Below are positions 1-40,496 of a stretch of DNA of 40,496 nucleotides, in pieces. This DNA is from Gammaproteobacteria bacterium (GTDB lineage: Bacteria; Pseudomonadota; Gammaproteobacteria; GCA-001735895): NCBI GenBank assembly GCA_009937625.1, contig JAACFA010000001.1, positions 1-40,496 on the forward strand. Direction: 5' to 3'. The notes below the pieces were generated by a model. That model saw nothing but the letters and a program-made list of their open reading frames with translations. It ran no database searches and was not told the DNA's origin. Numbering within the stretch: position 1 is the stretch's first letter; the number at the start of each line of letters is the position of its first letter. Position numbers and translations under genes: made by a program.

Positions 1-2
1 CG

Positions 3-128
3 ATGACGGGCATGATGGCGCCAATGACCGGCATGATGAACCCGATGACGGGCATGATGGCGCCAATGACCGGCATGATGAACCCGATGACGGGTATGAT
101 GGCGCCGATGACGGGCATGATGAATCCG
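3..128 (+). repeat. 42-bp tandem repeat, 3 copies ([14 protein letters not shown])
   Basis: Copies 3-44 and 45-86 are identical at the DNA level; copy 87-128 has a few synonymous changes. Confidence 0.9.
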
Positions 129-656
129 ATGACGGGTATGATGATGGCGCCGATGGGCATGATGAATCCGATGATGATGGCGCCGATGACCGGGATGATG
201 ATGCCGGGCATGGGGATGCCTGGTATGCCGCCGATGGGTATGATGCCCGGAATGCCCGGAATGCCCGGAATGCCCGGAATGCCCGGAATGCCCGGAATGC
301 CTGGAATGGGAATGCCCGGAATGCCTGGAATGGGAATGCCCGGAATGCCTGGAATGGGAATGCCCGGAATGCCGCCGATGGGCATGATGCCCGGAATGCC
401 CGGAATGCCCGGTACTGGTATGCCGCCTATCGGACCGCAAACCATGCCCGGAATGCCGCCGATGGGTATGATGCCCGGTATGCCGCCAGCGGGCATGATG
501 CCGCCAATGCCCGGCATGGGGGGGAACGCCCCGGGTGCAATGAATCCACAGGGCATCATGGATCCCAAGCAGTACGAGCAGTTTTATAAACAGTGGACCG
601 ACATGATGTCTAAAATGGCTCCATCGGCCGAACCTGAATCCGCTGAAACTCAGTAG
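3..656 (+). CDS. Met/Gly/Pro-rich tandem-repeat protein (5'-truncated by window)
   Basis: Open frame from the window edge to TAG at 654-656; [14 protein letters not shown] and (MPG)n / GMGMPGMP repeats; non-repetitive C-terminus ([37 protein letters not shown]). The true start probably lies upstream of the window. Confidence 0.7.
243..372 (+). repeat. 9-bp (atgcccgga) and 24-bp (atgcccggaatgcctggaatggga) tandem repeats encoding MPG / MPGMPGMG
   Basis: Direct reading of consecutive atgcccgga units followed by three 24-bp units. Confidence 0.85.
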
Positions 657-1076
657 GTGCTCGCGTTGATAAAGCGGTTTATTGCTATAACACTGTTAGC
701 TGCTCTTTTGAGCGCCTGTTCTGGTGTGCCCGGGGACGAGGAAATCGAGATCCTGGTACGTGACAATCTGCTAACCGATGGCCTGGGTGACCTGTTCTCG
801 CTGGAAAGCTTCAACAAAACCAATGGTTTCCGTGAAAGCGATAATGTCTATATCGTCGACGTCGAGTACGATCTCGTGTTCCAGAAGAGCTTTATCGACG
901 TGGTGAAGGAAATTCGCGCCAATCCGACCGGGCCGCAGTACGGCATGTTTGGCTCGAAGCTGGTATTAACGGCGATTCAGTCAAATTTCGGCCAATTCGA
1001 AGTCGGTGACAAGATTCACAAGGTGGAAAAGGTAAGACTCCACCGTACCGAACAAGGCTGGCAGATCGCGAAGTAG
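657..1076 (+). CDS. Putative outer-membrane or periplasmic lipoprotein, unknown function
   Basis: GTG start directly after the previous stop; signal peptide with lipobox LLSAC. Confidence 0.7.
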   Translation: MLALIKRFIAITLLAALLSACSGVPGDEEIEILVRDNLLTDGLGDLFSLESFNKTNGFRESDNVYIVDVEYDLVFQKSFIDVVKEIRANPTGPQYGMFGSKLVLTAIQSNFGQFEVGDKIHKVEKVRLHRTEQGWQIAK

Positions 1077-1083
1077 AGATAAT

Positions 1084-1126
1084 GGTTGAAGCGGCCGCCT
1101 GATTCAGTCATGCGGCCGCTTCAACC
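1084..1126. terminator. Perfect 15-bp inverted repeat between convergent genes (possible bidirectional terminator or cruciform)
   Basis: GGTTGAAGCGGCCGC - 13 nt - GCGGCCGCTTCAACC; no clear T-tract on either side. Confidence 0.6.
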
Positions 1127-1138
1127 TGAATGGCAACG

Positions 1139-1444
1139 CTAAATGTGCAGGCTATCGCTGGTTTGCGACGTGGCCTGCATGTAACCCAGCATACCCTGCG
1201 CTTCGGCCTCGCGTGCCAGCTTCTCGGCTTCCTCGGCCTTGCCTTCTTTCAGTAATTTCTCCGCCTGCTTGATCATCTTGCCGGTATCGCGCCATTCACC
1301 GCCAACTGAATTGGCCTGCTTCTGGGCTTCTTTGGCGTCGGCGATCGCATCTTCCGCTGCGCCCGCGAATGCCGTCGATGAGAAAACCGCGCCGCTCAGG
1401 GCGATCGATGCGGCCAGCAATGTGGTCTTTAACGTTTTGTTCAT
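1139..1444 (-). CDS. SoxXA-binding protein (SoxK/SAXB)-like small exported protein
   Basis: Signal peptide ending AFA; AAEDAIADAKEAQKQANSVGGEWRDTGKMIKQAEKLLKEGKAEEAEKLAREAEAQGMLGYMQA resembles the SoxXA-binding protein family as remembered; not verified by search. Confidence 0.65.
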   Translation of the reverse strand: MNKTLKTTLLAASIALSGAVFSSTAFAGAAEDAIADAKEAQKQANSVGGEWRDTGKMIKQAEKLLKEGKAEEAEKLAREAEAQGMLGYMQATSQTSDSLHI

Positions 1445-1472
1445 AATGGTAGTTCCTCCTCAAAATAGCTAT

Positions 1473-2561
1473 TTAATCATGAAATGATTCGTAACCCCAG
1501 ATATCGGTATCGAATCCGGATTCTCTGATGTGATCGGCTCGCGCCGAAATGTAACGCTGGAATTCAGGCTCCTGAAGGTACGCCTTTTCCAGCACGTAGG
1601 CGTACACCGATTGAAAATGAAAGGTTTTGAGGAAGCCGTCGATTCGCATGACTTCCTCGCCCGCGGTATCGAAAAACACCAGTGACGGGGTGTAGCCGAT
1701 ACCGAGTTCCTGCGCCCACTGTCGGGCGCCCAGTTTTTTGCCGGCCGGCGTAGTCAGCATCTGGTTCGAGGCAACGTCGAACTGGACGTTGTTGGCCTGC
1801 AGCACCAGTTTGCGCGTCGCCTTGTCCTGTAATATGCGTTGGTGCATGGTCTGACACTCCGCGCAATCGGTCGATTCGAAATAAACCGCCAGCGGCTTGT
1901 CGGAGTTGGCAATTAGCTTGGCGAGATCGCGCTCCTGGAGAAAAAAATCCTCGTCGATCAGCTTGCCGCCGTCCGCGCCCAGCTGCTCCAGGCGATACTG
2001 TGAAAAACTGACGCTGGTTTCGCGTTTTTGCGCGACATATTCGAGCGCTGCGCGGAAATCCTCAGGTGGGTAGTAGCCGTTAAGGCGCAACACGGTCTTG
2101 CCGTTTTCGTCGAGAAATAGGAGGGTCGGGGTGTATTGCACCTTTAGCGCCGCGGCAAAAGTCTTCTCGGTAAAATCCCGGCCCCCGATGCTGACTACCT
2201 CGCGGTCGCCCCACATGTTGAGTGAAATACCGTCGAAATTCTGCTGGATATAAGACCTGAGATCTGGATCGGTAAAGTTTTCCTCCACCAGCCGGGCGCA
2301 GTAGGGGCAGTTCTCCTGGTGAAAGTAAAGCATGACCCGTTTGCCGGAGGCGCTGGCCTCGGCGACATCCTCTTCGAATTCCAGGAAACTTTCCTTGAAC
2401 CATTCCGGCTTCTCGGACGGGATGGCGCCGAAGTATTTTCCAGGTTCGACTGCGCTGGCCGCGGCAGCCTGTAAAGATACTATCAGCACGCACACCCGGG
2501 CCAGGAAACGGCGGCCTGTTACCAACGATACTGTAGGTGCTAGGTAAGTCATAAATATCAA
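1473..2561 (-). CDS. Exported protein with two thioredoxin-fold domains (SoxW-like first domain)
   Basis: First domain YFHQENCPYCARLVEENF...YTPTLLFLDENG; second domain YFESTDCAECQTMHQRI...YTPSLVFFDTAG; N-terminal hydrophobic segment. Confidence 0.75.
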   Translation of the reverse strand: MIFMTYLAPTVSLVTGRRFLARVCVLIVSLQAAAASAVEPGKYFGAIPSEKPEWFKESFLEFEEDVAEASASGKRVMLYFHQENCPYCARLVEENFTDPDLRSYIQQNFDGISLNMWGDREVVSIGGRDFTEKTFAAALKVQYTPTLLFLDENGKTVLRLNGYYPPEDFRAALEYVAQKRETSVSFSQYRLEQLGADGGKLIDEDFFLQERDLAKLIANSDKPLAVYFESTDCAECQTMHQRILQDKATRKLVLQANNVQFDVASNQMLTTPAGKKLGARQWAQELGIGYTPSLVFFDTAGEEVMRIDGFLKTFHFQSVYAYVLEKAYLQEPEFQRYISARADHIRESGFDTDIWGYESFHD

Positions 2562-2818
2562 AGGTGTTAGACCAGGATCTATCGCTCCGGTTCGTGTTAC
2601 GCGGGATTCGGATCGAACAGCCTATCAGATTCAGTGCTTTGATTCATCGGCCTGGCCATCGTCCCCTCGTTTTATTGGTATCAATCCCGATTTAGTTCCA
2701 GATTGTGCAGTTTTGCCCGTAGGTTAGTAAATATCGAATTCTGGATAGAGTCGACGGCAACAAAGGCGCCCGGTTCTCAGTCGTGAAAACTGCTGCCAGG
2801 ATGATTAATGGCAATAAT

Positions 2819-2832
2819 CTGATCTAGATCAA
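2819..2832. promoter_or_regulatory. FNR/ANR-like palindrome CTGAT-CTAG-ATCAA in divergent intergenic region
   Basis: 9/10 match to TTGATnnnnATCAA; possible -10 TAGGAT at 2854-2859 would place the site near -41.5 of a + strand promoter. Confidence 0.4.
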
Positions 2833-2951
2833 ATCCTTTAGCCACTATAGGGATAGGATTTTGCCAATCATATCTAATGTTAGGTATGGGACGATATGGT
2901 ATTTTTTGATTACCTATCGAAACGATAATTATCGACTGGAGAGACACAGCA

Positions 2952-3146
2952 ATGAAGCGCCTGATTCTGGTATTTTTCGTCACTTGCCAAATGATCATTT
3001 CTTCCGCTGCGCTTGCCTGGTCACCGTTGGATGGGGTCGAGGAAGCTATCGATAGCATGCAGAATTGCCTGTTCACCACCGCCAGCAGCGAGCAAAGCCA
3101 GGAAGCTGGAGAAAAGGAACAAGAAGAAGAGCCAGATTGTGAGTAG
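2952..3146 (+). CDS. Small exported protein (64 aa) with acidic tail and two mature Cys
   Basis: GGAGAG upstream of ATG; signal-peptide-like MKRLILVFFVTCQMIISSAALA; mature WSPLDGVEEAIDSMQNCLFTTASSEQSQEAGEKEQEEEPDCE. Confidence 0.55.
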   Translation: MKRLILVFFVTCQMIISSAALAWSPLDGVEEAIDSMQNCLFTTASSEQSQEAGEKEQEEEPDCE

Positions 3147-3197
3147 GGTAAGAGTCACCGTTAAACTAACTGATAAAACCGATCCGGAGGATAAAGA

Positions 3198-3854
3198 ATG
3201 AAATCCCAATTGCTTAAAACCCTGATGCTGAGCACGAGCCTGGTCTGGGCGGGTAACGCCCTGGCGGCCAAACCTGTCGGCATTACCCCCGATATGATGG
3301 ACGCGACCGTCGTGCACGGCGGCAAGTCGGTCAAGATCATGCGCGACCAGAACAACAAGGCGGTCGTCAACCCCGCTTTTGCCAAGACTTCACGGCCCTG
3401 TCCGCCGTTCTGTATTCAGCCGATTGTGCTGGCGCCGGGCGTCGAAACGCTGGGTGAGAACGAAATCATCGATTACCTGGTCAGGATGAGCAACGGCGAC
3501 AAGTCCATACTGGTGGTCGATTCACGCACGCCCGACTGGGTGCAAAAGGGCACAATCCCGGGGGCCGTCAATATTCCCTGGACCGCGCTCAATCCGGCCA
3601 AGGGCGCCGATCCGATATCGATCGGCGAAATCCTGGAAGGCCAGTTCGGCGCGAAATCACTCGAAGGGCTTTGGGATTACAGCGATGCAAAGACCCTGGT
3701 CATGTTCTGCAACGGTATGTGGTGCGGCCAGTCGCCGAACAACATCAAGAACCTGCTCAAGTTCGGCTACCCGGCGCACAAGATCAAGTGGTACCGCGGT
3801 GGTATGCAAAACTGGTCTAACCTGGGTCTGAGCACCGCCAAGCCTGCAAGCTAA
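3198..3854 (+). CDS. Exported rhodanese-like sulfurtransferase
   Basis: GGAGG upstream; signal peptide; rhodanese features ILVVDSRTPDWVQKGTIPGAVNIPW and active-site loop MFCNGMWCGQSPNNIKNLLKFGYPAHKIKWYRGGMQNW. Confidence 0.8.
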   Translation: MKSQLLKTLMLSTSLVWAGNALAAKPVGITPDMMDATVVHGGKSVKIMRDQNNKAVVNPAFAKTSRPCPPFCIQPIVLAPGVETLGENEIIDYLVRMSNGDKSILVVDSRTPDWVQKGTIPGAVNIPWTALNPAKGADPISIGEILEGQFGAKSLEGLWDYSDAKTLVMFCNGMWCGQSPNNIKNLLKFGYPAHKIKWYRGGMQNWSNLGLSTAKPAS

Positions 3855-3929
3855 TTCAGTCTTTCTAATTCCTCAGGGGATTTCATTGGTACAGGGATGT
3901 ACCGGTTTCCCTTTGTGGCGAGCAATTAA

Positions 3930-4397
3930 ATGCGCCGATCCCTGTTAATTCTGTTGCTGGCCGTCTCTTTTTTTAGCGGTCCCGCGGGCGCCGACGCCGT
4001 CACCATGATTGCCGTTGCGGACCTGCGCCAAGAAGCGCGTCTCGCCAGAGCGGGTAATTTGATACTGGTGGTCGAATTCTCCAGCGAGTATTGTGGGTTT
4101 TGCCGCAAGCTGGAGGAACTGTTCCTGCTGCCGATGCAACGCAATGCAGAATACAATGCCAAGGTGCTGATCCGATCTATTTCGCTGGATGCCTATGAAA
4201 CTCTGATCGATTTTGACGGTCGATCAATGAGTACCGGCGAGTTTGCGGAGCGTTACGACGTTTCGCTGACACCGACCCTGCTGTTTCTGAACGCGGACGG
4301 GATCGAGATGAGTGAGAAGCTGGTCGGAATCTGGTCGGAGGATTTTTATGGCGGGTTTATTGACAATCGCATCGACGAGGCGCGGGAAAAGCTCTAG
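3930..4397 (+). CDS. Exported thioredoxin-like protein (SoxS/SoxW-like)
   Basis: Signal peptide; VVEFSSEYCGFCRKLEELFLLP (CxxC) and SLTPTLLFLNADG. Confidence 0.75.
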   Translation: MRRSLLILLLAVSFFSGPAGADAVTMIAVADLRQEARLARAGNLILVVEFSSEYCGFCRKLEELFLLPMQRNAEYNAKVLIRSISLDAYETLIDFDGRSMSTGEFAERYDVSLTPTLLFLNADGIEMSEKLVGIWSEDFYGGFIDNRIDEAREKL

Positions 4398-4902
4398 CCC
4401 CGGGGTTCGAGGTTTATCGCTGCTCAGCAAAACCAGACCCATTGTGGTCGCATTGTTGACGCTGCTGTGGGTCGGCAGCCCGCTGACAGCCCTGGCTAAC
4501 GAGGCTGTCGAACAGCTGCTGGCCCGGTCGGAGGCGCCGGAAGGCGTTGTTTTCGAAATTGTCGAGGGCGACGAAGACGCACTCGAAGCCTTGTTGCCGC
4601 AGGTGCGCACCGCGATCGAGAAAATCCGCGCCCGTTTTCCGCAAACCGAGTTCGCGGTAGTGTCGCACGGTCAGGAAGAGTTTGCGCTGCAGTCGCAATA
4701 CCAGGGAGAATACGCGGAGGTCCATCAGCAGGTGCAGTCGCTGGTGGCCGACGAGGTTCCGGTGCACGTTTGCGAAACGCACGCGGGCTGGTACGGAGTT
4801 AGCGCCGAGGATTTTCCGCAGTACGTGAATGTAGCGCCAACGGGTCCCGGGCAGATCAGGCTTTACGAGGAACTGGGATACGAATTAATCGTGATGGATT
4901 AA
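4348..4902 (+). CDS. DsrE-family-like protein, predicted exported (start uncertain)
   Basis: EGVVFEIVEGDEDALEALLPQVRTAIEKIRARFPQTEFAVVSHGQEEF...VHVCETHAGWYGVSAEDFPQYVNVAPTGPGQIRLYEELGYELIVMD; single conserved-looking Cys; hydrophobic N-terminal segment. Overlaps the upstream CDS, so the true start may lie further downstream. Confidence 0.6.
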   Translation: MAGLLTIASTRRGKSSSPGVRGLSLLSKTRPIVVALLTLLWVGSPLTALANEAVEQLLARSEAPEGVVFEIVEGDEDALEALLPQVRTAIEKIRARFPQTEFAVVSHGQEEFALQSQYQGEYAEVHQQVQSLVADEVPVHVCETHAGWYGVSAEDFPQYVNVAPTGPGQIRLYEELGYELIVMD

Positions 4903-4919
4903 CAAGCGGTCATCGAAAA

Positions 4920-5159
4920 ATGCCATATTATCTTTACAAAGTAAGCTCACCCGAAGGGCTCGAGCTGGTCAAGAACCTGGAACTGCTCGAAGTGTTCGAG
5001 GCTTTCCGTGATGCCAAAGCACGGGCCAAGCAGCTGCGCGCGGAGGATGCGGAAAGCGGATTCAGCTACAAGGTCATGTTTGCCGAGAACCAGCTGTCCG
5101 CCGAGGAGCAGTTGCTCGAAAAGCGCGAACAACCGGTGTTGATGGAGCATGAGCGTTAA
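4920..5159 (+). CDS. Small conserved-type hypothetical protein (79 aa)
   Basis: ORF in the same direction between DsrE-like and hydrolase genes, overlapping the next ORF start. Confidence 0.5.
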   Translation: MPYYLYKVSSPEGLELVKNLELLEVFEAFRDAKARAKQLRAEDAESGFSYKVMFAENQLSAEEQLLEKREQPVLMEHER

Positions 5160-5931
5160 GGTCGCGATCCGGGCCGCAGGTTTGGCCCTGGTGTTGGTCG
5201 CCGGGCAGGCCATTGCCTCGGAGCCGGATTTCGAGCGTGAGGCGCGGCTGGCGGATGAAATAGTCGACGCAATTCTCGATGGAGATCCCGAGTGGTTGCA
5301 GGCAGATGGGCGCGATTTCCTGGGGATTTACACCGAGGCGGATGATTCCCGGGCGGCGATCGTGATTCTGCACGGCCGCGGCTTCCATCCCGACTGGGCC
5401 GATGCCATCAATCCGCTGCGGGTGGGGCTGGTCGAGCGCGGCTATACGACCCTGTCCCTGCAAATGCCGGTGCTCGACAAAGAGGCGAAATACTATGACT
5501 ACATCCCGGTCTTTCACCATGCGCACGGCCGTATCGAGGCGGGCATCGCGTTTCTGCGTGAACAGGGACACGAAAAGGTTGTGCTGCTAGCGCATAGCTG
5601 CGGCGTGCATATGGCGCTGGACTGGATCCGGGAAAAGAAAGATAGCAGCATCGATGCCTTTGTCGGCCTCGGTATGGGGGCAACCGATTACAGGCAGCCG
5701 ATGCATCAACCCTTCCCGCTGGACTGGATGCGGGTGCCGGTTCTCGACCTGTATGGCGCAAACGACTATCCCGCGGTAATTCGACTGGCGCCAAGCCGCA
5801 GGGAGATGATCGAAAAGGCCGGGCACAGCGCTTCGCGCCAGGCGGTATTGCCCGATGCGGACCACTATTTCACTAACCAGGGCGAGCCGCTGGTGGCCGC
5901 CGTCGCGGACTGGCTCGATCGATTGGAGTAG
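5149..5931 (+). CDS. DUF3530-like alpha/beta hydrolase, exported
   Basis: AIVILHGRGFHPDWADAINPLRVGLVERGYTTLSLQMPVL; VVLLAHSCGVHMALDWI; signal-peptide-like N-terminus. Confidence 0.7.
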   Translation: MSVKVAIRAAGLALVLVAGQAIASEPDFEREARLADEIVDAILDGDPEWLQADGRDFLGIYTEADDSRAAIVILHGRGFHPDWADAINPLRVGLVERGYTTLSLQMPVLDKEAKYYDYIPVFHHAHGRIEAGIAFLREQGHEKVVLLAHSCGVHMALDWIREKKDSSIDAFVGLGMGATDYRQPMHQPFPLDWMRVPVLDLYGANDYPAVIRLAPSRREMIEKAGHSASRQAVLPDADHYFTNQGEPLVAAVADWLDRLE

Positions 5932-5937
5932 TCCGGG

Positions 5938-6081
5938 ATGAAACTGCCGGACTACCGGATCGGGCTTTTGGCCTACCTGGTCGATCGTCGCGGTGATATT
6001 CTTCAGGCTTACCTCGGAGCACTGGCATGGGATACACCGGAGAACATCGCGATCATCCAGAACCTGCTGGAGCAGGGTTGA
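5938..6081 (+). CDS. Small ORF, 47 aa (MKLPDYRIGLLAYLVDRRGDILQAYLGALAWDTPENIAIIQNLLEQG)
   Basis: ATG 4 nt after the upstream stop codon; its TGA overlaps a TTG that is in frame with the SrkA-like ORF. Below the size cut-off of the supplied ORF track. Confidence 0.4.
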   Translation: MKLPDYRIGLLAYLVDRRGDILQAYLGALAWDTPENIAIIQNLLEQG

Positions 6082-7070
6082 GCCATCCCTATACCCGGCT
6101 TACCCCGGATCACGTGATTGACGCCGTGGAGTCGACCGGGCGCCTCAGCGATGCGCGTATCCTGGCGCTCAACAGTTACGAAAACCGGGTCTACCAGGTG
6201 GGCATAGAAGATGAGGACCCGGTCATCGTCAAATTTTATCGCCCCGAGCGCTGGAGCAGCCAGCAAATCGATGAAGAGCATCGGTTTACCCGTTTCCTGT
6301 TCGAGCAGGAGATTCCGGTGGTACCGCCGCTGATAATCGATAGCGCTGCCGAATGCCCGACCCTCGGAACTCACGACGGATTTCAGTTCGCGATCTACCC
6401 GCGCCAGGGTGGCAGGGCGCCGGAACTGGACAACCTCGATCACCTGCATCAGCTTGGGCGTTTCATTGGTCGGATCCACGCCGCGGGACAGGGCTTCTTG
6501 TTCCAGCACCGGCAGCGGCTGTCGGTGGAGCAGGCGAGTGCCAATGTCGATTTCCTGCTCGACGCCGGGTTCATCCCGGTAGATCTGGAAGTCGCCTACC
6601 AGGCTATCAGCGGTGAAATTCTGCAGGCGATCGCGGCACGCAGACCGGACTCCGAGCGCTACGCGCAAATCAGCCTGCACGGTGACTGTCACAGCGGCAA
6701 CGTCCTGTGGCGCGATGATTGTCCGCATTTTGTCGATTTCGACGATTGCCTGACCGGGCCGGCCATTCAGGACCTGTGGATGCTGCTTTCGGGTGAAACC
6801 GACAATCAGCAGCGCCAGCTGATGGAAATCATCGAAGGTTACGAAATGTTCTGCGATTTCGACCTCGGCGAGCTCGATTTGATCGAGCCGCTGCGCGCGA
6901 TGCGGGTACTGTATTTTAACGCCTGGCTGGCGCGTCGTTGGGACGACCCGGCTTTTCCAATGGCGTTTCCGTGGTTCAACAGCCCGCGCTACTGGTCGGA
7001 ATATATTCTCGAGCTGAAGGAGTTACTGAGCGGCCTGCAATTGCCACCGATTACGATGCCCGTGGTCTGA
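6078..7070 (+). CDS. srkA: Stress-response serine/threonine kinase SrkA (YihE/RdoA)-like
   Basis: YTRLTPDHVIDAVESTGRLSDARILALNSYENRVYQVGIED...VIVKFYRPERW; LHGDCHSGNVLWRD; FVDFDDCLTGPAIQDLWMLL. Start proposed as TTG at 6078; the ORF track starts at 6027. Confidence 0.8.
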   Translation: MSHPYTRLTPDHVIDAVESTGRLSDARILALNSYENRVYQVGIEDEDPVIVKFYRPERWSSQQIDEEHRFTRFLFEQEIPVVPPLIIDSAAECPTLGTHDGFQFAIYPRQGGRAPELDNLDHLHQLGRFIGRIHAAGQGFLFQHRQRLSVEQASANVDFLLDAGFIPVDLEVAYQAISGEILQAIAARRPDSERYAQISLHGDCHSGNVLWRDDCPHFVDFDDCLTGPAIQDLWMLLSGETDNQQRQLMEIIEGYEMFCDFDLGELDLIEPLRAMRVLYFNAWLARRWDDPAFPMAFPWFNSPRYWSEYILELKELLSGLQLPPITMPVV

Positions 7071-7390
7071 AGCGCGCGCAAAAAGAAGGCCCCCGAAGAG
7101 GCCCGCAAACATTGCGCGATTAAATCTGTTACGTGAGTGGTCGCTAATCCGTTAGCTCCATATTACACGGGGTCTGTCGTTACCGGGATTGCGCGGTTTC
7201 GACAGCGTCCTGTCACTTAACCAAAGGTCTCATAACCCCGAGAATGTGACTTTTTTCTCAGAAATTATGAGATTTTTTTATATAACTGCACAAAGTATCC
7301 TCTTAACCAGGGCCTAAAACATCACCCAAATGGGTTAAATTGATTAACTTATGGCATATCATCCGGTTTGCGAAACTAGCCGGTCTTCCG

Positions 7391-8062
7391 ATGGATTCAA
7401 TCTTTAACTTCGATCAGTCACTCAAGCACAGGGTCGCGCGTAACCTGGCTCGATTCGAAGCGGTTTCGCAGGCGCTCGAAGGCCGCACTCATGCCGCGGT
7501 CGCCTTTACGCTGGTCGATGCCAGCGAGCCTGCCAATATCGCCAATATCGAACACCGGGTCGAACTGCGGCAGCAGGCGGCTTACATTCTCACCACGCGC
7601 ACCTCGAAGCTATCCAGCCATGCCGGGCAGCGCGCCTATCCAGGCGGGCGCGTCGACCCGGGCGAGACGGCGGAACAGGCGGCGTTGCGCGAACTCGAAG
7701 AGGAGGTCGGTCTCAAGCTCGATCCTGGCCGGGTGTTGGGCCGACTAGACGATTACGCGACGCGTTCGGGTTACGTCATAACGCCGTTTGTCGTCTGGGG
7801 CGGCAGCGACGTCAGCCTGACGCCGAACCCGGATGAGGTCGCGCATGTGCACCGCATCCCGCTGCAGGAACTGATGCGCGAGGAAGCCCCCATCCTCGAC
7901 AGCATAGCGGAGAGTGAACACCCGGTGTTGAAAATGCCGCTCGGTGACGAATGGTTCGCCGCGCCCAGCGCCGCGATCGCTTACCAGTTTCGCGAGGTCG
8001 CCCTGTTTGGGCGCAGCACCCGGGTTGCGCATTTCGAACAACCTTATTTCGCGTGGAAATGA
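7391..8062 (+). CDS. NUDIX hydrolase (CoA pyrophosphatase-like)
   Basis: NUDIX box GGRVDPGETAEQAALRELEEEVGL; SSHAGQRAYPGG. Start could be 7340 or 7391. Confidence 0.8.
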   Translation: MDSIFNFDQSLKHRVARNLARFEAVSQALEGRTHAAVAFTLVDASEPANIANIEHRVELRQQAAYILTTRTSKLSSHAGQRAYPGGRVDPGETAEQAALRELEEEVGLKLDPGRVLGRLDDYATRSGYVITPFVVWGGSDVSLTPNPDEVAHVHRIPLQELMREEAPILDSIAESEHPVLKMPLGDEWFAAPSAAIAYQFREVALFGRSTRVAHFEQPYFAWK

Positions 8063-8724
8063 TGAATCTCGAGACCCTGATTAAACGCAATCGATCCGCG
8101 TTCACTCCGCTGTTCGATCCGCCGCTCGACGCCGGCAACACCGTCTACATGGAATTATCGTCGTCCAACAACGAGTTCGATGGCCTGAGCCAGGCCCGGC
8201 AGGATGCTGCAATCCTGGAACGTATCGCGGCGGCCGGTGCAATTGCCGGCGTCGGTGGTTACCTGGAGGACCGTTCGGTTTACAGGGATACCGAACTGTT
8301 CCAGGGTGACGCCGAGCGCTCGATTCATATCGGCGTCGATGTTTTCATGCCGGCGGGAACGTCGCTTTATGCCCCGCTCGACGGCGTGGTGCACAGTTTC
8401 GCCAACCGGCGGGTACAGGGCGATTACGGACCGGTTATCATTCTCAGGCATCGGCTCGAGGGGATCGAATTTCATACGCTCTACGGTCACCTCAGCGAGG
8501 ATTCCCTCGAGGGTCTGGCCGACGGTAAGCCCATTGTCGCGGGCGAGCGGATTGCCGCCATCGGTGCGCGTCCGGGCAACGGCGACTGGGCACCGCATTT
8601 ACATTTTCAGCTGATTCACGATATGCAGGGTAAGCGCGGTGATTACCCCGGCGTAGTTCGTCCGCAAGAACTTGATTTCTATCGGGAAAATTGCCCAGAC
8701 CCCGGCGATCTGCTGTTAACCTAG
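8058..8724 (+). CDS. M23-family (LytM-type) metallopeptidase-like protein without signal peptide
   Basis: HIGVDVFMPAGTSLYAPLDGVV...LYGHLS...APHLHFQL: HxGxD and HLH zinc motifs. Start proposed as ATG at 8058. Confidence 0.7.
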
Positions 8725-10010
8725 TGGGCCGGGAAAACCTGTGCCACCACCTGCAGCCAGAGCGATCCGATGATCAGCATGGCGATGGCGTAAGGCCAGT
8801 TCCAGAAAGCGATCTTCCATCCGGGAATGCCGTAACGGCCCTGGAACACGAGGTTGGTGCCGGACAGCGGGTTGGAACAGGTGCCGAGATGCCAGGCGAA
8901 CAGAAAGGTCGCCGCCAGCAGGTTCGGGTCCGGATTCAGCGTCAGAATCATCGGCGTGATGCTCGAGATCATGATAATGGGGTGGATGCCGCAAAACGCG
9001 CATAGCAGCATGACCGCCAGCACCTCGGCCGCGCTGACCGAGTCGAATTGCGCGAACGGATTCGCAAATACGCCGTGCAGGATCAACGCCGAAATACCGG
9101 CCGCCAGCACGCCTGCCGCGAGAAACAGGCATAGCTCGTTGACGATGCGCGGCAGGCCGCCGAGCACGTAATCCCGAAGGCGTTTGCCCGACTCGACGAT
9201 ACCGTGGCGCAATGCCAGCACCAGCATGGTCACCAGCAGCGCGCTGATCGCGATCAGTACCAGGATCGAGGTATCGGCCAGCCATTGCGATAGCAGCACC
9301 ACGGTCAGGATCAGAATGGCCGGCACCTTGAGCGCGCCGAGGTGGGTCGGATAACCGACGAAACTCTCGACCTCCGCTGGATATCGCAGTCGGGCTTCGA
9401 GGTACACGCCGATCAGTCCGACCAGCATGAACGGAAAACCGGCGACGATAATCCAGCCCAGGCTGGCATCGCTGACGTAGGTCAACACCACCGCCATCGC
9501 GCCGAAAAAAGGCGACCAGCTGGAGACGCCGCAAAACACGCGGGTGAAAGTCTGCGCGCTGAATCGCTGCAGCGGGCGCTTGCGATGAATGCGATCGGAA
9601 ATCAGGATCGGCGCCGAAATGTTGATTACCGAGCTCGAGATATTGAGCCCGAGCAGAGTCTGCATGAACGCCTTGCGTCCCACCGGTAGATCTTCGTTCA
9701 GCTGGGTGTCCGGAATCATCACCAGGCGCAGAAAACCGACCGATGCAATCATGGTCATGAGGCCGGTGCTCGAGCTGATCAGCAGATCGGGGTCGATCGC
9801 GGCCTGTTGCGCGCGGGCGTAAACGATCAGGCCGATACCTGCCAGCAGGATCAACGAAACCTGGAGCTTCAGAATGCGCGGGGTATCTGCGAACAGTAGC
9901 AGCGCCGCGCTCCAGGCCGCGAAGCCCCCGATCCACAACGGATTGAAATCGAGTCGCAGCACCTGCAGCTGGGCCAGAATCGTGATGGCGATCATCAGCA
10001 GAATCAGCAT
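8721..10010 (-). CDS. Polytopic membrane protein, anion-permease/ion-transporter-like
   Basis: Multiple hydrophobic helices; LLGLNISSSVINISAPILISDR and CSNPLSGTNLVFQGRYGIPGWKIAFWNWPYA motifs. Confidence 0.55.
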   Translation of the reverse strand: MLILLMIAITILAQLQVLRLDFNPLWIGGFAAWSAALLLFADTPRILKLQVSLILLAGIGLIVYARAQQAAIDPDLLISSSTGLMTMIASVGFLRLVMIPDTQLNEDLPVGRKAFMQTLLGLNISSSVINISAPILISDRIHRKRPLQRFSAQTFTRVFCGVSSWSPFFGAMAVVLTYVSDASLGWIIVAGFPFMLVGLIGVYLEARLRYPAEVESFVGYPTHLGALKVPAILILTVVLLSQWLADTSILVLIAISALLVTMLVLALRHGIVESGKRLRDYVLGGLPRIVNELCLFLAAGVLAAGISALILHGVFANPFAQFDSVSAAEVLAVMLLCAFCGIHPIIMISSITPMILTLNPDPNLLAATFLFAWHLGTCSNPLSGTNLVFQGRYGIPGWKIAFWNWPYAIAMLIIGSLWLQVVAQVFPAH

Positions 10011-10160
10011 CCCGGCCGCACTCTGCCGCGCAAATGTTTGCTTACTGGTTATTCGGGCTACCTGGAAACGTCTTGAGAAACAGCTACCAATGTTACTCGA
10101 ATCCAGACAAAACGCTTAGTCTATTAAGCTGGACTTCGAGTACTGTTCCTTGCGTTGGGT

Positions 10161-11552
10161 TTACTCGTCCTCGCTGCCGCGGTGCATGTCGATCTGGTGA
10201 TTGATGCCTTCTTCCTGTAACAGTTTCTGTATCGCGTTGATGAAACTGGCGGACTGGGAATAGGAGGTATCGCGAAAGCGGATAGTGATCGCCAGTTCAT
10301 CCGGGTCGAGTTGCAGATGGAACTGCCCGGATGGTTTCAGGATCTTGCGAATTTCATTCCAGTCCGAGATGCGGTCGTCGGGCTCCTTGGACAGCGCGCT
10401 TTCGATAAAATCAGCAAGTCCGTCATCGATATCGGCAATATTCTTACGAATATCGGGCGGTTTCTGGCTGACCTGCATCTTCAATAGCTTGCCCAGGGTC
10501 GAGGCGCTGAACGGCAGGCTGTTGGTCAGCATGTGAAACGCCATGACGGCCAGCGCATAAATATCGGCGCGCCCGTCGAGCAAATCCCCGTTGATAATCT
10601 CGGGCGCAATGTAGGACGGTGTGCCCTCGATGTTGACATCCTTGTCCTGCGGCGGGCTCGCGATACCGAAATCGGTGAGCTTGATGTTGCCGTAGGCATC
10701 GACAACGATATTCGAGGGTTTTATATCGCGGTGTACGATACCCTTGTCACCGTGGTTGTGCGCGTACTGCAAAGCGCTTGCGACCTGCGACAGGATCTCT
10801 CGAGTCTCGGCCAGGTCAAGCGCTCCTCGTTCCTTGAGTATCGCGGACAGATCCTGGCCGTGCAGCTTTTCCATGACGATGAAGCGGGTCGAGAATTCGT
10901 CGATGACCTCGAACACGTTGACGATGTTCGGATGGTTGAGACTGGCGATAGTCTTGGCTTCCTGCTCGAAGCGGTCGCGGAACTTGTCGTCGTAAGCGAG
11001 CTTGTATTTCAGCATCTTGATCGCAACTTCGCGCTCCAGCTCCGGATCCCAGGCGTTGAACACGGTGGCCATGTTGCCTTCGCCGAGCTTGCCCCTGAGT
11101 TCGTACCTGCCGACCCGGTTGATACCTCCGTTTTGCGCCATACGGCTGGTCATCAGCTGTGTCATGACCTCGGCGAAATCGGGGTGTCTCTCGATCAGGT
11201 TCTTAAAATGCCCGTGATCCAGGTAAAGCGCGGTAGTGTCGGTCAGCGCGACGATGTCGGCGGAGTAGGTGGAATTGATCAATAGCGAAATTTCGCCGAC
11301 GACTTCGCCCTTCTTGAGCATGATGCGGCGCTTGATATCGCCCTGGTTGTTAGGAATCTGGACTTCTACCTTACCCTCGAAGATGAAGTAAATCCGATTG
11401 CCCATGTGGCCTTTTTCGACCACCATGTCGCCCGACTGGAACTCGGTAATTTCGATGTGTTCGGCGATATCCTCGATCACTTCGACGTCGAGATCCTGCA
11501 GAATCTTGACGCCCGATAGTATTAACACGATTTCGTCGGTATCGATTGACAT
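10161..11552 (-). CDS. Cyclic-nucleotide-binding domain fused to serine/threonine protein kinase
   Basis: N-terminal cNMP-binding-like domain (QSGDMVVEKGHMGNRIYFIFEGKVEV...KKGEVVGEISLL); kinase motifs GKLGEGNMATVF, VAIKML, IVHRDIKPSNIVV, LTDFGIA. Confidence 0.85.
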   Translation of the reverse strand: MSIDTDEIVLILSGVKILQDLDVEVIEDIAEHIEITEFQSGDMVVEKGHMGNRIYFIFEGKVEVQIPNNQGDIKRRIMLKKGEVVGEISLLINSTYSADIVALTDTTALYLDHGHFKNLIERHPDFAEVMTQLMTSRMAQNGGINRVGRYELRGKLGEGNMATVFNAWDPELEREVAIKMLKYKLAYDDKFRDRFEQEAKTIASLNHPNIVNVFEVIDEFSTRFIVMEKLHGQDLSAILKERGALDLAETREILSQVASALQYAHNHGDKGIVHRDIKPSNIVVDAYGNIKLTDFGIASPPQDKDVNIEGTPSYIAPEIINGDLLDGRADIYALAVMAFHMLTNSLPFSASTLGKLLKMQVSQKPPDIRKNIADIDDGLADFIESALSKEPDDRISDWNEIRKILKPSGQFHLQLDPDELAITIRFRDTSYSQSASFINAIQKLLQEEGINHQIDMHRGSEDE

Positions 11553-11645
11553 CCACTAAACCTGGTAGGAATTGGCTGCTATCCGAACCGGCACAGGTTC
11601 GGAGGGCGCAATTTTTCGCGCCATAGGTCACATATAGTTTAGATT

Positions 11646-12401
11646 TTAGAACAAACCAGGATTAAGTGGGGACGCGGCGGTCATGCCGCCGTCCAGGGTG
11701 TAGCACTGGCCAGTGGCGAAACCGGCATCATCGGAAGCCAGCCACAGCGCCAGTCTGGCGATATCTTCGGGTTCGCCGAAACGACCGGCGGGATGGCGCG
11801 CAAGCGCATCGGCCCGCGCCGCCCCGGGATCTTTGGCGAGCGCGAACGCGGCGTCGGCCATGCCGGTCATGATCCAGCCGGGGCTGATCGCGTTGCAGCG
11901 GATCGCGGGCCCGTGATCGACCGCGATCGAGCGCGTCAGCCCCTGGACAAAGGCCTTGGAGGCGTTATAGAGCGCTAGCCCGGGATCGGCGGTCGAGGCA
12001 GAAATCGAGCCGATGTTGATGATCGAGCCGCCGCGGCACATGATCGGTATACAGTCGCGGCACAGCATGAACACGCCCCTGGCGTTGACGCCCATCAACA
12101 GGTCCCAGTCGTGGTCGGTGGTTTCGACGATGGTCTTTTCGATCTGCACCCCGGCGTTATTGACCAGGATCGAGAGCTCGCCAAACTCGGCGACAACGCG
12201 GTCCGTCAGCGCATCGATGTCGGCCTTGTCGGCGACATCGGCGGTTTGCCACAGCACGGTGTCCGGCAGGTCGGCGGGGCGCGGGCCACGCCCGCAGGTC
12301 ATGACGCGTGCACCCTCGGCCGCGAAACAGCCGACGATGGCCCGCCCGATGCCCTGGCGCCCGCCGGTTACCAGCGCGGTCTTGCCCTGCAGGCGGCTCA
12401 T
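11646..12401 (-). CDS. SDR-family NAD(P)-dependent oxidoreductase
   Basis: MSRLQGKTALVTGGRQGIGRAI; NNAG; YNASKAF. Start trimmed from 12491 to 12401. Confidence 0.85.
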   Translation of the reverse strand: MSRLQGKTALVTGGRQGIGRAIVGCFAAEGARVMTCGRGPRPADLPDTVLWQTADVADKADIDALTDRVVAEFGELSILVNNAGVQIEKTIVETTDHDWDLLMGVNARGVFMLCRDCIPIMCRGGSIINIGSISASTADPGLALYNASKAFVQGLTRSIAVDHGPAIRCNAISPGWIMTGMADAAFALAKDPGAARADALARHPAGRFGEPEDIARLALWLASDDAGFATGQCYTLDGGMTAASPLNPGLF

Positions 12402-13156
12402 AGCTTCATCTGCTGGACCTGGGCGCTGAGGCCGCCGTCCAGCACCCAGAGTTGACCGGATGCGTAACGCGCCTCGTCCGAGGCGAGCCAATTGACCAGG
12501 TTAGCGATGTCTTCGGGTTCGCCGTAGGTGCGCATCGGATGCACGTCGCGCACCGCCTGCTTGAGCGTTTCGATATCGCCCGAGTCGCCGAAGAAACTCT
12601 GCAGCATCGGCGTGTTGACGTAACCGGGGCAGACGGCGTTGACGCGAATGCCCTCGGGGCCATGATCGCAGGCCATGGCGCGGGTTAGCGCATGCACCGC
12701 GCCCTTGGTAGCGCAGTAGGCGGCAAGCTCCGGGTCGGCGATGTATCCATCGTAGGAGCCGAAATTGATGATGCTGGCTGCCTCCGATTTACGCACCAGG
12801 GGCAAGGCGTACTTCGAGGTCAGAAACATGCCGGTGACGTTGATGGCGAAGATCCGGTTCCATTCTTCGAGCGTGGTGTCCTCGATCGTTTTCTCGATTT
12901 CGATGCCTGCCGCATTGACCAGTATATCGAGCTTATCCCAGCGCTCGGCCAGCGCGGCGAAGGTCTGTTGGCAGATAGATTCGTCGGTCACGTCGTAGGC
13001 CAGGAATTCGACCCGATCCGGCAATTCGTCCCGCGATGCCAGGTCGGCCGCAATCACTCGTGCGCCTTCCCGCGCGAAACGCTCGCAAATCGCGCGGCCG
13101 ATGCCGCCGCAACCGCCGGTTACGAAGGCGGTCTTGCCCGCCAGCAAGCCGCTCAC
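12398..13156 (-). CDS. SDR-family NAD(P)-dependent oxidoreductase (second paralogue)
   Basis: GKTAFVTGGCGGIGRAICERFAREGARVI; NAAG; YCATKGA. Confidence 0.85.
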   Translation of the reverse strand: MSGLLAGKTAFVTGGCGGIGRAICERFAREGARVIAADLASRDELPDRVEFLAYDVTDESICQQTFAALAERWDKLDILVNAAGIEIEKTIEDTTLEEWNRIFAINVTGMFLTSKYALPLVRKSEAASIINFGSYDGYIADPELAAYCATKGAVHALTRAMACDHGPEGIRVNAVCPGYVNTPMLQSFFGDSGDIETLKQAVRDVHPMRTYGEPEDIANLVNWLASDEARYASGQLWVLDGGLSAQVQQMKL

Positions 13157-14304
13157 GCCGCGGCCTCGCTGGCGCGCCGATAAGCCTGCAGAATCAGCCC
13201 GTGAAAATGGTGTACTGCGTGTTCGCTGGCGCCACTACCTTCGATATCGACCATGTAACGCCCCGATCTGAACGCCGGGGTGTTCATGCCGCGCTGCACA
13301 CTTTCCACCAGGCCGATGTCTTCCGGTTGCAGCACTTCGTCGATAAACCTGAGCGCTTCCTTCTCGGTATCGTTGGGCTCGGCGGTTTCGAAAAAGAAAT
13401 CGAACTCTTCCCAGGTTTCCTGTTCGTTGATGGGGTAGAAACGCCAGACCATGAAATTGCCGCGGCCGGGATAACGCATCAGCGTGACATTGGGCCACAG
13501 GAACCAGACCGCGTGGTCGGTAACGGTTGCCCCCGCGATGTCATAGGCCTGGTTGTCGCCGACGCGTGCCTTTGCCATGTGGCTGGAATAGATGCCATGC
13601 GTCTCGACCTTGTAGGTATCCATGTCGATCATCGAGCTGAATCCCTTGTGCGCGACCGGGCAGTGGTAGCATTCGAGAAAATTATCGACCACGGCTTTCC
13701 AGTTTGCCTTGATCCGGTAAGTGAGACGGGTCGAAAAAGTCAGGTCGCCAAGGTCCGGCGCATACTGCATGACTTCCCGCGCCAGGGCGCCGGATTGCTC
13801 GGCTAGCGGGGCGGCATCCGGATCGAGGTTGACGAAAACCAGGTGACAAAATACTTCGACCTGAACCGGATCGAGGCAGATTTCCTGCTGATTGAAATCT
13901 TCCAGGTACTCGGAGCGCGGCGCGCGCGCCAGTTTTCCGTCCAGGTCGTAGGTCCAGGCGTGGTAGGGGCAGGTGATCCGTTTGGCCTGGCCTTCGCCGA
14001 ACAGCAGCTCGTGTCCACGATGTTTGCAAACGTTGTAAAATGCCTTGAGTTCGCCATCGTTGTTGCGCAGAGCGACGATACTCTGGCCCTCGATGCTCAT
14101 GCTCATGTAGCTTCCCGGTTCACGCAGTTTTTCCTCGTGGCAAAGGAACTGCCAGCTACGGTGAAAAACCTGTTCGCGCTCGATCTGGAGGAACCTGGGA
14201 TCCACGTAGCAGCGGGTATCGATCGAGTGGGAACGGGTTGCGATCTCGTCGTACCCTTTTCTGATTTGAGCGAGTTCACTCCTGCTAAGCAGTGCACTGG
14301 ACAT
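13153..14304 (-). CDS. Rieske [2Fe-2S] non-heme iron oxygenase, alpha subunit
   Basis: Rieske motif CKHRGHELL...CPYHAW; mononuclear iron site NFLECYHCPVAH. Confidence 0.85.
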   Translation of the reverse strand: MSSALLSRSELAQIRKGYDEIATRSHSIDTRCYVDPRFLQIEREQVFHRSWQFLCHEEKLREPGSYMSMSIEGQSIVALRNNDGELKAFYNVCKHRGHELLFGEGQAKRITCPYHAWTYDLDGKLARAPRSEYLEDFNQQEICLDPVQVEVFCHLVFVNLDPDAAPLAEQSGALAREVMQYAPDLGDLTFSTRLTYRIKANWKAVVDNFLECYHCPVAHKGFSSMIDMDTYKVETHGIYSSHMAKARVGDNQAYDIAGATVTDHAVWFLWPNVTLMRYPGRGNFMVWRFYPINEQETWEEFDFFFETAEPNDTEKEALRFIDEVLQPEDIGLVESVQRGMNTPAFRSGRYMVDIEGSGASEHAVHHFHGLILQAYRRASEAAA

Positions 14305-14490
14305 GGGGATGTTTCCTTGGTTGTCTGAATAATCGATACACTCGGATCAAGCGATAAACTATCAGTTTGGCAGATCGAGGGAATACTGATTTGCGACATT
14401 TAAACACGAAAAGCTGGTGATATGGAGCCGGCAAGCGCCATAATGGCCGCTATCACAGGTAATGCCGGCGATCAAAACAATGGGTAGAAA

Positions 14491-15492
14491 ATGACCGGGA
14501 CTGCCGGCAAGCAAAAACGACCGCAGTGGAATTATCGGCCCGAAGTCCCGATTCGGGTATCGCCGCTGTTCCGCACCCCTTTCGACCCGATTGCGATAGC
14601 TAAATGGATCGTCGCAGGCTGGTTTCCCGTTACCGAACGCCTGATCATCCTGTTTCTCGCGCTCCTGTCCTGGTTCTTTTTTCACCCGGAGCTGATTCGC
14701 TGCCAGGTGTTCCAGTTCGACTGGATCGCCCAGATCTTCGTCCGTAACCTGATATTGATGCTGCTGGTCGCTGGCGGACTGCATTTGTATCTCTACGTTT
14801 ACAAAAAACAGGGCGACGAACGTCGTTACGACGCCAGGCCATTGGCTAAAAACAGCAAGCTATTCACCTTCAACAACCAGGTTTACGACAACCTGTTCTG
14901 GAGCTGCGCCAGCGGCGTCACGGTATGGAGCGCCTACGAGGTTTTGATGATGTGGTCGCTGGCGAACGGCTACGCGCCGGCGCTGGACTGGCCCGGGGAT
15001 TTTTTGTGGTTACTGCTGTTGATTTTCCTGGTGCCGATCTGGGAAACGTTCTATTTTTACCTGATCCACCGCATGCTGCACTGGCCACCGCTTTATCGCA
15101 AAGTGCATTACCTACATCATCGAAACACCAACGTCGGGCCCTGGTCGGGATTATCGATGCACCCGGTCGAGCATATAATTTACCTTGGCTCGGTGTTGAT
15201 TCACTGGATCGTGCCATCCAACCCGTTCCTGATTGTTTTTCACCTGCAGTATTTCACGCTATCGGCCGTGACCACCCATGCGGGTTTCGAAGGCATTGTT
15301 CTCGATGGCAAGAAGCGGCTGCGACTGGGCACCTTTCATCATCAGATGCATCATCGGTTTTTCGAATGCAATTATGGCGGCCTGGAAATTCCCTGGGATA
15401 AATGGATGGGTTCGTTCCACGACGGCACGCCCGAGTCCCACCAACAGTTTCTCGCGGCACGCAGGGCAAGGTCTGAGGCCGGTAAAGCCTGA
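14491..15492 (+). CDS. Fatty acid hydroxylase / sterol desaturase family membrane protein
   Basis: Histidine boxes HRMLH, HYLHHRN, HHQMHH with hydrophobic segments. Confidence 0.8.
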   Translation: MTGTAGKQKRPQWNYRPEVPIRVSPLFRTPFDPIAIAKWIVAGWFPVTERLIILFLALLSWFFFHPELIRCQVFQFDWIAQIFVRNLILMLLVAGGLHLYLYVYKKQGDERRYDARPLAKNSKLFTFNNQVYDNLFWSCASGVTVWSAYEVLMMWSLANGYAPALDWPGDFLWLLLLIFLVPIWETFYFYLIHRMLHWPPLYRKVHYLHHRNTNVGPWSGLSMHPVEHIIYLGSVLIHWIVPSNPFLIVFHLQYFTLSAVTTHAGFEGIVLDGKKRLRLGTFHHQMHHRFFECNYGGLEIPWDKWMGSFHDGTPESHQQFLAARRARSEAGKA

Positions 15493-15517
15493 AGCAGTCC
15501 AGGGTAGAAACGAGCGG

Positions 15518-16723
15518 CTAGGTTCGGCACAGCGCGTAAACCGACTGCGGTTCGGCAATACCTTTCATCTGGTGCTCGCCGAGAAATTCGGCGGGCGTTT
15601 CTATCGCTTCCGCAAACCTCTTCGAGAACAGGATGTCGCAGCCCAGCTCCTTGGTCAGCGATTCGAGTCGCGCGGTGCGGTTGACCGCGGGACCCATTAC
15701 GGTGAAATCCAGACGATCCGGTGCGCCGACATTGCCATAGATCACCTCGCCGACGTTGAGGCCGACGCCGAACTGGATTTCCGGCAGTTTATGACGCCGC
15801 CTTTGATGGTTGATGGTATCGACCGTCGTTTGCGCGTCGATGGCCGCGTCGAGCGCCGCCTGGCAGGCGCTGCGCCCACAGGTTTTGTCATCGATCGGGA
15901 ACACGATCAGCATCGCGTCACCGATGAAGCGCAGTATTTCGCCACCCTGGGCGGTGACCGCGGCCGAGACGAATTCGAAGTACTCGTTCAGCATTTCCAG
16001 CACTTGCGCGGCGGGCAGGGTTTCGGTCAGGTGGGTGAAGTCACGCAGATCGCTGAACCAGAGCGCGGCATTGATGGTATCGGCATCGCCGCGCTTGATC
16101 ATGCCGGCGAGGACTTTTTCGCTGGTGCGCTTGCCCAAATAGGTGTTCATCAGCGAACGCGCCAGGTAGCGCAGGGCGTGAACTTCGATCACCGGGGCGA
16201 GGTAGTCCCTGATGCGGCGAAAACTCTCGACGTCGGCATCGGTGAAACCGCCTGCGCGCTTGGTGCAGATGATGATCGCGGCGCCGGGCTCGGCGACTTC
16301 ACCGAACAACACGGGCAGCGCGAGGTAATCGGTGTATCCGTCCTCGGCCAGTTCGGTGTAGGCGCGATGCGCATCCTCCGGCAGTTGATCGAGCCGCCGA
16401 TGCACGCGTTTATGGGTTTCGAATATAGCCTGTAACGGGCTGCCGATATATCGCTCGCTCTTGCGTACGCTGTGCTCGGCATTGAGTGGCCGGGTGAGAT
16501 CGGTCGATTTCTCCCAGATCTCGGAGGTCGCGACCAGCTGCGGATTGAGCGTTAGCAGCGACAGCAGCAGACGGTCTATCGCGGCGCCGTGATGATTCAT
16601 GGTATGCGCGAGTTGATGCACGAATCGATTGGTGCTCTCGATCCGGCGGCCCTCGGAAAAAATCCAGTCGATGATCCCCTGGGTAGAGCAGGGCGGGATG
16701 GCTGGAAGTGTTTGTGTCGACAT
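15518..16723 (-). CDS. Adenylate/guanylate cyclase (class III) domain protein
   Basis: ALWFSDLRDFTHLTETLPAAQVLEMLNEYFEFVSAAVTAQGGEILRFIGDAMLIVFP; FGVGLNVGEVIYGNVGAPDRLDFTVMGPAVNRTARLE. Confidence 0.85.
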   Translation of the reverse strand: MSTQTLPAIPPCSTQGIIDWIFSEGRRIESTNRFVHQLAHTMNHHGAAIDRLLLSLLTLNPQLVATSEIWEKSTDLTRPLNAEHSVRKSERYIGSPLQAIFETHKRVHRRLDQLPEDAHRAYTELAEDGYTDYLALPVLFGEVAEPGAAIIICTKRAGGFTDADVESFRRIRDYLAPVIEVHALRYLARSLMNTYLGKRTSEKVLAGMIKRGDADTINAALWFSDLRDFTHLTETLPAAQVLEMLNEYFEFVSAAVTAQGGEILRFIGDAMLIVFPIDDKTCGRSACQAALDAAIDAQTTVDTINHQRRRHKLPEIQFGVGLNVGEVIYGNVGAPDRLDFTVMGPAVNRTARLESLTKELGCDILFSKRFAEAIETPAEFLGEHQMKGIAEPQSVYALCRT

Positions 16724-17616
16724 TAGTCGGCGGCCTCGGGTAGTAGCGATGCGACTCGATTTCGTTTTTTCTCGGTCGAAACCAGGATGATACCCGAAAC
16801 TACGATGATGGTGGCACCCGCGATCATCGTCAGCGTCGGTTTATCCCCCCAGATCAGGTAGCCATAAACGATGGCGATTAGAATACTGATGTACTTGAAC
16901 GGGCTGATAAAGGAAAGTTCACCCAGTCGGCTGCCGATAATCAAAAACAGGTAACCGCAGTAGAGCACCGCGCCGAGGCCGAAAAACCACAGGTACCATG
17001 ACAGTTCGGCCTCGCCCCAGCCCTGGTAGAGGGAATAAAGCCCGCCGCCCAGCATGACTATCCAGGCATTGGTAAAGGCAACCTGGGAAGAGGCAATGTC
17101 ATGCGGTACGAAACGAATCGCGATATCGCGTAGCGCGACGAAGAAAGCGCAGATTACCGGGAAGATAACTGCCCCGGAGGCCGACTCGGCAAAAGGATTC
17201 GTGATCAACATTACGCCGGCGAAGCCGACCAGTATTACCAGCCAGCGTTCCGGCCCGACGTTTTCCCCGAGTAACGGCGCGGCCAGCAATGCCAGGAATA
17301 TGGGCGACGCGAAGCCCAGTGTCGACGCCACCGCGATCGGCAGCATCGACAGGCCGGTTAGAAATGCCAGCGTGGCGCATAGCTCGAACAGGGCCCGCAG
17401 CAGGTTCCAGCGGTGCAGCGTCTGGCGGTTGAAAACCGGCTGGCGTCGGTATTTCATGACCAGCGCAAAAATCAGGCAGATGATGGCGCCACGCAAAAAC
17501 ATGATCTGCCCGACGTTGAACACCTGGGTGATATGCTTGACGATGGCGTCGTTGGTGGTAATCATCGACATCGCGATGACCACGAACAGCGCTGCTTTCA
17601 GATTGTTGAATTCCAA
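16723..17616 (-). CDS. EamA/DMT-family transporter
   Basis: About ten hydrophobic segments; MFLRGAIICLIFAL, LGFASPIFLALLAAPLLGE typical of EamA proteins. Confidence 0.8.
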   Translation of the reverse strand: MEFNNLKAALFVVIAMSMITTNDAIVKHITQVFNVGQIMFLRGAIICLIFALVMKYRRQPVFNRQTLHRWNLLRALFELCATLAFLTGLSMLPIAVASTLGFASPIFLALLAAPLLGENVGPERWLVILVGFAGVMLITNPFAESASGAVIFPVICAFFVALRDIAIRFVPHDIASSQVAFTNAWIVMLGGGLYSLYQGWGEAELSWYLWFFGLGAVLYCGYLFLIIGSRLGELSFISPFKYISILIAIVYGYLIWGDKPTLTMIAGATIIVVSGIILVSTEKKRNRVASLLPEAAD

Positions 17617-17642
17617 AATATTGCCGTCATCCCCAATATTGC

Positions 17643-17733
17643 GTCATCCCCGCGAAAGCGGGGATCTTGTATCAATTGGTAGCTGCTTTATACAAGATTC
17701 GCGCTGGGCCGCATAGGCTTGCGCGGGAATGAC
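17643..17733. repeat. Small palindromic REP/MITE-like element
   Basis: Ends GTCATCCCCGCG / CGCGGGAATGAC (11/12 inverted match); internal hairpins CCCCGCgaaaGCGGGG and ATCTTGTAT...ATACAAGAT. Confidence 0.65.
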
Positions 17734-17762
17734 TCTTGTAAAATTAAATATGCCTATTGGCT

Positions 17763-18542
17763 TTAAGCCTTGACTGTCTCGAGTAGGAAGTTCCGCAGGT
17801 GCGGCAATACCTGGTCGCTGGCCTCGATCATCAAGGAGTGTTTGAGTCCCGGCAGAATAACCAGGCGCGAATCGGGAAGCTGCTCGTGTATGAACCGGTT
17901 CAGCCGAGGGTTGCATCCGCCGTCGAATTCACCGGTCAGCACCAGGCAGGGGCGTTCGATTTCGTGCAGCCATGGCGCCATCTCGGTGGTCGCGTAAATC
18001 CAGAAAACGCTCAGGAAAACATCGGGCGGGGTGTCTTTTACCTGCTGTAGCCTGGCTTCGATCAACTCGGGATGCCGTTGCATGAAGGCGTCGGTAAACC
18101 AGCGCGCAACGAAAGTGCCGAGGGTTTCGCCAATACCGTTTTGTTCCATGGCGTCGCCCACGGCTTTCAGCCTGGCGCGATCGTCCTCGGTACGCCCAGC
18201 CGCCGTACTGAGCAGGCCGACGCTGAGCGTATGTTCGGGGTAGGCGCGCGCGTAAGCCGGGCCGATCATGCCGCCCAGCGAATGGCCGACGACGTGAATT
18301 TTGTCGTGACCGAGTTTCTGCCGCAGCGCCTCGAGATCGTCGACCAGGTCGTCGAGCGCATAGGGTGTCGGCGGCACCGGGCTCTCGCCGTGGCCACGCA
18401 GGTCATAGCTGACGCAGGTGAAATCCTGCTGCAGTCCCGCGATCAATTCATCCCAGGTGGTCTTGCGCGAGCCGATGCCGTGCACCAGGTAGAGCGCGGG
18501 CCCCTGGCCCTCGATGCGATAACTGACATCTACTGCCGCCAT
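17763..18542 (-). CDS. Alpha/beta-fold hydrolase
   Basis: LYLVHGIGSRKTTWDELI; GHSLGGMIG nucleophile elbow; LPGLKHSLMIE. Confidence 0.8.
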   Translation of the reverse strand: MAAVDVSYRIEGQGPALYLVHGIGSRKTTWDELIAGLQQDFTCVSYDLRGHGESPVPPTPYALDDLVDDLEALRQKLGHDKIHVVGHSLGGMIGPAYARAYPEHTLSVGLLSTAAGRTEDDRARLKAVGDAMEQNGIGETLGTFVARWFTDAFMQRHPELIEARLQQVKDTPPDVFLSVFWIYATTEMAPWLHEIERPCLVLTGEFDGGCNPRLNRFIHEQLPDSRLVILPGLKHSLMIEASDQVLPHLRNFLLETVKA

Positions 18543-18548
18543 CCTCGG

Positions 18549-19583
18549 CTAACCCGTCCTGGCGACCGGCTGCTCGCCAAAATGCGGCATGACCTCCTCG
18601 GCGAAACACTGGATGGACTCGAGTATTTCGGCCTGTTCGACTCCGAAATTGATGTTCATGATGAATCGGTCGACTCCGGCCTCGGCGTAGGGCGCGAGCT
18701 TATCGATCATTTCGGATGGGGTGCAAATGGTCAGGTTCTCGGCCGTCTGTTCGAGCGTCATCTTGCGTGGCAGCGGTTTGATCATGCCGTTTTCGACAAT
18801 CCCGGGGCCGGTAAAGACATTGTCGAAGCGGCTGTAATAATCGTGCGCCATCTGGATTTTACGGTTGCGGTCGGCGTCGCTGTGAGACAGGAAGGTAACC
18901 CGAGACAGCGACAGGGTCTGGTGCGCACCGACCGCGCCGAGTTCCTGCTTGGCGCGGGTGAAGGCGCCTACCTGATCCAGCATATGCTGGTGGTCGCCGG
19001 ACAGCGGCGTAGTCTGAATGTGAAAGCCGCGTTTGGTGCACGCGTATATGGCTTCTGGCGCCAGCACCGCCATCATGATCGGAATCTCGCTTACCGGACG
19101 CGGCATGATCGTCAGCGGCTCGAACTGGTAATACTTACCATCCCAGGAAACCTCTTCCTGCGCCAGCAGCGCCTGCAGCAGGTTCAACGATTCGTCGAAT
19201 TTTTCGCGACTGATTTCGAGCGGAACTCCCATGCGATCCATTTCGAAGCCGAAGGCACCGCGGCCGACGCCGACCATTAGCCGATGGTCGGTGAAGATAT
19301 CCGCGCACACCAGTTCGCCGGCAAGCACGCGCATGTCGTGCAGTGGCAGCACCGAGACGGCAGTAACGATTTTGATCTTCTGTGTCAGGCTGGCGATCTT
19401 GACCGCGAACTGCAGCGGCGCCGGCATCATCAGGATATTGAGTAAATGGTGCTCGGTGATAGCGACGGATTCGTAACCGCATCGATCGGCACAGCGGGCC
19501 TGCTCCAGCATGTCGGCATAGACGCGATCGCCGCCGTAGGATTTATCCGGATAGTAAGCCGAAAGCTGAATACTGAAACGCAT
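18549..19583 (-). CDS. LLM-class flavin-dependent oxidoreductase
   Basis: Luciferase-like: YADMLEQARCADRCGYESVAITEHHLLN; VGVGRGAF; start trimmed to MRFSIQLSAYY. Confidence 0.8.
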   Translation of the reverse strand: MRFSIQLSAYYPDKSYGGDRVYADMLEQARCADRCGYESVAITEHHLLNILMMPAPLQFAVKIASLTQKIKIVTAVSVLPLHDMRVLAGELVCADIFTDHRLMVGVGRGAFGFEMDRMGVPLEISREKFDESLNLLQALLAQEEVSWDGKYYQFEPLTIMPRPVSEIPIMMAVLAPEAIYACTKRGFHIQTTPLSGDHQHMLDQVGAFTRAKQELGAVGAHQTLSLSRVTFLSHSDADRNRKIQMAHDYYSRFDNVFTGPGIVENGMIKPLPRKMTLEQTAENLTICTPSEMIDKLAPYAEAGVDRFIMNINFGVEQAEILESIQCFAEEVMPHFGEQPVARTG

Positions 19584-19738
19584 GTCTGACCCGCATCGAT
19601 TACCCGATCGGGGCATTGTGCAATAGCGCTTGCGATTTGACTATTGAAAATTCCTGGCGACGCCAGCCCTGAATACCAGACTTCCGGTAATGATGCCGGA
19701 TGAGGAAAATCCGCCCTCTAGCGTCATCCCGGTCCGAT

Positions 19739-19752
19739 TTGATGCATATCAT
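19739..19752. promoter_or_regulatory. FNR/ANR-like site TTGAT-GCAT-ATCAT upstream of V/A-ATPase operon
   Basis: 9/10 match to TTGATnnnnATCAA; possible -10 TAAAAT at 19774-19779 (5/6) implies a start near 19787 and site centre near -41.5. Confidence 0.5.
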
Positions 19753-19808
19753 GCAGCTGATAAAGTTTTTCTTTAAAATCGAACCAGATTCGGAGACGGA
19801 ATTGAGAT

Positions 19809-20135
19809 ATGGGCGATTCGTTGAAAGACTTGCTGGAAGCCGAGGCCGAGGCCGAGGCGATCGTCACCGCGGGCGAAAACGAGCGCGATCAAATCATTCA
19901 AAAGGCGCTCGACGATGCGCTGGATATGGAGCGTCAATTCAAGGATCGCCTGCCTGAAATGCAGCAATCGTTTATCGATAAGGCGCAGGAACGCGCGGCG
20001 CAAACCATAGCCGAAATGAAGCTGCGCTACGATGAGCGCAACAAGACGCTGCGTGAGCTCGCCGACAAACACGAAAAGGAAGCGCTGGATCGGGCCATCG
20101 AATTGATTCTGACTGGCGAATCGAAGGTTTCATGA
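19809..20135 (+). CDS. V/A-type ATPase peripheral stalk subunit (G/H-like)
   Basis: Charged coiled-coil protein at the head of the operon (LLEAEAEAEAIVTAGENERDQIIQKALDDA). Confidence 0.65.
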   Translation: MGDSLKDLLEAEAEAEAIVTAGENERDQIIQKALDDALDMERQFKDRLPEMQQSFIDKAQERAAQTIAEMKLRYDERNKTLRELADKHEKEALDRAIELILTGESKVS

Positions 20136-21157
20136 GCGGTTTTTCCAGCGTGTACCTGGACACCCGGCTCACGGTTCTTGCCAGGCGTCTGTTCAGTTTC
20201 GAGCAATTGATCGATTTCATCGAGTTCGACCTCGAACGCATTCTGACGCAGGTCAGGCGACATACCGGCTACGACTATACGGTCGACCATTCCAACCCGC
20301 GATTGATCGAGGGTCAGCTGACTAATCACGCGCTGGACGAGTTCCTGATCCTGATCCGGCCTTTTTCCGGTAGCGAAAGGCGTTTTTTGCAGTTTGCGAT
20401 TCGCTGGTTCGAACTGGTCAATCTCAAGGTTTTGATTCGCGGTAAGTTCAATGCAATCGACAATGACTTGATCGAGAGGCAACTGATCGATTTGCGCAAG
20501 TTCGCCGATTTGCCGATCAAGCAGCTGCTCGAAACCGATGATCCCTATGAAATGTTGCGGCTGCTCGAAACCACGGTCTATGGCGGCATCGTGCGCCCGG
20601 CAAGGCGCATGTACGAGGAACACGGTAATGACCTGTTTCTGCTGGATGCGACCATTGACCGCAGCTTTTTTATCGACCTGCACCATCACGCCCGGTTCCT
20701 GGGCAGGGAGGATGCCAGGAACGTCGGGCAGGTGCTGGGTAACTTGCTGGATCGTTTCAATTTGCTATGGCTGTTGCGCTACCGTTTTTCCTACGGACTG
20801 TCACCGGCAAGATCCTTTTACCTGCTTACCAAGACCGGCAACCGCCTGCATTCGGCGCAATTGCTGCGACTGGCCAGGCTGGATAGCGTCGAGGAAGTCG
20901 TCGCCGAACTGCCCCGGCAGTATCGGCAATTGCTGGCAAGCGTGGGCAGTATCTCTGATATGGAAACGGTGATGGAGTACCACAGCCTGTCGCTTGCCGC
21001 GAAAGCGCTGTACCGGCTCCCCAATCTGCTGTCGCGCACCTTTTCTTATATCGTGCTGCGCGAGGCCGAGGTGCGGTTTTTGCAGGCGCTGATCAAGGGC
21101 AAGCAGCTTGGCTTCGAGAATGATTTGATCAGGCAGGCAGTCGGAGGTCGCGCCTGA
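20132..21157 (+). CDS. atpC: V/A-type ATPase subunit C (AC39 family)
   Basis: V-ATPase AC39-like helical protein in operon; 4-bp overlap with upstream gene. Confidence 0.75.
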   Translation: MSGFSSVYLDTRLTVLARRLFSFEQLIDFIEFDLERILTQVRRHTGYDYTVDHSNPRLIEGQLTNHALDEFLILIRPFSGSERRFLQFAIRWFELVNLKVLIRGKFNAIDNDLIERQLIDLRKFADLPIKQLLETDDPYEMLRLLETTVYGGIVRPARRMYEEHGNDLFLLDATIDRSFFIDLHHHARFLGREDARNVGQVLGNLLDRFNLLWLLRYRFSYGLSPARSFYLLTKTGNRLHSAQLLRLARLDSVEEVVAELPRQYRQLLASVGSISDMETVMEYHSLSLAAKALYRLPNLLSRTFSYIVLREAEVRFLQALIKGKQLGFENDLIRQAVGGRA

Positions 21158-23037
21158 TGTGGTCTGCACCGCAAGAGATGAGCAAGATCGGTTTATACAT
21201 GGTCGACGCCGATGCGCAGAAGGCCGCGATGGCGCTGGCGCGGATGGCGGTGTTGCATCCGTTGCAGGGGCCCGATGGCGAGGCGCTGCCGGAGAACCCC
21301 GCGGCGCCTTACCACGAGGTTTACCATGACCTTAATTCGCGGTTTGGCAAAATTTCCGGCTTTATCCGGAAACCGCTTGGGGCTGCGCCGGAATCGACCG
21401 GGGTGGTAACGCTGGATCGATTACAGGCGCTCGATCAACAGCTGAAAGCACTTTGGGCGCAGATCTCGGCGCTCGAGGAGCAAATTCGTCGACAAAACGA
21501 AAAGATCGCCGCGATCCGGCAACTCGCTAACAGCCTGCAGAAATTCACCTCGCTGGACCTGGACCTGGGTCGATTGCGCCGCCAGGGCAGGTTCCTGCGT
21601 ATTGCCGTCGGCACGATTCCCGCTGAAAACTTCGACCAGCTGCGGCGCGCGCTATCGTTAACGAATTTCCTGATCAAGAGGTTTTATTCGAGTGAGGGCA
21701 TCAATCATGTCGTCCTGTTCGGGCCGAGTCAGCATCGGGAGGAAGTGCAGGATCTGCTGCAATCCGCCGATTTCCGCGGGCTGGCTGTTCCGCAGGAGTT
21801 TAGCGGCAGTCCCACCCAGTTGCAGGCCGACCTCGATCGACAGAGCGGGGAGGCCGAGGCGGGTCTGAAGAGCCAGCAGCAGGAACTATACGATCTGATC
21901 GATGCCAACCTGGAGAGGTTACGACTGGCGCGGGATGCACTGTTGCTGGCGCAGCCTTACGCTAGCCTGGGGACAGTGCTCAAGGGCCGGGGAGGGCTGG
22001 TGTATCTGCAGGGCTGGGTGCCGGCACATCGCCAGGACGAAATCAGGCAACAACTTGCAGGGCATCTGGAGTATCCGTTCCGGCTCGAGTTTTCGGAACC
22101 CGGGCAGCAGGACTTCGATCGGGTGCCGTCGTTGTTGAAAAAATCATGGTTACTGCAGCCATTCCAGGGGCTGGTCAAAAATTTTGGCATGCCGGGTTAC
22201 CGTGAAGTCGATCCCAGCGCTTTGTTCGCGCTCAGTTACTTGCTCATGTTCGGCATGATGTTCGGTGACATCGGTCACGGAGCGGTTATCGCGCTCGCGA
22301 GCCTGCTGTTTGTCCGGTCATACCCTGGCGTCACCATCGTCGGGGTGCTCGCCGGGATGTCATCGATCCTGTTCGGATTTGTTTATGGCAGCCTGTTCGG
22401 TTACGAGCACGTGGTGCCGGCGCTCTGGATGTCGCCGATGCATGATCCGGTGCAGGTACTGGTGCTGGCGGTATTCTGGGGTGCCGGGTTTATCGTGATC
22501 GCCAACCTGCTCGCGATTCGAAATTTTTTCGCCGCGGGGCAGCTCGAACAGGCTTATTTCAGCGGCAAGGGGCTCGCCGGTTTGCTGTTCTACCTGGCAG
22601 CTTTCTACGCTGCCTACCAGGTGGCGGCAAATGGCCGTTTTGGATGGCTGGAGGCCCTGGCGATGACAGCACCGATGGCCGTGATCGTGTATTTTAACTG
22701 GCGCCAGTCCAGTGGCGGGCTGGTCGAACGTATTCTCGTCGTGTTTATCGAGGGGCTCGAGCATATCATCAGCAACGTGTCGGGCACGCTGTCCTTTTTA
22801 CGGGTTGCGGCCTTTAGCCTGAACCATATCGCCCTGGCCGCGGCGGTTTTCGCCATCGCCGGTATGCTGGGCAACTTTGGTCACGGGCTTACGGTCGTGC
22901 TGGGCAATATCTTTATCATCGTGCTGGAGGGTGCCATCGTTGCCATCCAGTGTTTACGGCTCGAGTACTACGAAGGTTTTTCTCGTTTCTTCAACGGCAA
23001 GGGACGGGCGTTCGAGCCTCTGAAATTAGAAACTTAA
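21157..23037 (+). CDS. atpI: V/A-type ATPase subunit I (a subunit)
   Basis: GYREVDPSALFALSYLLMFGMMFGDIGHGAVIAL; ISNVSGTLSFLRVAAFSLNHIAL; QCLRLEYYEGFSRFFNGKGRAFEPLKL. Confidence 0.9.
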   Translation: MWSAPQEMSKIGLYMVDADAQKAAMALARMAVLHPLQGPDGEALPENPAAPYHEVYHDLNSRFGKISGFIRKPLGAAPESTGVVTLDRLQALDQQLKALWAQISALEEQIRRQNEKIAAIRQLANSLQKFTSLDLDLGRLRRQGRFLRIAVGTIPAENFDQLRRALSLTNFLIKRFYSSEGINHVVLFGPSQHREEVQDLLQSADFRGLAVPQEFSGSPTQLQADLDRQSGEAEAGLKSQQQELYDLIDANLERLRLARDALLLAQPYASLGTVLKGRGGLVYLQGWVPAHRQDEIRQQLAGHLEYPFRLEFSEPGQQDFDRVPSLLKKSWLLQPFQGLVKNFGMPGYREVDPSALFALSYLLMFGMMFGDIGHGAVIALASLLFVRSYPGVTIVGVLAGMSSILFGFVYGSLFGYEHVVPALWMSPMHDPVQVLVLAVFWGAGFIVIANLLAIRNFFAAGQLEQAYFSGKGLAGLLFYLAAFYAAYQVAANGRFGWLEALAMTAPMAVIVYFNWRQSSGGLVERILVVFIEGLEHIISNVSGTLSFLRVAAFSLNHIALAAAVFAIAGMLGNFGHGLTVVLGNIFIIVLEGAIVAIQCLRLEYYEGFSRFFNGKGRAFEPLKLET

Positions 23038-23061
23038 ATCAATGGATAATCGGAGCATACC

Positions 23062-23508
23062 ATGACGATTTTGACTTTCCTGCTGAGCGCGAGTGCGCTG
23101 GGTATCTTGTTATCCGGGATCTACTTCATGATTTATCCCGAGTCCGCCCATCGGCTGACGCCACGCTGGATGAAAACCGGCGTTGCAGTCAATCTACTAC
23201 TGTTTGTCCTGGGTATTGGCGCCTTCCTGATCGGTGGCGTCAACGAAGTCATGGCGGCGGAGACTGGTACGGAGGGTAATACCGAGATTAGCCTGGGGCT
23301 CGGGCTGGCGTTGATCGGTATCGGCCTGCCGACCGCGTTGGCGACGATTGGGGCCGGTATCGCGGTAAGTTCGGTGGGATCCGCGTCGCTTGCCGTAATC
23401 GCCGAGAAGCCGGAACTGTTCGGCCGCACCCTGATTTACCTGGGGCTGGCCGAGGGTATCGCCATTTACGGGCTGGTGGTCAGTATCCTGTTGCTGGGCA
23501 AAATTTGA
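23062..23508 (+). CDS. atpK: V/A-type ATPase rotor subunit K (c-type)
   Basis: ALATIGAGIAVSSVGSASLAVIAEKPELFGRTLIYLGLAEGIAIYGLVVSILLLGKI; carboxylate in AEG; N-terminal hydrophobic extension. Confidence 0.9.
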   Translation: MTILTFLLSASALGILLSGIYFMIYPESAHRLTPRWMKTGVAVNLLLFVLGIGAFLIGGVNEVMAAETGTEGNTEISLGLGLALIGIGLPTALATIGAGIAVSSVGSASLAVIAEKPELFGRTLIYLGLAEGIAIYGLVVSILLLGKI

Positions 23509-23834
23509 TGAAGATCATCGCCATCGGCAACTCGGCCCTGATGGATGGCTTCGCGCTGCTCGGCATCGAGACCTACGCCGACGCGAGTGCCGATGAAATC
23601 AATGCCGTGCTTACCGACTTGGTGCACGAGCGCGAGCGGGCGCTGGTTTACCTGCAACAGGATTTGATAAGTGCCGAGATACCGATGATTCAGCATTTGC
23701 GCATCAAGGGCGGCTCGATTCTGATCTGTGAAATTCCCGATCTGCAGACAGCGAACGATTACCAGCCGGAGGTCGAAAAACTGATTGGACGGGTGCTCGG
23801 CAGCTCGGCGCTGGAGGGTCAGATTGGCCACTGA
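23505..23834 (+). CDS. atpF: V/A-type ATPase subunit F
   Basis: MKIIAIGNSALMDGFALLGIETYADASADEINAVLTDLVHERERALVYLQQDL at the expected operon position. Confidence 0.75.
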   Translation: MMKIIAIGNSALMDGFALLGIETYADASADEINAVLTDLVHERERALVYLQQDLISAEIPMIQHLRIKGGSILICEIPDLQTANDYQPEVEKLIGRVLGSSALEGQIGH

Positions 23835-24480
23835 ATCGGAACAGGTCAGGGCGCTGCAGCAGGCGATTCTCGAGCGCGCGAAAGAGCTCGCGGCCGAGCA
23901 TGTGTCACAGGGTGAGATGACGCGCGGCAAAATCATCGAGGATGCGCGCGAGAAGGTAAAACTGATGGAGCAGAAGGAATTACTGGCTGCCAGGCTGCAG
24001 GCCGATCGTGAGTATCAACGGCAGGTGCAGGCCAACGAATTACGCATCCAGGCCGAGCTCGATCGCAACCGTTGGGGCCTGGTGCAATCGGTGATGGACA
24101 AGATTTCGCGCCAGCTGGTAGAACTGCACCAGGACGATGCCGCCTACCGGCCGGTATTCGAGAGTCTGCTGAAAAATGGCGTCGCCAGTCTCGGACTCAA
24201 GCAGCTGGTAGCGACGCTCGGCAATGACGACCTGTCTCGGTTTCATGACGATTGGGCTGCGATCGTCGAAGCCTGCTGCGGCGACAAGGTTGAAGTCAAA
24301 CTGTCGCCCGAAGCCTGCCACTGCAGCGGTGGCCTCCGGCTGGCGTCGAAGCAGGGCGACGTCATGATCGACAATACCTTCGAAGGCATCATATCGCGGC
24401 GCGGGGAAGTACTGCAGCAGCTGATTTTCGAGCGCCTGTTTTCCACCGTGTCGACCAAGGGAACCGTATTCGATGGGTAA
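23824..24480 (+). CDS. atpE: V/A-type ATPase subunit E
   Basis: Long helical stalk protein; TTG start at 23824 overlapping the end of atpF proposed instead of 23785. Confidence 0.7.
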   Translation: MATESEQVRALQQAILERAKELAAEHVSQGEMTRGKIIEDAREKVKLMEQKELLAARLQADREYQRQVQANELRIQAELDRNRWGLVQSVMDKISRQLVELHQDDAAYRPVFESLLKNGVASLGLKQLVATLGNDDLSRFHDDWAAIVEACCGDKVEVKLSPEACHCSGGLRLASKQGDVMIDNTFEGIISRRGEVLQQLIFERLFSTVSTKGTVFDG

Positions 24481-26254
24481 GGTGCTGGAAGTCAACGGCC
24501 CGATCGTAACGATTCAGCAGCCGGGAATTCGCAACGGCGACCAGGTCAAAATCGGCCGCATGAACCTGATTGGCGAAGTAATCCATATCCGCGCCCAGGA
24601 CGCGCTGGTTCAGGTCTACGAGTCGACCGAGTCCTTGCACCCCGGCGAGCGGGTCGAGGGCCTCGGGCATCCGTTGACGGTCGAGCTCGGGCCCGGACTG
24701 CTGGGACAAATCTTCGATGGCGTGCAGCGCCCGCTCGACAAGATCATGCAGTTGAGCGGCGAGCATATCAGCCGTGGGCTGGAGGTATCCGCGCTCGATC
24801 GGGAGCGCGTCTGGCACTACCTGCCGGATCCCGAGATTGTCGTCGGCAATAGGCTCCGCGGGGGCCAGGTGCTGGGTACGGTGCGCGAAACCGAGACCAT
24901 AGAGCACCGCGTGCTTGCGCCACCGGACTGCAACGGTGAAATCATCGAACATGCGCCCGAGGGCGATTACAACATCGAGGAAATCATCGTACGCCTGCGT
25001 CTTGATCACGGCCCGGTCGAAAGCCTCAGAATGTATCACGACTGGCCGGTGCGTCAGCCGCGGCCCTACCGCTCGCGCGCCAGCTCCGGGCTACCGTTGA
25101 TCACCGGGCAGCGCATCCTCGATACTTTTTTTCCGATGCTGAAAGGCGGCAAGGCGGCGGTCCCCGGGCCCTTTGGTGCGGGCAAGACCATCGTGCAGCA
25201 ACAAATCGCGCGCTGGGCCAATGCGGATATCGTGCTTTACGTCGGCTGCGGCGAACGCGGAAACGAGCTGGTCGAAATATTGCAGACCTTTCCAGAGCTG
25301 ACCGACCCCTATAGCGGACGCTCGCTGATGGAACGTACGTTCCTGGTTGCCAACACGTCGAATATGCCGGTGGTCGCGCGCGAGGCCAGCATTTACGTCG
25401 GCGTCACGATGGCGGAGTACTACCGCGACCAGGGTTACGACGTGGTCATGGTGGCAGATTCGACCAGCCGCTGGGCCGAGGCGCTGCGCGAAGTTGCGGG
25501 ACGCCTCGGGCAGATGCCGGTGGAAGAGGGTTATCCGGCCTACCTGGCTTCTCGTCTGGCGGCTTTTTACGAGCGCGCCGGCAATGTCAATACGCTCGCC
25601 GGTGCGCAGGGTTCGGTGAGCCTGATCGGCGCGGTATCGCCGCCAGGCGGCGATTTTTCGGAGCCGGTGACGAGCCACACCAAGGAGATAATCCGCACCT
25701 TCTGGGCGCTGTCGAAACCGCTGGCGGATGCGCGCCATTACCCGGCGGTATCCTGGCTCGAAAGCTTCACCGATTACTCGGAGCGTGCGGCGGAGTGGTG
25801 GTCCGAGAACGTCAGCCCGCAATGGAGCCTGCGGCGCCAGCAGGCGCTGTCGTTGCTGGCGGAGGCCGATGAACTCGAGCGAATCGTCAACCTGGTGGGC
25901 CCTGAGGCGCTGTCTTCGTCGCAGCGCTGGGTGCTGGAAAGCTCGAGCCTGATCAAGGAGGCGGTGCTGCAGCAGAGCGCGCTCGATCCGGTCGATAGTT
26001 ACTGTTCACCCGACAAACAGTTTCAGCTGCTCGACCTGGTGCTGCAGTATCACCGGACCGGAGCAGAATTGATCGACCTCGGGGTGCCGGTCGAGCAGCT
26101 GACCGAACTCGTTTTCGGCGGCGAAATCAGACGCCTCAAGTCGACCGTCTCGAATGACGATCTGTCTCCATTTCAGGACTATGGCAACAAGATACGCCAG
26201 GCTTTCGATTTGATGCGTGCCGAGTACCACAATCACCGCGGAGCTGCCTCATGA
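24473..26254 (+). CDS. atpA: V/A-type ATPase catalytic subunit A
   Basis: P-loop [58 protein letters not shown]; 593 aa. Confidence 0.95.
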
Positions 26255-27633
26255 GTGAACTCGAGTATCGCAAGGTCGATTCGATTCACGGCGCCCTGAT
26301 GTTCCTCAAGGGAGTCGGGGATGTGGCGCTGGGCGATCGCGTTCAGATTCGCGGCAAGGACGGCAGGCGGCGTAACGGGCAGGTCATCCGGACATCCCGC
26401 GACGTCGTGCTGGTACAGGTGTTCGAGGGAACCGATAATCTCGACCTGGAAAACACCTGGGTGCGTTTTCTCGATCAACCGTTCGAACTAGCGTTGTCGC
26501 CCGATATGCTGGGACGCAACTTCAACGGCATCGGCGCGCCGCGCGACGACAGGCCGCCGCTCGTTTCCAGCCTGCGCCGCAACGTCAACGGTTCGCCGGT
26601 CAACCCGGCCGCGCGCGCCTACCCGCGCGAGTTTATTCAGACCGGGATTTCCACCATCGATGGCCTCAACTCGCTAGTGCGTGGACAGAAACTGCCGGTT
26701 TTCTCGGGCTCCGGGCTGCCGCATAACCGACTGGCGGCGCAGATCGTACGCCAGGCGAGATTGCCTGGCGATAGCTCTAACTTCGTTATCGTGTTCGCGG
26801 CGATGGGAGTGTCGTATTCGGACGCGCGCTTCTTCGAGCAGGAGTTCGAGTCCAGCGGCGTGTTGCGTAATGTTGTCATGTTCATCAACCTGGCCAACGA
26901 TCCGCCGATGGAACGCCTGATTCTTCCGCGCACCGCGCTGACCGCTGCCGAGTATTTGGCTTACGAACTCGATCATCATGTGCTGGTGGTCATTACCGAC
27001 ATGACCAACTATGCCGAGGCGCTGCGCGAAGTTGCGACCGAGAAGGGTGATGTACCGTCGAGGAAAGGTTACCCGGGTTATCTCTATTCGGACCTGGCCG
27101 AAATTTACGAGCGTGCCGGGCGGCTGCGCGATCGCCACGGCTCGATCACGATGATACCGATCCTGTCGATGCCGAGCGACGATATCACCCATCCGATTCC
27201 GGATCTGAGTGGTTACATTACCGAGGGGCAAATCGTGTTGAGCCGTGAGTTGCACAGCAAGGCGGTTTATCCGCCAGTCAACGTGCCGCCTTCGTTATCG
27301 CGCCTGATGAAAGACGGGATCGGCAAGGACGATACGCGAGAGGATCATCCACGCGCGGCCAGTCAGCTGTATGCTTCCTACACTCGAGCGCTGGAGGCAA
27401 GAAACCTGGCTTCGATCATCGGTGCCGAAGAACTTTCGGATCGCGATCGCCGCTACCTCGATTTTGCCAATCGTTTCGAGGAAGATTTCGTGCGACAGGG
27501 ACCCGACGAGGAACGTAACATCATCGAAACCCTGGACCTGGCCTGGGAGCTTTTGTCATTGCTGCCGCCGGGTGAGTTAAGCCGCGTCAGCGAGGAAGAT
27601 CTGCATAAGTATCATAGCTGGGAAGAGCACTAG
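26251..27633 (+). CDS. atpB: V/A-type ATPase regulatory subunit B
   Basis: [67 protein letters not shown]; 460 aa. Confidence 0.95.
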   Translation: MSELEYRKVDSIHGALMFLKGVGDVALGDRVQIRGKDGRRRNGQVIRTSRDVVLVQVFEGTDNLDLENTWVRFLDQPFELALSPDMLGRNFNGIGAPRDDRPPLVSSLRRNVNGSPVNPAARAYPREFIQTGISTIDGLNSLVRGQKLPVFSGSGLPHNRLAAQIVRQARLPGDSSNFVIVFAAMGVSYSDARFFEQEFESSGVLRNVVMFINLANDPPMERLILPRTALTAAEYLAYELDHHVLVVITDMTNYAEALREVATEKGDVPSRKGYPGYLYSDLAEIYERAGRLRDRHGSITMIPILSMPSDDITHPIPDLSGYITEGQIVLSRELHSKAVYPPVNVPPSLSRLMKDGIGKDDTREDHPRAASQLYASYTRALEARNLASIIGAEELSDRDRRYLDFANRFEEDFVRQGPDEERNIIETLDLAWELLSLLPPGELSRVSEEDLHKYHSWEEH

Positions 27634-28247
27634 TGCAGGATCGGCTCAACATACCGCCGACCAAGAGCTCGTTGCTCGACCTCAAGCGCAGGCTGGAGTT
27701 TCTCAACGAGGGTTACCGCCTGCTCGAGCGCAAGCGCGAACTGTTGACGCGCCTGGTCTATGAGAAACTGGCCGAGTACCGGCAGATGAGCCGGTCGACG
27801 CGTGCAGCGATGACCACCGCCTATCGCTGGCTCAGCATTACCCAGATGCGCATGGGAAGCCATCGAATCCAGCAACTGGCGATCGGCATGCCGCAGGCGG
27901 TGGAAGCAAACGTGCTGCCGCGACAGAATATGAGCGTGCAGTATCCGTCGGTAGAAATCAAAAAACTGCCGCTGTTGCCGGTCGGTATTCTGGCTACCGA
28001 CGCCAGCCTGGACGAAACCCGTTCCACCTTTGCCGACATGATCGTCCGTGCAGCGCAGCTGGCCGAGGTCGAGACCGCTCTCTGGCGCCTGCTGGAGGAA
28101 CAGCGCAAAACCCAGAAGCGGGTCAACGCCCTCAGGTATAACGTGATTCCGCGCTACGAGCGCACTATCAGCTATGTCGAATCGGCGCTCGAGGAGGAAG
28201 AGCGTAACACGCTGTTTCAGCTCAAGGTGCTGGGGGAGCGGAGCTAG
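27633..28247 (+). CDS. atpD: V/A-type ATPase subunit D
   Basis: GTG start overlapping atpB stop; PPTKSSLLDLKRRLEFLNEGYRLLERKRELL...RRVNALRYN-type motif (KRVNALRYNVIPRYERTISYVESALEEEERNTLFQLKVL). Confidence 0.9.
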   Translation: MQDRLNIPPTKSSLLDLKRRLEFLNEGYRLLERKRELLTRLVYEKLAEYRQMSRSTRAAMTTAYRWLSITQMRMGSHRIQQLAIGMPQAVEANVLPRQNMSVQYPSVEIKKLPLLPVGILATDASLDETRSTFADMIVRAAQLAEVETALWRLLEEQRKTQKRVNALRYNVIPRYERTISYVESALEEEERNTLFQLKVLGERS

Positions 28248-28394
28248 CGGGGCAGCAGCTCGGTCGGGTGACGTGACTGGGTTATCGCGTTACTTGTTTT
28301 CACTGCAGCCGAATCGGTCAGGGCTATTATCGCCTAACCGATGCAAACCGAATGTAAAGTTGATCCCGAGTTGATTTATCTCAATCCAGAGCGG

Positions 28395-28423
28395 TTGACT
28401 TTGCCATGGATGCAGCATATTTT
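28395..28423 (+). promoter_or_regulatory. Candidate sigma70 promoter for Lys-rich protein
   Basis: TTGACT (28395-28400), 17 nt, TATTTT (28418-28423), 36 nt before ATG at 28459. Confidence 0.4.
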
Positions 28424-28458
28424 TTGTGTACCTTAACTCCACCCGCGAGGACCATCAA

Positions 28459-29202
28459 ATGGTCAGCAAAAAAAGCTCCAAAGCCACGCAAAAGCCTTCC
28501 GGTTTAAAAAAGTTGAAGACGGGTATCACGTCGACCGCCTCGTCGGTGACGGAAGATATCGATAAAGCCAGGGAAGTCGTTTTACGCGAGTTGCGCGAAG
28601 CGTTCGAAGCCGTAAGCAATAAAGCCAGGGCCGCGAGCGATACGGCGAACGATGTGTCCTCACACCTCAAATCTTCGATAGCGGGAACCGCTTCTGATGC
28701 CAGCGAGTCGGTAAAGGAAACGATCGCGGAAGCGCATATTGCTGACACCTTTCGCAAACTCACCGACGAAGTCGAAGAGGCCGCCGAGGAAGTGATCGAG
28801 GGCATTAGCAAGCGATTCAATCAGCTGCGCGAAGCCGCGGCCAAAAAGATTCAGCCCGAAAAAGCTACTGGTAAGAAGAAGGTGGCGGTCAAGAAGAAGG
28901 CTGCGGCCAAGAAGAAGGTGGCGGTGAAGACGAAGGCTGCGGGGAAGAAGAAGGCTGCGGTGAAGAAGAAGGCTGCGGTGAAGACGAAGGCTGCGGTCAA
29001 GAAGAAGGCTGCGGTCAAGAAGAAGGCTGCGGTCAAGAAGAAGGCTGCGGTCAAGAAGAAGGCTGCGGTCAAGAAGAAGGTGGTGGTGAAGAAGAAGGCT
29101 GCGGTCAAGAAGCAGGTGGTGGTGAAGAAGAAGGCTGCGGCGAAGAAGAAGGCTGCGCCAAAGAAAAACACTCCCAGGAAAGCACCGGTAAAGAAAAAAT
29201 AG
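28459..29202 (+). CDS. Lys/Ala-repeat DNA-binding-type protein (histone H1/AlgP-like C-terminal tail)
   Basis: Helical N-terminal region followed by about 110 aa of KKKAAVKKKAAVK repeats; start trimmed from 28426. Confidence 0.75.
   Translation: MVSKKSSKATQKPSGLKKLKTGITSTASSVTEDIDKAREVVLRELREAFEAVSNKARAASDTANDVSSHLKSSIAGTASDASESVKETIAEAHIADTFRKLTDEVEEAAEEVIEGISKRFNQLREAAAKKIQPEKATGKKKVAVKKKAAAKKKVAVKTKAAGKKKAAVKKKAAVKTKAAVKKKAAVKKKAAVKKKAAVKKKAAVKKKVVVKKKAAVKKQVVVKKKAAAKKKAAPKKNTPRKAPVKKK
28869..29165 (+). repeat. 18-bp degenerate tandem repeat (gtcaagaagaaggctgcg), coding AAVKKK
   Basis: Direct reading; several consecutive exact units around 28997-29070. Confidence 0.85.
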
Positions 29203-29497
29203 CCGTCTTTCGGGGCCTGGTTGGTCGCGGGAGAACTACGGTGCCGGTAGGCCCGTGACCCCCAATGTGGCGATGTTTAACCGGCTTTAGCGACAAATTG
29301 CGTGGCGATCTGTCAATATTTCTGCGTCATCAGTTTTCGTTAAGAGGGGATCGGGCATCTCCGTCGATGCAATAACCGACACTAGGAAAGGCCGTTTTAG
29401 TCGGTAACCTTTATGGACCGGCGGTTCGACGGATTAGTCTGCCGATAGCGTGGACATTTTTTGTTTCTCGACCCCTGGATTATGGCAAGCCGGTGGA

Positions 29498-32167
29498 TCA
29501 AGCGCTGACCTCCCGATCCAGACTAGCTTTGGCACCATAGATCCTGCCTCGCCTGACCAGCCATTTTTCGCTTTCGACAGCAAACAGTATCACCAGCGGC
29601 AGGCTGAAACAGACGAGGAGTTCTTCCAGGGTCAGCGGGCTGGTGTGGAAGATCCGGTTTAGGGCCGGCAGGTAGACCACCATCAATTGCAGGCCGACCG
29701 TGAGCAATACGGCGCCCAATATCGGCAGATTAGAAAATATACCCAGGGTAAACAACGATTCTCTCTCCGAGCGTATCGCTATTACGTGAACCAGCTGGCA
29801 CAGGGTCAATACGGTGAACACAACCGTTTGCCAGTTGTCGGAGCCGGCGCGCAGCGCCCACGCCTGGGCACCCAGCGAAAGTGCGGCGATCAGCAATCCC
29901 ACCCAGAGGATATGCTGCCAGATACCCTGCGCAAAAATGCTTTCGTCGGGATGCCTTGGGGGCCGATGCATGATGCCGCGTTCCTGGGGTTCGGCCGACA
30001 GTGCGAGTCCGGGTAGCCCATCGGTGACGAGGTTGATCCACAAGATCTGAATCGGTATCAGCGGCAACGGCAAGCCAATAAAGGGCGCCAGGAATATGGT
30101 CCATACCTCGCCGGCATTGCTGGTCATCGTGTACTTTATGAACTTGCGAATGTTGTCGAAGATGCGCCGCCCCTCGCGCACAGCCCTGACGATAGTGGCG
30201 AAGTTATCGTCTTTCAGCACCATATCACTCGATTCCCGGGCCACGTCGGTGCCCTTCAAACCCATGGCGACGCCGATGTTGGACTGTTTCAACGCCGGCG
30301 CGTCGTTGACGCCGTCACCAGTCATTGCGACATACTCGTTGCATTGCTGCAGCGCGCTGACAATCTTTATTTTTTGTTCAGGCGAGACGCGCGCGTAGAC
30401 GTGGATGTTCTGCACGCGATCGATAAAATCATCGAAATCGATCTGTTCAAGCTCTTCTCCGGTAAGTACGCCGTTGTCGGTACTGATCCCCAATTGGTTG
30501 GCAATGGCTAGCGCGGTACCTGGATGATCGCCGGTGATCATCACCGGCGTGATGCCAGCCGAACGACAATCCTGAATCGATTGAAACACCTCGTCACGCG
30601 GGGGATCGGCCAGACCCACGAGGCCAAGCAGGGTCAGCTCGTTCTCGATGGCGACGGACGACAAATCGGCGGGCAGATCGTCAAATTGTCGTGCAGCAAT
30701 CGCGAGCATGCGGTAGCCCTGTCGTGCCAACTGATCCGATTTTTGAAGCAGCGCATCGATATCGATGTCCTGTGGGCCTGATGACATTAGCTGGTTACGG
30801 CATTTCGGTAGCAGACTCTCGGGGGCGCCCTTGCAAAATGCGGTAACTTTGCTCTCTGCCTGGTTAAAGGTTGTCATGATCCGGCGGTTGGCGTCGAAAG
30901 GCAGTTCTGCCAGCCGTGGAAAGCGAGCTTCCAGCGCCGATTTTTCGAACCCTCCTTGCATCGCGCCAAGGTAAAGGGCGACCTCGGTCGGATCGCCGAC
31001 AAACTGATCCTTCTCGTCCCGAGCGACATTGCTGCACAGGGCCATGCCCTGACCGAGTAATTGCCATAACTCGCTGCTTGTTTCGGTTTCGCTCAAACTC
31101 GCAATCTGTTGCGCATCTGCGGCCACCAGGGCCAGGCGCATTTCGTTGCGGGTCAGGGTACCGGTCTTATCCGAGCAGATGTAAGTCACCGAACCAAGGG
31201 TTTCGACTGCCGAGAGTCTGCGCATCAGCGAGTTGTGCCGGCTCATTTTCCGGGCGCCGATGGCGAGCGATATCGAGATCACGGCGGGCAGAGCCTCGGG
31301 GATGGCGGCAACGGCGAGGCTGATCGCTGTCAACAGCATCAGGATAAGCGCTTCGCCGCGCCACAGGCCACTGATAAACACGATCGCAGCGACCACAAAG
31401 ATGACCAGCGCCAGCCGATGCCCGAAACGGCTCAATCGGTTCTGTAGCGGCGTCATCACGGTTTTCGATTCCTGCAACAAGGTTGCGATTCTGCCGAGCT
31501 CGGTCGATGAGCCGGTAGCGACGGTTAACCCCATCGCATTACCACGGGTGACGCTGGTGCCCTTGTAGACCATGTTGTGACGATCGGCCGGCGCAGTCTC
31601 TACGGCAGCGATGGTTTCAATGTTCTTCGCGACCGGCAGTGATTCGCCGGTTAGTGCCGCCTCGTCGACCTCGACGTCCGTTGCCTCGAACAGCCGCAAA
31701 TCTCCGGGTACGATATTTCCCGCCTCCAGGTAAACGATGTCACCTGGAACCAGGCTCTGGGTATCTATCTGTTGCAGTTGGCCGCCCCGGCGGACCTTGA
31801 TTTCTGGTGCCGTCAATTTGCGCAGCGCGTCGAGGGCGCGCTCGGCGCGATATTCCTGCACCGATCCAATCAGAGCATTCAGAAGCACGATAACCAGGAT
31901 CACGATAGTATCGTGGATTTCTCCCATAGCCCCGGCAAGTATCGCGGCCAGCAACAGGATGACAATAAGGATGTTACGAAACTGGGCCAGAAATTTTCTC
32001 AGGAATGAAGTTTTTACTGTCCCCTCGATGAGATTCAATCCATAGACTCTGGATCTGTTAGCGGCTTCCTCGACGCTGAGGCCGTGTTGGGTGTCGACTT
32101 TCAGTTCGGCAGCCAGTTCTTCGCAACCGCGAGCATGAGGTGCGTTCGGTGTAGCGATTGGTTCCAT
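29498..32167 (-). CDS. Cation-translocating P-type ATPase (Ca2+-ATPase/PII-like)
   Basis: DKTGTLTRNEM phosphorylation motif, TGES, MTGDGVNDAPALK; start trimmed to MEPIATPNAPHARGCEELAAEL at 32167. Confidence 0.9.
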   Translation of the reverse strand: MEPIATPNAPHARGCEELAAELKVDTQHGLSVEEAANRSRVYGLNLIEGTVKTSFLRKFLAQFRNILIVILLLAAILAGAMGEIHDTIVILVIVLLNALIGSVQEYRAERALDALRKLTAPEIKVRRGGQLQQIDTQSLVPGDIVYLEAGNIVPGDLRLFEATDVEVDEAALTGESLPVAKNIETIAAVETAPADRHNMVYKGTSVTRGNAMGLTVATGSSTELGRIATLLQESKTVMTPLQNRLSRFGHRLALVIFVVAAIVFISGLWRGEALILMLLTAISLAVAAIPEALPAVISISLAIGARKMSRHNSLMRRLSAVETLGSVTYICSDKTGTLTRNEMRLALVAADAQQIASLSETETSSELWQLLGQGMALCSNVARDEKDQFVGDPTEVALYLGAMQGGFEKSALEARFPRLAELPFDANRRIMTTFNQAESKVTAFCKGAPESLLPKCRNQLMSSGPQDIDIDALLQKSDQLARQGYRMLAIAARQFDDLPADLSSVAIENELTLLGLVGLADPPRDEVFQSIQDCRSAGITPVMITGDHPGTALAIANQLGISTDNGVLTGEELEQIDFDDFIDRVQNIHVYARVSPEQKIKIVSALQQCNEYVAMTGDGVNDAPALKQSNIGVAMGLKGTDVARESSDMVLKDDNFATIVRAVREGRRIFDNIRKFIKYTMTSNAGEVWTIFLAPFIGLPLPLIPIQILWINLVTDGLPGLALSAEPQERGIMHRPPRHPDESIFAQGIWQHILWVGLLIAALSLGAQAWALRAGSDNWQTVVFTVLTLCQLVHVIAIRSERESLFTLGIFSNLPILGAVLLTVGLQLMVVYLPALNRIFHTSPLTLEELLVCFSLPLVILFAVESEKWLVRRGRIYGAKASLDREVSA

Positions 32168-32280
32168 GCCGGGAATATTACCAAGCTCGGTGGTTAAAGC
32201 TATTGAGTAGTATGTTTGTGAAGCTTGGTATTGGTTTATTCGAGGGGTGGAATTCTGGGCTTTAATTCTAGACTGAATCT

Positions 32281-32294
32281 GGGCGAGAGGATTT
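32281..32294 (+). repeat. 14-bp direct repeat of tRNA-Pro 3' segment (GGGCGAGAGGATTT); partner at 32531-32544
   Basis: Identical 14-mer exactly 250 bp from the copy inside the tRNA gene. Confidence 0.8.
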
Positions 32295-32295
32295 C

Positions 32296-32319
32296 GTGCC
32301 CGCCATCCCTGGCGGGCAC
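32296..32319. repeat. Perfect inverted repeat GTGCCCGCCA tccc TGGCGGGCAC
   Basis: Direct reading. Confidence 0.8.
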
Positions 32320-32408
32320 CCATTGTGCAAGGATGCTCAGGTGCCGCGAAGCACAGGGATGTGCGAGAGCGGCCCTCCGGACGGCCTGTGGCCGCCCTGC
32401 GCGCCGTG

Positions 32409-32432
32409 CAAAAGCGCATCCATGCGCTTTTG
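32409..32432. repeat. Perfect inverted repeat CAAAAGCGCAT cc ATGCGCTTTTG
   Basis: Direct reading. Confidence 0.85.
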
Positions 32433-32462
32433 TGAACCTCGGATTCGGTTCCATCGTCCCGC

Positions 32463-32601
<139 letters not shown>

Positions 32602-32672
32602 ACTGTGAAGAACCGCTATTCTAGGTGAATTGCCGGTGCGGCTCAATTAAAGGTTTTGACGCGACGGTGATT

Positions 32673-33143
32673 TCAGGACTTGCCGTAGTAGATGGCGTCG
32701 AAGGTTTTGGCGCTGAAGCCGTTCATACGCTGGTCCCCGATCAGGATGACAGGCACCCCGCGGCCGCGCAGTTTCTTGTATTCCCTGGCCGCAGTTTCGG
32801 ACTTCTCGATATCGTGCTCGGTGAAAGGAATATTGTTCTTGCGGAAGTGCCGTGCCGCTTTCTTGCAGTAGCCGCACCAGCTGGTCGAATACATCGCGAC
32901 GGATTTGGATTTCTGGCGCCCGGTAACCAGGCTCGAATCGTAGACGAACGGCTCTACGCTGACCGAGGTGAAGCTGCTGACGCTACCGGTGATTTCTTTG
33001 AGTTTGGCTTTGTCGGGCGGGCTGTCGCCGTAATGAATCCTGCCACTCTCGTCGACCCACTTGTATAGCTCGCCCTGGGTAACCGGGCTGAGAAACATCA
33101 AAACGAGCAACAGGCTCGTGACAGGCAGTGACAGTTTTTTCAT
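32673..33143 (-). CDS. DUF4124 plus glutaredoxin-domain exported protein
   Basis: Signal peptide; GELYKWVDESGRIHYGDSPP (DUF4124-like) and VAMYSTSWCGYCKKAARHFRKNNIPFTEHDIE...GVPVILIGDQRMNGF (glutaredoxin). Confidence 0.85.
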   Translation of the reverse strand: MKKLSLPVTSLLLVLMFLSPVTQGELYKWVDESGRIHYGDSPPDKAKLKEITGSVSSFTSVSVEPFVYDSSLVTGRQKSKSVAMYSTSWCGYCKKAARHFRKNNIPFTEHDIEKSETAAREYKKLRGRGVPVILIGDQRMNGFSAKTFDAIYYGKS

Positions 33144-33182
33144 CGGAGAATTTCTATTGCCTCCGATGAGTATAGCAGTGGC

Positions 33183-34088
33183 CTAGATTTTGGCAGGCCG
33201 GGCCGGTCGGCTGACGATGACGACACCCGTGATGCAGATCAGCATGCCGCCAAGGGAAACCAGGCCCAGGGTTTCGCCGAACAGGAAATGCGCTTCGACC
33301 ACGACCAGCGGCGGCACCAGGTAAAACATGCTGGAAATACGGCCTGCCTCGCCATTCCTGATGATGTACATCAGCAGCACGACGGCACCGATCGACAGTC
33401 CCAGCACCTGCCAGGTCAACGCCAGCGCGAAGGTCGGGGTCCAGTCTACGATCCAGGATTCGCTCCACAGCAATGCGAACCCGGCGGTCGCGAGCGAACC
33501 GGCGACGTACTGCATCAGGGTGCCGGGCAGCAGCTGTGACTGGTCGCAAAATTTCTTTTGATAAAATACGCCCACCGCCATCGACAACAGGCTGATCAGA
33601 CACATCGTTAAATCGACCAGGTCCAGGCCGCCGGCGAGGCCCAGCGTGACCCCGTATTTACCGACGATCACGACACTGATCCCGATAAAGCCGATGACGA
33701 GTCCCGCCAGCTTGCGGAAATCCAGCTGCTCGCCGATGTAAAGCGTCGCCAGGGTCATCGTCAGTATCGGCTGCAGGCCGATAATGATCGCGACAATGCC
33801 CGAGGGTACGCCATTCTTGATTGGCCAGAACAGGTAGCCGAGGTAGCCGCAATGCAGCAGTACCCCGGTGACCATGTCATGGCGGAACGACCAGATACGC
33901 CGCGGCAGCGCGGCTCCGACCAGTAGCAGGATCGGCACCAGCGCCAGCGCCGTTATCGAAAACCGCAGGCACAGAAACACGAACGGATCCGCGTTCTGCA
34001 TGCTGTACTTGGCCGCGATGAAGCCCGTGCTCCACAACGTCACGAACACCAGTGGGGCCAAGCGCAACAATAGTGCCTGGCTGGGCAC
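33183..34088 (-). CDS. EamA/DMT-family transporter
   Basis: PLVFVTLWSTGFIAAKYSMQNADPFVFLCLRF; two EamA-type repeats. Confidence 0.85.
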   Translation of the reverse strand: MPSQALLLRLAPLVFVTLWSTGFIAAKYSMQNADPFVFLCLRFSITALALVPILLLVGAALPRRIWSFRHDMVTGVLLHCGYLGYLFWPIKNGVPSGIVAIIIGLQPILTMTLATLYIGEQLDFRKLAGLVIGFIGISVVIVGKYGVTLGLAGGLDLVDLTMCLISLLSMAVGVFYQKKFCDQSQLLPGTLMQYVAGSLATAGFALLWSESWIVDWTPTFALALTWQVLGLSIGAVVLLMYIIRNGEAGRISSMFYLVPPLVVVEAHFLFGETLGLVSLGGMLICITGVVIVSRPARPAKI

Positions 34089-34126
34089 GCCTGCTTTATC
34101 CCTTGCGGGATCCGCGCCGTGTCAGA

Positions 34127-34810
34127 TCAAGACTTGATTTCGAGTAACTCGACCTCGAAGATCAGAGTTTCGAACGGTCCGATCTGACCGCCGGCACCGC
34201 GTTCGCCGTAGGCCAGATCAAACGGGATGACGAAGCGATACTTGCTACCGATGCTCATCAGTTGAACGCCCTCGGTCCAGCCCGGGATGACCTGGTTCAG
34301 CGTGAAACTGGTAGGCTCGCCGCGCGAGTAGGAACTGTCGAACTCGGTGCCGTCGATCAGGGTGCCGCGATAATGCACGGTAACCTCGTCGGTTGCCCTG
34401 GGCTTGGCGCCGTCGGCCGCGGTGATCACCGAATACTGCAAGCCTGACTCGGTGACCTGCACGCCTTCTTTCTCGGCATTGCTCTTGAGGTAGTCTTCGC
34501 CACGTTTGCGGTTGGCCGCCGACTGTTCCTGAAACTGCTTTTCCGCATAGGCATTCAGTGCGTTGCCGGCCTCTTCGATAGTCATCAGGGTATCCGACTC
34601 TGTATGCTGGGCTTTCATACCTGCCAGTACCAGGTCGTAGTCGACTTCGCCATATTGCTTGAGTACGCGCTCACCGACGAGCATACCGAGCCCATAACTG
34701 AAACGGTCTTCGTCGGTGGCGAGGTTGACCTCCGTCGACGCGGATTCTTTCTTTTCGCAGGCCGCGAGCGTCAGTATCAGTGCGGATAGCAAGAGAGCTT
34801 TGAGTTTCAT
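34127..34810 (-). CDS. FKBP-type peptidyl-prolyl isomerase, lipoprotein (FkpA/Mip-like)
   Basis: Lipobox LTLAAC; VTVHYRGTLIDGTEFDSSYSRGEPTSFTLNQVIPGWTEGVQLM. Confidence 0.9.
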   Translation of the reverse strand: MKLKALLLSALILTLAACEKKESASTEVNLATDEDRFSYGLGMLVGERVLKQYGEVDYDLVLAGMKAQHTESDTLMTIEEAGNALNAYAEKQFQEQSAANRKRGEDYLKSNAEKEGVQVTESGLQYSVITAADGAKPRATDEVTVHYRGTLIDGTEFDSSYSRGEPTSFTLNQVIPGWTEGVQLMSIGSKYRFVIPFDLAYGERGAGGQIGPFETLIFEVELLEIKS

Positions 34811-34836
34811 TTAGGTTTCCTTGGTTAGGGTTGCGT

Positions 34837-35832
34837 TTAATCCTGGACTATACGAGCGATTACGTTCATGAAATCGCCAATCTTGATCAGGGAAGGGAAG
34901 TGACGGCCCATGATGATACCGTCGCTCTTGGCGTGGTATTCGACAGGGTCCGCGCCGGTTCGTTCGGTGCTGTAGACACGGGCGATCAAATCGCCGGCCT
35001 GCACCGGGTCGCCGAGACCGACACAGGGTTCCAGCAAGCCATTGTGCTCGGAAAATACATAGGCATTGTCCTGTTGCATGTCGAGTTTTACCCCGGGCCT
35101 GGCGGCGGCTATCGGCTGCTCCTGAAGCACGCCGGCATGCACCAGGAAATTATGCACGCCGCGTTTGGCGATCTCGGCGGTTTCGCGAGTGCTGGTGCCG
35201 CCGCCGCCGAGCTCGGTGGAGACGAATACCTTGCCCATCGCCTCGGCCTGGGTATCGTACATACCGCCGGCGTCGATTTCGATCAGGCTCAGGTAGTAGG
35301 GCGCCGCGAAGGCATGGGTCGCCGCCTCGCAGGCCGCCTGCTGGGCCTTGTCCTCGAGCTCGTGATAGGCCGCGAACGGCAGAAACTCGAGCGTCTTGCC
35401 ACCGGAATGGATATCGAGCACGTAGTCGCACATCGGCAGCAGCGAGCGGGTGATATAGTCGGCGATCAGCCGCGTTATGCTGCCGCTCGCATCGCCCGGG
35501 AAAATACGGTTCATGTTGAGCTGGTCGATCGGCGAGACCCGGGCGGCCGCCTGGAAGGCGGGATAGTTCATCATCGGGATGATGATGACGCGACCACGAA
35601 TCATGTCGACATCGATATTGTTCGCCAGGTGATGCAGCGCGATCGGGCCCTCGTATTCGTCACCGTGATTGGCGCCGGTCAGGATCGCGCCCGGACCGTC
35701 GCCGTTGCGGGCGTAGCTGATCGGTAGCATGATCGAGCCCCAGGCGGAGTCGTTGCGAGAGTGCGGTATCTGCAAAAAGCCGTGCTGCAGGCCGTCGCGT
35801 TCGAAATCGATGGTTGCTGAAATCGGGTTTGC
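34837..35832 (-). CDS. doeB: N-acetyl-diaminobutyrate deacetylase DoeB (EutE), succinylglutamate desuccinylase/aspartoacylase family
   Basis: GAILTGANHGDEYEGPIALHHLA; MNRIFPGDASGSITRLIADYI; adjacent to doeA. Start trimmed to MANPISATIDFERDG. Confidence 0.8.
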   Translation of the reverse strand, partial: ANPISATIDFERDGLQHGFLQIPHSRNDSAWGSIMLPISYARNGDGPGAILTGANHGDEYEGPIALHHLANNIDVDMIRGRVIIIPMMNYPAFQAAARVSPIDQLNMNRIFPGDASGSITRLIADYITRSLLPMCDYVLDIHSGGKTLEFLPFAAYHELEDKAQQAACEAATHAFAAPYYLSLIEIDAGGMYDTQAEAMGKVFVSTELGGGGTSTRETAEIAKRGVHNFLVHAGVLQEQPIAAARPGVKLDMQQDNAYVFSEHNGLLEPCVGLGDPVQAGDLIARVYSTERTGADPVEYHAKSDGIIMGRHFPSLIKIGDFMNVIARIVQD

Positions 35833-35837
35833 CATGT

Positions 35838-37019
35838 TTATTTCACCAGTAGTCGCTGTTCTACCTGCGCCAGGCTTTCGTAACCCGAGTCGGTGATGAC
35901 TACCGATTCGGTAATTTCCAGCCCGCCGTCGTCGAGCCACAGGGCGGGCATGAAATGGAAGGTCATGTTTTTCTTGAGTTCGGTTTTATCGCCCCGGCGC
36001 AGGCTCATGGTGCGCTCGCCCCAGTCGGGCGGGTAGGACAGGCCGATCGAGTAACCGGTGCGATTTTCCTTGTGGAAGCCGTGTTTTTCGAGGGTGTCGA
36101 AAAAGGCGATCGCGACGTCTTCACAGAGTTTGCCGGGGCGCGCGTTTTCGAGCCCGGCATGCATCGCGTCGAGCACCGCCTGTTCTGCATCGAGATACTT
36201 TTGCGGTGGCGTCCCCAGCGAAATCGTGCGCGACAACGGGCAATGGTAGCGCCGATGGCAGCCGGCGATTTCGAAGAAAGTAATGTCGCCGGGCTTGAGT
36301 TTCGAATCGTCCCAGGTCAGGTGCGCCGCGGTCGCATCCATGCCGGTCGGCAACAATGGCATGATAGCGGGATAGTCGCCCCAGTGTTCGTCCTTGCCGG
36401 CGATGCCACTATGAAAAATTTCTGCGGCCAGCTGGTTCTTGGCGAGCCCGGGTTCGATGATTTCATAGATGCGGGCGTGCATGTTTTCGACGATGCGCGC
36501 GGCACTGCGCATATAATCGAGCTCCTGATCAGACTTGATGATTCGCTGCCAGTTGACGAGCGCGGTAGCGTCGATCAGCGTCGCGTGCGGCAAATTCGTC
36601 TGCAGCGAGCGAAATGCGGCCGCGGAGAAATAATAGTTTTCCATTTCGACGCCGACCGAGCCGCGATCTAGCTTCAGTTCCCGCAGCAAGCCTGACAGAT
36701 GATCCATCGGGTGGCAGGCGTCGGACTGCACGAAATGATCCGGATATTTGAGTATGTTTTCATGGTCGAGATAGGTGGTGCGGACCGCCCCCGGCGCGTC
36801 TATGCCGCGTCCCCACCAGATGGGCTCGGCGTCGTGCTGCACGATCAGGCACTGGTGAGTGTAAAAGGACCAGCCGTCGTATCCGCTGAGCCAGGCCATG
36901 TTGGACGGGTCGACCACCAGCAGGCAGTCGATGTTCCGCCGCGCCATTGCGCTGCGGGTGCTGGCAAGCCGCTGACCGTATTCCGCCAACGAGAAATTGA
37001 GTTTTGCGTCTTTGGGCAT
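35838..37019 (-). CDS. doeA: Ectoine hydrolase DoeA (EutD), M24 family
   Basis: Creatinase N-terminal plus M24 domain; NMAWLSGYDGWSFYTHQ; EIAGCHRRYHCPLSRTISLG; start trimmed to MPKDAKLNFSL at 37019. Confidence 0.8.
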   Translation of the reverse strand: MPKDAKLNFSLAEYGQRLASTRSAMARRNIDCLLVVDPSNMAWLSGYDGWSFYTHQCLIVQHDAEPIWWGRGIDAPGAVRTTYLDHENILKYPDHFVQSDACHPMDHLSGLLRELKLDRGSVGVEMENYYFSAAAFRSLQTNLPHATLIDATALVNWQRIIKSDQELDYMRSAARIVENMHARIYEIIEPGLAKNQLAAEIFHSGIAGKDEHWGDYPAIMPLLPTGMDATAAHLTWDDSKLKPGDITFFEIAGCHRRYHCPLSRTISLGTPPQKYLDAEQAVLDAMHAGLENARPGKLCEDVAIAFFDTLEKHGFHKENRTGYSIGLSYPPDWGERTMSLRRGDKTELKKNMTFHFMPALWLDDGGLEITESVVITDSGYESLAQVEQRLLVK

Positions 37020-37030
37020 GTTATCTGTCT

Positions 37031-38023
37031 CTAGGTGACGATGCTGGTACCGGCCTGCTGTTGCTGGCAGCGTTGATAGGCCAGGGTGGCGATGGCGGTA
37101 TCCTGGATTCCGGTGCCGGTCAAATCGCACAGCGTGGTATCCGTGCTCTCCTTGCGCCCCGGTTGCTGCTGCGATATGACCTGCCCGAGTTCGGGGAACT
37201 CCTTCGCGGGTGACACCAGCTGCTTTTCGATCGCGTGATGTAATTCGCCCAGAACCCTGGTCTGCGATAGCCGATCGCAGAAATATTGCGTTACGTTGGC
37301 GACGATCTGCGGATCGATTTCATTCTTGTGTTCGGAGTCGGAGCCCATCGCCGTTATGTGTTGCCCCGGCTTGATGTGCTCCGCCAGCAGAATTGGCTTG
37401 GTCGAGGGGGTCGTGGTGACGATGATGTCGGCGTTGGCGGTGGCCGTGGCGACGTCCTGGCAGGGAGTCACTTCAAATCCCAGCCGCTTGCCGAGCTTCT
37501 CGGCGGCGGCCTCGGCCCTGGCGAAATCGCGGGCCCAGATCGTGGCCGATTCGATATCGCGCACCAGCGTCAGGGCCTCGAGCTGCAAGCCGGCCTGCAC
37601 GCCGGCGCCGAGGATCGCTGCGCTACGGCTGTCGGCGCGCGCGAGGTACTTGGCTGCGACCGCGCCGGCGGCAGCAGTTCTGACATCGGTCAGGTAACCG
37701 TTGTCGAGCAGCAATGCCTCGACCAGGCCGGTGCGCGTGCTGAACAGCACCATTAGACCGTTGATGCTGGGCAGGCCGAGACTCGGATTATCGAAAAATC
37801 CGGGGCTGATTTTGATGGCGAGGCTGTCGACACCCGGGATATAGGCGGTTTTGACATCGATTTCGCCATTGCTCTCGATGATGTCCAGGCGCATGATAGG
37901 CGGCATCACGACGGCCTTGGTGGCGAGCGCGTCGAACGCGTTTTCGACGCATTCGACGGCGGCCAGGTCGAGCTGGATCAGGCTACGCAGTTCGGATTCG
38001 GTCAGGATGCGGATATCTGGCAT
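37031..38023 (-). CDS. eutC: Ectoine utilization protein EutC, ornithine cyclodeaminase/mu-crystallin family
   Basis: AAILGAGVQAGLQLEAL; DVRTAAAGAVAAKYLA; HITAMGSDSEHKNEID. Confidence 0.75.
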   Translation of the reverse strand: MPDIRILTESELRSLIQLDLAAVECVENAFDALATKAVVMPPIMRLDIIESNGEIDVKTAYIPGVDSLAIKISPGFFDNPSLGLPSINGLMVLFSTRTGLVEALLLDNGYLTDVRTAAAGAVAAKYLARADSRSAAILGAGVQAGLQLEALTLVRDIESATIWARDFARAEAAAEKLGKRLGFEVTPCQDVATATANADIIVTTTPSTKPILLAEHIKPGQHITAMGSDSEHKNEIDPQIVANVTQYFCDRLSQTRVLGELHHAIEKQLVSPAKEFPELGQVISQQQPGRKESTDTTLCDLTGTGIQDTAIATLAYQRCQQQQAGTSIVT

Positions 38024-39000
38024 TAGAGTTCGTAGTCCTCGTGGTTGACGATCTTGCGGTGCAGCTCCATGTCGATGTTCTTGCCGCTGAGCAGGACGAC
38101 GGTTTTGTTTCCGGGGGTCACCTTACCCGCCAGCAGCGCGCCGATGCCGACCGCACCGCCGCCTTCCAGGATCACCTGCTCGTTGAAGTAGGCGTGGCGA
38201 ATGCCGTCGGCAATATCTTCTTCGCCGAGTAGTACCATTTGATCGACATAGTCGTGCACGATGCCGAAGGTCAGGCGGTTATCCAGGCCGATACCGCCGC
38301 CGAGCGAGTCGGCGAGGGTGGGCAGTTCTTCTACCTCGACCGGCTTGCCGGCTTGCTGGGAGGCGTACATCGCGCAGCCGCGTTCCATCGAAATAGCGAC
38401 GATACGCACATCGGGTTTTTGCAGCTTGATCGCGAGCGCGATGCCGGAAACCAGGCCACCGCCGGAAAGCTGCACCAGCACCGTGTCGAGGTCGGGTACC
38501 TGTTCGAGCATCTCCAGGCCCAGCGTGCCCTGTCCGGCAATGACATGGGGGTGCTCGAAAGGCGGGATCATGGTGTAGCCTTCCTCGCTGACCAGGCGCT
38601 TCGCCTCGACTTCGGCCTCGTCCTGGGATTTGCCGACGATGCGGGTTTCGGCGCCGAGCGCGCGGATCGCCTCGAGCTTGTTCTGCGGCACCAGCTCGGA
38701 CATGCAGATGATGCAGGGCACGCCCGCCTGCCGCGCCGAGTAGGCCAGGGCGCGGCCGTGGTTGCCGGTGGAGACCGCGGTGACGCCGGTGGTGCCGGGC
38801 GCTAGCTGCAGCACCGAGTTCATCGCGCCGCGCAGTTTAAACGCACCCGTGGTCTGCAGGTATTCGTGCGCCAGCAATATCTCTGTATCGAATTGCCGCG
38901 ATAGCGATGCCGAGGGCGTGATGCGCAGCGGGACAATGTGGGGCGCGATACGGCTGCGCGCCGCCTGGATATCTTCGAGCCGGATTTCAGGCCGGGTCAC
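38023..39000 (-). CDS. eutB: Threonine dehydratase-like EutB (PLP, fold type II)
   Basis: TTGAFKLRGAMNSVLQL; STGNHGRALAYSARQAGVPCIICM; SGGGLVSGIALAIK; 1-bp overlap with eutC. Confidence 0.8.
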   Translation of the reverse strand: MTRPEIRLEDIQAARSRIAPHIVPLRITPSASLSRQFDTEILLAHEYLQTTGAFKLRGAMNSVLQLAPGTTGVTAVSTGNHGRALAYSARQAGVPCIICMSELVPQNKLEAIRALGAETRIVGKSQDEAEVEAKRLVSEEGYTMIPPFEHPHVIAGQGTLGLEMLEQVPDLDTVLVQLSGGGLVSGIALAIKLQKPDVRIVAISMERGCAMYASQQAGKPVEVEELPTLADSLGGGIGLDNRLTFGIVHDYVDQMVLLGEEDIADGIRHAYFNEQVILEGGGAVGIGALLAGKVTPGNKTVVLLSGKNIDMELHRKIVNHEDYEL

Positions 39001-39931
39001 GATGCCTGGTCCTCGCTATGCTGGTGCAGGATGCGAGCGCACATCAGGTCGAGGTGGCCGCCGCCGCCGTTCTTGAAAACCGTGATTTCGTCGTCGGACC
39101 GACGCCCGCCGTGACGCTGCTGGCACAGGTCGGACAAATCGGCCAGCACGTCGGCCTCGCTGATGACGCCGCTGGCCAGCGGAATCATCAATTCGCCGAT
39201 ATGATTGATCGTGGTCTCGCGCGCGTCGACAAACAGGCTGCCGCGCTGCAGCACCGTGTCGTCGGCCTCGCGCATCTCGGCGGTAAAGGCGCCGATCAGG
39301 TCGACGTGGGTTCCGGGTTTCAGCCAGGCGCCCTCGATGATCGGGTCCTTGCAGCCGATCGCCGAGCAAATCAGATCGGCCTGGCGGGCGCCGGACTCGA
39401 TATCGGCTATCGGTTCGAAACCGACGTTGGGGAATTTTCCGGCCAGACTGTCGCATAGTTGTTGCGCTTTATCGGCGGTTCGGTTCCAGACCTGCACTGT
39501 TTTCAGCGAGGGGCGGATTTCGCAATGGGCGCTGACCAGGTGCGGCGCCATCTGTCCGGCGCCGATCATTAGCATCGACTCGATATCCTCGCGCGCCAGC
39601 AGCTTGCTGCCCAGCGCCGAGTCGCTCGCGGTCTTGAGCCAGGTCAGGGCGGTGCCGTCGAGGCAGGCGATCGGTGTGCCGTTGACGCCCTCGAACAGTT
39701 GTGGGGAAATACGGTGATGACCTTGGCCCCGACCGCTTTCTCCGGTTGCCAGCCGGTGCGGATGAAGAAATGGCTAACATTGTCGCTGTCATCGGTCGAT
39801 TCCATCAGCATTTCATCGACCAGCCCGATCGGTTCGCGATGCATCGCGGCGAGTTCGTCGACCAGGGTCGAGAACGGCAGGCAGTCGAGTAATGTATCGG
39901 CGTCGAGCATTAACATGAGATTGTTCACCAC
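38997..39931 (-). pseudogene. Second ornithine cyclodeaminase/mu-crystallin-family gene, frameshifted near 39695-39706
   Basis: N-terminal half in one frame (MVNNLMLMLDADTLLDCL...VGAKVITVFPHN), remainder in another frame (QLFEGVNGTPIACLDGTALTWLKTASDSALGSKLLAREDIESMLMIGAGQMAPHLV...). Confidence 0.7.
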
Positions 39932-40024
39932 GACGCGAAGCCGTAGACTCTAATAATGTGTCAGGGGGTGGGAGTGTACTCAAATCGCGCTGGCATTAAC
40001 AATTCAATTTTAGCGGGAGCCAGC

Positions 40025-40496
40025 GTGTCTGAATATCATAACGAACTCGGTCAGCCGATTGGATTTCCGGTCGAAAACTGGCGGCCCTGCGAATATCCCC
40101 GTGGTGCGCAAATACAGGGTCGCCTGTGTCGCCTGGAACCGATCGATATCGATGACCATGCGAGTGACCTGTTCGATGCCTTCAGCAGGGACCGGGACCA
40201 GCGTAACTGGACTTATCTGCCCTACGGGCCGTTTGCCACCGAGGAAGAGTTGCGTGCCTGGATGTTGTCCGCCTGTCTCGGCGACGATCCCTGCTTTTTC
40301 AGCGTCATCGACAATTCATCCGGTAAAGCCGCAGGGGTCGCCAGCTACCTGCGCATCGAGCCCGGGGTGGGCGTGATCGAAGTCGGGCATATCCACTTTT
40401 CGCCGCTGATGCAGGGTAAGCCTGTTTCGACCGAGGCGATGTACCTGATGATGCGCCAGGTGTTCGACGTCTGGGGTTATCGGCGCTACGAATGGA
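40025..40496 (+). CDS. GNAT-family N-acetyltransferase (3'-truncated by window end)
   Basis: GTG start; MSEYHNELGQPIGFPVENWRPCEYPRGAQIQGRLCRLEPIDIDDHASDLFDAFSRDRDQRNWTYLPYGPFATEEELRAWM...GVIEVGHIHFSPLMQGKPVSTEAMYLMMRQVFDVWGYRRYEW, open to window end; absent from the ORF track because it has no stop. Confidence 0.8.
   Translation, partial: MSEYHNELGQPIGFPVENWRPCEYPRGAQIQGRLCRLEPIDIDDHASDLFDAFSRDRDQRNWTYLPYGPFATEEELRAWMLSACLGDDPCFFSVIDNSSGKAAGVASYLRIEPGVGVIEVGHIHFSPLMQGKPVSTEAMYLMMRQVFDVWGYRRYEW

Follow-up and report, generated by a model that had tools for sequence, protein, structure and literature searches.

The window analysed here, a 40,496-nucleotide stretch of gammaproteobacterial DNA that is one whole contig (C124), carries near its left end a run of six genes (1139-4902), and the open reading frames confirm both the coordinates and the gene order of the original prediction. 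Two of the genes lie on the reverse strand: one at 1139..1444 for a SoxK-like (SoxXA-binding-like) exported protein of 101 aa, and one at 1473..2561 for an exported tandem thioredoxin-fold protein of 362 aa with the motifs CPYC and CAEC. On the forward strand follow the genes for a small exported acidic peptide of 64 aa with two conserved cysteines (2952..3146), an exported single-domain rhodanese of SoxL type (3198..3854, 218 aa), an exported single thioredoxin-fold protein with a CGFC motif (3930..4397, 155 aa), and an exported DsrE-fold protein (4348..4902, within a 196-aa ORF at 4312-4902) whose gene overlaps that of the thioredoxin-like protein. Export of the block proteins is as read by eye from their N-terminal sequences. 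A scan for promoters and terminators gave no signal above chance.

A lack of conserved synteny in relatives had been named as evidence that would count against the prediction; gene-neighbourhood comparison instead finds the same arrangement in many relatives within one genus, conserved far above chance. The conserved run extends past the six genes. Downstream, on the forward strand, it takes in a 79-aa protein (4920..5159) with no signal peptide seen and no family assigned in the profile search, and an exported alpha/beta-hydrolase-like DUF3530 protein (5149..5931; PF12048, 1e-25). These are followed by the remnant of an AhpC/TlpA-type redoxin gene (5938..6081, forward), recognized by its match at L141:3085-3228; the gene is full length, at about 430-440 aa, in three related loci (L031, L033, L212; AhpC-TSA, 3.8e-20). 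On the other flank, a small putative lipoprotein (657..1076, forward) is conserved together with the module.

Sequence assignments of the block proteins

The SoxK-like protein matches the NCBIfam model SAXB (NF052674) at 2.9e-20 and 72.7 bits, under the curated cut-off of 95 bits, which is strict in that it is reached in only 4 of 369 gammaproteobacterial genomes; we call the protein SoxK-like and do not file it as a SAXB member. Because LysM-type relatives outside sox loci are also among the SAXB matches, such matches by themselves are no evidence of Sox. The window protein scores 92 bits against a profile of sox-linked SoxK proteins versus 72 against a non-sox profile, and its gene adjoins soxX in four related loci (L033, L134, L212, L213).

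The rhodanese and thioredoxin calls all pass profile searches. For the rhodanese (PF00581, 2.4e-12), the CPPFC motif (68-72) is invariant, as is Cys171 of the active-site-type loop CNGMWC (171-176) across 14 homologues, and signal-peptide-like N-termini are seen by eye in the family; a PDB search with the rhodanese profile gave no match. It is 48-51% identical to rhodaneses that are encoded behind soxX-soxA-soxK or fused to SoxK. A homologue directly follows soxX-soxA-soxK in L191, two loci (L179 and L183) encode SoxK-rhodanese fusions, which connect the rhodanese to SoxXA, and one genome (G037, locus L129) has the order soxXYZA-K-Rhod-B. Judged by sequence and gene order, the family occupies the SoxL position familiar from Allochromatium. 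Since soxC is present in G037 alongside soxK-rhodanese-soxB, SoxCD and a rhodanese of SoxL type do not strictly exclude each other.

The tandem protein matches Thioredoxin_2 (PF13098) over two stretches at 1.8e-40, with all four cysteines of CPYC and CAEC invariant in the orthologue alignment, and it matches a DsbC entry in the PDB at 2e-13; the single thioredoxin-like protein matches PF13098 at 5.4e-9, with both cysteines of CGFC likewise invariant. In the small acidic peptide, an alignment of 13 orthologues places one conserved cysteine mid-chain and the other at the C-terminus. As exported CxxC proteins of thioredoxin fold encoded in a sox locus, the two thioredoxin-fold proteins resemble SoxS and SoxW, although one of them is a tandem two-domain protein; neither has a named SoxS/SoxW match in NCBIfam or in the PDB searches.

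These proteins bear on a reading in which the block serves redox maintenance: the thioredoxin-fold proteins and the rhodanese would keep the carrier cysteine of SoxY and other periplasmic thiols reduced, a repair function like that of SoxS or SoxW, with the DsrE-like protein a persulfide scavenger and not an obligatory relay step. The two thioredoxin-fold proteins bring three domains and three CxxC motifs to the block, relatives add the AhpC/TlpA-type redoxin, and the SoxS of Paracoccus targets SoxY (as cited in PMC11582611). We nevertheless think this reading rather unlikely, as it gives no reason for the tracking of SoxB by an exported DsrE-fold protein whose cysteine is invariant, or for the recurrence of this protein beside SoxL-like rhodaneses; moreover, no solved SoxS structure was matched within E 0.01 in a PDB set that may hold none.

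Failure of the SoxK-like and DsrE-like calls in profile searches had also been named as counting against the prediction. Like the SoxK-like call, the DsrE-like call holds at the family level in these searches, whereas the two window proteins individually fall below the curated or Pfam cut-offs. Against PF02635 the DsrE-like protein has an E-value of 0.057 (14.0 bits), and its mature part one of 0.024 (15.3 bits), both under the gathering threshold of 22.7 bits; with E-values up to 0.1 allowed, 23 of its 26 homologues are matched, the best at 7.2e-7. An AlphaFold model reaches a pLDDT of 97.2, the value being 54 from a shallow genus-only alignment and 97 after 20 distant homologues were added, and the leading PDB matches of the model are known DsrE/DsrF-type proteins (1l1s, 2pd2, 2qs7, 3pnx, 1jx7, 2hy5). 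Cys92 (mature numbering), in the motif VHVC, is invariant across the family; in the true DsrE encoded by the genome (C332:18443-18835) its counterpart in the alignment is Cys78, although hhalign to that DsrE is weak overall. The DsrE link of the exported family is thus based on fold, family-level Pfam matches and cysteine position. The annotated GTG start at 4312 is doubtful, an ATG at 4348 or later being likelier, with the mature protein beginning at about 4498; a hydrophobic, export-type N-terminus runs through the family, and the window protein is probably periplasmic.

In fold and cysteine position the exported protein resembles DsrE/DsrEFH carriers (2hy5, 1jx7, 2qs7, 3pnx). It differs from DsrEFH, a cytoplasmic complex of DsrE with F and H partners, in its signal-peptide-like N-terminus, in being the product of a single gene with no F or H gene next to it, and in its weak sequence similarity. 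DsrE2 and TusA are families separate from it; in relatives their tusA-dsrE2 trafficking genes belong to the same island, directly after soxA, and they are absent from the window.

An assembly gap beside the block

The original prediction held that no SoxYZ, SoxAX, SoxB or Dsr core enzyme is visible in the window. This is true, but it is probably a contig-end effect at an assembly break. The window begins inside a Met-rich repeat, at which related assemblies break too: its first feature (3..656, forward) is the 3' end of the gene for an exported Met-rich protein, defined by TRF arrays over bases 1-511 and by alignment to the related genome G002. Fuller copies are found in L206 and L209, and full-length relatives have a haem-type C[VI]ECH motif ahead of the repeats. 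The contigs C54, C332 and C124 of this genome are collinear with a single G002 contig (C187), which places a gap of about 11.5 kb immediately ahead of the window; the G002 stretch that matches the gap encodes soxX-Y-Z-A-tusA-dsrE2-fadL, with the sox and dsrE2 calls backed by NCBIfam equivalogs. The Sox core of the island has probably been lost to an assembly gap at the repeat just left of the window.

Other relatives agree with this mapping. The G006 assembly is interrupted in this repeat too, and the contig beyond the interruption carries soxXYZA-tusA-dsrE2-fadL. In each of G005 and G014 a single stretch combines soxA-Z-Y-X and soxK with genes for the tandem thioredoxin, the thioredoxin-like protein and the DsrE-like protein (the G005 block has no rhodanese), and G002 and G003 hold the whole gene set. 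The relatives show one island in which the block stands beside soxXYZA-tusA-dsrE2, with dsrA and soxB. G029 had appeared to carry the module without soxA on one contig; this case was rejected, as the stretch concerned is filled with 6,189 N (6.2 kb).

A search for sox and dsr genes elsewhere in the window's own genome (G000) found dsrA and a soxB split over two contigs; soxC was not found, and soxXYZA was not recovered anywhere in the assembly. The Pfam search for SoxY is uninformative alone, since it gave no match in this genome and none in the controls either. Because soxXYZA was not recovered here and soxA was not found in the close relatives G016 and G023 either, the presence of soxXYZA in this species is something we infer. 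True loss of soxXYZA in the subclade was considered, given that all three genomes lack soxA; we think it the less likely alternative, since the missing stretch is flanked by a contig end on either side and the window itself ends there in a tandem repeat. As a caution, genes absent from draft genomes can reflect contig ends caused by repeats.

These data also bear on the earlier proposal that the block forms a module for sulfur relay or repair in the periplasm and could work without a classical sox operon. The motif assignments hold, as does the suggestion of such a module; its independence from Sox is not supported, since in relatives the block is linked directly to soxXYZA, tusA and dsrE2, and the assembly gap falls exactly there. 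A free-standing module would fit the lack of sox core genes in the window, the failure to find soxXYZA in the assembly and the fact that many other genomes encode exported DsrE-like homologues away from their sox genes. It is largely refuted by the collinearity mapping and the linkage in relatives, sits poorly with the presence of SoxB in nearly all genomes with the DsrE-like family (below), and is in our judgement very improbable.

The exported DsrE-like family among SoxB-bearing genomes

The exported DsrE-type family is little studied and almost confined to SoxB-bearing bacteria: SoxB is encoded in 35 of the 38 gammaproteobacterial genomes with the family, which span 32 families, versus 63 of 192 without it (Fisher p 4e-12, taking genomes as independent of phylogeny). 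Among mostly freely readable papers, a literature search turned up none describing such an exported DsrE family for Sox loci. Related exported DsrE proteins adjoin SoxL-like rhodaneses in other lineages (L042, L051, L059, L062, L085). A general pairing of SoxL with the DsrE-like protein was rejected: among SoxB genomes the two show no preferential co-occurrence (13 with both, p 0.68), and a fixed SoxL-to-DsrE hand-over is therefore not general.

In four loci (L160, L164, L169, L174) the DsrE-like gene lies near those for an exported two-domain rhodanese and, by eye, an Rrf2-like regulator, with no sox gene in the stretch. The DsrE-like protein could accordingly act in sulfide or polysulfide handling, in company with persulfide-responsive regulators and exported rhodaneses, and its link to sox genes in this genus would then be secondary; we regard this as quite unlikely, as the four genomes concerned (G210, G077, G185, G036) all encode SoxB, as do nearly all genomes with the family. 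It is possible, though we advance the idea only tentatively, that the family is an overlooked general component of gammaproteobacterial Sox, a periplasmic persulfide carrier that would take sulfane sulfur from SoxY, directly or via SoxL or another exported rhodanese, towards cytoplasmic import.

A proposed role in truncated Sox

The best explanation of the locus, to which we assign a probability of roughly 0.6, is that the block is the accessory part of a sulfur-oxidation island combining truncated Sox (no SoxCD) with reverse Dsr, and that it functions in periplasmic sulfane-sulfur relay and SoxY regeneration. What is observed here is that the block is linked in relatives to soxXYZA, soxB, tusA, dsrE2 and dsrA, that its rhodanese belongs to the SoxL type, and that the DsrE-like family tracks SoxB; from this we infer the relay chemistry. 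SoxK would help SoxX and SoxA put thiosulfate onto SoxY, and SoxB would take off sulfate; the SoxL-type rhodanese would receive the remaining sulfane sulfur from SoxY, and the exported DsrE-like protein may act as a periplasmic carrier that holds sulfur as a cysteine persulfide. The targets of the thioredoxin-fold proteins may be SoxY, the rhodanese and the carrier, which they would either re-reduce or relieve of sulfur. The sulfur would then be stored or imported and passed on, in the cytoplasm, to DsrE2, TusA and reverse Dsr.

How the second sulfur of thiosulfate moves from periplasmic SoxY to the cytoplasmic oxidation machinery in a Sox system lacking SoxCD has been stated to be unknown (PMC11582611). 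The locus occurs in many gammaproteobacteria from marine sediments or symbioses and offers concrete exported candidates for this step: the SoxL-type rhodanese, the thioredoxin-fold proteins and the DsrE-fold family, whose members share a single invariant cysteine and which tracks SoxB over 32 bacterial families. The step is thereby opened to knock-out tests in cultured carriers.

The closest known system is soxXAKL of Allochromatium vinosum, in which SoxK binds SoxXA and the rhodanese SoxL has been proposed to stand in for SoxCD, accepting the sulfane sulfur of SoxY; both proteins and their proposed role in bacteria without SoxCD have been described (PMC3368242, PMC5573963, PMC4136832). Here too a SoxK-like protein and an exported rhodanese occur in a sox island in which soxC was not found, in a setting that is probably truncated Sox plus Dsr. 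Unlike in A. vinosum, soxK and the rhodanese gene are not side by side but in divergent operons, and genes for a tandem and a single thioredoxin, an exported DsrE-like protein and a small cysteine-containing peptide are added.

The sulfur block and its sox neighbourhood

The six open reading frames of the original prediction are present where it placed them, and its reading of their motifs was good. On the minus strand, the SoxK-like gene (1139-1444) matches SAXB, the NCBIfam SoxXA-binding model, at 2.9e-20 and 72.7 bits; because this falls below the curated cut-off of 95, we label the protein only SoxK-like. A profile built from sox-linked SoxK proteins gives it 92 bits, and one built from relatives at other loci, mostly of LysM type, gives 72. 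The tandem thioredoxin gene (1473-2561, minus strand) matches Pfam Thioredoxin_2 in two stretches. On the plus strand are the rhodanese (3198-3854; PF00581, 2.4e-12) and the thioredoxin-like gene (3930-4397; Pfam, 5.4e-9); the DsrE-like protein, taken alone, reaches only 0.057 against PF02635. Signal peptides were assessed by eye. The block extends further: two more genes, for a 79-aa protein and a DUF3530 hydrolase, are kept together with the six. A redoxin gene of AhpC/TlpA type is reduced to a 47-aa remnant at 5938-6081; it is full length in three related loci (L031, L033 and L212) and is apparently decaying in the window species and some sister species. In some relatives, though not in the window, a SoxH-like metallo-hydrolase gene adjoins the tandem thioredoxin gene (L033:6570-7547).

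A scan of named genomes with the window rhodanese identified marine gammaproteobacterial drafts that keep the entire block, and those with longer contigs carry soxX, soxY, soxZ, soxA, tusA, dsrE2 and a fadL-like gene immediately upstream of it. Among the sox, tusA and dsrE2 genes, which were those checked with NCBIfam, soxX, soxY, soxZ, soxA and dsrE2 exceed their curated cut-offs and TusA falls below its own. These linkages, like the locus itself, are direct observations: rhodanese, soxA and dsrA share one contig in G002, G003, G004, G026 and G030, and soxB joins them in G002, G003 and G030. The window species' own draft (3.78 Mb, 93% complete), of which the window is the entire contig C124, holds a full-length dsrA and a soxB in two pieces, on contigs C54 and C332; soxC was not found in this genome, nor soxA and SoxY in its assembly, and soxA was likewise not found in the relatives G016 and G023.

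The contig end

The original prediction held that the module could work apart from a classical sox operon; that idea is an artefact of the contig end, since soxXYZA-tusA-dsrE2 lies directly upstream in relatives. By blastn, C54, C332 and the window align consecutively along contig C187 of G002, on which C332 stops 11.5 kb short of window base 3; in G002 this missing stretch holds soxXYZA-tusA-dsrE2-fadL. The window starts within a Met-codon-rich tandem repeat (bases 1-511) that belongs to the 3' part (1-656) of an exported-protein gene; fuller versions of this gene in relatives include a haem-type C[VI]ECH motif. This repeat is a recurrent assembly breakpoint among related drafts: in G006, the contig with the module begins, and the contig with soxXYZA ends, in one and the same repeat, and in G029 the corresponding region is 6,189 N. 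The lack of sox genes in the window is therefore best read as a contig end, and soxXYZA is predicted from relatives to be present in the window species.

Rhodanese and DsrE-like families

Judged from its homologues and their gene contexts, the window rhodanese is of the SoxL type, and the CPPFC and CNGMWC motifs are invariant in its family. Genomes scanned with SAXB yielded three loci whose rhodaneses are 48-51% identical to that of the window: L191, with the order soxX-soxA-soxK-rhodanese, and L179 (1501-2463, G127) and L183 (1465-2436, G240), in which a SoxK domain and a rhodanese are joined in a single ORF directly behind soxX-soxA. G037 has soxXYZA-soxK-rhodanese-soxB, and soxC as well. 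In gene arrangement, all four resemble the SoxK-SoxL pair described for Allochromatium vinosum, whose SoxL has been proposed to stand in for SoxCD as the acceptor of SoxY's sulfane sulfur (PMC3368242; PMC5573963; PMC4136832). Rhodanese paralogues adjoin lolC/lolD-like and mfd-like genes in many relatives. A second exported rhodanese copy is found in the own genome (C284:8078-8566, L124) and likewise in L035, L078 and L098; in relatives it sits between the lolC/lolD-like and mfd-like genes, and this setting, which is not a sox locus, is conserved.

The DsrE-like family, searched with a profile of genus orthologues, is present in 38 of 230 gammaproteobacterial genomes; these 38 span 32 families. 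A hydrophobic segment at the N-terminus is common to its members, in a test for which the window copy had been trimmed; a single Cys is invariant, and 23 of 26 match PF02635. With a pLDDT of 97.2, the mature-protein model has DsrE/DsrF structures among its matches, DsrEFH 2hy5 being one of them. In an alignment that is weak overall, the invariant Cys falls opposite Cys78 of the cytoplasmic DsrE encoded in the own genome. SoxB occurs in 35 of the 38 genomes versus 63 of the 192 others (Fisher p 4e-12, kinship ignored); among SoxB genomes, the family shows no association with the SoxL-type rhodanese. A second, related exported DsrE family (hhalign 3e-14 to the window type; PF02635, 1.1e-13) is encoded directly after a SoxL-like rhodanese in five loci (L042, L051, L059, L062 and L085), and in other lineages the window-type gene lies near a two-domain rhodanese that is exported and a regulator resembling Rrf2.

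Proposed role and other genes in the window

The block is best read as an accessory part of a SoxCD-less Sox and reverse-Dsr pathway. We infer an order and direction of sulfur transfer in which SoxK would support SoxXA, SoxY-bound sulfane sulfur would pass to the SoxL-type rhodanese and the DsrE-like carrier, and the thioredoxin-fold proteins, with three CxxC motifs, would release the sulfur or re-reduce. In Hyphomicrobium denitrificans, the route of SoxY-derived sulfur into the cytoplasm has been described as unknown (PMC11582611). Of remaining interest are the exported DsrE-fold family that tracks SoxB and the SoxK-SoxL fusion.

Elsewhere, the window encodes an apparent fusion of a cyclic-nucleotide-binding domain and a Ser/Thr kinase (10161-11552), genes that by eye resemble a V/A-type ATPase operon (20132-28247), unusual in a gammaproteobacterium, a protein whose long repeat tail is histone-like and rich in Lys and Ala (28426-29202), and a probably exported glutaredoxin-like CGYC domain protein (32673-33143).
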